The notes beneath the pieces were generated by a model that saw only the letters and a list, made by a program, of their open reading frames with translations, was not told the origin of the DNA and made no database searches. The translations under genes and the position numbers were made by a program. A stretch of DNA of 64,000 nucleotides from Bacteroides ovatus (GTDB taxonomy: Bacteria; Bacteroidota; Bacteroidia; Bacteroidales; Bacteroidaceae): NCBI RefSeq assembly GCF_001314995.1, contig NZ_CP012938.1:2728001-2792000 (forward strand). The letters are read 5' to 3'. Positions 1 to 64,000 of this stretch are shown here, piece by piece. Each line of letters begins with the position of its first letter. Positions within the stretch are counted from its first letter, which is position 1.

Positions 1-1057
1 TGTTTTTTCTTCGCTCGCGTATTTGCTCCAAAGTGCGCAAATTACCAATAGCAGGCAAATCGTGTTTGCGGGTATCTTTTAAGAATGTCCATGCATATTC
101 GGATGCAATAGCCGAATCGCGCATTAGCGGTAATCGTGAACTGCGTTTTCCGGTTTCTACCGAATCAGCAAACAGGTCACACAACACGTCTATATTCTTG
201 CCGCCGAAAGGTTTCTCTACACGGATGGTCTGATTGACACCGTGTAGGTCGACAACAGCAGTATTGAAGTCATGCGTCATACGCACAACCCCTTTTGTAC
301 CTATAATATCTACATACGAATTATGTGTCTGGTCTTTAGATAATTGCCCATAAACAAATCCTTGGGTAATATCAAAAACGACCCCATTTTGAAAAGTTCC
401 GTGACATTGCACCCACCAAGGATCTTTGTAGTTCCACATATTCACTCCCTGGGCATTCCATGTTCTATAATCACATCCTGCATACCAACGGGTAATATCT
501 ACGTAGTGCATTCCACAATCATGGAAAGCAGGTCCCTCATACTCATGACCTTCACCTGGTGCCAAGCCGGGAGTCATGTGACAAATACGAATAATAGCCA
601 GCTCTCCGATTTCCCCTTGCTGGATATATTCCTTCATTAAATTATGATACCAGGAATTTCGCAGATACAGATTTACCGTAGAAATGAGATTTGTGTTTTC
701 TGTCATTTCTACAACTTTCCACTCATTTTCCATTGTATCTGCAACTGGTTTTTCTGAAATAATGTGTTTGCCGTAACGAATAGCTTTTTCTATTTGTTCC
801 ATCCGCGAGTCAGCCAAAGTGAAAAGCCCGACTACCTGCACACTTTCATCCTCAAAAATCTTTTGATTATCTTCTACTATAATAGAGTTAGGGGAAAGCT
901 TTTTAGCCAACTGACGTGATGCCGGATCGGTATCACAAATATAAGCAATATTCCACCGATCACTTTTAGTCATCGCTTCCCAGTAGAATCTTCCCATCCT
1001 ACCAAAACCGATAATTCCAACTTTAATTCTCGTGTCTACTGAAGATTGCGTGTTCAT
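1..1057 (-). CDS. Gfo/Idh/MocA-family NAD(P)-dependent oxidoreductase, C-terminus outside window
   Basis: Open frame of about 352 codons on the minus strand from ATG at 1057, running off the left edge. An N-terminal Rossmann fold shows the dinucleotide motif GFGRMG at residues 17-22 and the family hallmark SEKP at residues 101-104, whose Lys is the usual catalytic residue. Further on, HDCGMHYVDI supplies the His/Asp region of the substrate site. No signal peptide is evident, so it is probably cytoplasmic. Such enzymes oxidise or reduce sugar hydroxyls; the substrate cannot be read from sequence. It lies downstream of the TPR regulator on the same strand. I recall that a gene cluster at the equivalent place in B. 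thetaiotaomicron was described as acting through 3-keto-glycosides; this is memory, not shown here. A possible -7 box TAGATTTG lies at 1143-1150. Confidence 0.85.
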   Translation of the reverse strand, partial: MNTQSSVDTRIKVGIIGFGRMGRFYWEAMTKSDRWNIAYICDTDPASRQLAKKLSPNSIIVEDNQKIFEDESVQVVGLFTLADSRMEQIEKAIRYGKHIISEKPVADTMENEWKVVEMTENTNLISTVNLYLRNSWYHNLMKEYIQQGEIGELAIIRICHMTPGLAPGEGHEYEGPAFHDCGMHYVDITRWYAGCDYRTWNAQGVNMWNYKDPWWVQCHGTFQNGVVFDITQGFVYGQLSKDQTHNSYVDIIGTKGVVRMTHDFNTAVVDLHGVNQTIRVEKPFGGKNIDVLCDLFADSVETGKRSSRLPLMRDSAIASEYAWTFLKDTRKHDLPAIGNLRTLEQIRERRKN

Positions 1058-1296
1058 AATTAAACATAGTGAATTTAAGTACAAATAATAGATAAAACAT
1101 CAACTTCTAACTACCAAACTGATGAGCTAAAAACTGATATTGCAAATCTAGCCAAATAAATAACGGCTTATTTGACTTACACTACTTTATGTAGATATAA
1201 AAATAGCATTTTTCACTATTAATCAACAACTTAGCTAACTTGACACATCAAAAAAATGTAGATGATTTGGAAAGTATTATAATGTTAAAATGATAA

Positions 1297-2961
1297 TTAT
1301 GTCTCTTGTGTTGAACTAATTTTCATAATTTCATTCTCAAATTCATCCCTGTCGACGGCTGCCTTATTTCTCATTTTCGTACGATAATTATAAACCGTAC
1401 TTGTAGAGCAACGGAGAAAGTTCGCTATCTTTCCACTATCCGTAATACCCAAGCGTAATAAAGCATAAATACGAAGTTCCCTATTCAATAAAGCGTCCGG
1501 TTTTAAAATAATTTTCTCTTCATCTTTCAACAGAGCGTTAAAATCAGAAACAAAAGTAGGATACAAACCCAAGAAGACCTTATCAAAACGAGTGTATAAA
1601 GCGCTAAGTTCATCGTCGATAAGCGCAGATGATTTTAGCTTCTTAATCAGTTCATCATAGTATTTATTAATAGCTATTTTATACAGCATATTCTGATATT
1701 TCTCCATTTTATGGATATAGCTAAAGCATACATCAAAGAATTCGGCTATATAATATTCCTTTATACTATTAATTTCGCACAACTGATTATTTGTATCATT
1801 CAGCTGGCTGTTCATGCTATTCAGCTTGTTGTTCAATCGCAAAAGTTCCTCATTACTCTGTGCCAATGCCTGTTTTATTTTCAACGTCTTTTTCATCTGA
1901 ATATAGATGAAAAGCACCAACAGGACTAAAAGAAAAAGGATAATACTTGTAGAAATAAGAAAAGTAGTCAGATGCGACCGTGATCTGGCCTGCTCCGCCT
2001 GATAAGCTGTATTAATAATAGAATTAAATTTATAAATTTCGATGGCACGGAAATGAATACCGGAAGATATAACGTCATCGATAGCAGACTGTGTAAATTT
2101 AAAGGCATCAGCTAAATTCTGTTCATCATAGGCTATCAATGCAAGAGATTGCAGGGATGCATTTTCCCGCGTAGCATTCCGGGTATCGGCTATTGCCGAC
2201 AACATCAGGTATTTTTTTTCCTCATCATACTTTTTCTGATGGTGACATAACCTAGAATACGAATGAGTTATCATGGCATAATTAGGCGTCCCCACTTCTT
2301 CAATCTCCAACAGTTCCTTAAAAATCTCTTTCGATTTCAATGTATCACGCCAAATATAATAAGAAGCCTGGGACATTCGATAATCCCAAGAAGTGTGGTC
2401 AATGAGGGCAAACAGAGAATCTTGATAAGCAGCCTGCTGCTTACCATACAGATTATTGGCGACAGAAATCGAATAGTGTCCCCAAAAACTGGAATAAGTT
2501 TGATAATAGTTTATTAATAAATCTCTGGGAAGTTCTGAAGTCTTTATACTTTTCAAAATAATCTCCGCTTCGCGGAACCTGCCACACATCGAATATAAAA
2601 GGCTAAGATGTAAAGACGACTGGTTGGTGAAATAAGGTCTATTCAACTGGCGGGAAATCTCAATATTGCGATCAACATAATGGATGGCTGAATCAATATG
2701 AAACTTTTTATATTCATTATATAACCGTAGATTGATTCTATATTCTCCTTCAAGAGTCAAACCGGGACTTCTCAACATACATTTTATCCGGTTTATCCGA
2801 TCCTCTTTCTCTTTAACAAAGACGTGTTTTTCATCTATCACTCTACGCAAAGAATCAGTCAATAGTTTCAACTCATTATTTGCATAAAGAACACTGCCAA
2901 TTCCCAAAGCAATCAGCAGAAGCAAAAACCTCTTCTTTAGAAAACAATAGTTGAATTTCAT
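1297..2961 (-). CDS. Membrane-anchored TPR transcriptional regulator (DUF6377-like)
   Basis: A 554-residue protein with a signal/anchor segment at residues 10-28, a helical repeat region resembling tetratricopeptide repeats to about residue 325, a clear membrane span at 331-354, a coiled-coil stretch rich in N, L and Q at about 357-400, and a C-terminal helix-turn-helix at about 501-533 (GITDSGKIANFLRCSTSTVY). This matches a Bacteroidetes family of one-component membrane regulators that I recall as DUF6377. The repeats would sense a signal on the outer face of the inner membrane and the C-terminus would bind DNA. The gene precedes the oxidoreductase at the left edge on the same strand and probably controls that locus. 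Its predicted -7 box (2973-2980) leaves only about five untranslated bases before the ATG. Confidence 0.75.
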   Translation of the reverse strand: MKFNYCFLKKRFLLLLIALGIGSVLYANNELKLLTDSLRRVIDEKHVFVKEKEDRINRIKCMLRSPGLTLEGEYRINLRLYNEYKKFHIDSAIHYVDRNIEISRQLNRPYFTNQSSLHLSLLYSMCGRFREAEIILKSIKTSELPRDLLINYYQTYSSFWGHYSISVANNLYGKQQAAYQDSLFALIDHTSWDYRMSQASYYIWRDTLKSKEIFKELLEIEEVGTPNYAMITHSYSRLCHHQKKYDEEKKYLMLSAIADTRNATRENASLQSLALIAYDEQNLADAFKFTQSAIDDVISSGIHFRAIEIYKFNSIINTAYQAEQARSRSHLTTFLISTSIILFLLVLLVLFIYIQMKKTLKIKQALAQSNEELLRLNNKLNSMNSQLNDTNNQLCEINSIKEYYIAEFFDVCFSYIHKMEKYQNMLYKIAINKYYDELIKKLKSSALIDDELSALYTRFDKVFLGLYPTFVSDFNALLKDEEKIILKPDALLNRELRIYALLRLGITDSGKIANFLRCSTSTVYNYRTKMRNKAAVDRDEFENEIMKISSTQET

Positions 2962-2972
2962 AATAGTAATAG

Positions 2973-2980
2973 CAAAGATA
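2973..2980 (-). promoter_or_regulatory. -7 promoter box of the TPR regulator
   Basis: The minus strand reads TATCTTTG, an exact match to the Bacteroides TAnnTTTG box. The expected start is near 2966-2968, only a few bases upstream of the ATG at 2961. The -33 region would fall inside the terminator of the preceding ribosomal operon. Confidence 0.5.
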
Positions 2981-2982
2981 AC

Positions 2983-3021
2983 AAAAAAAAGCGATTTATT
3001 CGTTCAGAACAAATCGCTTTT
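2983..3021 (-). terminator. Rho-independent terminator of rpsF-rpsR-rplI
   Basis: AAAAGCGATTT (2987-2997) pairs with AAATCGCTTTT (3011-3021) around a 13-base loop. On the minus strand the stem is followed by a run of T. It lies just after the rplI stop. Confidence 0.8.
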
Positions 3022-3043
3022 CATATATGAAGTAAATTTGCTC

Positions 3044-3487
3044 TTATTCAGCAACTACCTCGAAAGGAATTTCTACCGAAACCTCCTTGTGAAGCTTAAC
3101 GATAGCCTTGTAGCTACCAACTTCTTTCACAGCGTCTTTTACAACGATGATCTTTCTGTCAACTTCATGACCCAGTTTAGACAATGCTTCAGCAATCTGG
3201 ATGTTACCAACAGAACCGAAGATAGTACCGGTTGAGCTAACTTTAGTTGCAATAGTCAAAGAAACGCCTTCCAGCTTAGCCGCCATAGCCTCAGCATCTT
3301 TCTTGATTTTCTCAAGTTTGTGAGCGCGCTGTTTCAGTTCTTCAGCCAACATTTTCTTTGCAGAAGGAGAAGCGATGACAGCTTTTCCAGTCGGGATCAG
3401 ATAATTACGACCGTATCCGGATTTCACGTTTACGATATCGTTCTTATAACCCAAGTTTACTACGTCTTCTTTCAATATAATTTCCAT
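3044..3487 (-). CDS. rplI: 50S ribosomal protein L9
   Basis: A 147-residue protein, the normal L9 length. It opens with MEIILKEDVVNLGYKNDIV and carries the conserved GYGRNYLIPTGKA motif at about residues 24-36 that binds 23S rRNA, followed by the long connecting helix and a C-terminal domain with GSVG. It belongs to the large ribosomal subunit, at the L1 stalk base. It is the last gene of the rpsF-rpsR-rplI operon, 14 bases after rpsR, and a terminator follows. Nothing unusual is seen. Confidence 0.98.
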   Translation of the reverse strand: MEIILKEDVVNLGYKNDIVNVKSGYGRNYLIPTGKAVIASPSAKKMLAEELKQRAHKLEKIKKDAEAMAAKLEGVSLTIATKVSSTGTIFGSVGNIQIAEALSKLGHEVDRKIIVVKDAVKEVGSYKAIVKLHKEVSVEIPFEVVAE

Positions 3488-3501
3488 ACTTTTCCTCCTT
3501 C

Positions 3502-3774
3502 TTATTTCATCATGTCAGTTACATAAGGCAGCAATGCCAAGTGACGAGCTCTCTTCACAGCCTGCGCGATACGACGTTGGAACTTCAAAGAAGTACCTGT
3601 AATACGACGCGGAAGAATTTTTCCTTGTTCATTCAAGAATTTCTTCAAGAATTCAGGATCTTTGTAATCGATATACCTAATACCACTCTTTTTGAAACGG
3701 CAGTATTTTTTCTTCTTAACATCTACTGACGGCGGAGTCAAATATCTGATTTCTGATTGAACTTGTTGTGCCAT
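3502..3774 (-). CDS. rpsR: 30S ribosomal protein S18
   Basis: A 90-residue basic protein with the S18 signature [20 protein letters not shown], then the conserved [34 protein letters not shown] segment (positions 52-84 approximately). It binds the platform of the small subunit next to S6. It sits two bases from the end of rpsF, so the two are translated together, in keeping with the S6:S18 heterodimer. Confidence 0.98.
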
Positions 3775-3776
3775 GA

Positions 3777-4121
3777 TTAATCCTCCTTTTTGTTTGATTT
3801 AACACTTCTTCTTTTTGCAGCGTATTCAGCAGCATACTTATCCATCTTGAAAGTCAAGAAACGGATTACGCGTTCATCACGACGGAAATTAATTTCCAGC
3901 TTGTCAATTACAGTAGGATCTGCATTGAACTCAATCAGTTGATAAAAACCTGTAGACTTTTTCTGAATTGGGTAAGCCAATTTCTTCAGTCCCCAGTTTT
4001 CTTCATTAATAATCTCAGCACCTTCAGCTTGAAGAACGCCTTTGAATTTTTCTACCGCTTCCTTCATCTGAACATCAGATAAAACGGGAGTTAAAATGAA
4101 AACGGTTTCGTATTGATTCAT
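3777..4121 (-). CDS. rpsF: 30S ribosomal protein S6
   Basis: A 114-residue S6 protein starting [16 protein letters not shown], with the ferredoxin-like fold and the typical [19 protein letters not shown] motif near residues 42-60. The C-terminal tail is basic ([14 protein letters not shown]), as usual for Bacteroidetes. S6 is a platform protein of the 30S subunit and binds S18 encoded next door. It is the first gene of the operon, with a well-formed promoter directly upstream at 4169-4199. Confidence 0.98.
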
Positions 4122-4168
4122 ACTTCGTTTAATTAAATAAATAAATTATTTGATTTTAAATGCGGGTG

Positions 4169-4199
4169 CAAAGTTAGACATTTTATTTTGAACTACAAA
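4169..4199 (-). promoter_or_regulatory. Promoter of rpsF-rpsR-rplI
   Basis: On the minus strand TTTG (4196-4199) and TAACTTTG (4169-4176) are separated by 19 bases, the canonical -33/-7 spacing of the Bacteroides housekeeping sigma factor. The start should be near 4163, about 40 bases before the ATG. Confidence 0.85.
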
Positions 4200-4249
4200 T
4201 ATTTAATCTTTTTTTGTATCCGAAGATAGGATTTATCCGGGAAGAGACT

Positions 4250-4257
4250 TACCTTTG
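4250..4257 (+). promoter_or_regulatory. -7 box of the marR gene
   Basis: TACCTTTG followed by C is an exact TAnnTTTG(C) box. Transcription should begin near 4263, so an upstream in-frame TTG at 4255, which lies inside this box, cannot be the translation start. No clear -33 TTTG is found at the right spacing. Confidence 0.7.
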
Positions 4258-4281
4258 CAAAGTTGTTTAAACAATAATTTC

Positions 4282-4728
4282 ATGATAGAGCAATTTAATT
4301 TCGACATTCGACTTATATTTGCCATATTAAATGGCAAAGTTTCTGCGGCAATCAACCGGAAACTGTACCGTAACTTTCGTCAGAACGGATTGGAAATCAG
4401 TCCCGAACAATGGACGGTACTCATTTTCCTGTGGGAAAAAGACGGCGTGACGCAACAAGAGTTGTGTAATGCAACTTTTAAAGACAAGCCCAGCATGACC
4501 CGTTTGATAGATAATATGGAACGGCAACATCTTGTTGTGCGCATTTCCGATAAAAAAGACCGCCGCACCAACCTGATCCATCTGACCAAAGACGGAAAAG
4601 AACTGGAGGAAAAAGCACGTGTCATTGCCGGACAGACTCTGAAAGAGGCTCTTCACGGTATCACTCTCGACGAATTGAGCATTGGACAGGAGGTACTGAA
4701 AAAGGTGTTCTACAATACAAAAGATTAG
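4282..4728 (+). CDS. MarR-family transcriptional regulator
   Basis: A 148-residue winged-helix protein. The ATG at 4282 (MIEQFNFDIR) is chosen because a TTG ten codons upstream falls within the -7 promoter box. The DNA-binding domain is typical: helix-turn-helix around GVTQQELCNATFKDKPSMTRLIDNME and the wing RISDKKDRRTNLIHLTKDG with the conserved D-x-R-D/R arginine pair. The protein should act as a dimer that is released from DNA by a small ligand or by oxidation. It stands alone, followed by the small membrane protein, and may regulate itself or that gene. Effector and targets are unknown. Confidence 0.9.
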   Translation: MIEQFNFDIRLIFAILNGKVSAAINRKLYRNFRQNGLEISPEQWTVLIFLWEKDGVTQQELCNATFKDKPSMTRLIDNMERQHLVVRISDKKDRRTNLIHLTKDGKELEEKARVIAGQTLKEALHGITLDELSIGQEVLKKVFYNTKD

Positions 4729-4868
4729 ATAGAAGAACTTCTCTCCAAATCATAAAATCCACTAAATCGTGCATTTATAATGGAATTTTTATCCAAATAA
4801 TTTCGCCCGTTAAAGAATTATGCTTTAATTTGTGACTGGAATATTATAATCTATTAAAATACACACAC

Positions 4869-5045
4869 ATGAAAGGTTTATTAAAGAACTTAGGATTGAT
4901 ATTAATCTTGGTCGGAGTAGTCATCCTGCTGGCTTGTTCCTTTACAGGAAATGTAAACAACAACGCCATCCTGGGTACTTCAGTAGTACTTGTAGTACTG
5001 GGACTCATTTCTTATATTGTTATTAATAAGAAGATCGCTGATTAA
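4869..5045 (+). CDS. Small two-span membrane protein, 58 residues
   Basis: Begins MKGLLKNLGLILILVGVVIL and ends INKKIAD. Two hydrophobic segments, residues 7-25 and 33-52, flank a short polar loop with NVNNN. Its lipobox-like LLAC at residues 20-23 sits inside the first span, so lipoprotein processing is possible but unlikely given the second span. The frame is fully open, has its own ATG, sits between marR and a clear terminator, and codon use matches its neighbours. I do not recognise a function. A small inner-membrane protein, possibly controlled by the adjacent MarR regulator, is the simplest reading. Confidence 0.75.
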   Translation: MKGLLKNLGLILILVGVVILLACSFTGNVNNNAILGTSVVLVVLGLISYIVINKKIAD

Positions 5046-5060
5046 TTTCGCAAAATCAAT

Positions 5061-5098
5061 AAAAAATCCCGGAAACGAATGTTCCCGGGATTTTTTAT
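5061..5098. terminator. Bidirectional terminator between the small membrane protein and rprY
   Basis: AAAAAATCCCGG (5061-5072) pairs with CCCGGGATTTTTT (5084-5096) around a loop of about 11 bases. T-runs occur in both directions, so it can end both the plus-strand transcript and rprXY. Confidence 0.85.
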
Positions 5099-5122
5099 TT
5101 GGAGTTATCTCAAACGCAATCA

Positions 5123-5824
5123 TTAAGATTCAACTTCCGGAGTAATCAGCTTATAGCCTTTTCCGTGAATATTGATAATTTCGATTGAATCGTCTTCTTT
5201 CAGGTGCTTACGCAATTTCGTGATATACACGTCCATACTACGGGCATTGAAATAGTTATCGTCAATCCAGATTGTTTTCAGAGCGAAGTCACGTTGCAAA
5301 ATCTCATTGGCATGTGCGCAAAGCAATCCGAGCAGTTCAGACTCTTTGGTAGTCAGCTTAGTTTGTTTGCCTTCTGACGACAGAATTTGTTTCTGTGTGT
5401 CGAAAGTAAACTTACCAATCTTATAGATATTGCTTTCTTTGTTCTTCTTTCCACGAACACGTCTCAAGATTGCTTCAATTCTGAATGTCAATTCTTCCAT
5501 ACTAAACGGTTTGGTGATATAATCATCCGCACCGATTTTAAAGCCTTCCAGGATATCTTCTTTCAGCGTTTTGGCCGTCAGGAAGATAATAGGAATTTCA
5601 GCATTTGCTGCACGGACATCCTGTGCCAGTGTGAAGCCGTCTTTTTTAGGCATCATCACGTCAAACACGCACAAGTCATATTTATTCTTCAAGAAAGCCT
5701 TATAACCGGCTTCTCCATCAGGATATAACTCAGCAGAATAACCTTTTGCCTGTAGATATTCTCTTAAAAGCATGCCAAGATTTTCGTCATCCTCGCACAA
5801 TAAAATACGCAGTTTCTCGTCCAT
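5123..5824 (-). CDS. rprY: RprY response regulator (OmpR/PhoB type)
   Basis: A 233-residue regulator. The receiver domain carries the acidic pair EDD at residues 11-13, the phosphoacceptor Asp55 in LCVFDVMMPK, and the conserved Thr/Lys of FLTAK and ITKPF. The C-terminal winged helix ends with ARSMDVYITKLRKHLK and IINIHGKGYKLI, typical of OmpR/PhoB. The sequence agrees closely with B. fragilis RprY as I remember it. It follows rprX by one base, so the two form one operon. RprXY was found through its effect on tetracycline resistance when expressed in E. coli; its natural role is thought to involve sodium or stress responses. Confidence 0.92.
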   Translation of the reverse strand: MDEKLRILLCEDDENLGMLLREYLQAKGYSAELYPDGEAGYKAFLKNKYDLCVFDVMMPKKDGFTLAQDVRAANAEIPIIFLTAKTLKEDILEGFKIGADDYITKPFSMEELTFRIEAILRRVRGKKNKESNIYKIGKFTFDTQKQILSSEGKQTKLTTKESELLGLLCAHANEILQRDFALKTIWIDDNYFNARSMDVYITKLRKHLKEDDSIEIINIHGKGYKLITPEVES

Positions 5825-5825
5825 A

Positions 5826-7382
5826 TCAATTATTTTTTAATAAAGGTAATGCAATAATAAATTTAGTTCCCACGTTCAGGTCGCTTTCCGCCCGGATGGT
5901 TCCCTTATGATCCAATATAATTTTTCTCACATAAGCCAATCCCAGTCCAAAGCCCTTCACATCGTGCAGATTACCCGTATGTACACGATAGAACTTTTCA
6001 AATATCTTTTTCAGGTTCTCTTTTTTGATACCGATACCATTATCCTGTATCGAAATCATCAGTTTACCCGACTCATTCCACGTTCTCACTTTCAGTTCCA
6101 GATCCTCTTCCGGTTTCTTATATTTCACCGCGTTATCCATCAGATTAAAGATTACATTCGTGATATGCATCTCGTCTGCAAATATAACAGGATCGGTGGC
6201 CTCAAGGTTCGATGTTATCTTACCATTATACCGTTCCACTTTCAGCGCAAAGGTATTGACAACTCCTGCTATTAATTCATTCGCATCAATCTCCTTCATC
6301 TTCAAAGTGGCCTTCTGACGTTCGAACATCGACATCTGGAGCACCTTTTCCACCTGGAAGCGCAAGCGCTTGGTTTCATCATTAATCACTCCCGATATAT
6401 GCTGGAACATCTGTGGAGATTTTCCCACCGCGGGATCTTTCAACATCTGGGCTGCTAATGAAATGGTAGATATCGGTGTTTTAAATTCGTGCGTCATATT
6501 ATTGATAAAGTCATTCTTCATTTCCGTCAGTTTCTTTTGCCGGAATACGATATAAATCGTAAAGATGAATGTCACTAACAATACCAGTGTAAATATCAGC
6601 GACGGAATCATGAAACTGATGGAGTCAAAGATATAATCTTTCTTCCCCGGAAAGTGCACTTTCAAGATACTCATTTTGGCAGGCGGGTCATTCTTGAACA
6701 ATGCCTGCTGATAAGCGTCTTCACTTCCCTTTGCCTCATAATCCGCACAACGGTAGACTTCCCTTCCGTCTTTGTCGATCACCGTAAAGTGATAAGGCAA
6801 ATCTATACTATTATTATATAAGCTCGATTTCAGATAGTCATCCAGTTCTTTAAACCGTACTCTGTCTCCAATCGACTTGTCACTTCCCCGGTAAATCATC
6901 TGCCAGGCCACTTCATCGAGTAATGCCCGTTGATACATATACCGATTCTTGATGGCTTCCACTAATGAACGCGAAGTTTCCGGAATGGTCTTTGTCCCCC
7001 TGTAAGGAGAAATCATAGCCTTCGGAAGCTCGGAGGGCTTAGTGGTCATCACTTTCAGCTCAAAATCCGAATATACTTTTCCATCCTTAGACTTCACTGT
7101 AAACCGCTGCGTTTGCTGAATCAAGTTGTCTTGTTGTATGGAAGCATTATTCGCAATCAGCGCTTTTCTTTCTGCTTCTGAAATATCTTCGATCAACCAA
7201 CGTCTGGTCTCTGCATATTCCACATCCTTGGAAACCTGATCCAGGCTATTGCGTACAGCCGAATCAAACTGTTCCTTACGGGTTTTCATCATTTCCTCTA
7301 TATAACTTACCTGCAAATACAGCAAGCTAAGGAAGGAAAGCCCCATTACAATACCTAATATCCAAATTGTTGACTTCTTCAT
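5826..7382 (-). CDS. rprX: RprX sensor histidine kinase
   Basis: A 518-residue membrane kinase. Span 1 is at residues 6-25, a periplasmic sensor domain of about 230 residues follows, span 2 is at 257-280, then the H-box MTHEFKTPIS with phospho-acceptor His298. The ATPase domain has the N-box NVIFNLMDNAVKY, G1 DNGIGI and G2 GFGLGLAYV. It should autophosphorylate and pass phosphate to RprY, encoded one base downstream. A -7 box TAAATTTG at 7522-7529 gives a leader of about 130 bases. The sensed signal is not evident. Confidence 0.92.
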   Translation of the reverse strand: MKKSTIWILGIVMGLSFLSLLYLQVSYIEEMMKTRKEQFDSAVRNSLDQVSKDVEYAETRRWLIEDISEAERKALIANNASIQQDNLIQQTQRFTVKSKDGKVYSDFELKVMTTKPSELPKAMISPYRGTKTIPETSRSLVEAIKNRYMYQRALLDEVAWQMIYRGSDKSIGDRVRFKELDDYLKSSLYNNSIDLPYHFTVIDKDGREVYRCADYEAKGSEDAYQQALFKNDPPAKMSILKVHFPGKKDYIFDSISFMIPSLIFTLVLLVTFIFTIYIVFRQKKLTEMKNDFINNMTHEFKTPISTISLAAQMLKDPAVGKSPQMFQHISGVINDETKRLRFQVEKVLQMSMFERQKATLKMKEIDANELIAGVVNTFALKVERYNGKITSNLEATDPVIFADEMHITNVIFNLMDNAVKYKKPEEDLELKVRTWNESGKLMISIQDNGIGIKKENLKKIFEKFYRVHTGNLHDVKGFGLGLAYVRKIILDHKGTIRAESDLNVGTKFIIALPLLKNN

Positions 7383-7521
7383 AGCAACAAAATTAACACT
7401 CCCTAATTAACACTCCTAATGCATTAACTTGATTTAACCGGAACTTCCCGGAAATTAACCGTAAGGAGCTATTTAGGTTGTATTCTGATTACTACAACAA
7501 TAAAACCCCTCCTTTGGTTTG

Positions 7522-7529
7522 CAAATTTA
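7522..7529 (-). promoter_or_regulatory. -7 box of rprXY
   Basis: The minus strand reads TAAATTTGC, an exact TAnnTTTG match in the 331-base gap between the EF-G gene and rprX. The gap otherwise holds the terminator at 7587-7624. Confidence 0.55.
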
Positions 7530-7586
7530 ATAAAAAATTAAATCTTCTCCTTGTGTTTTTCCATCTTTATTAATCATAGTTAAACA

Positions 7587-7624
7587 AAAACCGCCCCCTT
7601 TTACTTAAAAAAGGCGGCGGTTTT
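7587..7624 (-). terminator. Terminator of the EF-G2 gene
   Basis: AAAACCGCC (7587-7595) pairs with GGCGGTTTT (7616-7624), extended inward by CCTTTT/AAAAGG. Position and T-run fit the end of the minus-strand EF-G gene; the stem also has a T-tail on the plus strand. Confidence 0.8.
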
Positions 7625-7713
7625 AACGTTTTAGTTGATTCTTTATGCCTAACAGATGATAAATACCGAATATTATAGTGAATATTCAATCAATTATCAC
7701 CTATCATTTATAC

Positions 7714-9870
7714 TTATTCTTCAGTTTGTTTAGCTTCAAAGTCCTTCATTAACTTATCTTGAACATCCGTCGGCACAAGCTCATAACTAGAGAATTTCAT
7801 AATGAACGAAGCACGTCCACCCGTGAGAGAGCTAAGCGCCGTAGAATAAGATGACATTTCTTTCAAAGGTACTTTCGCAACCAGTTTCTCAAAACCTTTT
7901 TCACTACTCATACCCATAATCATGGCACGACGTCCCTGCAGATCTCCCATCACATCTCCCATCCTATCAGACGGAACGAACACTTCTACATCATAAATCG
8001 GTTCCAGAATTTTCGGACCGGCATTCTTGAAGGCTTCACTAAAGGCATTACGTCCGGCAAGCATAAAGGAGATTTCATTCGAATCTACCGGGTGCATCTT
8101 ACCATCGTAAACAATAACGCGCACGTCACGAGCATACGAACCCGTCAACGGTCCTTGCTCCATACGAGACATAATACCTTTCATAATAGCAGGCAAGAAG
8201 CGGGCATCGATAGAACCACCGACGATACTGTTAACAAACACCAGTTTACCACCCCATTCCAATGGTATCTCTTCCGTACCTCTCACGGTAATCTTAAATT
8301 CCTGTCCATTGAACTTATACGTTTCAGGCACAGGCATACCTTCTTTATAAGGTTCTACGATCAGGTGAACTTCACCAAATTGACCGGCACCACCGGACTG
8401 TTTCTTATGACGATAGTCGGCACGGGCAGCCTTTGTAATCGTTTCACGATATGGAATCTTCGGTTCTTCATATTTTACCTGAAGTTTTTCGTTGTTTTCC
8501 AAACGCCATTTCAAGGTACGAAGATGGAATTCTCCCTGACCGTGTACCAAAGTCTGTTTCAGTTCTTTTGATTGCTCAATCACCCAGGTAGGATCTTCTT
8601 CGCGCATACGGTTCAGGATACTCATCATCTTTTCCACATCCGCTTCATTCACCGGCTTAATGGCACGTGTATATTTAGAGTTCGGATATTTGATAAAATT
8701 GAATTTGTAGTCACAATCCTTACCGTTCAGCGTATTACCGGTTTTCACGTCTTTCAGTTTCACGGCAGCACCGATATCACCGGCCTGCAATTCTTCCACC
8801 TTGACACGGTTACCACCGGCTACCACATAGATTTGCGCGATACGTTCCTTCGAACCACGGTCGGCATTCAGCAAATCGTCTCCCTCATGAACTTTACCGC
8901 TCATTACTTTAAAATAGGAAACTTCACCGATATGCGGTTCCACACTTGTCTTGAAGAAATAAAGAGATTCCGGTCCATTGGAGTCAGGAGCCACTTCTTT
9001 ACCTTCCGTATTCTGTACCTTTGGCATTTCAGATACAAAAGGAACAACGTTTCCCAAGAATTCCATCAAACGGCGAACGCCCATATCCTTACCTCCGCAA
9101 ACACAGAATACAGGGAACATACCTCTGGCGATCAATCCCTTACGGATACCTTCACGCATTTCGTCTTCTGACAGGGAATCTTGTTCGAAGAATTTCTCCA
9201 TCAGATTTTCATCATTCTCGGCAGCAGCTTCTACCAACGCTTTGTGCATTTCCATGGCCTTATCCATTTCTTCTGCCGGAATATCTTCGATTGTCGGAGC
9301 CCCTCCTTCGGGTTTCCATGAGTATTTCTTCATCAACAATACGTCGATCAGCGCATTAAAGCCCGGACCGGTAGCTATCGGATATTGGATGGGAACAACC
9401 TTAGAGCCGTATGCCTCTTTCAGCTGTTCGAGGATATTATCATAATCGCATTTTTCATTATCAAGCTGGTTGACTAGAAAAATAACAGGTTTATTCAGCT
9501 TTTCTGTATAACGGAAGTGATTTTGTGTACCGACTTCGACACCGTATTGGCCATTAAGAAGGATAATTGCTGTGTCGGTCACATTTAGTGCAGTCACTGT
9601 GCTGCCTACGAAGTCGTCCGATCCCGGACAGTCAATAATATTAAGTTTTTTGTTATTCCATTCTACATGGAGAACGGTGGAGAAAACGGAGTAACCATAC
9701 TCTTGTTCAACAGGAAAATAATCGCTAACTGTGTTTTTTGCGGCAACAGATCCGCGACGTTTTATAACACCACTCTCGAAAAGCATCGCTTCCACGAGAG
9801 TGGTTTTCCCAGAGCCAGAACTTCCCAACAAGGCAATGTTCTTGATTTCATTAGTCTGATATACTTTCAT
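7714..9870 (-). CDS. fusA2: Elongation factor G paralogue with altered GTPase centre (EF-G2)
   Basis: A 718-residue translation factor with all five EF-G domains and a P-loop GSSGSGKT at residues 16-23. Key GTPase positions differ from canonical EF-G. The switch II motif reads DCPGS (80-84), so the catalytic His of DTPGH is Ser84. The NKxD motif reads NQLD (134-137). The switch I RGIT block reads YGYS (58-61). Domain IV still has the elements that enter the decoding site (GGAGQFGEVHL), so ribosome binding and translocation are plausible. This matches the second EF-G of Bacteroides (BT2167-type), reported to promote translocation without GTP hydrolysis and to matter in gut colonization under carbon limitation. 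It is transcribed alone and ends at a strong terminator. Confidence 0.9.
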   Translation of the reverse strand: MKVYQTNEIKNIALLGSSGSGKTTLVEAMLFESGVIKRRGSVAAKNTVSDYFPVEQEYGYSVFSTVLHVEWNNKKLNIIDCPGSDDFVGSTVTALNVTDTAIILLNGQYGVEVGTQNHFRYTEKLNKPVIFLVNQLDNEKCDYDNILEQLKEAYGSKVVPIQYPIATGPGFNALIDVLLMKKYSWKPEGGAPTIEDIPAEEMDKAMEMHKALVEAAAENDENLMEKFFEQDSLSEDEMREGIRKGLIARGMFPVFCVCGGKDMGVRRLMEFLGNVVPFVSEMPKVQNTEGKEVAPDSNGPESLYFFKTSVEPHIGEVSYFKVMSGKVHEGDDLLNADRGSKERIAQIYVVAGGNRVKVEELQAGDIGAAVKLKDVKTGNTLNGKDCDYKFNFIKYPNSKYTRAIKPVNEADVEKMMSILNRMREEDPTWVIEQSKELKQTLVHGQGEFHLRTLKWRLENNEKLQVKYEEPKIPYRETITKAARADYRHKKQSGGAGQFGEVHLIVEPYKEGMPVPETYKFNGQEFKITVRGTEEIPLEWGGKLVFVNSIVGGSIDARFLPAIMKGIMSRMEQGPLTGSYARDVRVIVYDGKMHPVDSNEISFMLAGRNAFSEAFKNAGPKILEPIYDVEVFVPSDRMGDVMGDLQGRRAMIMGMSSEKGFEKLVAKVPLKEMSSYSTALSSLTGGRASFIMKFSSYELVPTDVQDKLMKDFEAKQTEE

Positions 9871-10417
9871 AATATATAAGATTTTAGTAATTACTCAGTA
9901 TGTTTCTCACATACCATTAATTTTGTGATGCGCAAATTAGGGATTAATTGGGGGAAAAGCAACACTTATGGCAGTGTTACTAAACAATGTTATGTAACAC
10001 ATCTTTAACATGAACATTTTCGAAACGGGTTAAAAATTATTTTCGCATGGCTATAAACTAATTTCATAGTTGCAACGAGTAATCCGGCACGATGTTATTT
10101 TTAGTTGTTTTCCTTTCATACAATAGTTTCCCCGTTGCCTAATCAGTTTTCGTTTGACTTAAGTCAAGCGATAGTTTAACTTAAGTCATTCTATCGTTTG
10201 ACTTAAGTCAAACGAAAACCCGGCTACAAGTTCGAATCTTATTTATAAAAGAAAAGATCTTAAATTCAGCATTGCAGGAAATTATCTTCTACTAATCGAT
10301 GGGGAATTATCTATTTAGCGTATTCCTACCCCACTATAAATAATTTCCGTCAACTGCTTTTTTGATATATCTAATAATAGTCTTACTTTTACACCCACAA
10401 ACCCAAACAGCATAGCT
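9871..10417. other. 547-base intergenic region between divergent EF-G2 and hemW genes
   Basis: No credible gene on either strand. It contains the nested palindrome cluster at 10146-10219, a second imperfect nested stem (GGAAATTAT at 10277-10285 with ATAATTTCC at 10340-10348, enclosing GGAAT/ATTCC), a weak -7-like TACTTTTA at 10384-10391 ahead of hemW, and a weak TAATTTG on the minus strand near 9937 ahead of the EF-G gene. Confidence 0.6.
10146..10219. repeat. Nested palindrome cluster with three ACTTAAGT cores
   Basis: Three copies of a TTGACTTAAGTCAA-like palindrome occur at 10154-10167, about 10178-10188 (shortened) and 10198-10211. The third extends to the perfect 20-bp palindrome CGTTTGACTTAAGTCAAACG (10195-10214). 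Copies one and three with flanks form a 29-bp inverted repeat (10146-10174 against 10191-10219, one mismatch) whose 16-base loop holds copy two. As DNA this could bind a dimeric regulator of Crp/Fnr type; as RNA it would fold into a long hairpin in either transcript. Confidence 0.85.
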
Positions 10418-11548
10418 ATGGCAGGTATCTATCTTCATATTCCTTTTTGCAAAACGCGCTGCATCTACTGCGACTTCTACTCAACCACTCGCAGCGAACT
10501 CAAACCCCGTTATGTACAGGCTCTCTGCCGGGAGTTGACGATGCGTAAAGAATACCTGAAAGGAGAAGATATAGAAACTATTTATTTCGGTGGCGGAACC
10601 CCGTCTCAACTGGAAAAAGAGGATTTTGAACAAATATTTGATACCATCCGCGAGCACTACGGATTGAATCATTGTCAGGAAATCACTCTGGAAGCTAATC
10701 CGGATGATTTATCGCAGGAATATCTGGAAATGCTTTCCTCACTTCCTTTCAACCGCCTCAGCATGGGAATACAGACTTTTGATGACGCTACGCTCAAACT
10801 ATTGAGACGCCGCCACAATGCCCGTACAGCCATCGAAGCAATTGACAGATGCCGGAAAGCCGATTTCCAGAACATCAGTATCGACCTAATTTACGGATTG
10901 CCCGGAGAAACAAAAGAACGATGGGAAAACGATCTCCGTCAAGCTATCAGTCTGAATGTAGAACATATCTCCGCCTATCACTTGATTTATGAGGAAGATA
11001 CACCTATATATAATATGTTAAAACAGCACCAAATATCCGAGGTAGACGAAGACTCCAGTTTAGAATTTTTCACATTACTGATAGAGCATTTGCAGAAAGC
11101 AGGATTTGAACACTATGAAATTTCCAATTTCTGCCGCCCCGGAAAATATTCCCACCACAACACTTCCTATTGGAAAGGAATAGCTTATCTGGGATGCGGA
11201 CCATCAGCACATTCTTTTGACGGAATGACACGGGAATGGAATGTGTCTTCAATCGACACTTATATAAAAGGTATAGAAGAAGGCTGCCGTGCTTTCGAGA
11301 CAGAGTATCTGAACCCAACCATCCGCTACAACGAGTTTATTATCACTACCATCCGTACCGTATGGGGAACACCTATAGAGAAACTGAAACAGATGTTCGG
11401 CAATGAAATGTGGAAGTATTGTCAAAAAATGGCTGCACCTTATCTGAAAAATGGTAAACTGGAGGAATACAACGGAGCTTTGCGCCTAACGCGTGAAGGT
11501 ATTTTTATTTCTGACAGTATAATGAGTGATTTACTTTGGGTAGATTAA
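10418..11548 (+). CDS. hemW: Radical SAM heme chaperone HemW
   Basis: A 376-residue radical SAM protein starting MAGIYLHIPFCKTRCIYCDF. The cluster-binding cysteines are C11, C15 and C18 (CxxxCxxC), followed by the GGGTPS motif near residue 57 that contacts S-adenosylmethionine and a C-terminal HemN-like domain. HemW proteins were long annotated as oxygen-independent coproporphyrinogen oxidase but lack the extra N-terminal residues needed for that reaction; they are thought to insert heme into respiratory enzymes. The ECF sigma gene follows after 19 bases and may be co-transcribed. The long upstream region holds the palindrome cluster, a possible control site. Confidence 0.9.
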   Translation: MAGIYLHIPFCKTRCIYCDFYSTTRSELKPRYVQALCRELTMRKEYLKGEDIETIYFGGGTPSQLEKEDFEQIFDTIREHYGLNHCQEITLEANPDDLSQEYLEMLSSLPFNRLSMGIQTFDDATLKLLRRRHNARTAIEAIDRCRKADFQNISIDLIYGLPGETKERWENDLRQAISLNVEHISAYHLIYEEDTPIYNMLKQHQISEVDEDSSLEFFTLLIEHLQKAGFEHYEISNFCRPGKYSHHNTSYWKGIAYLGCGPSAHSFDGMTREWNVSSIDTYIKGIEEGCRAFETEYLNPTIRYNEFIITTIRTVWGTPIEKLKQMFGNEMWKYCQKMAAPYLKNGKLEEYNGALRLTREGIFISDSIMSDLLWVD

Positions 11549-11567
11549 CAAAACAAACAGCAAGCCG

Positions 11568-12122
11568 ATGACCGAATCAGAAGTTAGAAAGTTATTGCGG
11601 CAAATGAAAGAACTGGATTCGCAAACTGCTTTCCGGGACTTTTACAACATGACTTACGATCGCCTCTTCCGCATAGCCTACTACTATGTGAAGCAGGAAG
11701 AATGGTCGCAGGAAATCGTTCTCGACGTATTTCTGAAACTATGGAAACAGCGTAGCAATTTACTTGATGTGAGAAACATTGAAGATTATTGTTTCATTCT
11801 CGTCAAGAATGCTTCGCTCAATTATCTGGAAAAAGAATCAAAACACACTTACATTCATCCCGATTCTCTGCCGGAGCCACAGGAACAGAGCTATTCACCG
11901 GAAGAATCACTCATCAGTGAAGAATTATTTGCTCTTTACGTAAAGGCACTCGACCGGCTTCCGGAACGTTGTAGGGAAGTATTCATTCGCATCCGCGAAG
12001 AAAAACAAAGTTATACACAAGTAGCGGAAGAATTAGGTATCAGCATGAATACAGTGGACGCACAACTTCAGAAAGCAATCACACGACTCAAAGAGATGAT
12101 TTGCCGGGCAGAAATAGATTAA
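11568..12122 (+). CDS. ECF RNA polymerase sigma factor
   Basis: A 184-residue sigma-70 family protein of the Bacteroidetes FecI-like type. Region 2 is seen at about residues 20-85 (YDRLFRIAYYYVKQEEWSQEIVLDVFLKLW) and region 4 at about 125-178 (LPERCREVFIRIREEKQSYTQVAEELGISMNTVDAQLQKAI) with a clear helix-turn-helix. It should direct RNA polymerase to the TonB receptor operon downstream once released by the FecR-type anti-sigma factor at 12671. An extra lipoprotein gene separates the two, which is unusual. It lies 19 bases after hemW. Confidence 0.9.
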   Translation: MTESEVRKLLRQMKELDSQTAFRDFYNMTYDRLFRIAYYYVKQEEWSQEIVLDVFLKLWKQRSNLLDVRNIEDYCFILVKNASLNYLEKESKHTYIHPDSLPEPQEQSYSPEESLISEELFALYVKALDRLPERCREVFIRIREEKQSYTQVAEELGISMNTVDAQLQKAITRLKEMICRAEID

Positions 12123-12209
12123 CAATTATTTAGAAAAAGAGCGTAGGGAGTTTCTGTCAACCTCCGGTCTTTATCAACAAATAAATCAATCACTAAAAAA
12201 GACAGAAAA

Positions 12210-12644
12210 ATGAAAAAGCTAAATGACGCAAACATTGGAATCCTTGTTCTTCTATCAACTTGCCTGTGCCTGTTCTCATGCAACAATGACAACGACAATT
12301 TGCCCAAAGACTATGCAGGGTTCGAACATTCGAAGGAAACAGTAGAATGTGAAGGAAACAAATCAGAGTGTGAATTGGAAATTAAAATTGTGGCGATGGA
12401 GAAAGCGAAAGAAGACCGGACGGTAGTACTTGCCGCACCTCCTCCGGTAACAGGGCAAGCAGCAGTCATACAACTGACGGAAAAGAAAGTAATCATCAAA
12501 GCGGGTAAGAAGTCGGCTACGACTATCATTAAAATCTATCCCAAACAGATGGTATTGAATAAACAGAATGTCACTTTATCCTGCACTCCCCAATGGAAAG
12601 AAGGAGGAATCAGCAAACTGACCATTCTGTTGAAACGAAAATAA
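12210..12644 (+). CDS. Small lipoprotein of unknown function between sigma and anti-sigma genes
   Basis: A 144-residue protein with a lipoprotein signal peptide (hydrophobic residues 9-23, lipobox LFSC at about 21-24) followed by an N/D-rich linker NNDNDN. The mature part looks all-beta, with alternating charged and hydrophobic strands and two short Lys-rich stretches (EKKVIIKAGKKS), so an immunoglobulin-like or beta-sandwich fold is likely. I do not recognise the family. Its place between the ECF sigma and FecR genes, 88 and 26 bases from its neighbours, suggests it is made with the signalling unit; a surface sensor or accessory of the TonB receptor is an inference only. Confidence 0.65.
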   Translation: MKKLNDANIGILVLLSTCLCLFSCNNDNDNLPKDYAGFEHSKETVECEGNKSECELEIKIVAMEKAKEDRTVVLAAPPPVTGQAAVIQLTEKKVIIKAGKKSATTIIKIYPKQMVLNKQNVTLSCTPQWKEGGISKLTILLKRK

Positions 12645-12670
12645 TGGATCAAGAGTAATACAGAAAAAAT

Positions 12671-13549
12671 ATGAAACACACCGATACGGAATTAGAAGAA
12701 ATACTGAATCAGCTCATTGCTTCCACGCGTTCACCGCGAGGGCGTTTTTCAGCAGCAGCCAGTTACCCGGAACTAGAAAAAAGACTGAAGTCGCATACCC
12801 GGCATCTGACTTTGATACGCACCTTCTCGGCAGCAGCGGCAGTAGTTCTACTTTGCCTATCGGTATGGACAGCTTATTTATATATGCAACCTGCTGCAAT
12901 ACAAACGATTTCCACTCTGGCAGAGACACGTTCTGTCCGCCTCCCTGATGGTAGTTCCGTCACGCTCAACCATTATTCTTCGCTTTCTTATCCGGAAAAG
13001 TTCCAATCGGACAAACGGGAAGTGGAGCTAAATGGAGAAGCCTATTTTGAAGTAAGCAAGGACCCAAAGCATCCGTTTATCGTGCAGACTGAAACGATTG
13101 ACGTTCAGGTGCTGGGAACCCATTTCAATGTAGATGCATATCATGACAATCCGGATATAAAGACAACGTTATTGTCCGGCTCGGTAGCAGTCAGCAATAA
13201 AAGTAAATCTGTTCGTATGGTTTTGAAGCCTAACGAGATTGCTATATATAATAAGGTAGAAGAAAAACTCACCCGCAAGGTTTTAAAGAATGCAGAAGAT
13301 GAAATTTCCTGGCGACAAGGAGAGTTTATATTCGACGACCTGCCTTTACAAGAGATTGCCCGCGAACTGTCCAACTCATTCGGAGCGACGATCCAGATAG
13401 CCGATACAACTTTGCAAAATTACCGGATCACAGCACGATTCCGCGATGGAGAAGATCTGGCAACTATTTTATCTGTATTACATAATGCCGGTTATTTCAA
13501 CTACTCACAAAACAATAAACAGATTATTATCACTGCTAAACCAGACTAA
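12671..13549 (+). CDS. FecR-type anti-sigma factor
   Basis: A 292-residue inner-membrane protein. A short cytoplasmic N-terminus, where the sigma factor binds, precedes a membrane span at about residues 49-72. The periplasmic FecR domain begins with RSVRLPDGSSVTLNHYSSLSYP (about 88-109) and includes GEAYFEVSKDPKHPFIV and VLGTHFNVDAY. The C-terminal part (DDLPLQEIARELSNSFGATIQI) is the STN-like domain DUF4974 common in Bacteroidetes FecR proteins. It should hold the sigma factor until the TonB receptor's STN domain signals substrate capture. The receptor gene starts one base after its stop. Confidence 0.92.
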   Translation: MKHTDTELEEILNQLIASTRSPRGRFSAAASYPELEKRLKSHTRHLTLIRTFSAAAAVVLLCLSVWTAYLYMQPAAIQTISTLAETRSVRLPDGSSVTLNHYSSLSYPEKFQSDKREVELNGEAYFEVSKDPKHPFIVQTETIDVQVLGTHFNVDAYHDNPDIKTTLLSGSVAVSNKSKSVRMVLKPNEIAIYNKVEEKLTRKVLKNAEDEISWRQGEFIFDDLPLQEIARELSNSFGATIQIADTTLQNYRITARFRDGEDLATILSVLHNAGYFNYSQNNKQIIITAKPD

Positions 13550-13550
13550 G

Positions 13551-16253
13551 ATGAATATAATATTCCAAGGTCGCTTCCCTGTCAGAACCATTGTTCTGAT
13601 AGGGGTGGCACTCCTTATCACCACTCAAATATATGCACAAAATGCGGAGGCCCGGCTTTCGCTGACACTACGAAACGCCACACTAAAAGAATTCGTCAAG
13701 CGGATTGAAAACTCAACCGGATATTCTTTTATCTATGGCGAGGAAATTATCATCAAACATAAAATCAATTTGCAGGTAAAGGATAAACCATTGCGTGAAA
13801 TACTTGACCTCGTATTCAAGAATGAGCAGATCAGTTATCAGTTCACCGGCCGCCATATTCTACTGCAAAAGAAAAAAGAATCAAAAACCGTAGGCCGTAA
13901 GTTCACTATCAGCGGATATGTCACGGATGGAACGTCTTCCGAGACGTTGATTGGAACCAATATCATTGAGAGTCATCAGAATCAAGGAACAACCACCAAT
14001 CCTTACGGTTTTTACAGCATCACTTTGCCCGAAGGAGAAACCGAACTGCGTTTCTCCTATCTGGGTTATGCCACAGAAGCGCATCATTTTACGCTCTCAC
14101 AAGATACATTGCTGAATATCCGTATGCAGGGAAACACGCAGTTGCAAGAGGTAGTGATCGTTTCCGATAAAACTGAAACGGGCACCGTAGCTACCCAGAT
14201 GGGCTCTATCGAAATTCCGATGACACAGATTAAAAATACGCCGAGCATACTGGGAGAAGCAGATGTCATGAAAGCCATCCAGCTGATGCCTGGCGTACAG
14301 GCAGGAGTAGACGGTTCAGCCGGACTGTATATACGCGGCGGCAGTCCGGACCAGAATCTTATTCTACTGGATGGAACTCCTGTATACAACGTAGACCACA
14401 TGTTCGGATTCTTTTCGGTTTTTACTCCGGAGGCCGTCAAAAAGGTAACACTATTCAAAAGCTCCTTTCCGGCACGTTTCGGCGGACGTCTTTCTTCCGT
14501 CATTGATGTCCGCACCAATGACGGAGACATGCAGAAATACCACGGTACGCTTAGTATCGGATTACTAACCAGCAAAATCAATCTGGAAGGCCCGATTGTG
14601 AAAGGAAAAACCTCTTTCAACATTTCCGCCAGACGTTCGTATGTCGATCTCATCGCCAAGCCATTTATGCCGAATGATGAAGAATATGGTTATTACTTTT
14701 ATGACATCAATGCCAAAATCAATCATAAATTCTCCGACCGGAGCCGTATCTATCTAAGCGTTTACAATGGAAAAGATCATTTTGCCGCCAATTATGATGG
14801 AGATACCGACTCCAAGGATGGAAGCACAATGAATTGGGGAAATACCATTGTTTCCGCCAGATGGAACTATATATTCAACAACCGTCTGTTCAGCAACACA
14901 ACCGTCTCTTACAACAACTATTTATTCGACGTCAACTCATACAACAACAATAAATATGCTAACAGTATGGGAGCTTCGATAATCAACCGATATTCAGCCG
15001 ATTATCGTTCTGGGATCAATGACTGGAGCTATCAGATTGATTTCGATTATAACCCGTCTCCCACACACCACATTAAATTTGGTACAGGATATATCTATCA
15101 TCGGTTTCGTCCGGAGGTCATGACATCCAAAATCTCCGAGAAAACAGGAGACAAAGTAGATCGCGACACCACTTACCACAGCATCGCCAACAGCCGGATT
15201 TACGGGCATGAGCTATCGGCTTATCTGGAAGACAACATCAAGGTAAATGACCGTCTGCGTCTGAATCTCGGATTACACTTCTCCTTGTTTCAGGTACAGA
15301 AGCAGAGTTATTTTTCTTTGCAGCCACGAGTTTCCGCCCGTTATCAACTAGGGAAAGACGTAACTCTGAAAGCCTCTTATACACAAATGAGCCAATACGT
15401 ACATCTGTTATCATCCATGCCAATCGCAATGCCTACGGACTTATGGGTTCCCGTGACTAAAAAAATCAAACCGATGCGCTCTCACCAATATTCATTAGGC
15501 GGATACTATACGGGAATCGAGGGATGGGAATTCTCGGTAGAAGGCTATTATAAAGATATGTATAATGTATTGGAGTATAAGGAGGGAGTCAGCTTCTTCG
15601 GTTCTTCTGCCGGTTGGGAAAATAAAGTGGAAATGGGCAAGGGACGTTCGGCAGGTATTGAGTTTATGGCACAGAAGACACTTGGAAGAACGACGGGATG
15701 GCTGTCCTACACTTTGTCCAAAAGTGATCGTCAGTTTGCCAAAGGCGGTATCAACAACGGTGAACGGTTTCCATATAAATATGACCGAAGACACAATATC
15801 AACCTGACAATCAACCATAAGTTCAACGAACGTATCGACATCGGTGCTTCCTGGGTGTTTTATACAGGTGGAACAAGTACAATCCCTGAAGAGAAAACCG
15901 CTGTCATCCGTCCTAGCGATGGCACAAACAACGGATTTGGAGGAGGATATGGATATGGAGATTATTTTGATTCAGGCATAACTTCACCCACCATCGGAGA
16001 AGCTTCGTATGTGGAGCATCGTAATAATTACCGGTTACCAGCCAGTCACCGGTTGAATGTGGGAGTCAATTTCAACAAAAAGACCAAACATGGTATGCGT
16101 ACCTGGAATATCAGTCTGTATAATGCATATAATGCGATGAATCCTACCTTCGTATATCGCAGCACCAGCAAAAACGATCCCTACAAACCGATTATCAAGA
16201 AGTATACTATACTTCCATTAATTCCATCATTCACTTACACTTATAGATTCTAA
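13551..16253 (+). CDS. TonB-dependent receptor with N-terminal STN signalling domain
   Basis: A 900-residue outer-membrane receptor starting MNIIFQGRF; a longer frame from 13446 overlaps fecR and is rejected. Order: signal peptide (about 1-30, ending IYAQ), STN domain (about 36-105), carboxypeptidase-regulatory-like beta domain (about 118-193), TonB-box-like EVVIVSD, plug with GLYIRGGSPDQNLILLDG, and a C-terminal barrel ending SFTYTYRF with terminal aromatic. The STN domain links it to the upstream FecR/sigma pair. The partner is a DUF4249 lipoprotein rather than SusD, so the imported ligand need not be a glycan; an iron compound, peptide or other small molecule is possible. Confidence 0.92.
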   Translation: MNIIFQGRFPVRTIVLIGVALLITTQIYAQNAEARLSLTLRNATLKEFVKRIENSTGYSFIYGEEIIIKHKINLQVKDKPLREILDLVFKNEQISYQFTGRHILLQKKKESKTVGRKFTISGYVTDGTSSETLIGTNIIESHQNQGTTTNPYGFYSITLPEGETELRFSYLGYATEAHHFTLSQDTLLNIRMQGNTQLQEVVIVSDKTETGTVATQMGSIEIPMTQIKNTPSILGEADVMKAIQLMPGVQAGVDGSAGLYIRGGSPDQNLILLDGTPVYNVDHMFGFFSVFTPEAVKKVTLFKSSFPARFGGRLSSVIDVRTNDGDMQKYHGTLSIGLLTSKINLEGPIVKGKTSFNISARRSYVDLIAKPFMPNDEEYGYYFYDINAKINHKFSDRSRIYLSVYNGKDHFAANYDGDTDSKDGSTMNWGNTIVSARWNYIFNNRLFSNTTVSYNNYLFDVNSYNNNKYANSMGASIINRYSADYRSGINDWSYQIDFDYNPSPTHHIKFGTGYIYHRFRPEVMTSKISEKTGDKVDRDTTYHSIANSRIYGHELSAYLEDNIKVNDRLRLNLGLHFSLFQVQKQSYFSLQPRVSARYQLGKDVTLKASYTQMSQYVHLLSSMPIAMPTDLWVPVTKKIKPMRSHQYSLGGYYTGIEGWEFSVEGYYKDMYNVLEYKEGVSFFGSSAGWENKVEMGKGRSAGIEFMAQKTLGRTTGWLSYTLSKSDRQFAKGGINNGERFPYKYDRRHNINLTINHKFNERIDIGASWVFYTGGTSTIPEEKTAVIRPSDGTNNGFGGGYGYGDYFDSGITSPTIGEASYVEHRNNYRLPASHRLNVGVNFNKKTKHGMRTWNISLYNAYNAMNPTFVYRSTSKNDPYKPIIKKYTILPLIPSFTYTYRF

Positions 16254-16260
16254 ACCCATT

Positions 16261-17259
16261 ATGAGAACTCGTATATATTATCCATTTATCCTGTTAATAG
16301 CATTACTGACAACAGTATCTTGCGAAAACGAACTCCCGTTTAGTGTAAAGGACAATCCCCCCAAACTAGTGATGAACGCACTAATCAATGCAGATAGTCT
16401 GACCAATGTTCTTTACCTCAATTTCACGGGAAGAGGATACGCCACTCATGCAGAAAAAGCCACCGTGGAAGTACGTGTTAACGGACAGTTGTCAGAAAGT
16501 TTACGTCCGCTCCCACCCCAGGCGGAAGGAGATATGCAATGCCGCTTCAACATTTCCGGCAAGTTCTCTCCCGGAGATGTAGTACGTATCGACGCTCTCA
16601 CTGACGACGGACAGTATCACGCATGGGCTGAAGTTACCGTTCCACAGCGTCCCCACGAAATAACTGATATCGATACGGTCACTGTTCCACTGACACAGTA
16701 TTATTATACACAGAATTATCTCCGATATAAAATCAACATCAAAGATCGCCCCAACGAAAATAATTTCTATCGACTTATCATGGATAAGCAAATGACAGTG
16801 AAAGACTATAATAATGAAATAGGCGAATATGTCACTCAAACCACACACCGTTATCATTTTATATCTCGCGAAGATGTTGTGTTGACGGACGGACAGCCTA
16901 CCAACAGCGATGACGAAGATAATGGCATGTTCGACACTGTAAAGAATATATATGGGGTGTTTGACGACTCACGATTCAAAAATACATCTTATACCATGAC
17001 AGTTTACAACCAGACAAATGTTGAGGGGCTTTCCAAATATGGAACGAATGTAAAGATGGATATTATTGTGCGTCTGTTAAGCATTACAGAAACCGAATAT
17101 TACTATCTGAAAGCACTCAACCTGGCAGATTCCGACGCTTATGATGAGACAATAAACGAACCAATCAAATATCCCGGCAATGTGCACGGAGGGGTCGGGA
17201 TTGTCGGGATCAGTACGGAGACAAGCAAAATCATTCATATAGAAAAGCCATGGATATGA
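16261..17259 (+). CDS. DUF4249 outer-membrane lipoprotein, partner of the TonB receptor
   Basis: A 332-residue lipoprotein. The signal peptide ends at TVSCENELPF, with the lipobox Cys at about residue 21. The body is beta-rich with the family pattern of an N-terminal beta-sandwich (VLYLNFTGRGYA, VEVRVNG) and the C-terminal GGVGIVGISTETSKIIHI, which resembles the usual DUF4249 ending. DUF4249 genes regularly follow a TonB receptor in Bacteroidetes and are thought to act as the surface cap or ligand binder. It starts seven bases after the receptor gene. The stop TGA is followed in the same frame by a long open stretch leading into the next gene. Confidence 0.85.
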   Translation: MRTRIYYPFILLIALLTTVSCENELPFSVKDNPPKLVMNALINADSLTNVLYLNFTGRGYATHAEKATVEVRVNGQLSESLRPLPPQAEGDMQCRFNISGKFSPGDVVRIDALTDDGQYHAWAEVTVPQRPHEITDIDTVTVPLTQYYYTQNYLRYKINIKDRPNENNFYRLIMDKQMTVKDYNNEIGEYVTQTTHRYHFISREDVVLTDGQPTNSDDEDNGMFDTVKNIYGVFDDSRFKNTSYTMTVYNQTNVEGLSKYGTNVKMDIIVRLLSITETEYYYLKALNLADSDAYDETINEPIKYPGNVHGGVGIVGISTETSKIIHIEKPWI

Positions 17260-17334
17260 TTTCTGACGGAGGCACTGCTTACCGAATGTAACAGTAGCAC
17301 CTGCTGTCATCTGATAGATAATCAGAAAGGAAAA

Positions 17335-17718
17335 ATGATTCCCGATTCCGCCTATCGGCTGGAAGTAAAAATCAGAAAGAATGAGACGTGTGCCAGAATC
17401 AAACTCAACCAGTCAAGTATCCCTTGGTTTGAGGGAGAAATGTTGGAGGTTGTCAATAACAAAATTCGCCCGGCAGCTTCCAGTCTTGCCATTTCTATCC
17501 GCCTCACTCAAAAGGAAGATTGCCTGCTTGATAAAACCTACTCTACAGAATATCAGCAAACTACCAAAGCGCAAAGATTCGAAGATTCACCATCCGCCAA
17601 TGCCGCTTGCCTGGATGATATGACCGAATGTTTGTCAATGGCTACGAAAGAAATCGTGGAGGAGATTAGTCGGGATATACATTTAATACTATCTTTGCAG
17701 CCAAAAAGCAGACACTAA
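17335..17718 (+). CDS. Uncharacterised 127-residue protein
   Basis: No signal peptide is visible from the ATG at 17335, which has an AGAAAGGA ribosome-binding-like stretch just upstream. The sequence mixes beta strands (YRLEVKIRKNETCARIKL) with a C-terminal amphipathic helix (CLDDMTECLSMATKEIVEEISRDI). That helix and the preceding FEDSPSANAAC loosely recall auxiliary lipoproteins of ABC transporters, a weak impression only. The frame is the same as that of DUF4249 upstream and stays open back to its stop at 17257, so the true start could lie up to 24 codons earlier at a non-ATG codon. It ends two bases before the LysO gene pair and may be translated with it. Confidence 0.5.
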   Translation: MIPDSAYRLEVKIRKNETCARIKLNQSSIPWFEGEMLEVVNNKIRPAASSLAISIRLTQKEDCLLDKTYSTEYQQTTKAQRFEDSPSANAACLDDMTECLSMATKEIVEEISRDIHLILSLQPKSRH

Positions 17719-17720
17719 CT

Positions 17721-18008
17721 ATGTTTATCATTATTGGAATTATGCTGACAGGCATGCTTCTTGGCTACTTGTTGCGCAGTAAAAGACTATCATGGATACA
17801 CAGGATAATTACTCTTCTTATATGGATTCTCCTCTTTCTTCTCGGAATAGATGTAGGAGGTAACGAATCTATTATCAAAGGTTTGCATACTCTCGGACTG
17901 GAAGCTATTATCATCACGGTAGCTGCCGTTGCAGGAAGTACGTTATGCGCCTGGGGATTATGGTACCTATTATATAAATGGAATGGAGGAAAGGAGACAA
18001 AAGCATGA
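17721..18008 (+). CDS. LysO-type transporter, N-terminal part as a separate protein
   Basis: A 95-residue membrane protein with three hydrophobic spans (about 1-17, 26-44, 58-83) and the LGIDVGG motif near residues 41-47. It matches the N-terminal part of LysO (YbjE, DUF340), which in E. coli is one chain of about 300 residues that exports L-lysine and toxic analogues. Here the protein is split and the next gene encodes the remainder; the ATGA overlap (18005-18008) gives translational coupling. Splitting is, as I recall, normal in Bacteroides. Substrate is by family only. Confidence 0.8.
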   Translation: MFIIIGIMLTGMLLGYLLRSKRLSWIHRIITLLIWILLFLLGIDVGGNESIIKGLHTLGLEAIIITVAAVAGSTLCAWGLWYLLYKWNGGKETKA

Positions 18009-18613
18009 AAGGTAGTTTGATTATCATCTCTTTCTTCATTATCGGTACTCTTTGTGGAGTTTATCATCTTATTCCATACGACTTCACCGACAGCAAGCTC
18101 AGTTACTATGCCCTCTGCGGACTCATGTTCTGCGTAGGCATCAGTATCGGCAACGATCCGAATACTTTGAAGAGTTTTCGCTCCCTGAATCCGCGGCTTG
18201 TATTCCTTCCCATCATGACGATCATTGGCACATTAGCAGGTTGCGCCGTAGCAGGAGCCTTTATGAGCCAACGAGGTCCTTTAGACTGTATGGCAGTCGG
18301 AGCCGGATTTGGCTATTATTCACTTTCCAGCATTTTCATTACCGAATACAAAGGTCCCGAATTGGGAACTATTGCGTTACTTTCCAATATCATGCGTGAA
18401 ATCATCGCTTTGCTGTGTGCGCCATTATTAGTGAAGTATTTCGGAAAGCTAGCCCCTATTTCTGTTGGTGGAGCCACTACAATGGATACCACTCTTCCTA
18501 TTATTACCCGATATTCGGGAAAAGAATTTGTAATCATTTCCATTTTCCATGGTTTTGTTGTTGATTTCAGTGTTCCTTTCCTAGTCACGTTCCTTTGCTC
18601 AATATCATTTTAA
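18005..18613 (+). CDS. LysO-type transporter, C-terminal part
   Basis: A 202-residue membrane protein. ATG at 18005 overlaps the stop of the previous gene and is preferred over an upstream start at 17978. It has about six spans and conserved small-residue motifs of the family: CGLMFCVGISIGND, GAGFGYYSLSSIFITEYKGPELGTIALLSNIMREI and GGATTMDTTLPII, the last two probably lining the substrate path. With the preceding 95-residue protein it should form one L-lysine (or related amino acid) exporter in the inner membrane. Confidence 0.85.
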   Translation: MKGSLIIISFFIIGTLCGVYHLIPYDFTDSKLSYYALCGLMFCVGISIGNDPNTLKSFRSLNPRLVFLPIMTIIGTLAGCAVAGAFMSQRGPLDCMAVGAGFGYYSLSSIFITEYKGPELGTIALLSNIMREIIALLCAPLLVKYFGKLAPISVGGATTMDTTLPIITRYSGKEFVIISIFHGFVVDFSVPFLVTFLCSISF

Positions 18614-18718
18614 TAGGAATAAATCCTAAAAAGCAGATTATTTTCACTATCGTTTTCGCACACGTATTACAAATATGTTTCATAAAGAACCGTTTTTGTA
18701 TCAAAAAGCATATCATCT

Positions 18719-18734
18719 CTTGACTTACATCAAG
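18719..18734. promoter_or_regulatory. Crp/Fnr-like palindrome CTTGAC-N4-ATCAAG
   Basis: CTTGACTTACATCAAG shares the flanks and right half-site with the box at 27817-27832 and differs from TTGAT-N4-ATCAA at one position. Its centre is about 81 bases before the predicted start for the secreted protein gene at 18906. Confidence 0.45.
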
Positions 18735-18793
18735 AAATGAGGCTAAATAGAATCTTTTCCTTTTCTTTATTTTTATGCTATAAAACATATTCT

Positions 18794-18801
18794 TATATTT
18801 G
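18794..18801 (+). promoter_or_regulatory. -7 box of the secreted 118-residue protein gene
   Basis: TATATTTGC, an exact TAnnTTTG box. The start would be near 18807, leaving a leader of roughly 100 bases before the ATG at 18906. Confidence 0.65.
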
Positions 18802-18905
18802 CATAGGTAAAAAGAAAAAACTAAGCGCTTAGACTAATTTTCAATAGGTATTAGATTTGTTTTTAGGAATAGTTTTTAGGTATAACAATTAAAAAAGTAG
18901 GTATT

Positions 18906-19262
18906 ATGAAACGTTTAGGATTAACATTAGTGGCAGCGCTCTGCCTTGCTGCTACAACATTTGCAGCCGGAAATCAACCTACAACTGCAAAATGGGAAGG
19001 TAACATCAATGTTAGTAAATTAGGTAAATATTTGAACTTGAATTCAGTTCAGAGTGAAGAGGTTGCAAACATCTGCGATTATTTCTCCGAACAGATGTCA
19101 AGAGCCACAACAGCAAAGAAAGATAAAGAAGCTAAATTGCGTAACGCTGTTTATGGTAACTTGAAGCTGATGAGAAAGACTCTTAGTGCTGAACAGTATG
19201 CCAAGTATGCCGCATTGATGAACATCACTTTACAGAATAAAGGTATTGAACTGAATAAGTAA
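18906..19262 (+). CDS. Secreted helical protein of unknown function, 118 residues
   Basis: The signal peptide is clear (MKRLGLTLVAALCLAATTFAAG, cleavage near residue 21). The mature protein is short, basic and largely alpha-helical: LGKYLNLNSVQSEEVANICDYFSEQMSRA, then LRNAVYGNLKLMRKTLSAEQYAKYAALMN. This alternation recalls small periplasmic proteins of Bacteroidetes whose helices pack like Spy/CpxP chaperones, but the family's LTxxQ motifs are not present, so I make no assignment. It is a single-gene unit with its own promoter, long leader and strong terminator, which suggests high expression. Confidence 0.8.
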   Translation: MKRLGLTLVAALCLAATTFAAGNQPTTAKWEGNINVSKLGKYLNLNSVQSEEVANICDYFSEQMSRATTAKKDKEAKLRNAVYGNLKLMRKTLSAEQYAKYAALMNITLQNKGIELNK

Positions 19263-19290
19263 AATGAGTAATATGCAAAAGAGAGAGAGG

Positions 19291-19321
19291 GTGGAAGCCA
19301 GTTTGGGCTTCCACTTTTTTT
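19291..19321 (+). terminator. Terminator of the secreted protein gene
   Basis: GTGGAAGCC (19291-19299) pairs with GGCTTCCAC (19306-19314) around a six-base loop, followed by seven T. Confidence 0.92.
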
Positions 19322-19327
19322 ATCCCA

Positions 19328-20392
19328 TTATTTAATAGTCACCATCGTAGCTCCAAATCCATATTCCTGGAAAGAAGCATCCTGATAACGGCAATTACTA
19401 TATTTCCGTTTCAATTCATCAACGATAGCTTTCCGAAGCACACCATCTCCTTTGCCGTGAATAAAGACAATCTTCTGCTCACGTTTGTTCTTATAGACTT
19501 CCATCACTTCGCGAAACTTATCCAATTGATAGTTCAGTATTTCAGCATTACCCATTCCTTGAGTATCATCCAGTAGAGAGTCGATATGAAGATCTATTTC
19601 AACAATCTCACTCTTTCCACCATGAGCATGATTCGGTTTCACAATAGGTTGTGATCTGGGCTTATCTACAGATTTCTTCTGCAGCAAAGCCTCTTGAAGT
19701 TCTTCTGCCGAAACATATACTTGCTTGGTAGGCATATCATCTTTCACAATGTCATAAATCAACGCCGGTTCTTCGAAGAAATCAGAATCGCTAAAGGTAT
19801 GAAGTTTATAGAACTTCACGGTATCAATCCGTATTTCCACACTGACAGCCGGTTTGATAGCCGCAGGCTTACCATCTTTGAAAGCAATCAACTGAACGGC
19901 CACCCGCTCCATATCATTCAGTACATCTTTTGTAAACTCCTCTAACAGCAATTTCGTATTAGGTTCCACCAACCCGTGCGAACGGTTCTTCCAGGCTTTT
20001 CCTTCTGCACTCAAATAAGTGTAATACAAATAATAATTGCTATCATTTACCAAATAAGTCTCGAAAGGAGTAGTCATCATAGCCTTTGCATCTTCAGGCA
20101 CATAAGCCAGAAATACATTCAGCGTATCTCCCCCCTTCACTTCCGGCTGGCGTTGAATGACGGGCATCTCCGGTTTTACCGGTTTAGCAGGTCCCTCTTG
20201 TTTCGGAGCAGAAGAAGTCGGTTTACGCCTCATATTATAGTCATCTGTTTCAATCACGACACACTCGCGTATCGGCATTGGAATATCAAACCCATCTGCA
20301 TCTTCTACCAACACAAAATCCTTTCCCTGGAATCCAGTTACGATTCCACCGCCTACCTCACTAAGAAAGCGTACTTTATCTCCTATTTTCAT
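19328..20392 (-). CDS. DUF2027 and Smr domain protein
   Basis: A 354-residue protein. The N-terminal part ([21 protein letters not shown]) is a KOW/Tudor-like barrel followed by the DUF2027 beta domain. The C-terminal 80 residues form an Smr domain, with the hallmark [14 protein letters not shown] near residues 310-325, preceded by IDLHI, and ending [11 protein letters not shown]. Smr domains are the nuclease modules seen in MutS2 and in ribosome-rescue factors; the family contributes an endonuclease or RNA-binding activity. The linker is Pro/Lys-rich (about 55-85). It is a single-gene unit with a -7 box at 20436-20443. The physiological role is not established. Confidence 0.85.
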
Positions 20393-20435
20393 TATTGTAT
20401 ATCCAATTAAAATTCAAACTCAAAAAAACGAGTAA

Positions 20436-20443
20436 CAAAGATA
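20436..20443 (-). promoter_or_regulatory. -7 box of the DUF2027/Smr gene
   Basis: The minus strand reads TATCTTTG, about 44 bases upstream of the ATG at 20392. Confidence 0.65.
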
Positions 20444-20515
20444 GAGATTTCTATGAAATTAAATGGAGATTCGGTTCTAAAAACAAACCGTCTGCCTTTA
20501 TTCCTCTTTTTATTG

Positions 20516-20523
20516 TAACTTTG
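20516..20523 (+). promoter_or_regulatory. -7 box of the HAD hydrolase gene
   Basis: TAACTTTGC, an exact TAnnTTTG box. The predicted start near 20529 leaves about 50 bases of leader. Confidence 0.7.
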
Positions 20524-20579
20524 CACCCGACGAAATACCAAACATATAATCTAAAATTCACCATTAACGACGAAAACCG

Positions 20580-21272
20580 ATGAAAGAACTTATTAAAGTC
20601 ATTGCTTTTGATGCAGACGATACCTTGTGGAGCAATGAACCTTTTTTCCAGGAAATAGAGAAACAATATACAGACCTATTAAAGCCTTATGGCACTTCTG
20701 AAGATATTTCAGCCGCTTTATTTCAAACAGAAATGAATAATCTGAAATATCTCGGATATGGAGCCAAAGCTTTCACCATTTCTATGGTAGAGACAGCTTT
20801 GCATGTGAGTGGACAAAAGATTTCAGGAACAGACATCCAACATATTATTGAATTAGGCAAATCATTACTGAAAATGCCAATTGAACTATTGCCGGGAGTA
20901 AAAGAAACGCTTAAAGTATTGAAAGAGAAAGGAAAATACAAATTAGTAGTTGCCACTAAAGGAGATTTGCTCGATCAGGAGAATAAGCTGGGACGTTCCG
21001 GATTAGCCTCTTATTTCGATCACATTGAAGTGATGTCCGATAAAACAGAGAAAGAATATCAACGAATGTTGAATATCTTACAGATTGCTCCTTCCGAATT
21101 TGTCATGATTGGCAATTCTCTGAAATCGGACATTCAACCTGTTCTATCGCTGGGAGGATATGGCATACATATTCCTTTTGAAGTGATGTGGAAACATGAA
21201 GTAGTAGACACATTCACACATGACCATCTGAAACAGGTGAAAAGATTTGATGAGTTGCTGCTTTGGTTTTAA
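20580..21272 (+). CDS. HAD-superfamily hydrolase
   Basis: A 230-residue cytoplasmic phosphatase-like protein. Motif I is FDADDTLW with nucleophile Asp11 and acid/base Asp13. Motif II is the Thr of VVATKGD near residue 126. Motif III/IV is seen as the Lys in KTEKEYQ and the MIGNSLKSDIQPVLSLGGYGI segment near residue 178. A helical cap domain lies between residues about 18 and 95, placing it in subfamily I. The family removes phosphate from small metabolites; the substrate cannot be read from the sequence. It stands alone behind its own promoter. Confidence 0.88.
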   Translation: MKELIKVIAFDADDTLWSNEPFFQEIEKQYTDLLKPYGTSEDISAALFQTEMNNLKYLGYGAKAFTISMVETALHVSGQKISGTDIQHIIELGKSLLKMPIELLPGVKETLKVLKEKGKYKLVVATKGDLLDQENKLGRSGLASYFDHIEVMSDKTEKEYQRMLNILQIAPSEFVMIGNSLKSDIQPVLSLGGYGIHIPFEVMWKHEVVDTFTHDHLKQVKRFDELLLWF

Positions 21273-21346
21273 ATAAGTTCTGTTCTTTCTTCAGATAAGC
21301 TTCGAATCTGAAGAAAGAAATCAGTAAATAATGCCATCTTATTGGA

Positions 21347-22126
21347 TTACAAATCCAACAGTTTCATCAATTCAGCAGCCCGACACGCTTCTATCGAATT
21401 ACCGACAGAGAGTTTCTCCAAAATATTCTGCCGGTGTCGATTGACTGTATTCACACTAATATAAAGGGCAGCTGCTATTTCTTTACTAGATAGTCCTTTA
21501 CGTATACAGCGAAGTATTTCCTTTTCGCGTTCGGATAGGATATTGCGATGTTCTTCCGAAAGAAAGAGGGTTTCGACTTCTCCACGTTCCATATGAGTAA
21601 TAGTGGGACATATCCCCTGCTCCGTTCGTTGATCTGCAGACAAGGTATAAAGACAAAAAATCAACCATACACTTCCGGAAGGAGTATTTTCCATAATCTG
21701 CACTAAATTATCAATATACTGATAGACTCCTTTCTCATTCATCATACGTATTCTGCATCTTCCCCGGTACTTCAACCGTTCTTCGGAAGACATCGAAAAG
21801 GTCTTCTGAAAAAACTGATACTCCAATAACCGCTTTTCTACCAAGTCTTCAGGATGAATACGCCGATAAATACAATCTTCATCCATAGAATCAATCACAC
21901 TCAAAGCAGCTTCTTCGGGAGTTAAGCCTAGAAAATGCGCCCAAGGATGAACGGCAATGTAACTTTTCCTATTCGAAAGATCTGAAATAACAGCACATCC
22001 ACCATTAATCTCCGTCAATGAATGAATAAAGCGTTGATGTTGCTCTACAACTCCATTGTCCAATATTTCATCGGCTATCAGTTGTGTCGCATAAACTTCA
22101 TCTATTTCCTTTTGTAATACATCCAT
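21347..22126 (-). CDS. LuxR-type transcriptional regulator with PAS-like sensor domain
   Basis: A 259-residue protein. The N-terminal two-thirds look like a PAS sensor (CAVISDLSNRKSYIAVHPWAHFLGLTPEEA, then IHPEDLVEKRLLEYQFF, a common PAS/PAC pattern). The C-terminus is a GerE/LuxR helix-turn-helix: LSEREKEILRCIRKGLSSKEIAAAL followed by ISVNTVNRHRQNILEKL. It is divergent from the DUF1349 gene, and the two share a symmetric promoter (22175-22195), so it may control that gene and itself. Ligand unknown. Confidence 0.85.
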   Translation of the reverse strand: MDVLQKEIDEVYATQLIADEILDNGVVEQHQRFIHSLTEINGGCAVISDLSNRKSYIAVHPWAHFLGLTPEEAALSVIDSMDEDCIYRRIHPEDLVEKRLLEYQFFQKTFSMSSEERLKYRGRCRIRMMNEKGVYQYIDNLVQIMENTPSGSVWLIFCLYTLSADQRTEQGICPTITHMERGEVETLFLSEEHRNILSEREKEILRCIRKGLSSKEIAAALYISVNTVNRHRQNILEKLSVGNSIEACRAAELMKLLDL

Positions 22127-22174
22127 CTTATAAAATGGTTATTATTCAGTATTGTTGCACACGGAGGTATGAGC

Positions 22175-22195
22175 TATCTTTGCACCACAAAGATA
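22175..22195. promoter_or_regulatory. Symmetric face-to-face -7 boxes for divergent genes
   Basis: The stretch reads TATCTTTG (22175-22182), five bases, then CAAAGATA (22188-22195), the exact reverse complement. The plus box drives the DUF1349 gene; the minus box drives the luxR gene. Each start site should fall within the other's box, so the two transcripts overlap and polymerases would compete. Confidence 0.75.
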
Positions 22196-22207
22196 ATCAA
22201 ATAAGAA

Positions 22208-22879
22208 ATGATCATGAAACATTTAAAAATCAAAATCATGTCAATAGCCTTTATGGCAGTAGCAACTTCTTCTATGGCACAAAGTTTGAATAAGATGAAC
22301 TGGCTGAACGAGCCTCAACAGTGGGAAATAAAAGATGGCAAAACCTTAGTGATGGATGTTCCTGCAAAAACAGACTTTTGGAGGATTTCTCATTATGGAT
22401 TCACAGTGGACGACGGACCTTTCTATTATGCGACTTATGGTGGAGAATTTGAAGCCAAAGTAAAGATAACCGGCAACTATGTCACCACCTTTGACCAAAT
22501 GGGATTAATGCTGCGCATCGACCATGAGAACTGGATAAAAGCAGGTGTGGAATACGTTGATGGCAAACAGAATGTAAGTGCCGTGGTTACGCATCGGACT
22601 AGTGACTGGAGTGTAGTACAATTGCCGGATGCTCCCCGCTCTATATGGATAAAAGCAGTCCGTCGCCTGGATGCAGTAGAAATATTTTTCTCACGTGATG
22701 ATAAAGAATATATTATGATGCGCACTTGTTGGTTACAAGATAATTGTCCTGTCATGGTAGGATTAATGGGAGCTTGTCCGGACGGGAAAGGGTTCACCGC
22801 TACATTCGAAGAATTTAAAGTGACTCCATTAGCCGATCAACGAAGACTGGAATGGGCAAAAAGGCAAATAAACAAATAA
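22208..22879 (+). CDS. DUF1349 concanavalin-like secreted protein
   Basis: A 223-residue protein with a signal peptide ending near SSMAQS; MKHLKIKIMS at 22214 is an equally likely start. The mature chain is a beta-sandwich of the DUF1349 family: LNEPQQWEIKDGKTLVMDVPAKTDFW, DQMGLMLRIDHENWIKAGVEYVDGKQNVSAVVTH, and the C-terminal GLMGACPDGKGFTATFEEFKV. Members are related to the yeast Regulation of Enolase 1 protein and to laminin-G/concanavalin folds, suggesting carbohydrate binding. No catalytic role is established. It is divergent from, and shares a promoter region with, the LuxR regulator. Confidence 0.82.
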   Translation: MIMKHLKIKIMSIAFMAVATSSMAQSLNKMNWLNEPQQWEIKDGKTLVMDVPAKTDFWRISHYGFTVDDGPFYYATYGGEFEAKVKITGNYVTTFDQMGLMLRIDHENWIKAGVEYVDGKQNVSAVVTHRTSDWSVVQLPDAPRSIWIKAVRRLDAVEIFFSRDDKEYIMMRTCWLQDNCPVMVGLMGACPDGKGFTATFEEFKVTPLADQRRLEWAKRQINK

Positions 22880-23466
22880 AAATCAGTCCTGATGCTATTT
22901 ATTTAAATAGAGAGAAAGCTCTTTATAATATAAATATGGTAGTATATCTTACTTTAAATGTTCTATTTTTAATATGATGAGTATAAATAGCATCACACGG
23001 ATTTCCTCTTCCAGCAGTTCTGTTGTATAAAATAATGCAAGAATATACAGTTCCCGAGGAGTTTTTTACATAAAAACAGTCAAAAGATACACTATAATAA
23101 ACTTATTGACAATCGTTTCTTTAAAAGGAGTAACCAGTTCCTTTTAAAGGAACGATTCATTGATCGGTGAGAAACACTTTATTCCTTTAAAAGGAGCATA
23201 TAAAACTTTATTTTAAGTGCTATCCCAGAGCTAACCTACACCTGAAACAGCCAACACTCCACATATCAATTTGAGACAAAACAAAGGCAAGTTCTATACA
23301 TCTATTCTATAAAAGACGCAGACTAAAACAAATTATTCCAAAACACAATCGATTTATTTCTTTTCTAAATTCGAAAACAGCAAATCCGTCTCATTTTCAA
23401 CTCATGCCTAAATATATCCTGCATATATAGAATTATACAACGATAAAATATACGTTTTTTCATATA
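22880..23466. other. 587-base intergenic region with palindrome cluster
   Basis: AT-rich, no credible gene on either strand. It separates the DUF1349 gene from the 3' end of the convergent winged-helix gene. The only clear structure is the palindrome cluster at 23111-23195. Confidence 0.55.
23111..23195. repeat. Palindrome cluster with three CCTTTAAAAGG-like cores
   Basis: AATCGTTTCTTTAAAAGGA (23111-23129) is an inverted repeat of TCCTTTTAAAGGAACGATT (23139-23157), one mismatch, nine-base loop. A third unit TCCTTTAAAAGGA follows at 23183-23195. Each unit is itself nearly palindromic. The layout resembles the cluster at 10146-10219 with another core. Confidence 0.75.
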
Positions 23467-24522
23467 TTATCGCCAAAACCGTATATACTTATCTTTCTCA
23501 CGATCCAACGCACCTTCATCGACACAATCACCCAACCGGAACCATGAATGTTCTATCAATGAGCCTCTCTTTTTAACAGACTTATCCCAGTTTCCTATCA
23601 CTTGTCCTTCATGAAGAACAATCGGATAAAACAGACCATTATTGGTAAATGCTTTCGAGTAATGCTCTTTAGGCAAAACGTCTGTCCGGTCTTTATAACC
23701 AAGCAAATATTCATCATAAGAAGGAAGAAGATGCAAACTGCCGGTAACTTTTCCACGAGTCCGGCAATCTTCATGAATATACCATGTCTGTCCATTCCAT
23801 TCTTCTGCCGTTAATTCCGAATCAATCAAATAAATAGCTTGACGTGCATCTGTAATAGGCAGCCCCGACCACCAGACAAAATCTTGCAAAACAGCAGGAG
23901 CATGACTACGAAAATAGCTTCTAGCCAAACGAGCCAAAGATTCATCTTTGGTCAATTCCGGCATCGGCGGAACACGCTCTTCCAAAAGCGCATACGTACA
24001 TTTACTTCCTTTATCTTCCCCACTACATACAATCCCCACCTGCTCCGCACGAGCCATAAAGCGGGTCATACGATGATTATCCGCTACAATCCCCGAACGG
24101 TTAAAATGCTCGGCAATCTCCTGCCTCGTCAGGCTTTTCTTCCCACAAAGAATTTTCTCCAACAGATTATGACTTTTCGTATAGAGCTCTTCAGAAATTT
24201 CCAAGTCATGCCCCTTCGCATAAGACTCATTAGCAGATATAATACGCCCGGCGGAAAGTTTCAACATCCACCGGATATCTTCTGCTGCTACGAGATGCCA
24301 TGTCGGACGCATTACATGAGTCCGCAGGATTTCACCATCACGGAGCGCTTTTTCCACAGTTTGAATCGTTGCTGACTTCAAACGCATTCCTACTGCCCAT
24401 TTCACCATGGAATAATTCTGTGCCTGCATAGCTCCCATCCAGGACACAAGTTCCTTGGGTTGAAAGAAAAGAGGACTTAATAACTGTTGGTTGAGTAAAC
24501 GTATATTCGGTATTTTCATCAT
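23467..24522 (-). CDS. Winged-helix DNA-binding domain protein (AlkZ/YcaQ-like superfamily)
   Basis: A 351-residue protein of the HTH_42 family. Signature parts are RLLNQQL near the start, the WMGAMQAQNY motif (about residues 29-38), RTHVMRPTWHLVAAEDIRWML (about 87-107), and a central helix-turn-helix around SLTRQEIAEHF. The family includes AlkZ and YcaQ, monofunctional DNA glycosylases that unhook interstrand crosslinks using a QxQ motif; here MQAQNY supplies Q-A-Q at about residues 34-36. A DNA-repair role is therefore plausible. The family also holds proteins without known activity. It is a single-gene unit facing the palindrome-rich gap. Confidence 0.78.
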   Translation of the reverse strand: MMKIPNIRLLNQQLLSPLFFQPKELVSWMGAMQAQNYSMVKWAVGMRLKSATIQTVEKALRDGEILRTHVMRPTWHLVAAEDIRWMLKLSAGRIISANESYAKGHDLEISEELYTKSHNLLEKILCGKKSLTRQEIAEHFNRSGIVADNHRMTRFMARAEQVGIVCSGEDKGSKCTYALLEERVPPMPELTKDESLARLARSYFRSHAPAVLQDFVWWSGLPITDARQAIYLIDSELTAEEWNGQTWYIHEDCRTRGKVTGSLHLLPSYDEYLLGYKDRTDVLPKEHYSKAFTNNGLFYPIVLHEGQVIGNWDKSVKKRGSLIEHSWFRLGDCVDEGALDREKDKYIRFWR

Positions 24523-24557
24523 ACTTATTTATAAAAGAAAAAACAGTTGTTCTTTGA

Positions 24558-25793
24558 TTAAATGACACGAGTAATGGAATGTAACAAAACAGAAGACAAG
24601 AAGTCTCTAATATAAATATGTTCTATCCCTTCATAAGTATTTTCAAACATTTTTTCTCCGGACACTACCACTTTCGGATAATTATCTTTAATCTTCAATA
24701 AATTCCCGAATTCTCTTTCAATAGTTTCCTGTTTAGAAAGTTCAAGAGAGACTTGCACATAGAGAATCTCTCCATTCCGTTTACAGACAAAATCTATTTC
24801 TTCCGTACCCAATGTCCCGATTTTTACATCATATCCACTATATACCAAATGATTATAAACCAAGTTCTCCAAACGCATCGCTCTGTCCTGTGGCTTGTAC
24901 CCCGTAATCACATTACGAATCCCCATATTCTCAAAATAATACTTCTCCCCTCTTTCGAATAATTTCTTTCCGGCAATATCATACCTTCCTACCCTATGTA
25001 CAATAAAAGCATCCGATAATGCCATCGCATACTCACTCACAACATAAGGAGAAATATCCACTTTCTGACTTTTCAGAAAATCACTAATACTCTTGCTGGA
25101 AAATAAGTTGCCAATGTTACCTGCCAAGAACGAAACTAGTTGTTCCAAAAAGACCGTATTCCTTATATTCTTTCTCTGAATCACATCTTTTAATATAATG
25201 GTAGAGTAAATGCTCCTCAAATACTCCATAACAACAGGTTCTTCCATCGGCAAATGTATCAGATAAGGCAATCCTCCATAATGAATATATTTCTCCAATG
25301 ACGCATCCGTATTCTCCAGTTCATGGAAATCCAGAAATTCAATATACGACAAACTATAAACCACAAATTCAACATACCGACCTCCCAATTCATTCGCTAA
25401 ATCACTGGAAAATATCTCTGAATTACTGCCTGTCACATATATATCATTATTATCATCCAATGCCAACGAACGGATAGCCAACCTGAAATCTTGTATTTCC
25501 TGTATTTCATCGACAAAAATATAGTTCATTCTATCATCTACCGATTTTGAAAGAATATAATCATTCAGTTCTTTATAAGTCTTTATATCTATGAAATTGA
25601 CATCTTCCTTATTTATATAGATAATATTCGCATCACTCTCTTCTTTCCGTATCAACTCCATGAGTTGATACAAAATAAAGCTTTTACCGACACGACGATG
25701 ACCGACCATCACTTTTACCAATGTTTTCCTCATGAAAGGTCTTATGCGGTCAACATAAGTGTTTCTTTGTTTAATTATGCGAGGTATTTTCAT
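24558..25793 (-). CDS. AAA ATPase with C-terminal DUF4143 domain
   Basis: A 411-residue protein from ATG at 25793 (MKIPRIIKQR); a TTG nine codons upstream lies inside a repeat and near the predicted transcription start and is rejected. Walker A is GHRRVGKS at residues 31-38; Walker B is YIFVDEIQEI with Asp95; sensor GSNSEIF follows. The C-terminal half has the DUF4143 restriction-fold domain ending in GTEEIDFVCKRNGEILYVQVSLEL, with the E-x-D-F and Q/E-x-x catalytic-like pattern of a PD-(D/E)XK fold. Such ATPases are common and accessory in Bacteroidetes and their role is unknown. Three operator-like repeats surround its promoter. Confidence 0.88.
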   Translation of the reverse strand: MKIPRIIKQRNTYVDRIRPFMRKTLVKVMVGHRRVGKSFILYQLMELIRKEESDANIIYINKEDVNFIDIKTYKELNDYILSKSVDDRMNYIFVDEIQEIQDFRLAIRSLALDDNNDIYVTGSNSEIFSSDLANELGGRYVEFVVYSLSYIEFLDFHELENTDASLEKYIHYGGLPYLIHLPMEEPVVMEYLRSIYSTIILKDVIQRKNIRNTVFLEQLVSFLAGNIGNLFSSKSISDFLKSQKVDISPYVVSEYAMALSDAFIVHRVGRYDIAGKKLFERGEKYYFENMGIRNVITGYKPQDRAMRLENLVYNHLVYSGYDVKIGTLGTEEIDFVCKRNGEILYVQVSLELSKQETIEREFGNLLKIKDNYPKVVVSGEKMFENTYEGIEHIYIRDFLSSVLLHSITRVI

Positions 25794-25807
25794 TCTACTT
25801 CTTTTTA

Positions 25808-25902
25808 AATACGATTGCAATACATCACAAATATAGCATTTATTTTAAATACAATTGTAATTTCTTGAGATTTTATCCTCTACTTCAAATACGATTGTAA
25901 TT
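25808..25902. repeat. Three AAATACRATTGYAAT repeats at a 40-bp period
   Basis: AAATACGATTGCAAT at 25808-25822, AAATACAATTGTAAT at 25848-25862 and AAATACGATTGTAAT at 25888-25902, exactly 40 bp apart. The cores are palindromic (TACAATTGTA). They lie around the -7 box at 25828-25835, so they look like operator sites: the first over the start site, the second over the -33 region, the third further upstream. Confidence 0.8.
25828..25835 (-). promoter_or_regulatory. -7 box of the AAA/DUF4143 gene
   Basis: The minus strand reads TATATTTG, exact TAnnTTTG, between the first and second 15-bp repeats. The start should be near 25821, about 28 bases before the ATG. Confidence 0.7.
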
Positions 25903-25998
25903 TTCCCATTCTAAATTTTCTATTGTTTTTCTGACTTTATAACTGCATATATACCAATTTATGTCTATTTTTGTCATCTCAAACCAAAGAAAATAGAA

Positions 25999-27231
25999 AT
26001 GATGCTCTATAAACTCATCCCTCCTTCAGTAGTAACAGCAACTATCCAGTTGCCGGCTTCTAAAAGTATCAGTAATCGTGCATTAATCATCAATGCGCTG
26101 GGCAAAGGTATTTATCCTCCTGAAAACCTGTCCGATTGTGACGATACACAGGTGATGATAAAAGCTCTCACCGAAGAGAAAGAGACGATTGACATCATGG
26201 CTGCGGGCACTGCTATGCGTTTCCTTACCGCCTATTTAAGTGTGACCCCGGGGGAACGGACAATCACAGGAACAGCCCGTATGCAGCAACGCCCGATACA
26301 GATATTAGTCAATGCGCTTCGTGAGTTAGGAGCTGAAATAGAGTATACCCGCAATGAAGGATATCCTCCCCTCCGCATCAAAGGTGCAGAATTGAAAGGA
26401 AACGAAATAACACTGAAAGGAAATGTCAGTTCCCAATATATATCTGCTCTATTGATGATAGGTCCGGCACTCAAAGACGGTTTGACTTTGCATTTAAGCG
26501 GTGAGATAATTTCCCGTCCTTATATCAATCTTACATTGCAACTGATGCAGGACTTTGGAGCCAAAGCTGCATGGACTTCTCCCAGTAGCATTTCCGTTGC
26601 TCCACAACTCTATCAGAGCATTCCTTTCAAAGTGGAAAATGACTGGAGCGCAGCTTCCTATTGGTATCAGATTGCCGCCTTATCTCCCAAAGCAGAAATT
26701 GAATTATTGGGGTTGTTTCATAACAGTTATCAGGGAGATAGCCGGGGAGCAGAAGTTTTCTCACGCTTAGGTATAACTACCGAATTTACATCGCAAGGTG
26801 TGAAACTGAAAAAAACAGGCAAAGCGCCGGAAAGACTGGAAGAAGACTTTATCGACATTCCGGATTTGGCACAGACATTCGTTGTTACCTGTGCCTTGCT
26901 GAATATCCCTTTCCGTTTCACCGGATTACAAAGCCTGAAAATAAAAGAGACTGACCGTATTGCCGCTCTGCGAGCCGAGCTTAAAAAGCTGGGATATGTG
27001 ATCGAGGAAGAAAATGACAGTATATTAATGTGGAATGGCGAACGATGTGAACCGGAAGAAACTCCGGTGATTGAAACCTATGAAGACCATCGGATGGCAA
27101 TGGCATTTGCACCGGCAATTATCCGCCATCCCAATTTACTTATTGCCGATCCGCAAGTCGTTACCAAATCATATCCCGGATATTGGGAAGATTTGAAACA
27201 GGCCGGATTTCAGGTTATAAACGAAGGCTAA
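25999..27231 (+). CDS. aroA: 3-phosphoshikimate 1-carboxyvinyltransferase (EPSP synthase)
   Basis: A 410-residue enzyme of the shikimate pathway that joins shikimate-3-phosphate and phosphoenolpyruvate to give EPSP, a step to chorismate and aromatic amino acids. Visible motifs: LPASKSISNRALI near residues 14-26, AGTAMRFLTA near residues 75-84, IKETDRIAALRAELKKLG near residues 315-332, and DHRMAMAFAPA near residue 365. Start may be the first or second Met (MML). It is slightly shorter than the E. coli enzyme (427). The Crp/Fnr gene begins 12 bases after its stop, suggesting shared transcription. Confidence 0.95.
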   Translation: MMLYKLIPPSVVTATIQLPASKSISNRALIINALGKGIYPPENLSDCDDTQVMIKALTEEKETIDIMAAGTAMRFLTAYLSVTPGERTITGTARMQQRPIQILVNALRELGAEIEYTRNEGYPPLRIKGAELKGNEITLKGNVSSQYISALLMIGPALKDGLTLHLSGEIISRPYINLTLQLMQDFGAKAAWTSPSSISVAPQLYQSIPFKVENDWSAASYWYQIAALSPKAEIELLGLFHNSYQGDSRGAEVFSRLGITTEFTSQGVKLKKTGKAPERLEEDFIDIPDLAQTFVVTCALLNIPFRFTGLQSLKIKETDRIAALRAELKKLGYVIEEENDSILMWNGERCEPEETPVIETYEDHRMAMAFAPAIIRHPNLLIADPQVVTKSYPGYWEDLKQAGFQVINEG

Positions 27232-27243
27232 TTTTCATACGCT

Positions 27244-27813
27244 GTGGAAGATTTCAACAAATATACTTCCCACATCAACTACTCCCCTATTGTAGATTTT
27301 GTATTGCAACAGGGGAAGCAGACCTATTATAAGAAAGGAGACTACTTTTCCCGCCAAGGAGAAGTATGCAAAACAATGGGATTCGTCAGTTCCGGTTCTT
27401 TCCGGTACTGTTGCACCAACAGTGTAGGCGAGAGCAGCATTGTAGGCTATACTTTCGATCATTCTTTTGTTGGCAACTATCCGGCTTTTCAGTTACAGGA
27501 TAAATCAAATGTAGATATACAAGCCTTGTGTGACTGCTCGGTATACGTAATCAATTATCAGCAAATGGCAGACTTCTACGATACCAACGACGCTCACCAA
27601 AAGTTAGGACGTCGCATCGCAGAAACGTTATTGTGGGAAGTCTACGACCGGATGATTTCAATGTACAGCCTGACACCGGAAGAACGCTATCTTGAAATTA
27701 TCAACCGTTGTCCCGACTTACTGAAACTGATAACTTTAAAAGAACTGGCTTCCTATCTTCTGATTCGTCCCGAAACATTAAGTCGTATCCGAAGAAAAGT
27801 CGTACAAAAATAA
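27244..27813 (+). CDS. Crp/Fnr-family transcriptional regulator
   Basis: A 189-residue protein starting at GTG 27244. The N-terminal cyclic-nucleotide-binding-like barrel includes YYKKGDYFSRQGEVCKTMGFVSSGSFRY and SIVGYTFDHSFVGNYPAF. The C-terminal DNA-binding part ends ITLKELASYLLIRPETLSRIRRK, a Crp-type helix-turn-helix. No FNR-like cysteine cluster is present at the N-terminus, so oxygen sensing through an iron-sulfur cluster is not supported. A perfect TTGAT-N4-ATCAA box begins four bases after its stop and lies at an activator position for the SDR gene downstream, its likely target. Confidence 0.88.
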   Translation: MEDFNKYTSHINYSPIVDFVLQQGKQTYYKKGDYFSRQGEVCKTMGFVSSGSFRYCCTNSVGESSIVGYTFDHSFVGNYPAFQLQDKSNVDIQALCDCSVYVINYQQMADFYDTNDAHQKLGRRIAETLLWEVYDRMISMYSLTPEERYLEIINRCPDLLKLITLKELASYLLIRPETLSRIRRKVVQK

Positions 27814-27816
27814 ATT

Positions 27817-27832
27817 CTTGATTTCAATCAAG
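27817..27832. promoter_or_regulatory. Crp/Fnr operator TTGAT-N4-ATCAA upstream of the SDR gene
   Basis: CTTGATTTCAATCAAG is a perfect palindrome with the classical half-sites. Its centre (27824.5) is about 43 bases upstream of the start predicted from the -7 box at 27854-27861, close to the class II activator position (-41.5). Confidence 0.75.
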
Positions 27833-27853
27833 AGTTTATTTATTCTCTACCCT

Positions 27854-27861
27854 TACTTTTG
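27854..27861 (+). promoter_or_regulatory. -7 box of the SDR gene
   Basis: TACTTTTGC, an exact TAnnTTTG box, 26 bases before the ATG at 27888. Confidence 0.7.
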
Positions 27862-27887
27862 CGGGCAAACAAAGTATATTGTATTTC

Positions 27888-28604
27888 ATGAAAAAAATTA
27901 TAATTATAGGTGCAACTTCCGGCATCGGTCGCGGATTGGCAGAAGTCTATTCTCAAGAAGATTATCTTATCGGCATTACCGGTCGCAGGGAAAATCTATT
28001 AGAAGAGGTATGCGCCCGGGACAAAGACAAACTATTCTATCAAGTGTGCGACATCACCGATACACAAGCTACCATTTCATCCCTCGAAACTCTCACTCAA
28101 AAAATGGGTGGAATGGATATATTGATTATCTGTGCCGGGACCGGAGAACTAAACCCCGAACTCTCCTACCAATTGGAAGAACCTACCTTACTAACGAACG
28201 TGATAGGATTCACCAACATCGCAGACTGGGGTTTCCGATATTTCGAACAGCAAAAAAGCGGGCATCTGGTTACTATTTCCTCTGTTGGAGGTACACGCGG
28301 CAGTGGCATCGCTCCCGCCTACAATGCGTCGAAAGCCTATCAAATCAACTATATGGAAGGATTACGACAAAAAGCAACTAAATCTCCTTATTCTATTTAC
28401 ACTACCGATATTCGTCCCGGATTTGTAGACACCGCTATGGCAAAAGGAGAAGGATTGTTTTGGGTTACTCCCGTTGATAAAGCTGTGAAACAAATTAAAA
28501 AGGCTATTTCTAAAAAGAAAAAAGTAGCTTTCATTTCCCAAAGATGGAGATATGTAACTATCCTGTTTCGTCTGTTGCCATCTGCTATTTATTGCCGGAT
28601 GTAA
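27888..28604 (+). CDS. Short-chain dehydrogenase/reductase
   Basis: A 238-residue SDR from ATG 27888 (MKKIIIIGATSG). The nucleotide motif is GATSGIGRG near residues 8-16, the structural motif is ICAGTG (a variant of NNAG), and the catalytic residues appear as Ser in TISSVGG and Y-x-x-x-K in YNASKAYQ. The residue pattern GRRE after strand two suggests NADP preference. The C-terminus carries a basic KKAISKKKKVAFIS stretch. Substrate unknown. A Crp/Fnr gene and a matching operator lie directly upstream, so the enzyme is probably induced by that regulator. Confidence 0.88.
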   Translation: MKKIIIIGATSGIGRGLAEVYSQEDYLIGITGRRENLLEEVCARDKDKLFYQVCDITDTQATISSLETLTQKMGGMDILIICAGTGELNPELSYQLEEPTLLTNVIGFTNIADWGFRYFEQQKSGHLVTISSVGGTRGSGIAPAYNASKAYQINYMEGLRQKATKSPYSIYTTDIRPGFVDTAMAKGEGLFWVTPVDKAVKQIKKAISKKKKVAFISQRWRYVTILFRLLPSAIYCRM

Positions 28605-28823
28605 TGATAGATACTCCATAGCCAACACATATTTGTCTAAGTAAATCTAATAAAAAAACACCTGCCCCAACTGTTTATACAGATATTGGTATCTACCAAA
28701 TTCTAGTTATGTATATAAGTCTGTACGGGAATCATATTAATGATAATAGCTAACTCACAAATAAACAGCTCTCTTACAATTGGAGGACACTTTTAGGGTT
28801 CAGTAATCAATGATGAAAAAATA

Positions 28824-29158
28824 AGTTCTTTCAGAACTAGGATGGTTTATAAAATTAGAATTAACGGCACAAATATATAATATATTTTAATACATAGCAT
28901 GTATTTTCAAAAATAATATCAAATTCTCATTCATTTTTTCTTTTTAAGAATACCCAAAGCCGTATTTTATCTTCATATTGAAATGAAACGACTTGTTTAT
29001 TTCATCATCCTTGTTATTTCATCTAACACAAACAGGTACGAAATAGATATAAAATGGGTATAAAACAAGTAGAAAAGATCGCTTAAAAGATGACTCTTTT
29101 TTTGAATTTAAGGCTTTGAATCCAACGTTTTACGCACGGAATAAGTTCTGAAAGAACT
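28824..29158. repeat. Candidate invertible promoter segment bounded by AGTTC-N5-GAACT repeats
   Basis: The left repeat AGTTC-TTTCA-GAACT (28824-28838) and right repeat AGTTC-TGAAA-GAACT (29144-29158) have mutually reverse-complementary spacers. With flanks, the match extends to 19 of 19 bases in inverted orientation (28820-28838 against 29144-29162) but only 16 of 19 in direct orientation. The enclosed AT-rich segment lies 47 bases before a susC ATG. This is the motif I recall for class II invertible regions tied to SusC/SusD paralogues in B. fragilis. The invertase is not in this window. Confidence 0.75.
28870..28877 (-). promoter_or_regulatory. -7 box inside the invertible segment, pointing away from susC
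   Basis: The minus strand reads TATATTTG, exact TAnnTTTG; a second match TATTTTTG lies at 28908-28915. No exact box was found on the plus strand of the segment. After inversion the first box would occupy 29105-29112 and face susC. No good -33 is seen at 19-21 bases, and AT-rich DNA yields such boxes by chance. Confidence 0.4.
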
Positions 29159-29205
29159 TATTAAAAGTAATTCCGGATTCTAGGAAAAACTCTAAATTCA
29201 ATGCT

Positions 29206-32200
29206 ATGTTAAAACAACTAAAGTCAGTTAGTATGTTGTTGTTCCTACTGACAATGTCAGTAGAAGCAGCTTATCCGGAAATAGGTGAAAGCACTCTAAA
29301 AGTTTCCGTTGTACAACAGGGTACTACTTGTAAGGGTGTAGTAAAAGATGCAGCAGGTGAAACCATCATCGGTGCATCCGTCGTAGCCAAAGGTACGACG
29401 AACGGTACAATCACCGGAATCAACGGTGACTTCTCTTTAAACAATGTAAAAACCGGAGATATTATTGTAGTCTCTTTTGTTGGTTATCAGACTCAAGAAA
29501 TCAAATTCACAGGACAATCATTGAATATCATCCTTAAAGACAATACACAAACATTGGATGAAGTTGTTGTGGTTGCTTTTGGTACACAAAAGAAAGTGAA
29601 TGTAACAGGATCTGTATCTACGGTAGGAGCAAAAGAAATTTCGGCACGTCCCGTTAACTCTACCATAGAAGCTTTGCAAGGTATGGTTCCGGGGATGAAT
29701 ATCTCTACTGGTGATGGTGGTGGCTCCTTAGGTTCAGACAAAAAATTCAATATTCGTGGTGTTGGAACAATTGGAGCTGGTTCAAAGGTAGAACCATTGG
29801 TGCTCATTGACGGTATGGAGGGAGACATGAACGCTATCAATCCACAGGACATTGAGAATATTTCTGTACTGAAAGATGCAGCCGCTTCCTCCATTTATGG
29901 CTCGCGGGCACCAGGTGGAGTCATCCTGATTACAACAAAGAAAGGTAAGTCGGGAAAAACGGTAGTTAACTATAATAACAACTTCCGTTTTGTATCTCCC
30001 TTGAATATGCCTGAAATGGCAGATTCATACAATTTTGCTCTGGCAGTCAATGACCAGTTAACTAATGGTGGACAGACTCCCATGTATAGCGCCACCAAAC
30101 TTCAACAAATTCTGGATTTTCAAGCAGGAAAAAGCACACAATATATGTGGCCGACCGATGCGGGAAGATGGAATTCATTCGATGATCCCCAACGGCAAGA
30201 CGTGATGCCTACCGGCAATACCGACTGGTTAAAAACGTTATTTGGTAATAGCTTTACCCACGAGCATTCATTGAGCGTAAATGGTGGAACGGATAAAATA
30301 CAATATTATCTTTCTGCGAATTATCTGGACCAAGGAGGTCTCTTGAAGTTTGGAGATGATAACAAACAACGCTACTCCTTTACTGCAAAAATCAATGCGG
30401 ACTTAACCAAATGGTTGAAAATAAGTTATAGTATGCGTTTTAACCGGACGGATTATGAAGCTCCTTCATTTGCCGGAGGCGATATCAAAAGTAATGTATT
30501 CTATTTCGATGTATGTCGCTACTGGCCTGTCATTCCGGTAGTAGACCCAAACGGATTCTATACTGTCGAATCCAAGATTTACCAATTAACAGAAGGAGGC
30601 CGATATAAATCACAAAAAGACGTGATGGCACACCAGCTTGCTTTCATCGTGGAACCCATCAAAGACTGGAAAATTAACGTAGAATTGAACTACCGTTCCA
30701 ACTATAATTTCGACCATACCGATTATCAAACCGTTTATGGTTATGATGTGAGTAAAAATCCCTACATTATTGCCAATCAAACTTCCAGCGTTACAGAATA
30801 TGCTTATAAGAGTAATTTCTTCAATCCGAACATCTTTACCGAATACGGCAAATCATTAGAAAGCGGGCACAACTTTAAAGTGATGCTGGGTTTTCAGAGC
30901 GAACTATTCAAACAACGTGATATTACCGCTTCCCAAGACGGTATCATGTCGGAAGTGGCTACCTTGAACACCACGCAGACAAATGCACAAAACAGAGGAG
31001 GGTACTCCGAATGGGCTACAGCCGGCTTCTTCGGACGTGTTAATTACGACTACAAAGGACGTTATCTGGCTGAAGTAAATATGAGATATGACGGCACTTC
31101 ACGTTTCCTTCGAGATAACCGCTGGAATCTATTCCCATCATTCTCCTTAGGATGGAACATGGCCCGTGAAGCATTTTTTGAAGATCTGACCGATTTAATC
31201 AGCACATTCAAGATACGTGGTTCATGGGGTGAATTGGGCAACCAAAACACAGATAACTGGTATCCATTCTATCGAACTATTGATATTAACAAAGACCAAT
31301 GGGGCAATTACGCACTAGGCAGTTGGCTGGTAAATGGCGTAAAACCAAATATTTCCAAAGAATCTGCGCTGGTATCTTCCTTACTGACATGGGAAAAGAC
31401 GCAAACACTGGATTTAGGTTTCGACTTATCTATGCTCAACAATCGTTTGAATGTAACATTCGACTATTTCCAGCGTAAATCTAAAAACATGGTAGGCCCC
31501 GCCCCCGAACTACCCAACCTCTTAGGCATTGCCGTTCCCAAAGTAAACAACCTCGATATGACTTCCAAAGGTTGGGAAATACAGGTGAACTGGCGCGACC
31601 AGATACGCGACTTTAAGTATGGAGTTACCTTATCTTTGTCAGACAATCAAGTGGTTATTGATAAATACCCCAATCCGTCAAACACAATTTTAGATAAAGA
31701 CAATAATAATACGTATTATGCAGGTGCTCACGTAGGTGATATATGGGGATTCCAAACAATCGGCATCGCAAAGACCGATCAAGAGATGAAAGATCATTTG
31801 GCCGGTATGCCCAATGGCGCACAGGATGTACTCGGTTCCGGCTGGGGAGCAGGTGACATCATGTATGCGGATTTGAACGGTGACGGCCAGATCAGCAGAG
31901 GTAACAAAACACTGGCTGATCATGGTGATTTGAAGAAAATAGGCAACAGTACACCACGCTACAACTTTGGTTTGAATCTGGATGCCGCCTGGAAAGGGTT
32001 CGACCTTAAATTATTTTTCCAAGGAACGATGAAACGTGATTATATGCCGGGGAGTGGTTCTACAATGTTCTGGGGAGCAGTAGGCTACTGGCAAACCAAC
32101 TTTTTCAAACCTCATCTGGACTATTTCCGCGGAGAAGATACGACTAATCCGCTAGGAGCTAACCTGGGTGGTTATTATCCGCGTCCTCTCGAGAATGATA

Positions 32201-32466
32201 GAAACCGTAATCCACAGACCCGATATTTGCAAAATGCGGCTTACTGCCGTCTGAAAAACGTTACTTTAGGTTATACATTACCTAAATCTTTGACAGAGAA
32301 ATTCTGCGTAAACAATCTGCGATTCTTTGTTTCAGCAGAGAATTTATTTACTATTACCAGTCTGGCCGATACGTTTGACCCCGAAACTGTTGGCATCGGC
32401 AACTGGGACGGATGTACCTATCCGCTATCCAAGACTGTATCATTCGGTTTAAGTGCAACATTTTAA
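29206..32466 (+). CDS. SusC-family TonB-dependent outer-membrane transporter
   Basis: A 1086-residue RagA/SusC-type receptor. Order: signal peptide (about 1-22), carboxypeptidase-regulatory-like beta domain (about 42-113, GVVKDAAGETIIGASVVAKGT), TonB box DEVVVVAFG at about 118-126, plug domain with IRGVGTIGAGSKVEPLVLIDG and SVLKDAAASSIYGSRAPGGVILITTKKG, then the barrel ending SFGLSATF. It has no STN domain, so it is not tied to an ECF sigma factor. It should import a glycan or peptide together with the SusD partner 13 bases downstream. No glycosidase, sulfatase or lyase is encoded nearby, so the ligand cannot be inferred. Confidence 0.95.
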   Translation: MLKQLKSVSMLLFLLTMSVEAAYPEIGESTLKVSVVQQGTTCKGVVKDAAGETIIGASVVAKGTTNGTITGINGDFSLNNVKTGDIIVVSFVGYQTQEIKFTGQSLNIILKDNTQTLDEVVVVAFGTQKKVNVTGSVSTVGAKEISARPVNSTIEALQGMVPGMNISTGDGGGSLGSDKKFNIRGVGTIGAGSKVEPLVLIDGMEGDMNAINPQDIENISVLKDAAASSIYGSRAPGGVILITTKKGKSGKTVVNYNNNFRFVSPLNMPEMADSYNFALAVNDQLTNGGQTPMYSATKLQQILDFQAGKSTQYMWPTDAGRWNSFDDPQRQDVMPTGNTDWLKTLFGNSFTHEHSLSVNGGTDKIQYYLSANYLDQGGLLKFGDDNKQRYSFTAKINADLTKWLKISYSMRFNRTDYEAPSFAGGDIKSNVFYFDVCRYWPVIPVVDPNGFYTVESKIYQLTEGGRYKSQKDVMAHQLAFIVEPIKDWKINVELNYRSNYNFDHTDYQTVYGYDVSKNPYIIANQTSSVTEYAYKSNFFNPNIFTEYGKSLESGHNFKVMLGFQSELFKQRDITASQDGIMSEVATLNTTQTNAQNRGGYSEWATAGFFGRVNYDYKGRYLAEVNMRYDGTSRFLRDNRWNLFPSFSLGWNMAREAFFEDLTDLISTFKIRGSWGELGNQNTDNWYPFYRTIDINKDQWGNYALGSWLVNGVKPNISKESALVSSLLTWEKTQTLDLGFDLSMLNNRLNVTFDYFQRKSKNMVGPAPELPNLLGIAVPKVNNLDMTSKGWEIQVNWRDQIRDFKYGVTLSLSDNQVVIDKYPNPSNTILDKDNNNTYYAGAHVGDIWGFQTIGIAKTDQEMKDHLAGMPNGAQDVLGSGWGAGDIMYADLNGDGQISRGNKTLADHGDLKKIGNSTPRYNFGLNLDAAWKGFDLKLFFQGTMKRDYMPGSGSTMFWGAVGYWQTNFFKPHLDYFRGEDTTNPLGANLGGYYPRPLENDRNRNPQTRYLQNAAYCRLKNVTLGYTLPKSLTEKFCVNNLRFFVSAENLFTITSLADTFDPETVGIGNWDGCTYPLSKTVSFGLSATF

Positions 32467-32479
32467 ATGATAAACGATT

Positions 32480-34492
32480 ATGAAAAAACATATTAAACTT
32501 TTGACAATAGGAACATTGCTATTGGGCGGACTGACCGGTTGCAATGATTTTCTCGACAGGGAACCACTGGATAAAGTAATTCCCGAAAAATATTTTGCAT
32601 CCGAAAGTGATCTGGCTGCATACACAATCAATGCTTACCCATTTGAAACAGTGACCGATGCGTATGGCATCAATTTCTTCGGCAAAGATAATGATACTGA
32701 TAACCAAGCCAGTGGTGACTCACCGGCCTTCTGGATACCCGGGCAAAAGAAGGTGCCGTCAGGTGAAGGCGAATGGGACTGGAGTAAAATACGAACCTGC
32801 AACTATTTCTTTGATAATACTTTACCGAAATTCGAAGCCGGCACTATTACCGGCAATCAGGATAATGTGAAGCATTATATCGGAGAAATGTACGTGATCC
32901 GGGCATACAATTATTATAAATTACTGGTTTCTTTAGGAGATCTGCCTATTATCACTACTGCATTGCCCGACATAGAAGAGACCTTGGTGGAATCCAGCAA
33001 GCGCCAGCCGCGTAATAAGGTGGCACGCTTCATTCTGGACGATTTGCAAAAAGCAACAGAATTGTTGCTTGATAAAAGTCCCGGTGGCAAGAATCGCATC
33101 AGCAAAAACGTAGCTCACTTGCTACGTGCACGCGTTGCCCTCTTCGAAGCAACTTGGGAAAAGTATCACAAAGGAACAGCTTTTGTACCCGGTGGAAAAG
33201 GATGGCCGGGTAATCCCGCAGATGTAAGCGGTTTTAATAGTGATGCAGAAGTGGCTTATTTTCTTGATGAAGCAATGAAGTCATCAAAAGTGGTAGGCGA
33301 CTATATCGTCGGAAAACTGGCAGACAATACCGATACCCCCGAAGGTATGAACGCCAGTCTGGTTTCCATCAATCCTTACTACACCATGTTCTGCGATGAA
33401 AACATGGAAGGATATGATGAAATACTGATGTGGAAACTGTTCAAGGAAGGATTGGTAACCAGCAACTTGCAAATGGAGTTGGCACGCAATGGCGGTGGTT
33501 CCGGATGGACTCGTGGCATGGTCAATTCATTCCTGATGCGCAATGGGCTTCCCATCTATGCAGCCGGTTCCGATTATAATCCCGATTGGGAGAAAGAAGG
33601 AGTAAATTCCACTTTACAGAATCGTGATTCACGCATTGTTATCTTTACCAAAAAGCCGGGTGATGCCAACACTGAAAATAAAGGTGATGTGAATTATTAC
33701 GGTGATGACGGAACTCCCAGTTATTGCTCAATCCGTTTCATTTATGGCGATAAAGGAAGTTTGGCAACAACCGGATTCATCATCAAAAAAGGCAAACACT
33801 ACTCCAGTCACATGGCAAATGACCATAGTGCGGGAACATCAGGTGGTATTGTTTTCCGTGCGGCAGAAGCCATGTTGATTTACATGGAAGCTTCGTATGA
33901 AAAAAATGGTAGAATCGACGGAACAGCCGACGGATATTGGAAAGCTTTACGCCGACGCGCCAAAGTGGACGAAGACTATAATAAGACAATCGCTGCAACA
34001 CAGATGAGCGAAGAGGCTAAAGGCGATTTCGGTGCTTATTCTCATGGCCAATTGATAGACGCGACGTTATATAATATCCGCCGTGAACGCCGTAACGAAC
34101 TTTGTGCAGAAGCTTTGCGCTGGGAAGACTTGAAACGCTGGCGTGCATGCGACCAGTTGATATCCAAACCTTACCGTGTAGAAGGTATGCTATACTGGGG
34201 AAGCAACTATGAAACGCAACTGGCAGATTTATGTAAAGTAGATCCGGCAGAAGGTAATATGTCCTCACCTGATTTAAGTAAATATATTCTTCCATACGAA
34301 AAAATCACGAAGAATAATCTGATTGCCGGGCAGAAGGGATTCCTCTTTACACCTGCTCATTATCTGAATCCGATAGGTATGGCTGTATTTCGTCAGACAG
34401 CCTCGGATAAGAATGATTTTACAAGTTCAGTCGTTTATCAGAACCCGGGATGGAAGATTGAAGGCGACACCGGCGCACAACCTGTAGAATAA
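32480..34492 (+). CDS. SusD/RagB-family nutrient-binding lipoprotein
   Basis: A 670-residue lipoprotein with lipobox LTGC near residues 18-21 and the SusD N-terminus NDFLDREPLDKVIPEKYF. Helical repeats include YVIRAYNYYKLLVSLGDLPIITTALPD and ARFILDDLQKATELL, and the C-terminal family motif is IRRERRNELCAEALRWEDLKRWRA. It caps the SusC barrel on the cell surface and binds the ligand. It starts 13 bases after the SusC stop and is the last gene of the unit; the following region contains a nested stem-loop. Confidence 0.95.
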   Translation: MKKHIKLLTIGTLLLGGLTGCNDFLDREPLDKVIPEKYFASESDLAAYTINAYPFETVTDAYGINFFGKDNDTDNQASGDSPAFWIPGQKKVPSGEGEWDWSKIRTCNYFFDNTLPKFEAGTITGNQDNVKHYIGEMYVIRAYNYYKLLVSLGDLPIITTALPDIEETLVESSKRQPRNKVARFILDDLQKATELLLDKSPGGKNRISKNVAHLLRARVALFEATWEKYHKGTAFVPGGKGWPGNPADVSGFNSDAEVAYFLDEAMKSSKVVGDYIVGKLADNTDTPEGMNASLVSINPYYTMFCDENMEGYDEILMWKLFKEGLVTSNLQMELARNGGGSGWTRGMVNSFLMRNGLPIYAAGSDYNPDWEKEGVNSTLQNRDSRIVIFTKKPGDANTENKGDVNYYGDDGTPSYCSIRFIYGDKGSLATTGFIIKKGKHYSSHMANDHSAGTSGGIVFRAAEAMLIYMEASYEKNGRIDGTADGYWKALRRRAKVDEDYNKTIAATQMSEEAKGDFGAYSHGQLIDATLYNIRRERRNELCAEALRWEDLKRWRACDQLISKPYRVEGMLYWGSNYETQLADLCKVDPAEGNMSSPDLSKYILPYEKITKNNLIAGQKGFLFTPAHYLNPIGMAVFRQTASDKNDFTSSVVYQNPGWKIEGDTGAQPVE

Positions 34493-34838
34493 TAAAAAGA
34501 TAAAAGAACAACTCTTTGAGCTTACAAATATATCGACCTTAATATTATATATCTGTTATCTTTTTATTTTTATAAACTTCATTGTCTCGCTTCAGATTAG
34601 GTAGAACTGCGGTCAATCTAATCCTAAGTTAGGCAATGAAGTTTTACATTCGCATGAGTTCTCGTTCAACATCCTCTGCAGATGTATAAAAAGTCTTTGT
34701 GATTTCCATAGTCACCCAACAGAGATTATCCGCAAAATTCACTACATTTGTATTTGCTTATCTATCAACCGGGCTAATCAAGTATTACAATTACTACACT
34801 ATCCGATTGATAATATCTAACTTGAAACAAAGGTGTAT
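34493..34838. other. Intergenic region with nested stem-loop after susD
   Basis: AAACTTCATTG (34574-34584) pairs with CAATGAAGTTT (34634-34644). Inside, GATTAG (34595-34600) can pair with CTAATC (34618-34623), and CCTAAGTTAGG (34623-34633) is itself a palindrome that competes with it. It may be the 3' end structure of the SusC/SusD transcript, although the T-run is short. Otherwise no gene is seen. Confidence 0.5.
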
Positions 34839-35588
34839 ATGAATACTGACTTTACAAACTTAACAACAGAAAATCTTTCTAATGAGCATTTATGCTGCAT
34901 TATCCGCAGCAAAAAGTCTCATCCTGGTATTGAAGCAAAACGGCAATGGCTTTCCGACCGGCTGAATGAAGGCCATGTCTTTAGAAAGTTAAACGCCAAA
35001 GCTACTGTTTTTATTGAATATGCCCCTCTTGAAACAGCTTGGGTTCCCGTCATCGGCGACAACTATTATTATCTGTATTGTTTATGGGTGCTAGGTAGCC
35101 CCCGAGGAAACGGATATGGGAAAGCATTAATAGAGTACTGTATAGCTGATGCCAAAGAAAAAGGTAGATCCGGCATTTGTATGCTTGGGGCAAAAAAACA
35201 GAAGAGCTGGCTTTCCGACCAATCATTTGCAAAGAAATTTGGTTTTGAGGTGGTTGACACTACTGATAACGGATATGAATTGCTTGCTCTTTCTTTCGAC
35301 GGAACAGTACCGCAATTTGCGCCAAATGCCAAAAATCTGAAAATAGAAAGTGAGGAACTGACGATTTATTATGATATGCAATGCCCCTACATCTATAAAT
35401 ACATTGAAATGATCAAACAATATTGTGAAACAAATGATGTCCCTGTTTCTTTTATTCAAGTAGATACGCTACAGAAAGCAAAAGAGTTACCGTGTGTTTT
35501 TAATAATTTTGCAGTATTTTATAAAGGAAGTTTTGAGACTGTGAATTTGCCACCTATCGACTATTTAAAAAGAATACTCAAAAAATAA
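34839..35588 (+). CDS. GNAT acetyltransferase with YoaP-like C-terminal domain
   Basis: A 249-residue protein from ATG 34839 (MNTDFTNLTTENL). The GNAT core includes the acetyl-CoA loop as LGSPRGNGYGKALIEYCIADAKEKG (Q/R-x-x-G-x-G/A variant, about residues 87-111) and SFAKKFGFEVV. The remaining 80 residues match the YoaP-type extension: LTIYYDMQCPYIYKYIEMIKQYC then PVSFIQVDTLQKAKELPCVFNNFAVFY, with a thioredoxin-like pattern. Such proteins are found in many anaerobes, and the substrate is unknown. It stands alone and ends at a strong bidirectional terminator. Confidence 0.8.
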   Translation: MNTDFTNLTTENLSNEHLCCIIRSKKSHPGIEAKRQWLSDRLNEGHVFRKLNAKATVFIEYAPLETAWVPVIGDNYYYLYCLWVLGSPRGNGYGKALIEYCIADAKEKGRSGICMLGAKKQKSWLSDQSFAKKFGFEVVDTTDNGYELLALSFDGTVPQFAPNAKNLKIESEELTIYYDMQCPYIYKYIEMIKQYCETNDVPVSFIQVDTLQKAKELPCVFNNFAVFYKGSFETVNLPPIDYLKRILKK

Positions 35589-35590
35589 GA

Positions 35591-35634
35591 AATACAATCC
35601 TGACTTTTCCCATTAATTATCAGGATTGTATTTT
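35591..35634. terminator. Bidirectional terminator between the GNAT and M28 genes
   Basis: AATACAATCCTGA (35591-35603) pairs perfectly with TCAGGATTGTATT (35620-35632) over 13 bp with a 16-base loop. The flanking T-runs serve both convergent genes. Confidence 0.88.
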
Positions 35635-35644
35635 ATCTGCTTCA

Positions 35645-36646
35645 TTAAAAAGACTTCTCATTTGCCATCTTCCACATATTGAGAAAAGAGGCTTTAGTGA
35701 TTTCTACGACCTTATCCCAATTCAATCGGTCAGCATGATCGGAAGGCTGGTGATAATCAGGATGCCCGTCCGTATGATACCAGATGATCGGAATACCTAC
35801 TTTGGCAAACGAACCATTATCACTTCCTCCTATCGGATTTTCCCAGGCGCGGTAATCCGGTTCCAATTGCAAACCGTATTTTCTGATATCCTCTTTCAAC
35901 CAATCCTCAAAGACCGGATGGGCGGCTGTATAAAAATAAACGACCTGTTTAGGCTGTTGAGGTTTGTTATTACGGCCAATCATGTCAAAGTTCAGATAGC
36001 CTTTGATTTGAGATAGGAAAGGACAAGTTTGTACAAAATATTTAGAGCCAAGCAGTCCTTTTTCTTCTCCATCCCAAAAAGCAAAGATTACATTTCTTTC
36101 GGGTTGCTGTCCACTGGCTAAAAAGGCTCTTGCTATTTGCAGCACTGCCGATACACCGGAAGCATTATCGTCAGCACCATTGTATATTTGGTCGCCATCG
36201 AGTGCAGGATCAATACCTAAATGGTCGAAATGCGCCCCCACAATCACATATTCTTTGGTATTTTTACCAGGAATCATTCCCAATACATTCCTCATGGAAA
36301 GCTTCTGATGAACTTCCTGTTTCAGTTTAACTATGGAATCAGGATGCACTTCCAGACGTCCTTTTTTCTGACGTTCTTTACGGTAAGCATCAAAAGGCTG
36401 GAAATAGCTGTCAGCCAAAGGTGATACTCCCATCCATTGTAATAAAGAAGCAATATACTCCGAGGTCACACGTGAACCATGAAAACCTGCCTCACGGCCT
36501 TGCAATTCATCACTAGCCAAAAAGTTGATAGTAGCTTCGGCAGAGGAACGGTTGATACTCTGCAACCCTTTTTCTACGTTAGTTTGGGCAGATAACAACA
36601 ATGAAAAATTACACAAAAAAGAGAGAAGCAGAATGTTTTTCTTCAT
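35645..36646 (-). CDS. Secreted M28-family zinc peptidase
   Basis: A 333-residue exported enzyme with a signal peptide (MKKNILLLSFLCNFSLLLSAQ). The metal-binding residues of the M28 aminopeptidase fold are visible in order: His in GAHFDHLG, Asp in NGADDNASGVS, the Glu pair in WDGEEKGLLGS, Asp in LNFDMIGR, and the final His in IWYHTDGHPDYH. It probably removes N-terminal residues from peptides in the periplasm or outside the cell, with two zinc ions. It is a monocistronic gene on the minus strand, preceded at a distance by the broken LRR gene. Confidence 0.9.
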   Translation of the reverse strand: MKKNILLLSFLCNFSLLLSAQTNVEKGLQSINRSSAEATINFLASDELQGREAGFHGSRVTSEYIASLLQWMGVSPLADSYFQPFDAYRKERQKKGRLEVHPDSIVKLKQEVHQKLSMRNVLGMIPGKNTKEYVIVGAHFDHLGIDPALDGDQIYNGADDNASGVSAVLQIARAFLASGQQPERNVIFAFWDGEEKGLLGSKYFVQTCPFLSQIKGYLNFDMIGRNNKPQQPKQVVYFYTAAHPVFEDWLKEDIRKYGLQLEPDYRAWENPIGGSDNGSFAKVGIPIIWYHTDGHPDYHQPSDHADRLNWDKVVEITKASFLNMWKMANEKSF

Positions 36647-36682
36647 GATCTATATAAGATTTAAGAAACAATCGTCCATACT

Positions 36683-37810
36683 TTACTTATTTTCAACTAT
36701 CCAGTTTTTATCATTCAAGATATTTCTATTACAATCATCTGCTCCCGGATTATCATTAAAAGAAATCCGATATTGCCGGGGAGGAGTCGGATAATAAATA
36801 GCAGGTTCCAGCACTTGCCCCAAGGAATCAAACAGTGTATTCAAGGCATCCTCATCCAATTGATTCGAGTGGCAATAAAGATGTTCTAACAGACTTCCTT
36901 GCGGTACCATTAAACGAGTTAGCTGATTATGTTCACAACGCAATTCACTAATATTAGAGTTATCGGACAGATCAAGTTCGGTCAATTTGTTGTATGAGCA
37001 ACTTAATTCCCTTAAAGAAGGGCAACATTTCAATATATCAGTAATTGATTGGAAAGCACATCCTTGTATCAATATCGCAGAAATTGAAGTCTTCTCGTTC
37101 AATTCCAGATGTGACAATACTTCATTAGAACTCAAATCAATATCGCGCAATGCCGGCAAGCTTTTAAGGGAAAGGGAAGAAAAACCATTATAAGAACAAT
37201 ATAAACTTTCCGCTTCCGGATGACTACCAAACTCTATTGAAGTCAATTTGGGATTAGAATAAACTTGTATAGATCGCAATCGGAAACAATCCTCAATCTC
37301 CAAATGCTCCAAATCAGTGAAACTACCGATATTAATACTTTCCACATTAGGACAGAAGGTATTCAAGTCCAATTCGCGAGTATCAGAAATGCTATTCAAA
37401 GCCAGTGATTTCATTCGCGGCATATTTCCCAAATAAAGATGACTCAAAGGAAGAAGCAAACCACTTATATCGATAAGCTACAGCTCTTCAGCCCAAATCC
37501 TCACTTCATATAACCCTTTATTTCCATATCTATATACCACTCCGCCACTCATTGAAGAAGGATCTTCTATTTTCTGTATACGACCGTTTCCCCAATCTAT
37601 CACCATTCGTCCCCCACTTGCTACAATGTCCAACTGCCGCCAGTCTCCTACAACATTCACTGTAAAGCGAATCGTGTTTTCATCTGTCAATGCCGGAAAT
37701 TCAAAATCATCTCCAAACACTCTGTTATCCGTATCTTTACAGGCAGCAAGGGTAGTGAATAAGATAACCACCCACATACTCCGAACGAATAATATACTCT
37801 GTCTTTTCAT
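36683..37810 (-). pseudogene. Leucine-rich-repeat lipoprotein gene interrupted by an in-frame amber codon
   Basis: Two open stretches, 37810 to 37478 (110 residues) and the downstream part to 36683, lie in the same frame and are separated only by TAG at 37478-37480. The reading passes WAEEL-stop-LIDISGLLLPLSHLYLGN. The first part has a lipoprotein signal (lipobox TLAAC) and a short beta domain (FTVNVVGDWRQLDI). The second holds leucine-rich repeats with periodic L-x-x-L/I patterns (LRELSCSYNKLTELDLSDNSNISELRCEHNQLTRL) and ends NWIVENK. The intact product would be about 375 residues, a secreted BspA-like surface LRR protein. Both halves look undamaged, so the mutation is recent or the codon is read through. 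Confidence 0.8.
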
Positions 37811-37833
37811 CTTATATTTGAGTTAGTAACATA

Positions 37834-37841
37834 CAAAAGTA
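37834..37841 (-). promoter_or_regulatory. -7 box of the LRR pseudogene
   Basis: The minus strand reads TACTTTTG, 23 bases before the ATG at 37810. It faces the divergent box at 37886-37893. Confidence 0.55.
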
Positions 37842-37885
37842 CGAAAGAAATAGATAGCATACACGATAGAATACAAATTTATAAG

Positions 37886-37893
37886 TAACTTTG
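37886..37893 (+). promoter_or_regulatory. -7 box of the 37925-39833 gene group
   Basis: TAACTTTGC is an exact box. The predicted start near 37899 excludes the in-frame TTG at 37901 as a practical start and favours ATG 37925. Confidence 0.68.
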
Positions 37894-37924
37894 CACAAAA
37901 TTGATTGGTAACTGTTATATTGTC

Positions 37925-38368
37925 ATGTGGATACTTATTATAAGTCTGGTGTTGCTGGGTGTCATTGCGCTGATAGCCGGAATTATCCGCAACAAAAGAC
38001 TGCAAAAGAAAATAGAAAAGGGCGAACTGGACCGTATGCCGGAAGTGAAGGAAGTAGATGTGGAATGCTGCGGACAACACGAAGTATGCGAACGGGATAG
38101 CCTGCTGGCAGCTGTCAGCAAAAAGATAGAATATTACGATGACGAAGAACTGGACCAGTTCATTGGCAAGGCAGGAGATGCGTATACAGAAGAAGAAACA
38201 GAAATGTTTCGGGATGTATTGTATACGACACTGGATGTAGAAGTGGCCGGATGGGTACGTAGCCTTCAGCTCCGTGGCATTGAACTACCGGATGATCTCA
38301 AAGACGAAGTTTTTCTGATTATCGGAGAAAGAAGAAACATAGAAGTAAAAAAGGCAGATGACAGGTGA
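37925..38368 (+). CDS. Membrane-anchored acidic protein of unknown function
   Basis: A 147-residue protein from ATG 37925. One N-terminal membrane span (about residues 1-22, MWILIISLVLLGVIALIAGI) is followed by a basic stop-transfer RNKRLQKKIEKG and a mostly acidic, helical cytoplasmic part with a cysteine cluster ECCGQHEVCERD (about 46-57) that could bind a metal. It overlaps the metal ABC permease gene by 11 bases, so both are translated together and a role in metal handling is a reasonable guess. I do not recognise the family. Confidence 0.75.
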   Translation: MWILIISLVLLGVIALIAGIIRNKRLQKKIEKGELDRMPEVKEVDVECCGQHEVCERDSLLAAVSKKIEYYDDEELDQFIGKAGDAYTEEETEMFRDVLYTTLDVEVAGWVRSLQLRGIELPDDLKDEVFLIIGERRNIEVKKADDR

Positions 38369-39182
38369 TGTGATGGATTTACTACAATATACATTCTTTC
38401 AACACGCCCTATTGGGAAGTCTGCTGGCAAGCATTGCCTGTGGGATTATCGGTACATATATTGTAACCCGCCGCCTGGTATTTATCAGCGGAGGAATCAC
38501 TCATGCTTCTTTCGGAGGGATCGGGTTAGGATTGTTTGCCGGAATTTCTCCGATACTCTCGGCAGCCGTATTCTCGGTATTATCGGCTTTTGGTGTCGAG
38601 TGGCTTAGCAGACGGAAAGATATGCGCGAAGATTCTGCCATTGCAGTATTCTGGACGTTAGGGATGGCACTCGGAATTATGTTCAGCTTCCTGTCGCCGG
38701 GATTTGCGCCTGACTTATCAGCTTACCTCTTCGGCAATATCCTGACTATCAACCAAATTGACTTATGGATGCTCGGCATATTGGCACTGATACTGACCGG
38801 ATTCTTTTATCTGTTTATCCGCCCTATCGTATATATTGCTTTTGACCGTGAGTTTGCACGTTCGCAAAAGATTCCGGTAGAGATATTCGAATATGTGTTG
38901 ATGATGTTCATTGCGCTGACAATTGTAGCCTGCCTGCGTATGGTAGGCATCGTACTGGCCATTTCTCTTCTCACCATTCCACAGATGACAGCCAACTTGT
39001 TCACTTATAGTTTCAAGAAGATTATCTGGTTATCAATTGGCATCGGTTTCTTGGGCTGCCTGGGTGGATTATTTATTTCTTATCACTGGAAAGTCCCTTC
39101 GGGAGCTTCCATCATATTCTTCTCTATCCTGATTTACGCTGTTTGTAAAATCGGAAAGAGTTGTTGCAGGAAAAAGTCATAA
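38358..39182 (+). CDS. Metal ABC transporter permease (ZnuB/MntB type)
   Basis: A 274-residue permease of the ABC-3 family with about eight membrane spans. Typical segments are LGSLLASIACGIIGTYIVTRRLVFISGGITHASFGGIGLG near the start, SAIAVFWTLGMALGIMF, and VGIVLAISLLTIPQMTANL. Members move zinc, manganese or iron across the inner membrane. No ATPase or binding protein is adjacent, so partners must be elsewhere. The start could be ATG 38358 or the internal ATG 38373; the upstream gene overlaps it by 11 bases. Confidence 0.88.
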   Translation: MTGDVMDLLQYTFFQHALLGSLLASIACGIIGTYIVTRRLVFISGGITHASFGGIGLGLFAGISPILSAAVFSVLSAFGVEWLSRRKDMREDSAIAVFWTLGMALGIMFSFLSPGFAPDLSAYLFGNILTINQIDLWMLGILALILTGFFYLFIRPIVYIAFDREFARSQKIPVEIFEYVLMMFIALTIVACLRMVGIVLAISLLTIPQMTANLFTYSFKKIIWLSIGIGFLGCLGGLFISYHWKVPSGASIIFFSILIYAVCKIGKSCCRKKS

Positions 39183-39195
39183 TAATAGATAGTAT

Positions 39196-39609
39196 ATGGA
39201 AATCAAAATTCAATCACTGGAAAGTATCCATGAAGCAGCCCGTGAATTTATCGCTGCTATGGGCGACAACACTGTATTTGCTTTATACGGAAAGATGGGT
39301 GCCGGCAAAACGACATTTGTCAAAGCACTCTGCGAAGAATTGGGCGTAACGGATGTTATCACTTCTCCTACTTTTGCTATTGTCAACGAATACCGTTCGG
39401 ACGAAACCGGAGAGTTAATCTATCACTTCGATTTTTACCGCATCAAGAAACTAAGCGAAGTGTATGACATGGGCTACGAAGACTATTTCTACAGTGGCGC
39501 TCTCTGCTTTATCGAATGGCCGGAACTGGTAGAAGAATTACTTCCGGGAAATGCCGTAAAAGTAACGATTGAAGAACTGGAAGACGGAAATAGAGTAATC
39601 AAACTATGA
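39196..39609 (+). CDS. tsaE: tRNA threonylcarbamoyladenosine biosynthesis ATPase TsaE
   Basis: A 137-residue P-loop protein. Walker A is GKMGAGKTT at residues 32-40, followed by the TsaE signature [10 protein letters not shown] (about 57-66) and FDFYRIKK, and [18 protein letters not shown] as the Walker-B-like WPE motif. It works with TsaB and TsaD in making t6A at position 37 of ANN-decoding tRNAs. It is the usual length, and the next gene overlaps its stop by four bases. Confidence 0.95.
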
Positions 39610-39833
39610 CCGGACAATATATCGTACAAGGAATCTTTGCGCTAGCAGGAATCGTCTCCCTGTTGGCGTCATTGCTGAACTGGGACTGGTTCTTTACAAC
39701 GCGCAACGCACAAACCATTGTCCGGAATGTAGGACGCAACCGGGCAAGGCTCTTCTATGGAATACTGGGAATTATCATCATTGGAATGGCTGTATTCTTC
39801 TTTGTGGAAACACGGAAAGCCATAGGAGGATAA
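39606..39833 (+). CDS. Small two-span membrane protein, Imm17-like
   Basis: A 75-residue protein that overlaps the stop of tsaE by four bases (ATGA). Two spans at about residues 5-24 and 50-67 flank a polar loop with [25 protein letters not shown]. The pattern matches the family labelled immunity protein 17 in databases, as I remember it. No toxin gene is nearby, and the tight coupling to tsaE suggests a housekeeping membrane protein, so the immunity name should not be taken as function. Confidence 0.7.
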
Positions 39834-39876
39834 TATGTTTTTAAGAGAATCCTTTTGTTTTCTTCCCATTTTTTAC

Positions 39877-39884
39877 TATTTTTG
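39877..39884 (+). promoter_or_regulatory. -7 box of the MNT/HEPN pair
   Basis: TATTTTTG is an exact box, followed by a strong AAAGGAGG ribosome-binding site before the GTG start at 39905. Confidence 0.6.
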
Positions 39885-39904
39885 TATGAAAGGAGGATAG
39901 AAAA

Positions 39905-40198
39905 GTGAAAACAACCAATGAATATCTTACAAAAATTCGCCAATTCAAACAACAGTTTGCCGAGAAATATGGAATTATTTCTATTGGTATTTTTGGTTCT
40001 GTTGCCCGTGGAGAGCAACATGAAGAGAGTGATTTGGATGTTTTTGTTGAACTAAAGGATCCGGACCCTTTTATTATGTTTGATATTAAAGAAGAACTGG
40101 AACGTATATGTAACTGCAAAATAGACCTCCTTCGTTTGCGTAAAAACCTCCGTTCACTTATTTCCCAAAGAATAGCAAGAGATGGAATATACGCTTAA
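39905..40198 (+). CDS. mntA: MntA-type nucleotidyltransferase antitoxin
   Basis: A 97-residue minimal nucleotidyltransferase. The catalytic signature GSVARGEQHEESDLDVFVE gives the G-S pair at residues 31-32 and metal-binding Asp43 and Asp45. The start is GTG 39905, chosen because a strong Shine-Dalgarno lies seven bases upstream. In known pairs MntA adds AMP to a tyrosine of the HEPN partner and blocks its RNase activity. The partner gene overlaps its 3' end by 17 bases. The pair is inserted between the tsaE group and the MoxR-associated locus, a typical place for an accessory module. Confidence 0.88.
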   Translation: MKTTNEYLTKIRQFKQQFAEKYGIISIGIFGSVARGEQHEESDLDVFVELKDPDPFIMFDIKEELERICNCKIDLLRLRKNLRSLISQRIARDGIYA

Positions 40199-40559
40199 AG
40201 AAGAAATCCAAGACAAGTTTCTCCAAATATCAGAATCAATATCTATCATTGAAGAAAGGTGTAAGAACATTCAGAACGTAGATGATTTTTTGTTATCACC
40301 TTGGGGAATGACCATCTTAGACGCATGCATCATGCGAATCCAAGTAATAGGAGAAACGATTAAGGCTGTTGACGACAAAACACAAAAGAACTTTCTTAAA
40401 GATTATCCCCAAATTCCATGGGCAAAGGTTATTGGATTAAGAAATATCATTTCTCATGAATATGCTAACATTGACTACGAGATTATCTGGGTAGTCATAC
40501 AAAAACATCTTCCTCCTTTAAAAGAGACAGTTGAACAAATTATAAAAGACTTATCATAG
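40182..40559 (+). CDS. hepT: HepT-type HEPN RNase toxin
   Basis: A 125-residue helical HEPN protein. The catalytic R-x4-H motif reads RNIISHEY, with Arg87 and His92, and Tyr94 is the usual position for AMP addition by MntA. HEPN dimers of this type cut RNA when the antitoxin is absent. It overlaps the mntA gene by 17 bases, so the two are co-translated. Its stop codon directly abuts that of the convergent DUF58 gene, leaving no room for a terminator. Confidence 0.88.
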   Translation: MEYTLKEEIQDKFLQISESISIIEERCKNIQNVDDFLLSPWGMTILDACIMRIQVIGETIKAVDDKTQKNFLKDYPQIPWAKVIGLRNIISHEYANIDYEIIWVVIQKHLPPLKETVEQIIKDLS

Positions 40560-41864
40560 TAGTTGTCGTGACTTCATCTCCAGATACTTATTAATCACAT
40601 CAATCGAAAGATTCTCCGGTGTAGTTAATAAAGAATAGATTCCATGTTGTTTCAAAGTAGATACAATCAGCCGCTTCTCGTAAGCGAACTTTTCTGCAAT
40701 CACGTGACGATAGTAGCTTTCCGTATCTTTTGCCGGTTGGGCGATATATTCCTTCAAATCGACATCTTCAAAAAAGACTACGAGCAAACGGTGTTGGCGG
40801 TTTAGTTGTTTCAGGTAAGATAATTGACGGTTCATTCCTCCTATGCTCGAGAAGTTAGTATATAGTACCAGCAGGCTACGCTTACTGACATGTTTGTTCA
40901 AATGAACGCAAAGAGCCGAGAAGTCCGTCTCCCCGAAAGTGGTCTGCTGGCTATAAAGACTTTCCAGCAATGTCTGCATATATCCCGGTTGCTTGGAAGC
41001 AGGCACGAAAGTATCGAAGTGTTCATCGAAAGTCACTAATCCGGCTTTATCTTCTTTCCGCATGGCAACATACGAAAGCACCAGCGAAGCATTAATTGCA
41101 TAATCCAGCAAGGTCATTCCACGGAAAGCTTGCTGCATCACTCTACCTTTATCGATCACATTATAAATCTGCTGTGAACGTTCGTCTTGGTACACATTCA
41201 CCATAAGTTCATGCCGGCGGGCACTTGCTTTCCAGTTAATCGTACGGTAATCATCCCCCTTTACATACTCTTTAATCTGCTCAAACTCCGTATGATGCCC
41301 AACCCGGCGAATACGTTTTATTCCCAATTCTGTCAGATTATCACTTATTGCCAGCAATTCATATTGATGGAGCATCAGATATGACGGGTACACTTTGATA
41401 TCCAAAGGTTCTGCACAAGTATAGCGCCGGGATATAAAGCCGATTTTTCCGGTCACAAAAACTCTGATATGACCGAAAGAGTAAACGCCACGATGAGTAG
41501 GTCGAAGACGATAGGTAACTGTTTTTCCCTCGTTTGCTCCAAGCTTCACCTGAAAGTCGACATCACGTTTCTGAAAGATAAAAGGGATCTCATCTATGAT
41601 TTCTAAAGATACAGGATGCGGATAACTACTTTCTACTCGAATACTTACTTCATTTTCGTCGCCATTAGAGAAACGGTCGGCACACTGACGGAAAGCACGG
41701 ATTCCACGAATACGATAAAGAGAATATACGTCTGCCAGTACCACCAAAAGCAAGACAAAGAGTGCCCACTGCCCGATAACAAAGAACGGAGCAAAAACAT
41801 ATCCGCTACCCAACAACAGGATAACCAGGACAAGGGCAATATAGAAACGACGAGTTAGAAACAA
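40554..41864 (-). CDS. DUF58 protein of the MoxR locus
   Basis: A 436-residue protein with two N-terminal spans (about residues 7-24 and 31-50), then a beta domain and the DUF58 hallmark YRTINWKASARRHELMVNVY (about 212-231), followed by a von Willebrand A-like fold (SLLVLYTNFSSIGGM). The only usable start is TTG at 41864, because upstream in-frame codons reach a stop soon. DUF58 genes accompany MoxR ATPases in many bacteria, and the pair is thought to assemble or insert partner proteins. A repeat-rich 172-base gap separates it from moxR. Confidence 0.85.
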   Translation of the reverse strand: MFLTRRFYIALVLVILLLGSGYVFAPFFVIGQWALFVLLLVVLADVYSLYRIRGIRAFRQCADRFSNGDENEVSIRVESSYPHPVSLEIIDEIPFIFQKRDVDFQVKLGANEGKTVTYRLRPTHRGVYSFGHIRVFVTGKIGFISRRYTCAEPLDIKVYPSYLMLHQYELLAISDNLTELGIKRIRRVGHHTEFEQIKEYVKGDDYRTINWKASARRHELMVNVYQDERSQQIYNVIDKGRVMQQAFRGMTLLDYAINASLVLSYVAMRKEDKAGLVTFDEHFDTFVPASKQPGYMQTLLESLYSQQTTFGETDFSALCVHLNKHVSKRSLLVLYTNFSSIGGMNRQLSYLKQLNRQHRLLVVFFEDVDLKEYIAQPAKDTESYYRHVIAEKFAYEKRLIVSTLKQHGIYSLLTTPENLSIDVINKYLEMKSRQLL

Positions 41865-41866
41865 AT

Positions 41867-42026
41867 GATTTATGAATTATAATTTATGATTTATAATTTC
41901 TTCAACTTACAATTTACAATTTACGTACAGTTTATAATTTACGATTTATGATTTCTTCGATTTATGTTATGAATAGGGTCAGACATCCAACGCGCAGCCC
42001 AAATCATAAATCAGAATTCATAAATC
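41867..42026. repeat. 26-bp inverted repeat made of GATTTATGA units inside the MoxR operon
   Basis: 41867-41892 and 42001-42026 match as inverted repeats at 24 of 26 positions. Both arms and the space between are built from degenerate TTTATGA/TTTACAA units, such as ATTTATGATT. The region lies between two genes of one operon. Confidence 0.7.
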
Positions 42027-42036
42027 ATAAATCTTT

Positions 42037-43011
42037 TCATTTCGGGACTTCCACTTTATCAATTAAGCGTTGTGTCACTTTCACCGGTGAATAGCCTTCC
42101 ATTTCAGCTTCCGCAGTCAGGATCAGACGGTGCTGAAGTACATAAGGAGCTACAAACTTGATATCTTCCGGTGTCACAAAATCACGTCCCTGCAAAAGAG
42201 CATACGCTTTCGACGATTGCAGCATGGCTACAGATGCACGTGGAGAAGCTCCCAAATATACAGCTTTACTGGTACGGGTCTGCTGCACAATCAATGCGAT
42301 ATATTGGAGCAACGTGCGGTCTACAAATACCTGATTCATAAAAGCACGGAGCGACAACAGTTCTTCTTTGGTAATAGCGGGAGTAATGTCGTCCAACTTC
42401 ACCAATGCGGCATTGGTATGATGACGTTCCAAGATATTCACTTCCTCTTCCAATGAAGGATAATCCATCGTTATCTTCATCAGAAAACGGTCGAGTTGTG
42501 CTTCGGGAAGTTTGTATGTTCCCTCCTGCTCTACCGGATTCTGGGTAGCCAAAATCGTATAAAGATCTCCCATCCGGTGAGTCGTTCCATCAATACTGAT
42601 CTGGCGCTCTCCCATTACCTCAAACAAGGCAGCCTGTGTCTTGGCAGGAGCACGGTTGATTTCATCGACCAATACAATATCCGCAAAAATCGGTCCCTGA
42701 TGAAAATCAAAACCATTCGTTTTCATATTAAACACAGTCGTACCTAATACGTCACTCGGCATTAAATCCGGAGTGAACTGAACACGACTGAAGTCTGCAT
42801 CAATCAGACGAGCTGTCAGACGGGCCAACAGTGTCTTCGCAACTCCCGGAACACCTTCTATCAATACGTGTCCATTCGCCAAAATTGCCGTCAGTACCAA
42901 ATCCACTGTCTGCTCCTGCCCTACTATGACGGAAGCAATCCGGTCTTTCAACTCTTGTATCTTCTCGGAAAAGAGAGTTAAATCTACTCGCTGTTCTGTA
43001 TTCTCTTCCAT
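42037..43011 (-). CDS. MoxR-family AAA+ ATPase
   Basis: A 324-residue AAA+ protein. Walker A is EGVPGVAKTLLAR near residues 54-66, Walker B is VLVDEINRAPAKTQAAL near residues 115-131, and the sensor 1 and arginine regions follow (TILATQNPVEQEGTYKLPEAQLDRFLMKI). A helical lid domain contains LGASPRASVAMLQSSKAYAL. MoxR ATPases act as chaperones for metal centres or membrane complexes. It is preceded by DUF4350 (11 bases) and followed by DUF58 after the repeat-rich gap. Confidence 0.93.
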   Translation of the reverse strand: MEENTEQRVDLTLFSEKIQELKDRIASVIVGQEQTVDLVLTAILANGHVLIEGVPGVAKTLLARLTARLIDADFSRVQFTPDLMPSDVLGTTVFNMKTNGFDFHQGPIFADIVLVDEINRAPAKTQAALFEVMGERQISIDGTTHRMGDLYTILATQNPVEQEGTYKLPEAQLDRFLMKITMDYPSLEEEVNILERHHTNAALVKLDDITPAITKEELLSLRAFMNQVFVDRTLLQYIALIVQQTRTSKAVYLGASPRASVAMLQSSKAYALLQGRDFVTPEDIKFVAPYVLQHRLILTAEAEMEGYSPVKVTQRLIDKVEVPK

Positions 43012-43022
43012 AAATTTCTTCT

Positions 43023-44294
43023 TTAGATATGATTGATTATTTCATTCATTTTATCGATATATACCTTCATCTGCTCCGCATCAATAACACGTCCTCCGTA
43101 AATCACGGGTCTGACTTCGCGGATAAATTTAGCAATCTCTCCGGCATCCATTCCGGTTTTTCGGGCAATCCGGTGGAAAGAGCGTTCATCGTCGGCCACT
43201 TCTTCAATATCCACTTGAATCTCTCTCCGCAGTTCTTCGGCTAAATAGGAAAACTTCTTGCGAACTAAATCCGCATGGTCTTTCTTCTGAAAGTAAAGCG
43301 TACCTATCAGTTCGGTAAATTCAAGAGATTTATTGGCCGGCTCGTGAATAACAGGGATCACCCGTTGCCGCCTCTTCGCTGTGAATATCATAAAGAGCAG
43401 GATGGTAATCATCGTCAGATACAAAGCCGAACGAAGCGGTTCATGTGCAAGAAAATAACGGAAAGGTGATTGCTGCACCTGTGCAGTTTCTTTCATGTAC
43501 CCCTCCATGCGAACGATAGGAAGCTTCCCCATCTGCGACAACAAACGGAAGATATAGGTTGCATTTTTGCCGTCCAACATTCCGTAATTGGTAAAAATCA
43601 AAGGAGTGGAAACTAAAATAACTTCTCCTTTCCCCCACCGACGGGACATCGCTACAGGCATATAAACAAGACTATCCGTTGTCAACGAGTCCACCTCTGT
43701 TTCATACCGGAACTCATTCGACTCAAAAACTCTTTGCGCCAACACCCTTTCCGGAAGTGAATCTCCCCAAAAATAAGAGGAGCACAACTGGGGATAAAAA
43801 TAGAAAGTCTGACGGGGATAAACCGTCGAATCTCCTATCCAATGCAAGCTATCTTTTTTCAAAAATGAAGTTGCATATTTCTTCAAAGCCATCGGACTGA
43901 AGTAAGAATAGTAAGACCTGAACTGCAAGGTATCTTCCAAATATCTGCCGAACAAGGTACTCACCAACATGATCTTATCTCCGCGTTCCGCCATTTTCAA
44001 CAGAGCGTTTACATCGACGTCCGACAATCGCAAATTATCAGAGATAACCAATATACCTTTGCGTTGCGTCGTATCTTCCTGCTCCAATTGATAGAGACTC
44101 TTCCTCGAAAAAGTGTACCCCTGTGGCAAAGAAGAAGACAACACACTATCGAACACTGCACATCCGAAAGGTTGCTCGTCATGATGTCCGAAAGTGGGCT
44201 TCCACACAAAATTCTTCGGCAAATGATATTCTATTGCAAACATGATGAATAGAAAAGCGACAATAAAGACAATGAACCAGCGACTTCCTTTCAT
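43023..44294 (-). CDS. DUF4350 membrane protein
   Basis: A 423-residue protein. One N-terminal span (about residues 5-22) precedes an exported domain resembling a GATase1-like fold (LVISDNLRLSDVDVNALLKMAERGDKIMLVSTLFGRYL), then a second span (about 290-308, ALYLTMITILLFMIFTAKRR) and a cytoplasmic helical tail. This layout fits the DUF4350 family of MoxR-linked loci. Its start overlaps the stop of the DUF4129 gene by four bases. Confidence 0.8.
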   Translation of the reverse strand: MKGSRWFIVFIVAFLFIMFAIEYHLPKNFVWKPTFGHHDEQPFGCAVFDSVLSSSLPQGYTFSRKSLYQLEQEDTTQRKGILVISDNLRLSDVDVNALLKMAERGDKIMLVSTLFGRYLEDTLQFRSYYSYFSPMALKKYATSFLKKDSLHWIGDSTVYPRQTFYFYPQLCSSYFWGDSLPERVLAQRVFESNEFRYETEVDSLTTDSLVYMPVAMSRRWGKGEVILVSTPLIFTNYGMLDGKNATYIFRLLSQMGKLPIVRMEGYMKETAQVQQSPFRYFLAHEPLRSALYLTMITILLFMIFTAKRRQRVIPVIHEPANKSLEFTELIGTLYFQKKDHADLVRKKFSYLAEELRREIQVDIEEVADDERSFHRIARKTGMDAGEIAKFIREVRPVIYGGRVIDAEQMKVYIDKMNEIINHI

Positions 44295-44908
44295 GAAACG
44301 CCTCCTTTCCCTATTTCTTCCTGCAAGGCCTGCATTACCCGGAAGAGTTCTTCCGTTGCCTCAAAGTTGCCATAACGTACCCGCAGGAAATGATTGGTCA
44401 GTTGCCTGAAAGCCGGTAGCCGGACTTCATTGATATACTGGGTAGGCGTTTTATAAAGTTGCCAGTCAATACGTTCAGCGTCACTAAGTTGTTTCAAAGT
44501 TTGCAGATAGAGCAAACGTACTGCTTCCCGGTAATTCTGACGGGAAAGCGCTTCCGCAATCCCTCCCGGAAAATCTACTCCGTAAATGGTGTCTTCTTCA
44601 ACTGTATAAGGCAACGCATTTTTATGCGAGACCATAAACAATTCCGGACGTTTCCGATAGACGAACCAAACAATCAGCAACAAAAGAAGGATGGCAATAC
44701 ATACCAGGATAAGCCCTGAATACTCTTCAGCAAAACGACTGCCGAATATCTTACGCATCAATTCCCCAAACTGTCTGCTGATCCACTCAAAGATATTCAT
44801 CTCCGGAGTAATCAGTTCACGGTTATAGTTGTATGCCGGATCAGACTGCCAGAGGGCAATCTGCGCCGTATCACAGACTAATGTATCAGCCGGGGAAGTG
44901 AGATTCAT
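44291..44908 (-). CDS. DUF4129 membrane protein
   Basis: A 205-residue protein with a short N-terminal exported part, one membrane span (about residues 64-85, GLILVCIAILLLLLIVWFVYRKR) and a cytoplasmic DUF4129 domain, whose family pattern is seen in REAVRLLYLQTLKQLSDAERIDWQLYKTPTQYI. DUF4129 proteins regularly neighbour MoxR and DUF58 and are related to the C-terminus of transglutaminase-like proteins. ATGA overlap with the next gene shows translational coupling. Confidence 0.82.
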   Translation of the reverse strand: MNLTSPADTLVCDTAQIALWQSDPAYNYNRELITPEMNIFEWISRQFGELMRKIFGSRFAEEYSGLILVCIAILLLLLIVWFVYRKRPELFMVSHKNALPYTVEEDTIYGVDFPGGIAEALSRQNYREAVRLLYLQTLKQLSDAERIDWQLYKTPTQYINEVRLPAFRQLTNHFLRVRYGNFEATEELFRVMQALQEEIGKGGVS

Positions 44909-44924
44909 TTAGTTGAGGTCTGTT

Positions 44925-45863
44925 TTAGAGTTTGTCAAAATTATCAATATCACTTTCTACCGTTATGCTGTCTACCACTTCCGATGCATGACCGTACTGA
45001 TAAACCAGACCGACAATACTAAATATAGCCGACAAGTAAGAACCATACAACATTAGGATAGAGAACAAATATTGTGCGAAGTTCAGTCCGACCGATGAAG
45101 AGGTTGCACCTCCGTCACTCATAGTAAAGATCATTTTCACAATATAGATTACATACCATGGTATAGAAACAATTGTCTGCAATACGCTGGCAATGAGTCC
45201 CATTACAATTAATATCAGAAAAATTCCACCCCAGGTTGCGAATCCCAACCGGAATGTCTTTGCAAATGCCTCGCTCAACGAAATGTCTTCAAATAAGTAG
45301 ATGGGAGACATTAATACCAAAGGTATCATAAATGCGAATAAAAGCGGAATGGTCAGAATGAGTGTGAAAGGTGTTAACACAGCCAATAGAACAACAAGGA
45401 TCACCGCAAAGAGGAACAAGAAGCCACAAGCAATCCCCATCAGAAACAGCCTCTTGACATTACGGAGCAGCAACGGTTTTATATCGCCAAATACAATTCC
45501 GTTCAGGCGTTCTTCCCGTTCATTGTACAATCGCACCATCGCATAAATCAGGGAAGTCAACAGCAAACCTCCCAAGCATAAGAAGAAGATTACTCCCGCA
45601 TAATTCAATGCAAATGAGGGTCCCAGGGCAGCTAACGGATTCTCACCTATTCCTCCTGAAGTCTGCATGGCACTAAGATCTGTCATACTTCCCATTAAAC
45701 CACTAAAGTTAGCAGCCTGAATTAAGCATATAGGGAGTATCAGATAAGTTGAATACTTAAACAATTGTTTCCAATTCTCTTTTATAAAATCAAAAGAAGC
45801 GTTCAACTTCTCACCGAAAGGACGTTTCACATACATCGCAATCTTAGGTTTCTGTGATTCCAT
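44925..45863 (-). CDS. Multi-span membrane protein of the MoxR locus
   Basis: A 312-residue protein with about six membrane spans and a hydrophilic N-terminus (KPKIAMYVKRPFGEKLNASFDFIKENWK). The pattern resembles the membrane domain seen at the N-terminus of glycerophosphodiester phosphodiesterases, a loose similarity. Function unknown. Its start lies within the last codons of the SpoIIM-like gene (20-base overlap), so the two are translated together. Confidence 0.7.
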   Translation of the reverse strand: MESQKPKIAMYVKRPFGEKLNASFDFIKENWKQLFKYSTYLILPICLIQAANFSGLMGSMTDLSAMQTSGGIGENPLAALGPSFALNYAGVIFFLCLGGLLLTSLIYAMVRLYNEREERLNGIVFGDIKPLLLRNVKRLFLMGIACGFLFLFAVILVVLLAVLTPFTLILTIPLLFAFMIPLVLMSPIYLFEDISLSEAFAKTFRLGFATWGGIFLILIVMGLIASVLQTIVSIPWYVIYIVKMIFTMSDGGATSSSVGLNFAQYLFSILMLYGSYLSAIFSIVGLVYQYGHASEVVDSITVESDIDNFDKL

Positions 45864-46815
45864 GTTTTTTTCTATTTGGTAAATAAATATAGTAGAATAT
45901 AATAAATGCCAGAGAAGTGAGTATCACACCGAGCCTCAACATATCGGGAAGTTCTGTGTGACGGGTAATAAAACCTTCTATAAAGCCTGCCATAATAAAT
46001 ACCGGAACAGTGCCGATCACTATTTTCAAGCCTCGCTTCGCTCCTCTTCTGAAAGATTCCAATCGTGAATACGTGCCGGGAAACAACCAACCGTTGCCTA
46101 AAGCTAATCCGGCGGCGCCGGCCACGATGATCGCCCAAATCTCAAGCGTCCCGTGTAGCCAGATAGCAAGACTGGACTCCCATAACAAATCGTGCTGATA
46201 AAAGAATGTTTGAAAAGCTCCCACCATGATGCCATTGGAAAGAAGCATATATCCTGTACCGAAACTGGTCAGCAATCCCATGGCAAAACAGTTGAAAGAT
46301 ACCATCACGTTATTAAGCGTAATGCCTAGAAACATCGGTACTTCAGAAGAGCCGTTATACACGGCCATCGGCTCACCATTGGCTATATTGTCGAGTGTCA
46401 TATCTACATAACCGTTTCCTAATATCAGCCGGACAAAATCCGGATCATTCGCTGCTGATAATACACCGATTAATGCACTGGCTACAAAAATCAGAAAGGA
46501 AGTCAGTAATTCGCGGCGTGCATCGTGCATGGTTCGTGCCACTTCCTGTGTCCAAAAGGTTATAATGCGTGTCCACTTCTCTCGTTTATTCCGATAAATC
46601 TCGTTATGTAACGCTGAAGCCAGATTATTCAAATAAATAGTAATACGGGAAGTCGGGAAATGTGTTTGAGCAAATGCCAGGTCAGCTGTCAAGTCCGTAT
46701 ATGCATCGGCCAGTTGATCGGGAGACAGACTTGCCGCCTGCTCCACAACCTTCTCTGTCTCCTTCCATTTTTCAATGTTCCGACGAATAAACGTTACTTC
46801 TTTCATGCTTTTCAA
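45844..46815 (-). CDS. Stage II sporulation protein M-like membrane protein
   Basis: A 323-residue protein with a helical cytoplasmic N-terminus (RNIEKWKETEKVVEQAASLSPDQLADAYTDLTADLAFAQTHFP) and about six spans. The SpoIIM-type features are NNVMVSFNCFAMGLLTSFGTGYMLLSNGIMVGAFQTFF and HGTLEIWAIIVAGAAGLALG. Bacteroides does not sporulate; the protein belongs to the RDD/SpoIIM/MoxR locus found in many bacteria, of unknown function. It is the first gene of the minus-strand operon, with a -7 box at 46850-46857. Confidence 0.85.
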   Translation of the reverse strand: MKSMKEVTFIRRNIEKWKETEKVVEQAASLSPDQLADAYTDLTADLAFAQTHFPTSRITIYLNNLASALHNEIYRNKREKWTRIITFWTQEVARTMHDARRELLTSFLIFVASALIGVLSAANDPDFVRLILGNGYVDMTLDNIANGEPMAVYNGSSEVPMFLGITLNNVMVSFNCFAMGLLTSFGTGYMLLSNGIMVGAFQTFFYQHDLLWESSLAIWLHGTLEIWAIIVAGAAGLALGNGWLFPGTYSRLESFRRGAKRGLKIVIGTVPVFIMAGFIEGFITRHTELPDMLRLGVILTSLAFIIFYYIYLPNRKKHGITET

Positions 46816-46849
46816 TAGATTTCGGATAAGTTTTGTCCGAAACCGGAAG

Positions 46850-46857
46850 CAAAAATA
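46850..46857 (-). promoter_or_regulatory. -7 box of the SpoIIM-MoxR-DUF58 operon
   Basis: The minus strand reads TATTTTTG, 34 bases before the ATG at 46815. It is 12 bases from the divergent box of the RDD gene. Confidence 0.65.
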
Positions 46858-46869
46858 AGAGAATTATGA

Positions 46870-46877
46870 TATATTTG
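46870..46877 (+). promoter_or_regulatory. -7 box of the RDD gene
   Basis: TATATTTGC is an exact TAnnTTTG box, 30 bases before the ATG at 46908. Confidence 0.7.
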
Positions 46878-46907
46878 CAACGGAATCCTAAAAATGTTTA
46901 ACCTGAA

Positions 46908-47633
46908 ATGGCAGAATCTACGATAATAACCGGACAATTCGTTCGTATCAGCCAAACGCCCGCCAGTATCGGCGAACGACTGATGGCTTTAATCATCGAT
47001 TATTTTCTGATCGGGCTTTACATCTTGTCTACTATTACACTCTTGTCTAAATTAAGTATACCGTCAGGATTCAGTTTATTCTTTTTTCTGTGCATCGTTT
47101 ATTTGCCTATTCTCGGTTATTCTTTTCTTTGCGAGATGTTCAATCACGGACAGAGTTTTGGAAAGAAACTCATCAATATCCGTGTTGTAAAAGTGGACGG
47201 TTCCACTCCCAGCATAGGATCTTATCTGTTACGATGGATTCTTTTCCCAATTGATGGTCCTATCACAAGCGGTCTGGGACTTCTGGTCATTTTATTGAAT
47301 AAAAATAATCAACGGCTAGGAGATCTTGCTGCCGGTACGATGGTGATTAAAGAGAAAAACTACCGTAAGATTCATGTTAGCTTGGATGAATTCGATTATC
47401 TTACCCAGAATTATCATCCGGTATATCCACAATCGGCTGATTTATCACTCGAACAAGTGAATGTAATTACCCGAACACTGGAATCCAGCGAGAAAGACCG
47501 GGCAAGACGTGTCACGGCACTTGCTAAGAAAGTACAGGAATTGCTTTCCGTTACTCCTCGTGACGGTAATCAGGAAAAATTTCTTCAGACTGTACTTCGC
47601 GATTATCAGTATTATGCATTGGAGGAAATATAA
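46908..47633 (+). CDS. RDD-family membrane protein
   Basis: A 241-residue protein. The family motif is seen as RLMALIIDYFLIGLYIL (about residues 21-37), with the second R/D region in GQSFGKKLINIRVVKVDGSTPSIGSYLLRWILFPID and RLGDLAAGTMVIKEK. Three or four spans occupy residues 25-135, and a charged cytoplasmic tail follows. RDD proteins have been proposed as ion exchangers, unproven here. It is divergent from the SpoIIM-MoxR operon and belongs to the same locus. Confidence 0.88.
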   Translation: MAESTIITGQFVRISQTPASIGERLMALIIDYFLIGLYILSTITLLSKLSIPSGFSLFFFLCIVYLPILGYSFLCEMFNHGQSFGKKLINIRVVKVDGSTPSIGSYLLRWILFPIDGPITSGLGLLVILLNKNNQRLGDLAAGTMVIKEKNYRKIHVSLDEFDYLTQNYHPVYPQSADLSLEQVNVITRTLESSEKDRARRVTALAKKVQELLSVTPRDGNQEKFLQTVLRDYQYYALEEI

Positions 47634-47671
47634 CCAGAATACGCTGTTTCAGGCTATTCAGGCAAGGGATT

Positions 47672-47769
47672 ATTCTCACCATAGTGAGAATTAATTCTCA
47701 TTGCAATGAGTATTTTTTCTCATCGCAGTGAGAACTTTTTCTCATAGGCATAAGAATGTTTGAGAAAAA
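47672..47769. repeat. Cluster of four TCTCA-TGAGA palindromes
   Basis: ATTCTCACCATAGTGAGAAT (47672-47691), CTCATTGCAATGAG (47697-47710, perfect), TTCTCATCGCAGTGAGAA (47717-47734), and an outer pair TTTTTCTCA (47736-47744) with TGAGAAAAA (47761-47769). They fill the gap between convergent RDD and acidic-protein genes. Confidence 0.8.
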
Positions 47770-47777
47770 ACACCGCA

Positions 47778-47811
47778 CAAAAAAGGGGTATACTCACAGA
47801 GCACACCCCTT
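47778..47811 (-). terminator. Terminator of the acidic protein gene
   Basis: AAGGGGT and ACCCCTT flank a loop of about 15 bases; on the minus strand the stem is followed by six T. Confidence 0.78.
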
Positions 47812-47846
47812 ATCTTAATTTTATCTGCAATGAGACCGGACGTCGT

Positions 47847-48182
47847 TTAGTCCACTTGTCCCAGAGAGTTTCCGTATTCCATCTCTCCCTGAACCACAAA
47901 GAGGACTTCTTCAGGATCATATTCTCCTACTTCATCCTTTTTGGCTTCTTTTACAATGTAAGCCACAACCTCTTCCAAATCGATGTTGACATAACCATCT
48001 TCATCGGGTTGAGCGTCGAGAATGCCACTTTCAGAGTAGTACTCGTCGATTAAATCGAGAAAATAATACAATTCGTCGTCCGAGAACTTTTCCTTCAGTT
48101 CTTGAGGCAGATAGTTTTTGATAAACTCGATGGTCTTTTCATCATCGGCATCTGCTAATAAAAAATCTTCTTCCAGTCCCAT
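47847..48182 (-). CDS. Acidic protein of unknown function, 111 residues
   Basis: A very acidic, helical protein (MGLEEDFLLADADDEKTIEFIKNYL, then DDELYYFLDLIDEYY and EYDPEEVLFVVQGEMEYG) with no signal peptide or membrane span. It follows trxA by 40 bases on the same strand and ends at a terminator, so it is probably co-transcribed with thioredoxin. I do not recognise a family function. Confidence 0.75.
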   Translation of the reverse strand: MGLEEDFLLADADDEKTIEFIKNYLPQELKEKFSDDELYYFLDLIDEYYSESGILDAQPDEDGYVNIDLEEVVAYIVKEAKKDEVGEYDPEEVLFVVQGEMEYGNSLGQVD

Positions 48183-48222
48183 GATAATTTAAGTATTAAG
48201 TGATAGATATTAAGTAGGCTGC

Positions 48223-48537
48223 TTATAACAGTTTCTTTACTTTCTCTACAAATACAGGTTTGCCGACAGCGCCTACTTGCTTGTCTACAATCTCACCATT
48301 CTTGAAAAACAATACGGTAGGGATATTACGGATACCATATTCAGCAGGCAAATCGCTATTTTCATCCACATCACACTTGCCGATGATTACCTGTCCTTCA
48401 AACTCTGCCGCCAATTCTTCAATAATAGGAGCTACCATTTTGCAAGGGCCACACCAAGGAGCCCAAAAATCTACCACAACCGGTTTTCCTTCTGCAAGGA
48501 TCTCCTTATAGTTGCTGTCTGTAATTTCTAAAGCCAT
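48223..48537 (-). CDS. trxA: Thioredoxin
   Basis: A 104-residue thioredoxin of normal length. The active site is WCGPC at residues 28-32, with Asp23 in VDFWA and cis-Pro in RNIPTVLFF. No signal peptide, so cytoplasmic. It reduces protein disulfides with thioredoxin reductase, which is not in this window. A -7 box TATATTTG lies at 48589-48596. Confidence 0.95.
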   Translation of the reverse strand: MALEITDSNYKEILAEGKPVVVDFWAPWCGPCKMVAPIIEELAAEFEGQVIIGKCDVDENSDLPAEYGIRNIPTVLFFKNGEIVDKQVGAVGKPVFVEKVKKLL

Positions 48538-48588
48538 TTTCTTTAAGTATTAATGATTAAATATTATCTCGTTAGCTTATTCTCGCTA

Positions 48589-48596
48589 CAAATATA
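48589..48596 (-). promoter_or_regulatory. -7 box of trxA
   Basis: The minus strand reads TATATTTG, about 52 bases before the ATG at 48537. Confidence 0.65.
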
Positions 48597-48688
48597 GAAA
48601 ATTAAATCCAATTGATTATACCTATTTATTGTTTTATAGTATTATCAAATCACTTTATACAAAAGCTACTCGTCGGTTACTCTCCTTT

Positions 48689-49705
48689 TTATTTTTTTTC
48701 CTTTTTAGAAGAAGCACGCAACTTAATCTCAGCATCCAACACTATCGAACGATTTGGAGACAACGGCTCCTTAATCTTCTCAATAATCAATTCAGCCACC
48801 ACCTTACCCATTTGTTGTAAAGGAGGCTCAACCGTAGTTAATTGTGGATAAACAATTGTAGATAACACCGTACCAGAAAAACTAGCAATAGCAATCTCCT
48901 CCGGAATCTTCTTACCTAAATCCCGCAGTCTATTCATTGCACCAATAGCCAATGTGTCTGTGAAAGCAAAAATTGCATCAAAGGAAATTCCCTTTTCTAT
49001 TAACATATCTGCCGCATTTGCTCCATCCTTGAAAGTCAACCCCGCCTTTAACATCCTATCTTTATTAAACGGAATGTTAAATTTAGCCAATGCGTCTTTA
49101 TATCCTCTCGCCCTCTCTACTGAATTATACACATCATCAGGTCCCTGTAAATGAACAATATGCCTATAACCTTCCCGGATCAAATGCTCAACCAAAAAAA
49201 AAGCCTTTATATAATCGTCTACAATAACCTGGGAAACATTCATTCCATACGGTATACGATCATAAAAAACCATGGGCATTTCCGCCTGCTGCAGACGTAT
49301 ATACTGATCCAAATTCTCCTTATAACTACAAAGACAGATAATAATTCCATCTACCATAAACCTTTCCATTGTTTGCAGATTCTCTCTTTCCTTATTTGGA
49401 TCTTCATCTGATTCTGCAATAATAACCTTTATCCCATTAGCATAAAGTACACTTTGTATACCGCTTATCACTTGTGAAGCAAACGGAGTGAGCATTTCCG
49501 GAACGATAACCCCAACAGTATTCGTATGTCCATATTTCAAATTGGTAGCTACCGGATTAGGCTTATACCCTAACATTTTTGCTGTTTCCAGCACCCTTTC
49601 CTTAGTCTCTTGACGGATGTTCTTATCATTTATCAACGCACGAGATACTGTTGAAACAGACAAAGACAAATGTCGGGCTATATCTTTAATGGTAATGTGC
49701 TTCAT
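48689..49705 (-). CDS. LacI-family transcriptional regulator
   Basis: A 338-residue repressor. The N-terminal helix-turn-helix is ITIKDIARHLSLSVSTVSRALIND (about residues 4-27) with the LacI hinge helix region NPVATNLKYG. The ligand domain is of the periplasmic-binding type (NTVGVIVPEMLTPFASQVISGIQ, AIFAFTDTLAIGAMNRLRDLG). It is divergent from the polyol dehydrogenase/MFS pair, and three LacI-type operators lie between them, so it probably represses that pair and itself until a sugar alcohol or derived sugar binds. Confidence 0.92.
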   Translation of the reverse strand: MKHITIKDIARHLSLSVSTVSRALINDKNIRQETKERVLETAKMLGYKPNPVATNLKYGHTNTVGVIVPEMLTPFASQVISGIQSVLYANGIKVIIAESDEDPNKERENLQTMERFMVDGIIICLCSYKENLDQYIRLQQAEMPMVFYDRIPYGMNVSQVIVDDYIKAFFLVEHLIREGYRHIVHLQGPDDVYNSVERARGYKDALAKFNIPFNKDRMLKAGLTFKDGANAADMLIEKGISFDAIFAFTDTLAIGAMNRLRDLGKKIPEEIAIASFSGTVLSTIVYPQLTTVEPPLQQMGKVVAELIIEKIKEPLSPNRSIVLDAEIKLRASSKKEKK

Positions 49706-49731
49706 AGCTACTTTTGTATTTTAACTTAGGG

Positions 49732-49739
49732 CAAAAATA
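49732..49739 (-). promoter_or_regulatory. -7 box of the lacI-type gene
   Basis: The minus strand reads TATTTTTG, 26 bases before the ATG at 49705. Confidence 0.6.
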
Positions 49740-49768
49740 TGCATTTACAATGACAAATCCTAATCATT

Positions 49769-49811
49769 GGGAACGTTTGCAGATTTTGGGAACGTTCCCG
49801 CAATCGTTTGC
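49769..49811. promoter_or_regulatory. Three LacI-type operators
   Basis: GGGAACGTTTGC (49769-49780), the perfect palindrome GGGAACGTTCCC (49788-49799) and GCAATCGTTTGC (49800-49811) share the central CG of LacI-family sites. They lie between the divergent -7 boxes of the regulator and the dehydrogenase. Confidence 0.78.
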
Positions 49812-49856
49812 AGGTAAAACGTCCTCAAAAAACAGCTTTTTATTATTCACCAAACT

Positions 49857-49864
49857 TATCTTTG
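49857..49864 (+). promoter_or_regulatory. -7 box of the polyol dehydrogenase gene
   Basis: TATCTTTGC is an exact TAnnTTTG box; the ATG follows 40 bases later. Confidence 0.7.
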
Positions 49865-49904
49865 CTTCATTAACAATAATATAGAATTAAAAAATAAAGA
49901 AAAC

Positions 49905-51344
49905 ATGAAAACACAAGTACTTTCTTACAATTACAACCGCGAACATATCAAACCAGGTATCTTACATATTGGTGTCGGTAACTTCCATCGTGCACATGAA
50001 GAATTTTATACTAATTTATTATTAGAAGATCCTACCCAACAGGATTGGGGTATTTGCGGTGCTATGCTATTGCCTGGAGATGAGCGCTTGTACAGAATAC
50101 TAGAAAAGCAAAAAAAGGAATATACACTAACTATTTGCGGACGAGATGGTAAAGACCAAACTTATCAGATAGGCTCATTAATCGAGTTGATTTGGGGAAT
50201 CGAGAATCCAGCAGCCATTATTAATAAAATTGCCGATAAAAATATCCATATCATTACACTAACTATCACCGAAGGCGGATATAATATAGCGAAAGCTACC
50301 AATGAATTTATGCTGGATAATGAAAATATCAAATATGACTTAGCACACCCACAAAGCCCGAAAACGACCTTTGGCTTTGTAGCCGAAGGATTACGGAAAA
50401 GAAAAGCTGTCGGGAATGGACCTATCACAATTTTATCTTGTGACAACTTACAACATAATGGTAACACCGCACGCAAAGCATTTCTCTCCTTTTTCCAAGC
50501 CCAAGATCCAGAACTAGCAGAATGGGCAACAGTAAATATCACTTTCCCTAACAGTATGGTAGACCGTATAACCCCCTCGACCCAACCTGAAGACATTATC
50601 CGGCTGAACACCCAAAATGGAACTCAAGACGGAGCACCTGTATATTGCGAAGACTTCATCCAATGGGTAGTGGAGGATAAATTTATCGCCGGTCGTCCTG
50701 CATGGGAAAAGGTCGGCGTAGAATTTACGCAGGATGTGACTACCTATGAAAATATGAAACTCAGCCTACTGAATGCCTCTCATACCTTACTTTCATATCC
50801 TGCTTTCCTGAGCGGATATCGTAAAGTAGACGTCGCCATATCCGATGAACGAATTAAAAAGTTCGTACGTGGCTTCATGGATATTGATATTACTCCGTAT
50901 GTTCCTGCACCGGGAAACATGGATCTGGATTTGTACAAACAAACTTTAATAGAACGTTTCGGTAATCATACCGTTAGCGACCAAGTAGCGCGTTTATGTT
51001 TTGACGGTGCATCCAAATTTCCCGTATATATCATGCCAAATCTGATCCAGATGATCCGTGACCGTGCAAATCTTACTCGCCAAGCGTATCTTTTTGCTGC
51101 TTATCGTCATTACTTGAAATATAAGACTGATGATAACGGAACTAAATTTGAGATTGCAGAGCCATGGCTGACAGCAACAGATGACATCCTTATAGCCAGT
51201 AATTCCCCAATAGATTTCCTCTCACTATCACCTTTCCAAAGTACAGAACTGAAAGCTGCCGACGAATTTGTTGAATTATATCTGCAAATGGTGAATGCAA
51301 TCAAAGAAAAAGGAACAATGTCAACACTGGAAAGTATATTATAA
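49905..51344 (+). CDS. Mannitol dehydrogenase-family long-chain polyol dehydrogenase
   Basis: A 479-residue NAD(P)-dependent enzyme of the mannitol/fructuronate dehydrogenase family. The dinucleotide region is HIGVGNFHRAHEEFYTNLLL (about residues 21-40). The catalytic motif K-x4-N-x2-H is present as KLSLLNASH with Lys285, Asn290 and His293. Members interconvert mannitol and fructose, arabinitol and xylulose, or fructuronate and mannonate. The MFS sugar carrier 12 bases downstream and the LacI operator region indicate a polyol or sugar-acid catabolic unit; mannitol is the simplest guess. No kinase or isomerase is adjacent. Confidence 0.88.
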   Translation: MKTQVLSYNYNREHIKPGILHIGVGNFHRAHEEFYTNLLLEDPTQQDWGICGAMLLPGDERLYRILEKQKKEYTLTICGRDGKDQTYQIGSLIELIWGIENPAAIINKIADKNIHIITLTITEGGYNIAKATNEFMLDNENIKYDLAHPQSPKTTFGFVAEGLRKRKAVGNGPITILSCDNLQHNGNTARKAFLSFFQAQDPELAEWATVNITFPNSMVDRITPSTQPEDIIRLNTQNGTQDGAPVYCEDFIQWVVEDKFIAGRPAWEKVGVEFTQDVTTYENMKLSLLNASHTLLSYPAFLSGYRKVDVAISDERIKKFVRGFMDIDITPYVPAPGNMDLDLYKQTLIERFGNHTVSDQVARLCFDGASKFPVYIMPNLIQMIRDRANLTRQAYLFAAYRHYLKYKTDDNGTKFEIAEPWLTATDDILIASNSPIDFLSLSPFQSTELKAADEFVELYLQMVNAIKEKGTMSTLESIL

Positions 51345-51356
51345 CAAAACTCTTTT

Positions 51357-52697
51357 TTGCACCCTAATATTATGAATACACAAAAAAATAACAGTCTCGG
51401 TCCATTCATTGTCCTGACTTTCATATATTTCATAGTAGGTTTCCTAACAACTGTGAACGGGCAGTTTCAAGGTCCTTTAAAAATTGCGTTTCTTTCGCAT
51501 ACAGATGAATTGAGAAATACATTAACGACTTTTATATCTTTCTTTTTCTTCCTCGGATATTTACTGAATAGTTCATTAGGAGGAAAATGGATAAACGTGC
51601 ACGGTTACAAGAAAACATTACTACGCGCACTGTCAATCATGGTTATCGGTCTATTAATGTATTCTCTCTCGTCCTGGCTTGTAGTACATTACGGAGATGC
51701 TCGCATCCTAATTTTTAAAGACCAAGTTCCTTATGGCTACTTTATTTTTCTATTGGGCTCCTATTTAATGGGAACATCAGCAGCCTTACTACAAGTTGTA
51801 ATCAACCCTTATATTGCCGCCTATGAACTGCCAAATACGCAACCGGTACAGCGTATCAATATCGTATGTGCTATCAATTCGTTTGGTACTACGATCGCTC
51901 CTTTCTTTGTTACAGGAATTATCTTTGCCGGTGTTACGCTTGAAAGTGTTACGGCCGACCAATTAATGTTTCCCTTTTTAATGATCACCTTATGTATCAT
52001 TATCACTACATTAATCACCTCCCGACTAAACCTGCCTGATATTCAAGGAACCAGAGTTGACAATAACAATAAGCCCAAACACAGTATTTGGTCTTATCAA
52101 CATTTAAGTTTAGGAGTCATCGCCCTATTTTTTTATGTAGGGGCAGAAGTATCAATTGGAGTAAATATCAATTTGCATGCAATGGAACTAATAGAAAATG
52201 GGCACAGATTTTTTTGCTTTGGAAAAAGTCATATAGTAGTCTGGGGGTTAGATCTAGGTATCCCCGCATTACTCGCCACTCTCTATTGGGGAGGTTTGAT
52301 GGTAGGAAGGCTTATATTTAGTTTTTTCAACAATGTTTCTCCACGCATATTACTCACTGTAACCACCATTATTGCTACAATACTTATATTGGTGGCTATT
52401 CTTACCAACAATTTATGGATATTGGTATCTGTAGGACTATGCCATTCTGTAATGTGGGGTTGCATATTCACTTTAGCTATTAAAGGATTGCAGCAATACA
52501 CTTCCAAAGCTTCCGGCATTCTTATGATGGGAGTATTCGGCGGTGCCATATTCCCTGTACTTCAAGGCATCCTTGCCGACACATGGGGAAGCTGGCAATG
52601 GACATGGATAATTGCACTTATATGTGAACTAGTTATGCTATATTATGCCATTTCCGGATCACATATTAAAAACTTACCCAAAGTACAACAATCATGA
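51357..52697 (+). CDS. FucP-type MFS sugar transporter
   Basis: A 446-residue permease with about 12 spans, of the fucose/glucose/galactose:H+ symporter group. Typical features are FIYFIVGFLTTVNGQFQGPLK in span one, SFFFFLGYLLNSSLGGKWINVHGYKK between spans two and three, and GVFGGAIFPVLQGILAD in span eleven. It should bring a sugar or polyol into the cell for the dehydrogenase encoded immediately upstream, with which it forms one operon under LacI-type control. Confidence 0.88.
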   Translation: MHPNIMNTQKNNSLGPFIVLTFIYFIVGFLTTVNGQFQGPLKIAFLSHTDELRNTLTTFISFFFFLGYLLNSSLGGKWINVHGYKKTLLRALSIMVIGLLMYSLSSWLVVHYGDARILIFKDQVPYGYFIFLLGSYLMGTSAALLQVVINPYIAAYELPNTQPVQRINIVCAINSFGTTIAPFFVTGIIFAGVTLESVTADQLMFPFLMITLCIIITTLITSRLNLPDIQGTRVDNNNKPKHSIWSYQHLSLGVIALFFYVGAEVSIGVNINLHAMELIENGHRFFCFGKSHIVVWGLDLGIPALLATLYWGGLMVGRLIFSFFNNVSPRILLTVTTIIATILILVAILTNNLWILVSVGLCHSVMWGCIFTLAIKGLQQYTSKASGILMMGVFGGAIFPVLQGILADTWGSWQWTWIIALICELVMLYYAISGSHIKNLPKVQQS

Positions 52698-52926
52698 TGT
52701 TTCCATTAGCTGTCTACATAGAAATAGGACATGCCTAATATATTTTTATGTTTTTATACACGATTCTTAAAAAAAATACATAAATTGCAATATCAATCAA
52801 TATTTTATACAAATATTCTATCTGTATAAATTAGTTCGATATAAGAGTGCTATCCAAAAACAATAAAGACGTTTTGAGGTTGACAATCAACAGTCCTAAT
52901 TGTTTATTAAAATATTATCCAAAGTG

Positions 52927-53517
52927 ATGCATTGTGAAACTATAGAAAAACAAAGAAAAATATTATTATCTGTTCGGAATGGCTCCGAGAAAGCCTATCA
53001 AGAACTTTATGAGCAATGGGTATCTCGGCTATATGGATTCGTGTTTCAATACCTAAAGTCGAAAGATGCAACCGATGATGTTGTTCAGGAAACTTTTTTA
53101 CGTATATGGTCTAATCGTGCCAATCTTAATCCAGACGTTTCGTTTAAATCATACTTATTTACGATTGCATATCATTTTCTCCTAAAAGAAATGCGCCGTC
53201 AGTTAAATAACCCCTTGATGGAAGATTACGTTGAATATCTTAATCGGTCGTCTACAGAAACAGCTGAAGCTGAATCATTGATGTGCTATGACCAATTTGT
53301 AAATGCATTAGAAAAAGGAAAACAACACCTATCTCCTCGTCAACGTATCATATTCGAAATGAATAAAGAATATGGTATGTCAATTTCTGAAATTTCTGAA
53401 AAATTGTCGATAACTAACCAAGTCGTGAGAAATCAATTATGTATGGCTCTAAAAATTCTCCGTGTAGAATTGCGTCAATATTATCCTCTTCTTCTTCTCT
53501 TCCTGAAAGATATTTGA
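52927..53517 (+). CDS. ECF sigma factor of the sulfatase/GH20 locus
   Basis: A 196-residue FecI-like sigma factor from ATG 52927 (MHCETIEK); an upstream TTG is rejected. Region 2 spans about residues 20-85 (AYQELYEQWVSRLYGFVFQYLKSKDATDDVVQETFLRIW), and region 4 is LSPRQRIIFEMNKEYGMSISEISEKLSITNQVVRNQLCMAL. The C-terminus is unusually hydrophobic (YYPLLLLFLKDI). It should activate the downstream SusC/SusD operon when freed by the FecR protein encoded 89 bases later. Confidence 0.9.
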   Translation: MHCETIEKQRKILLSVRNGSEKAYQELYEQWVSRLYGFVFQYLKSKDATDDVVQETFLRIWSNRANLNPDVSFKSYLFTIAYHFLLKEMRRQLNNPLMEDYVEYLNRSSTETAEAESLMCYDQFVNALEKGKQHLSPRQRIIFEMNKEYGMSISEISEKLSITNQVVRNQLCMALKILRVELRQYYPLLLLFLKDI

Positions 53518-53606
53518 AAGTTCTCTTGTTTATGTGTTTTATAACATAATACTTTTGATGTTACATTTAGCTTACTTGTGGATATAACATATAAAATGTT
53601 ATAAAT

Positions 53607-54602
53607 ATGCACATAGTAAATAAAGCAAAAGACTTATTAAAGAAGTTTCAGTCCGGTAATCTTTCACTATCGGATTTTAAAGAATTGGTATCAACAGTTA
53701 ACGACTCGTCTGACCAAGAGTTGGAGGACGTTCTTTTCGAAGAATGGAATAAATTTGATACATATCCTTCTTTATCTCAAGAAAAGATTGACTCCTTGTA
53801 CTCTCACCTACATAAAAAGATGAAGATCTCACCTTTTTACAAAATAACACGGCACTGGGGACAAATTGCAGCCTCAATTCTTTTCCTTTTTGCAAGTGGA
53901 TTAACCATACTGTACTACATACAACACCAAGAGTTGCAAACATTGGCTGAACAAGATGTAATAGTACGTTCAGGAGATTCCGGCACTTCTCAAGTGACTC
54001 TTCCTGATGGTACATTGGTTCGTCTAAATGCAAACTCATCCCTTACATATCAACAAAATTTCGGACAGGATAATCGCAAGGTGAAATTATCGGGTGAAGG
54101 ATATTTTGAAGTTAAGAAAAACACAGAGAAAAAGTTTATTGTCAATACCGGATATATAGATGTCACAGTTTTAGGAACAAAGTTCAATCTTTATGCCTAT
54201 GAGGATAAGGATATTATAGAGATGGCTTTGGTAGAAGGACATGTTAATGTATCTACATCGCAGCCTCCCTATCAGACTATTTGCGTTAAACCCAATGAAA
54301 AAGTTACTTATAACAAATATGATAATAAACTTAATATAGAAAAGACCACTACTAAAATAGAAACAGCTTGGTTGAACAAAGAATTAGTATTCCGGGAAGA
54401 AAAATTGGAGAATGTATTCCAATGTTTATCAAGGAAATTTCGTGTGAAATTCTCAATAGATAGTTCAATATCCGTAGATGATGTATACACTGGTGCATTC
54501 GATGATGAGAAAATCGAAGATATATTGGAAGTATTGAAAATACATTATGGATTCAATTACACAGTTAAGGATGGAAAGATAAATATTCGAATGAACAAAT
54601 AA
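53607..54602 (+). CDS. FecR-type anti-sigma factor of the sulfatase/GH20 locus
   Basis: A 331-residue inner-membrane protein. A cytoplasmic N-terminal helical region (about 1-80), one span at about 88-106 (IAASILFLFASGLTILYY), the FecR domain with QVTLPDGTLVRLNANSSLTY and GEGYFEVKKNTEKKFIV, then the DUF4974/STN-like end (RKFRVKFSIDSSISVDDVYTGAF). It passes the substrate signal from the STN domain of the SusC receptor to the sigma factor. A hairpin with a minus-strand T-tract lies between this gene and susC. Confidence 0.92.
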   Translation: MHIVNKAKDLLKKFQSGNLSLSDFKELVSTVNDSSDQELEDVLFEEWNKFDTYPSLSQEKIDSLYSHLHKKMKISPFYKITRHWGQIAASILFLFASGLTILYYIQHQELQTLAEQDVIVRSGDSGTSQVTLPDGTLVRLNANSSLTYQQNFGQDNRKVKLSGEGYFEVKKNTEKKFIVNTGYIDVTVLGTKFNLYAYEDKDIIEMALVEGHVNVSTSQPPYQTICVKPNEKVTYNKYDNKLNIEKTTTKIETAWLNKELVFREEKLENVFQCLSRKFRVKFSIDSSISVDDVYTGAFDDEKIEDILEVLKIHYGFNYTVKDGKINIRMNK

Positions 54603-54644
54603 TTATTAATCTTAAAATGAAATGATATGAAAACATGAATGAAA

Positions 54645-54684
54645 AACAAAAAAACTTCGGATAATTTGCCCATTATCCGAAGTT
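54645..54684 (-). terminator. Minus-strand terminator between fecR and susC; candidate end of an antisense RNA
   Basis: AACTTCGGATAA (54653-54664) pairs perfectly with TTATCCGAAGTT (54673-54684) over 12 bp with an eight-base loop. On the minus strand the stem is followed by seven T; on the plus strand it is not. No minus-strand gene lies to the right, so a transcript ending here would be antisense to the susC leader and 5' end. Confidence 0.7.
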
Positions 54685-54761
54685 AGGAATGAGTCTTGTA
54701 TGAGTTTCCGCTCATACCAACTCTTAATAAAAAAGAAAATAAACCAAATAGTTGTGTATTT

Positions 54762-57700
54762 ATGAAAAATAAAAAACAATTAATCAGTTTAGTGCAGAAA
54801 GATAATAAAAATACAATCAAGTTGTATTCCTTATTGTTATTTTTTTGTTTCTTAACATTCACAAGTGCTAATGCACAGACAGGAAAAGTCAGCATTAATT
54901 TAAAAAATGCATCAGTAAAAGAGTTATTTAATGCAATTGAATCCCAAACGCCCTATCGTTTCTCATACCGTAGCGTAGAAGTAGAGAATAAAAAAGGGGT
55001 TACCATTTCTGTAAAGAATGCTAAACTTAAGGATCTGCTTATTCAAGAACTACCTAAACATCACCTCTCTCATATAGTACAAGGTAACAAAATAATTGTG
55101 ACTCCTGCTACAGATAACCAGTCCTCTGACAAGTCTAATAAAGTAACAGGGAAAGTGGTTGACACAAATGGCGAGCCTATAGTTGGCGCTACCATCAAGG
55201 AACAGGGAACAACGAACGGTACAATTACGGATATGGATGGTAACTTTAGTTTTATGGTTTCTCCCAACACAATGATTGAAATCTCCTATATAGGATATCA
55301 AGAGCAACGGATAAAAACCGTTTTTGGAAAAAGTATGTTCATTACCTTAAAAGAAGATACAGAACTTCTTGATGAAGTGGTTGTAGTTGGCTATGGAATA
55401 CAAAAAAAGGTAAATCTGACAGGAGCCGTTTCCGTAGTAGATGCCAAAACAATTCAGAATCGTCCGATTACAAATGCAACCCAAGCGTTACAAGGTGCAC
55501 AAGGAGTCTATGTAAACTCTGCAGCCGGCGCTCAGCCTGGAAACGACGCAGCTACTATTCGTATCCGTGGTATGGGAACATTTTCCAGTGCAGGTAATGA
55601 CCCATTATTTCTAATTGACGGAGTTCCTGGAACATTGACCGATGTGAATCCAAGCGATATTGCCAGCATTTCCGTATTGAAAGATGCAGCTTCAGCTTCT
55701 ATCTATGGATCGCGTGCAGCAAATGGAGTGGTATTGGTGACAACAAAAAAAGCGGAAGCCGGAAAATTTTCTGTTTCATATAACAACTCTTTCGGATTAC
55801 AGCAAATCACTTATCTGCCAGATGCCGTATGGGATCCGATCCTTTATATGAAAGGTTTTGATAAAGCTTACGAGAACGAAGGAAGAGCACCTCTTTATGC
55901 AGATATCATAGAAGAATATAAAGAAGGAATGAAAGTAGATCCTTATACCTATCCGGCAACAGATTGGTTCGATCTTTACTTTCGTGATGCTTTTATGCAA
56001 GAACATAATATACGTATCTCCGGTGGAAATGACCATATACAAACTGGTTTATCTGTCGGATACTTAGACCAAGAAGGGGTTGTTAATTTTACAGACGCTA
56101 AAAAAGTTTCTATTAATTTCAATAGTACTATTAAATACGGTCAATTCAAAGCAGGAATCAATGTGTCGGCTAATTATAGAAATTACAATGAGCCGCATAC
56201 TGGAATCTCCGATTACATGCAATTGGGAATGCGTGCTCTACCAGTAATGACTCCTTATCTGGCTGATGGCAGTTATGGCCGTAGTTGGGTGGTAACTCCC
56301 GGACAGAATACATTCAACAACTTGCTGTCTTGCAAGGATGGAGAGAATAATTACAAACAGACTCGTATTGTCGGCAGTGCATTCGCCGAATATATTTTCC
56401 CTTATGATATCAAATACAACATTACATTGGGAGTCAGAAAAGTAGATTTAACTAGAAGATACTTCCAACCAACAACCTACACTTACAATCCAAAGACATT
56501 GGAACCGCAAAAAATGATTGCAAATACAACAGCAATGAATGCAGCGAATGACGATATTAATCCATCAATAAGCCAGACCGTCAATTGGAATCGTAGTTTT
56601 AACGGTAAACATAACATTGCTGCCTTGTTGGGTATGAACTACGAAGAATTCAATGCGTGGTCATTCAGCGCAAAAGGACAAGACGGATATCTGGATAATG
56701 AACTGACAGAAGTAGGACTGGCTACAACATTTCTTAAGCCAAGCAGTTCAAGCAGTAAAGTTCGGTTACTTTCCTATTTCGGCAGAATAAATTATGATTA
56801 CGCAGATCGCTATCTCTTTGAGGCAAATCTCCGCTACGATGGTTCTTCCCGTTTTGCAAAAGGACATCGTTGGGGACTTTTCCCATCATTCTCTGCCGGA
56901 TGGCGTATCGATCAAGAAACTTTCATGGAAAATACTCAAAATTGGTTATCAAACTTGAAGTTGAGAGTATCATGGGGGCAATTAGGAAATCAATCTATTG
57001 GCTTATTCCAATACACTCCAGTTATGAGTTCTGGTGTAAATTATATATTTGGGAATACACCTGCAACGGGATATGCAATGACCCAAGCTGTCGACCCGGA
57101 AATTTCTTGGGAAACAACAACTATTACCAACTTAGCATTGGACTTCGGAATTTTCAATAACTCACTGAGCGGTTCAATTGAATTCTTCAAAAAAAGGACA
57201 AAAGACATTCTCCGTTCTGTCAACCAACCATCACAGGTAGGAAATCTAACTGGAGCCATGCGTAATATCGGCACAGTAGATAATACCGGTTTAGAAGCCA
57301 ATTTAGCTTATCGCAATAATATAGGAGCCTTCAACTATCATGTATTTGGTAACGTGACTTATGTTAAAAACGAAGTAGTACACATTGGTGGTGACGATAT
57401 GATTAATGGCAAAAGAATTACGAGAGAAGGATATCCAATTGACGCTTATTATCTTTATATCTGTGACGGGATTTTCCAATCAGAAGATGAAGTAAAACAC
57501 CATGCTTACCAAAGTGCTAACACACATGCCGGTGACTTAATTTTCAGGGATGTATCCGGCCCTGAAGGAGTACCTGACGGACAAATTACAGAAGATGATC
57601 GTGTAGTAACAGGCAGTTCTGTACCAGATTTCACCTATTCGTTTGGCTTAAATCTAGATTATAAAGGAATAGGACTGAATGTATTTTTTCAAGGAGTATC

Positions 57701-58109
57701 AGGAATTAGCACTTACCCTACTCATAATTTGGTGTACCCCTATGCTAATGGAGCAGGTGTTACCTACGAATGGCTGAAAAGAGCATGGACACCAGAAAAT
57801 ACCGGTGGTGGATTCCCCCGTTTACTGACTACTAACAGTCAACATGATAATTATACAAAATCCAGCACATTTTGGTTAAGAGATGCCTCCTATTTACGTT
57901 TAAAAAACATTCAACTAAGTTATGATTTTCCCCAAAAATGGATCGCTCCATTAAAAATTGCATCGTTAAAAGTATTTGTGAATGCAGAAAATCTCTTGAC
58001 ATTCTCGGACTTTGACATATTTGATCCGGAAAGATCGTTAACCTCAGACTATATATGGTCATATCCTTCTGTAAAATCATTTACAGGTGGAATCAATGTT
58101 ACATTCTAA
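54762..58109 (+). CDS. SusC-family transporter with STN signalling domain
   Basis: A 1115-residue receptor from ATG 54762 (MKNKKQLISL); a TTG 22 codons upstream is rejected. Order: signal region (to about residue 38), STN domain (41-115, VSINLKNASVKELFNAI), carboxypeptidase-regulatory-like domain (127-200, GKVVDTNGEPIVGATIKEQGT), TonB box EVVVVGYG (205-212), plug with IRGMGTFSSAGNDPLFLIDG, and the barrel to the terminal NVTF. The STN domain contacts the FecR protein encoded upstream. With the SusD partner it should import a sulfated host glycan, judging by the sulfatase and GH20 genes. Confidence 0.94.
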   Translation: MKNKKQLISLVQKDNKNTIKLYSLLLFFCFLTFTSANAQTGKVSINLKNASVKELFNAIESQTPYRFSYRSVEVENKKGVTISVKNAKLKDLLIQELPKHHLSHIVQGNKIIVTPATDNQSSDKSNKVTGKVVDTNGEPIVGATIKEQGTTNGTITDMDGNFSFMVSPNTMIEISYIGYQEQRIKTVFGKSMFITLKEDTELLDEVVVVGYGIQKKVNLTGAVSVVDAKTIQNRPITNATQALQGAQGVYVNSAAGAQPGNDAATIRIRGMGTFSSAGNDPLFLIDGVPGTLTDVNPSDIASISVLKDAASASIYGSRAANGVVLVTTKKAEAGKFSVSYNNSFGLQQITYLPDAVWDPILYMKGFDKAYENEGRAPLYADIIEEYKEGMKVDPYTYPATDWFDLYFRDAFMQEHNIRISGGNDHIQTGLSVGYLDQEGVVNFTDAKKVSINFNSTIKYGQFKAGINVSANYRNYNEPHTGISDYMQLGMRALPVMTPYLADGSYGRSWVVTPGQNTFNNLLSCKDGENNYKQTRIVGSAFAEYIFPYDIKYNITLGVRKVDLTRRYFQPTTYTYNPKTLEPQKMIANTTAMNAANDDINPSISQTVNWNRSFNGKHNIAALLGMNYEEFNAWSFSAKGQDGYLDNELTEVGLATTFLKPSSSSSKVRLLSYFGRINYDYADRYLFEANLRYDGSSRFAKGHRWGLFPSFSAGWRIDQETFMENTQNWLSNLKLRVSWGQLGNQSIGLFQYTPVMSSGVNYIFGNTPATGYAMTQAVDPEISWETTTITNLALDFGIFNNSLSGSIEFFKKRTKDILRSVNQPSQVGNLTGAMRNIGTVDNTGLEANLAYRNNIGAFNYHVFGNVTYVKNEVVHIGGDDMINGKRITREGYPIDAYYLYICDGIFQSEDEVKHHAYQSANTHAGDLIFRDVSGPEGVPDGQITEDDRVVTGSSVPDFTYSFGLNLDYKGIGLNVFFQGVSGISTYPTHNLVYPYANGAGVTYEWLKRAWTPENTGGGFPRLLTTNSQHDNYTKSSTFWLRDASYLRLKNIQLSYDFPQKWIAPLKIASLKVFVNAENLLTFSDFDIFDPERSLTSDYIWSYPSVKSFTGGINVTF

Positions 58110-58121
58110 ATTATGCCAATT

Positions 58122-59615
58122 ATGAAGAAAATATTAACTGGATTTGTTTTTTGTCTTTCTATAACAAGCTGTTCTCTAGACACGATTCCCACAAGCCAGT
58201 ATGTAGAAGATAATTTTTGGAAAACCCCTGAACAAATTGAGGCAGGTTTGGTAGCCTGTTATAGTACGATGTATAATGTATATATGTACGGAAGTAATTT
58301 AATTTTTAGTGAAACCGGAACCCCTAACGCCTACAATTATAATGGAACTTATGGATGGCGAGTAATTGGCGATGGCTCAGTAAATTCTATAAATTCAGAT
58401 ATTGTCAATGGTAAATGGGGAGCTTGTTACCAAGGTATCGGACGTTGCAATACATTTATAGCCGGTGCTCCTTCTTTTGTTATTTCAGAAGAAGATAAAA
58501 AGGAGATGGTAGGAGAAGCAAAATTCCTGCGTGCGTTGTTTTATTTTGATCTTACTAACATGTATGGTGATGCTCCATTAATTTTAGATAAACCGGATGT
58601 AAATACACAGTCATTTCTGCCTAGAGATCCGAAAGCTAAAATTATAGCTCAGGTTATTCAAGATCTGAAAGATGCTTTTTCTGCATTGCCAGCAACTTCT
58701 TCCCAAACAGGAAGAGCCAATAAATGGGCCGCAAAAGCATTACTAGCACGTGTCTATCTATACAATGAGATGTGGGAAGAGGCAGAAAAAGCAGCTGAAG
58801 AAGTGATAAACTCCAAAAAGTATTCCCTCTTTTCAGACTACCGTAATCTCTTTTCAAGAGATCATGAAAACAATCAAGAAGTGATCTTTGATGTACAATA
58901 CCTGTACCCAACTTTTGTTCATTCGGGTAACGGGTTGGATGTCGTACTTCGCCAATTCAACTCAATTGCTCCAACCTTAGATTTGGTAAAAGCTTACGAT
59001 ATGAAAGATGGTTCATCGTACACCGATGGAAAAGATTTATATATAGATAGAGATCCTCGTTTCTATGCAACTATCGTTCATCCCGGTGCCACTTATATGG
59101 GACAGATTGTAACAAACGATAAATTCATAAATACCGGTTATACGTTCAAGAAATATTCACGTTATGACACAGCTGCCGCCACCATAGACGATAAGAATGA
59201 TATCAATATTATTCTTATGCGCTATGCTGATATACTTATGATATATGCGGAAGCACGAAATGAACGTTTAGATAAACCAGATCAACCTATATACGATGGC
59301 ATAAACGAGGTACGTAATCGTCCTAGCGTAAAGATGCCTTTATTTGATAAAACAAAAGATAATTTTACAAAAGAGCAGATGCGTGAAAGAATACGTCATG
59401 AACGCCGCATCGAATTTGCAGGTGAAGGTTGGTATTACAATGATATACGCCGCTGGAAAATCGCAAAGGAACTAATGAACGGTAGTACCGTACAAAAGTA
59501 TGATGGTTCCATTATTGAAAGACGTATATTTAACGATAAGAATTATTTATTTCCACTTCCACAGCAAGAAGTGAATGATAATCCGAATCTATTACCCAAT
59601 AATCCCGGTTGGTAA
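58122..59615 (+). CDS. SusD-family glycan-binding lipoprotein
   Basis: A 497-residue lipoprotein from ATG 58122 (MKKILTGFVF); an upstream ATG at 58113 is less likely. The lipobox is SITSC near residues 14-18, followed by SLDTIPTSQYVEDNFWKTPEQI. Family motifs include EAKFLRALFYFDLTNMYGDAPLI, WAAKALLARVYLY and MRERIRHERRIEFAGEGWYYNDIRRW. It sits on the cell surface over the SusC barrel. The gene follows susC by 12 bases. Confidence 0.94.
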   Translation: MKKILTGFVFCLSITSCSLDTIPTSQYVEDNFWKTPEQIEAGLVACYSTMYNVYMYGSNLIFSETGTPNAYNYNGTYGWRVIGDGSVNSINSDIVNGKWGACYQGIGRCNTFIAGAPSFVISEEDKKEMVGEAKFLRALFYFDLTNMYGDAPLILDKPDVNTQSFLPRDPKAKIIAQVIQDLKDAFSALPATSSQTGRANKWAAKALLARVYLYNEMWEEAEKAAEEVINSKKYSLFSDYRNLFSRDHENNQEVIFDVQYLYPTFVHSGNGLDVVLRQFNSIAPTLDLVKAYDMKDGSSYTDGKDLYIDRDPRFYATIVHPGATYMGQIVTNDKFINTGYTFKKYSRYDTAAATIDDKNDINIILMRYADILMIYAEARNERLDKPDQPIYDGINEVRNRPSVKMPLFDKTKDNFTKEQMRERIRHERRIEFAGEGWYYNDIRRWKIAKELMNGSTVQKYDGSIIERRIFNDKNYLFPLPQQEVNDNPNLLPNNPGW

Positions 59616-59634
59616 AAATAAATTTCTTATTAAA

Positions 59635-61149
59635 ATGAACAATAAGTATCCATTATTATATATGTTCTTTTTGCCTGTAATGTGTCCATCAGGAACAAAA
59701 GCTCAGAATCCGGATCAACGACCAAACATTATTTATATTTTGGCGGATGATATCGGTTATGGGGATCTAGGGTGCTATGGGCAGCAAAAGATAGAAACGC
59801 CGAATCTAGATCAGTTAGCTGCAAAAGGTATGCGGTTTACCCAACATTATTCCGGTTCTGCGGTTTCTTCTCCTTCTCGTTGTTCATTAATGACAGGATT
59901 ACATACGGGACATGCCTATATCCGTGGAAATGACGAATTACCTGAACGAGGTGATATTGAGAATTATTTGGCTGTATTGGCAGATTCTACTTTAGAGGGG
60001 CAACGTCCGATGCCTGAAGGTACGATAACGGTGGCATCCTTATTAAAGCAAGCAGGTTATACAACCGGTTGCGTTGGTACATGGTGTTTAGGCTATCCAG
60101 GATCAAGTTCTACTCCCCGCAAAATGGGCTTCGATTTTTTCTATGGGTATCATTGTCAACGACAGGCACATGATTATTATCCACCTTTTCTGTGGCGAAA
60201 CGAACATCGGGAATATCTGCCTAATCGCCTTCTTTCACCAAATCAGAAATTCGATGCAACAGCCGACCCTAATAAGAAAGAAAGTTATGAATTCCTTGTC
60301 TCCAAATCTTACGCACCGGAGTTAATGCTTCATGAGGTCCTTTCATTTGTAAAACGACACAAAGAACGTCCTTTCTTTCTATATTGGCCTACTCCCATTG
60401 CACATGTACCATTGCAAGCACCTCAACGCTGGATTGATTATTATGTAAAAAAATTCGGTGACGAGTCCCCTTATTTGGGTGACAAAGGATACTTCCCTTG
60501 TCGCTATCCAAAAGCTACATACGCTGCCATGGTTAGTTATATGGATGAGCAAGTCGGCTGTCTGGTTGAATTATTAAAAGAATGCGGGATTTATGAAAAC
60601 ACATTAATCCTATTCAGCAGTGATGACGGACCGACTCACAACGGAGGAGTGAATGCTCCTTGGTTTGATAGTGCAGGACCCTTCAAATCGGAAAAGGGCT
60701 GGGGAAAAGGCAGTTTACGTGAAGGTGGTATCCGAGTGCCAATGATTGTTCATTGGCACGATCAGATCACCGCCGGATCTGTCAGCGATCATATTTGCGC
60801 CTTTTGGGATGTGTTGCCTACATTAGGCGAAATTAGCGGCTATTCCTACAAAAAAACAGATGGCATCAGTTTTTTTCCTACTTTGAAAGGCAACCGTCAA
60901 GGAGTGCATGAATATCTTTATTGGGAGCTTCCGGAAGGGAAAGGTTCGAAAGCTATCCGCATGGGAAAATGGAAAGGATATCTTTCTAATATTAAAAACG
61001 GAAACCGTTGTGTAGAGTTGTATGATCTGGAAACAGATCCGCAAGAACAGTACAATCTTTCATCTATTTATCCGAATGTAGTGAAGGAAATAGAGAAAAA
61101 GATGAAAAAAGCTCATACGGAATCCCCTGTTACTAATTACAAATTATAA
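59635..61149 (+). CDS. Secreted S1-family sulfatase
   Basis: A 504-residue sulfatase from ATG 59635. A signal peptide ends near TKAQ, followed by NIIYILADDIGYGDLGCYG with the metal-binding pair Asp38-Asp39. The signature AVSSPSRCSLMTGLH contains Ser78, which must be changed to formylglycine by an anaerobic sulfatase-maturating enzyme encoded elsewhere. The second metal site is FSSDDGPTHNGG. The gene lies between SusD and the paralogous lipoproteins in a locus that also encodes GH20, so it probably removes sulfate from HexNAc or galactose of mucin-type or related glycans. The exact S1 subfamily cannot be set by eye. Confidence 0.92.
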   Translation: MNNKYPLLYMFFLPVMCPSGTKAQNPDQRPNIIYILADDIGYGDLGCYGQQKIETPNLDQLAAKGMRFTQHYSGSAVSSPSRCSLMTGLHTGHAYIRGNDELPERGDIENYLAVLADSTLEGQRPMPEGTITVASLLKQAGYTTGCVGTWCLGYPGSSSTPRKMGFDFFYGYHCQRQAHDYYPPFLWRNEHREYLPNRLLSPNQKFDATADPNKKESYEFLVSKSYAPELMLHEVLSFVKRHKERPFFLYWPTPIAHVPLQAPQRWIDYYVKKFGDESPYLGDKGYFPCRYPKATYAAMVSYMDEQVGCLVELLKECGIYENTLILFSSDDGPTHNGGVNAPWFDSAGPFKSEKGWGKGSLREGGIRVPMIVHWHDQITAGSVSDHICAFWDVLPTLGEISGYSYKKTDGISFFPTLKGNRQGVHEYLYWELPEGKGSKAIRMGKWKGYLSNIKNGNRCVELYDLETDPQEQYNLSSIYPNVVKEIEKKMKKAHTESPVTNYKL

Positions 61150-61161
61150 ATTATCGAAAAT

Positions 61162-62127
61162 ATGAAAAAATGGAATTTATTACTTGTATTGGCTTTACTT
61201 TTTGTTGCATGTAAAGATGAATACGATGTCAATTTAGATGAGCTTTATGGCACTACCTCCGGCTCATCTTCTAAAGTAGATAAAGAAATCATTACATGTG
61301 GAGACTCAAAAGTCATGATTGTCAATATAGGCAAAGCCTCTATGACCACAGTACCATATGAGTGGGAATGGGATTCGAAAACAGCCGATGACCTTTCTGC
61401 AACATTGAAAGGACGTTTATTGGGAATGGATGAATGCAAAGTCGTAAATGAAGGAAACGACCAACTTGTCTTGCTAACATCTTCGGGAGGAGCAGCTCTT
61501 ATTCTTTCTCGTAAAACCAAAAAATGTTTATTCACTGCTGTGGATGCTCCAGGAGCACACTCTATTGAATTGCTGCCCAACAATCGAGTCGTAGTGGCCC
61601 TCTCTGGTGACGCAGGCGGCTTTCAGGTATATGACAGGGACGCTTCTAACAAAGTTATCTTTAAAGAAGATCAAAAAGGCGGACATGGTGTCATTTGGAT
61701 GGAAAATCAGCAACTTTTATATGCATTAGGATATGATAAATTACTCGCTTATGAACTAAAAGATTGGAATACATCAACGCCCTCATTTGTGAAGAAGCAA
61801 GAATGGAATCTACCTTTAGGTGGGACAGAGCAAATACCGGATGGACATGATTTAATTCGCATTTCAGATCATGAATTAGGATTCACAACAGCTTATAACG
61901 TATATGTACTCGATACAAATACAGGAACTATCTCTGAATTCGAACCTATGAAAGGTCGCAAATTTATCAAATCCTTCAATTACGATAAAGAAAGCGGATA
62001 CTTAGTTTATACTTATGCAGATATTGAGTGGTGGACACATAATATTCACATCCAAAATCCCAACAAAACAATCACCATCAGTAATGTAAATCTTTATAAA
62101 GTGAGAACAGTACCTGAAAGGGAATAA
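61162..62127 (+). CDS. Lipoprotein with beta-propeller-like fold (DUF6528-like), copy 1
   Basis: A 321-residue lipoprotein with lipobox LFVAC near residues 13-17. Repeated strand patterns (HSIELLPNNRVVVALSGDAGG, GHGVIWMENQQLLYALGYDKLLAYEL, DGHDLIRISDHELGFTTAYNVYVLDT) point to a beta-propeller. It matches a Bacteroidetes family that I recall as DUF6528. The adjacent gene is a clear paralogue. The HDLIR and WWTHNI motifs are conserved in both and may form a binding or catalytic site. It follows the sulfatase by 12 bases. A surface glycan-binding role is likely by location; enzyme activity is not excluded. Confidence 0.8.
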   Translation: MKKWNLLLVLALLFVACKDEYDVNLDELYGTTSGSSSKVDKEIITCGDSKVMIVNIGKASMTTVPYEWEWDSKTADDLSATLKGRLLGMDECKVVNEGNDQLVLLTSSGGAALILSRKTKKCLFTAVDAPGAHSIELLPNNRVVVALSGDAGGFQVYDRDASNKVIFKEDQKGGHGVIWMENQQLLYALGYDKLLAYELKDWNTSTPSFVKKQEWNLPLGGTEQIPDGHDLIRISDHELGFTTAYNVYVLDTNTGTISEFEPMKGRKFIKSFNYDKESGYLVYTYADIEWWTHNIHIQNPNKTITISNVNLYKVRTVPERE

Positions 62128-62206
62128 ATAAACAGAAAGAAGCGATTACAAATTTGTAAAAAATAGCTTTCTAAATAGTTCGTAAAATGGATATAAGAAA
62201 AAAAAT

Positions 62207-63094
62207 ATGAAAAAGATATATGCAATATTTATACTTTTTTTTGTCTTGTGCGCATGTGCTACCGGACAAAAAAAGAACGAAATTGTTGTCTGTGGTGACG
62301 ACAAAGTATGGATTGTCAATGTAGATAACTCAGAGGGAAAAAATTTAGATATCGTATGGAAATGGAATGCACAAGAGTCTAATATCCCTGACGATTTCAA
62401 AAAATACTTTCAAGGAATGGATGAATGCAAAACTGCAAAAAATGGTGACTGGTTACTTACATCTTCTTCGGCTGGAGGAGCAGCAATTATTGAGCGTTCA
62501 TCTGAAAAATGCTTGTTTTATGCAAGAGTTCCAGCCGCACATTCCATAGAGCTACTTCCTGATAATCGGGTAGTGGTAGCATTATCACATAATGAAGAAG
62601 GAGACTGTATACAATTATTTGACATCAACCACCCTAACCAAGTTCTTTTTCAGGATAGTCTTTTTTGGGGGCATGGAGTAATCTGGATGGAAAACCGTCA
62701 ATTGTTATACGCACTCGGCTTTAATGAATTAAAAGCTTATTCCCTAAAGAATTGGAAAAGTGAACAACCAACATTACAGATGGAAAAAGTATGGAAACTG
62801 CCAACAGACGACGGACACGATTTGATTCGCATTTCAGAAAATGAATTGGGATTTACAACATCGTCCGGAACTTATGTAATTGATTTGGACACGGAAAAAA
62901 TTGTTTCATTTCAACCTTTAGAAGGGAAAAAATTCATCAAGTCATTTAATTATAACAAGGAAAATGGAATTTTGAGTTATACACAAGCCGAAATCGAATG
63001 GTGGACTCACAATATTTATCTGGAGAATCCAAAGAAAACGTTAACTATAGACAGCATCAATCTGTATAAGGTTCGTCCAGTTATCTATGAATAA
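62207..63094 (+). CDS. Lipoprotein with beta-propeller-like fold (DUF6528-like), copy 2
   Basis: A 295-residue paralogue of the preceding gene with lipobox LCAC (about residues 14-17). Shared blocks are VVCGDDKVWIVNV near the start, AAHSIELLPDNRVVVALSHNEEG, GHGVIWMENRQLLYALG, DGHDLIRISENELGFTTSSGTYVIDLDT and EWWTHNIYLENPKKTLTIDSINLYKVR. Divergence is even along the chain, suggesting an old duplication with both copies kept. It precedes the GH20 gene by 22 bases. Keeping two copies in one locus suggests different ligands or a heteromeric surface unit. Confidence 0.8.
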   Translation: MKKIYAIFILFFVLCACATGQKKNEIVVCGDDKVWIVNVDNSEGKNLDIVWKWNAQESNIPDDFKKYFQGMDECKTAKNGDWLLTSSSAGGAAIIERSSEKCLFYARVPAAHSIELLPDNRVVVALSHNEEGDCIQLFDINHPNQVLFQDSLFWGHGVIWMENRQLLYALGFNELKAYSLKNWKSEQPTLQMEKVWKLPTDDGHDLIRISENELGFTTSSGTYVIDLDTEKIVSFQPLEGKKFIKSFNYNKENGILSYTQAEIEWWTHNIYLENPKKTLTIDSINLYKVRPVIYE

Positions 63095-63116
63095 TCATAA
63101 AATTAAAAAAGTATTT

Positions 63117-64000
63117 ATGCATATTATTAATAAAATATTAATATTGGGGAGTTGGCTGGTTGTTCTATTGTTAGTCCATACTTCATGCACAAACTCTGTT
63201 GACCATTCGGAAAGGACATTAAAATTACTTCCTGAACCTGCCCAGTTAACAGTAGGAAAAGAAGCATTCATTCTACAGGACGATATGATTATCAGCATCA
63301 ATGCCCCCTCTTTAAAATCGGCAGCAGATTATTTAGTTACCATCTTGCAACGTGCCACTGGTTATAAGTTTGTTGTTACAGAAGAGGGAAGAGGGCATAT
63401 TCAACTATGTATAGATGAAAAATTACCTCACAAAGAAGGCAATTACACATTAAAGGTTACCTCGAACCAAATACACATATCTTCGGCGAATTATGCCGGT
63501 GTAATAGCCGCTATATCAACAATCCGTCAAATGTTTCCTGTTGAAATAGAAGCATCAACCGTTGTTTGGGATACAGTTTGGTCAATACCAACTGTTTCTA
63601 TCATAGATGAACCACGTTTTGCATGGAGAGGCATACTACTTGATGTAGCTCGCCATTTTTTCAGTAAAGAAGAAGTGAAAGAGTTGTTAGATGTTATGGC
63701 ACTTTATAAGATGAATAAGTTTCATTGGCATCTGACTGATGATCAGGGGTGGCGCATTGAAATCAAGAAATATCCCCTACTGACAGAGAAAGGGGCATGG
63801 CGTACATTTAATGACCAAGATCGTATTTGCATGAGTCGTTCAAAAAGAGAACAAAATCCCTCTCTTGCCATTCCTTCTGATAAATTACGAATTATAGAAG
63901 GGGATACTCTATATGGGGGGTTCTATACACAGGAAGATATACGTGAAATTATAAGGTATGCAGCAGTACGTGGCATCGACGTAATTCCAGAGATAGACAT
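63117..64000 (+). CDS. GH20 beta-N-acetylhexosaminidase, C-terminus outside window
   Basis: The first 294 codons of an exported enzyme from ATG 63117. A lipoprotein-type signal peptide has a Cys in LLVHTSC near residue 24. An N-terminal GH20b domain (about 38-160) precedes the start of the catalytic barrel: RFAWRGILLDVARHFFSKEEV, then MNKFHWHLTDDQGWRIEIKKYPLL and GGFYTQEDIREIIRYAAVRGIDVIPEID. The catalytic Asp-Glu pair lies beyond the edge. GH20 enzymes remove terminal GlcNAc or GalNAc, in keeping with a locus for sulfated host glycans. Confidence 0.93.
   Translation, partial: MHIINKILILGSWLVVLLLVHTSCTNSVDHSERTLKLLPEPAQLTVGKEAFILQDDMIISINAPSLKSAADYLVTILQRATGYKFVVTEEGRGHIQLCIDEKLPHKEGNYTLKVTSNQIHISSANYAGVIAAISTIRQMFPVEIEASTVVWDTVWSIPTVSIIDEPRFAWRGILLDVARHFFSKEEVKELLDVMALYKMNKFHWHLTDDQGWRIEIKKYPLLTEKGAWRTFNDQDRICMSRSKREQNPSLAIPSDKLRIIEGDTLYGGFYTQEDIREIIRYAAVRGIDVIPEID

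Follow-up and report, generated by a model that had tools for sequence, protein, structure and literature searches.

A putative invertible promoter upstream of an orphan susC/susD pair in Bacteroides ovatus

The window (the whole 64-kb stretch of Bacteroides ovatus DNA analysed here) contains a susC gene closely followed by susD; the coordinates of the pair, of the elements upstream of it and of two related cassettes in the same genome are given in Table 1. It corresponds to G000:C1:2728001-2792000, on a chromosome of 6.47 Mb. Solved relatives of the two products are SusC/RagA proteins and SusD proteins, with names that are general only and point to no particular substrate. Among the 14 neighbouring reading frames that were scanned are, upstream, genes for a short-chain dehydrogenase, a cNMP-binding protein and an EPSP synthase and, downstream, genes for an acetyltransferase and an M28 peptidase. 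None of the 14 matches a carbohydrate-active enzyme family above the cut-off (a GH43_C2 match at 22208–22876 lies below it), and it is therefore fair to call the pair an orphan, as the original prediction did. A search of the literature returned no evidence for a role of the pair as a phage receptor.

Table 1. Features of the window locus and of two sister cassettes elsewhere in the genome.
Feature	Position	Strand	Description
Short-chain dehydrogenase gene, upstream	27879–28604	+	minus-strand promoter would currently read towards its 3' end
Left inverted repeat	28820–28838	+	19 bp; recombination site AGTTC-TTTCA-GAACT, AGTTCTTTCAGAACT, at 28824–28838
Invertible segment (putative)	28839–29143		305 bp between the two sites
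TATATTTG, Bacteroides-type -7 box	28870–28877	-	points away from susC; predicted OFF; box also on this strand in B. congonensis, G085 and G012
TATTTTTG, second exact -7-like box	28908–28915	-	no match in the same scan of the other three species
Right inverted repeat	29144–29162	-	19 bp; recombination site AGTTC-TGAAA-GAACT, AGTTCTGAAAGAACT, at 29144–29158; reverse complement of the left site
Leader, right site to susC start	29159–29205	+	conserved
susC, TonB-dependent receptor	29206–32466	+	1086 aa; Pfam Plug and barrel domains
susD, SusD/RagB lipoprotein	32480–34492	+	670 aa; Pfam SusD_RagB; begins 13 bp after susC
Sister cassette L121	752825/753115		305-bp promoter cassette before a 989-aa susC; TACTTTTG on the minus strand; predicted OFF
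Sister cassette L122	2428155/2428948		segment with promoter and first part of SusC (signal peptide, carboxypeptidase-like domain), directed away from a SusC body that lacks its head

Between the dehydrogenase gene and susC lie the only two matches to AGTTCN5GAACT in the 64-kb window, against 0.03 expected. Together with four outer bases beyond each site they form inverted repeats of the sequence AATAAGTTCTTTCAGAACT that pair at 19 of 19 bases, and they bound a segment of 335 bp (site edge to site edge) that ends 47 bases short of the susC ATG. On re-scanning, the two copies and their TTTCA and TGAAA spacers proved exact to the base as originally described, and re-measurement returned the same segment length and the same distance to susC. 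When the 601-bp upstream region was shuffled by mononucleotides, a perfect inverted repeat of 12 bp at a spacing of 100–520 bp arose in just 88 of 2000 shuffles; the real repeat has 19 bp. Over the whole genome the bare motif is not enriched (12 sites, 10 for the reversed pattern), and it is the pairing of the sites, rather than their number, that stands out: six of the 12 form three matched pairs, each of them at susC genes (the window, L121 and L122). The window cassette combines an inverted AGTTC-N5-GAACT pair, reverse-complementary spacers and a position upstream of susC/susD, features of the ‘class II’ (Tsr0667-type) invertible regions of SusC/SusD genes in B. fragilis, which are marked by this motif.

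Promoters of Bacteroides follow a -7/-33 consensus. A scan of both strands of the segment and leader for exact TAnnTTTG gave two boxes on the minus strand and none on the plus strand, which bears out the original prediction. Four species share the TATATTTG box as an exact match on the same strand; its best -33 match, at two of four bases, argues against a strong promoter. The TATTTTTG box is probably a chance match. Mirrored about the segment centre, TATATTTG falls at 29105–29112, facing susC, again at the coordinates first calculated. A plus-strand promoter that would make the present state ON was considered and rejected, as the plus strand has no exact box and a plus-strand box in G085 is absent from the other species. 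A sigma-70-type scan, which is not suited to Bacteroides, gave fewer matches than did shuffles, and no terminator-like site was found at 28400–29300.

The two sister cassettes differ in what they carry. The promoter cassette L121 and the head cassette L122 share the site, and the same site therefore appears to serve both promoter switches and head swaps; in L122 it translates as S-S-S-R-T in the frame of both SusC pieces. Both have the same orientation as in B. xylanisolvens XB1A and, for one cassette, as in G105. In L121 (7810–7860) the left site, unlike the other, forms the stem of an extended, terminator-like hairpin followed by a T run.

Inversion of a cassette of the window's class between two species is evident on alignment of an orthologous cassette before susC in B. 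congonensis (L337, genome G090) and in G081 (L338). With susC placed on the right in both, the outer flanks are collinear (83% over 215 and 71% over 255), and the promoter region between them matches in the reverse direction (80% over 65, E = 1.1e-11). The TATATTTG box, preceded by a full TTTG at a distance of 19 bases, faces susC in L338 and the opposite way in L337, and no long flanking repeat is found at either locus, only the sites. A second reversal is seen within the assembly of G104, two contigs of which carry a 13-kb susC cluster in opposite orientations between flanks that are 99.9–100% identical. The cluster is oriented alike in G080, G014 and contig C1 of G104 (B. fragilis-like), and only the 45-kb contig C2 of G104 is opposite; the ~0.4 kb of identical inverted flank would also allow this reversal to have arisen by homologous recombination.

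The survey of the genus covered 75 Bacteroides genomes of at least 95% completeness, into which 193 of 195 exact AAGTTCN5GAACTT sites entered. All 24 site pairs that lie 100–3000 bp apart have reverse-complementary spacers, a count in which orthologous cassettes of related species recur and are not independent; the figure for same-contig pairs more than 15 kb apart is 0 of 243. Each site is by itself a near-palindrome, a form common among operators, and the paired palindromes could in principle be operator pairs of a fixed promoter instead of recombination sites. Operators have no need of reverse-complementary spacers, yet every one of the 24 pairs has them and they co-change between species. 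The reversed interior of L338 relative to L337, and the location of the L122 and L299 sites within susC reading frames at the point where head and body part, likewise speak against operators, and we regard this explanation as highly improbable.

The window locus itself was found in five assemblies among 157 genomes searched. In XB1A (L317) the SusC protein is 100% identical, and over ~22.5–36.5 kb of the window (22501–36500) the identity is 95–100% in 500-bp steps, with three other loci at 94%, 91% and 82%; these figures mark the window genome as closely related to B. xylanisolvens. The high identity over this stretch perhaps reflects recent exchange between species. In B. congonensis (L044, G090), G085 and G012, respectively, identity to the window is 89%, 92% and 83% from left site to promoter (28820–28895), 70%, 71% and 66% in the middle of the segment, and 89%, 94% and 83% from the right site to the end of the leader (29140–29205). 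The left site is unchanged in XB1A and B. congonensis, has the spacer TTCCA in G085 and is degenerate in G012; the right site differs by one arm base in B. congonensis and has the spacer TGGAA in G085. The spacers of the two sites change together, from TTTCA/TGAAA in the window to TTCCA/TGGAA in G085 and TTTTA/TAAAA in G012, where the arms of both sites are damaged (AGTACTTTTAGTACT and AGTACTAAAAGAACT).

All five assemblies (the window, XB1A, B. congonensis, G085 and G012) have the locus in one and the same orientation, predicted OFF. This uniformity, the damage to the sites in G012 and, slightly, in B. congonensis, and the loss of the region elsewhere would suit a relic or nearly locked cassette that is held OFF, with susC silent or driven from outside the segment. 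In L118 and L119 (an uncultured Bacteroides and, for L119, B. acidifaciens; ~2977–3001) the cassette is gone together with all else between the dehydrogenase stop and susC codon 909, and the remainder of susC and susD are retained. G043 (L133, ~1544) has a collinear locus without the stretch that matches window 28605–35647 (cassette, susC/susD and acetyltransferase), a gap that amounts to presence/absence variation between species. Against a relic, both arms are intact and the spacers exactly matched in the window, XB1A and G085, despite the different spacer of G085; the box and leader are conserved; and the proposed enzyme described below is intact in G000, G123, G085, G090 and G012. The uniform orientation is itself not unexpected. 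Among the simple promoter cassettes retrieved, nine could be assigned a target gene; eight of these are OFF, a count in which one orthologous cassette appears three times, and one is ON. A related promoter, BT1927 of the B. thetaiotaomicron S-layer, is reported to be ON in ~1 of 1,000 cells (PMC12548429). We therefore consider a relic unlikely. A search of viral contigs for the inverted form of the window locus gave 0 matches, as did the uninverted control pattern, and is therefore uninformative.

The original prediction called for a tyrosine recombinase elsewhere in the genome, and a candidate gene was located 59 kb outside the window, at G000:C1:2850841-2852010. Its 390-aa product has arm-binding, SAM-like and integrase domains and is 74% identical to a recombinase at G080:C1:714226-715392, in a probable B. 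fragilis genome with 28 integrase-family matches; the latter gene would lie close to the expected place of gene 667 of strain YCH46. Homology and position make the 390-aa protein the probable orthologue of B. fragilis Tsr0667, presumably the enzyme linked to the AGTTC-N5-GAACT motif, and we favour it, with reasonable confidence, as the enzyme acting on the window cassette.

In all four genomes examined (L299–L302) the gene of this recombinase sits between susC genes, with matched near-sites (AGTCTTTGCAGAACT and AGTTCTGCAAAGACT) on either side. In L299 (G000:C1:2843000-2860000) the sites at 7177–7191 and 9884–9898 enclose the recombinase gene and one susC head; of the two flanking susC genes, one is complete, its head lying within the segment, and the other starts headless at the site, a layout common to L300, L301 and L302. 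The near-sites are weaker evidence than exact sites because two arm bases depart from AGTTC-N5-GAACT and because they overlap conserved susC coding sequence, which could explain part of their likeness. In XB1A (L320, 4776000–4793000; sites at 7066 and 9759) the alignment to L299 ends at the site edges with unrelated sequence beyond both, which would reflect either a rearrangement or an assembly break at inversion sites. Two genomes hold the candidate recombinase twice, in opposite directions (G104:C1:30221 and 5172673; G113:C1:1498992 and 1510258).

Across the 75 genomes the recombinase has a match in 59, intact in 51 and broken (stops or partial) in 8, and 16 are without a match. Of the 51 genomes with an intact enzyme, 19 contain matched pairs, as do one of the 8 with a broken one (G055) and none of the 16 (Fisher p = 0.002 for intact against the other 24, kinship uncorrected); the remaining 32 of the 51 have no exact pair. 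A narrower group of 19 genomes, with an enzyme of at least 74% identity, differs from those without a match in raw site excess at p = 0.02, a value given little weight because the cut was set once the data were known. Raw sites number 147 against 42 for the control pattern in the 51 genomes and 30 against 8 in the 16, and the raw excess does not differ between these two groups (Mann-Whitney p = 0.86). Raw site counts were accordingly rejected as a test of the enzyme; matched-pair counts alone separated the enzyme groups.

That the 390-aa enzyme is not singled out by raw site counts leaves some room for inversion by another tyrosine recombinase of the genome, for instance of the group L033, L036, L038 and L042. 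The genome has 37 integrase-family matches, profiled in part, and the L042 group is also present in site-rich genomes. All 20 genomes searched have relatives of this group, including ten that were selected because they lack sites; the group therefore does not follow the sites, and it was set aside as uninformative. The 390-aa enzyme, by contrast, is absent or broken in 24 genomes, one of them with a pair, and its gene lies within a susC cassette with near-sites. Another enzyme of the genome is accordingly a less likely agent, to which we give perhaps one chance in a few.

The reading best supported by the matched and co-changing sites, the conserved minus-strand box and leader, the sister site pairs, the cassette seen both ways between species and the candidate recombinase is the one first proposed, an invertible promoter that is OFF as assembled. 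We put at roughly 80% the probability that the locus is a two-state promoter switch in which a recombinase inverts the 335-bp segment. At the window locus, inversion, promoter activity and the identity of the enzyme are what we infer from these sequence comparisons. A tyrosine recombinase, proposed to be the 390-aa protein, would pair the two AGTTC-N5-GAACT sites, exchange strands within the 5-bp spacers and so invert the segment. The spacers would have to match for strand exchange, and they are identical when read in the inverted orientation. The segment would carry one conserved promoter, with its TATATTTG -7 box ~32 bp inside the left site. In the OFF state this promoter would transcribe leftwards, in the direction of the dehydrogenase gene and its 3' end; in the ON state transcription would cross the right site and the conserved stretch behind it into susC and susD, giving a transcript with a leader of roughly 85 nt.

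A broader and more tentative proposal, which we hold to be possible though on balance doubtful, is that one recombinase, encoded inside its own susC head-swap toggle, runs a susC network scattered over this genome, to which two promoter cassettes and one promoter-plus-head cassette belong besides the toggle itself. Spacers particular to each cassette (TTTCA, TATCA, TTGAT and TGCAA) would prevent cross-recombination, and the orientation of the enzyme gene would change with each flip of the toggle.

SusC/SusD pairs set nutrient uptake in gut Bacteroides and are exposed to immunity and phages. With a heritable coin-toss on one such pair, isolates of equal gene content may differ in their surface proteins, and an expression study of a single culture may miss the switched pair altogether. 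The matched-spacer rule, together with a candidate enzyme, would make switches of this kind simple to find in any Bacteroides genome and would point to one gene whose deletion should lock them.

The design is already known from B. fragilis, and the window provides a new example from a different species, whose genome also carries a head-swap sister. The window locus was not found in the literature searched and may well be contained in supplementary tables of genome-wide inversion surveys such as PMC10939037. Inversions at SusC/SusD loci of B. fragilis are credited to Tsr0667 (PMC4747536, PMC11852207); reported targets of the enzyme are three SusC/SusD clusters and a further nine regions (PMC4747536). 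The regions under Tsr0667 and the cassettes described here have in common susC/susD targets and a related tyrosine recombinase, which in G080 lies at the place expected for Tsr0667. They differ in the species, in the window cassette being a simple one-promoter cassette and in the assignment of the enzyme by homology and position. Pairs of AGTTC-N5-GAACT sites are a further common feature.

Other invertible promoters of Bacteroides offer further comparison. The BT1927 promoter of B. thetaiotaomicron (PMC12548429) is likewise short and invertible; it precedes the gene of a surface protein and is mostly OFF in cultured cells, but has a different target gene. Promoter inversion also governs surface structures in the capsule loci of B. 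fragilis (Mpi, PMC4747536) and B. xylanisolvens (PMC12118408), but there the repeat is unrelated, capsule genes are targeted and Mpi is a serine, not a tyrosine, recombinase. A capsule promoter inversion of the B. xylanisolvens type was rejected for the window, since the repeat is AATAAGTTCTTTCAGAACT and not the GTTACTTCTTAGGTAACGGA of the capsule promoter (PMC12118408) and the target is susC/susD rather than a capsule operon.

In the SusC/SusD intergenic shufflons of B. fragilis (region EE), inverted repeats over the starts of ragA/susC homologues are reported to place alternative genes behind one promoter (PMC5729914). L122, L340 and the recombinase's own locus have the same design, whereas the window cassette moves a promoter only and serves one susC/susD pair. 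In L340 (genome G001, 1183–1781) the susC head continues through the right site into a body and the left susC body is headless, one head being shared by two bodies.
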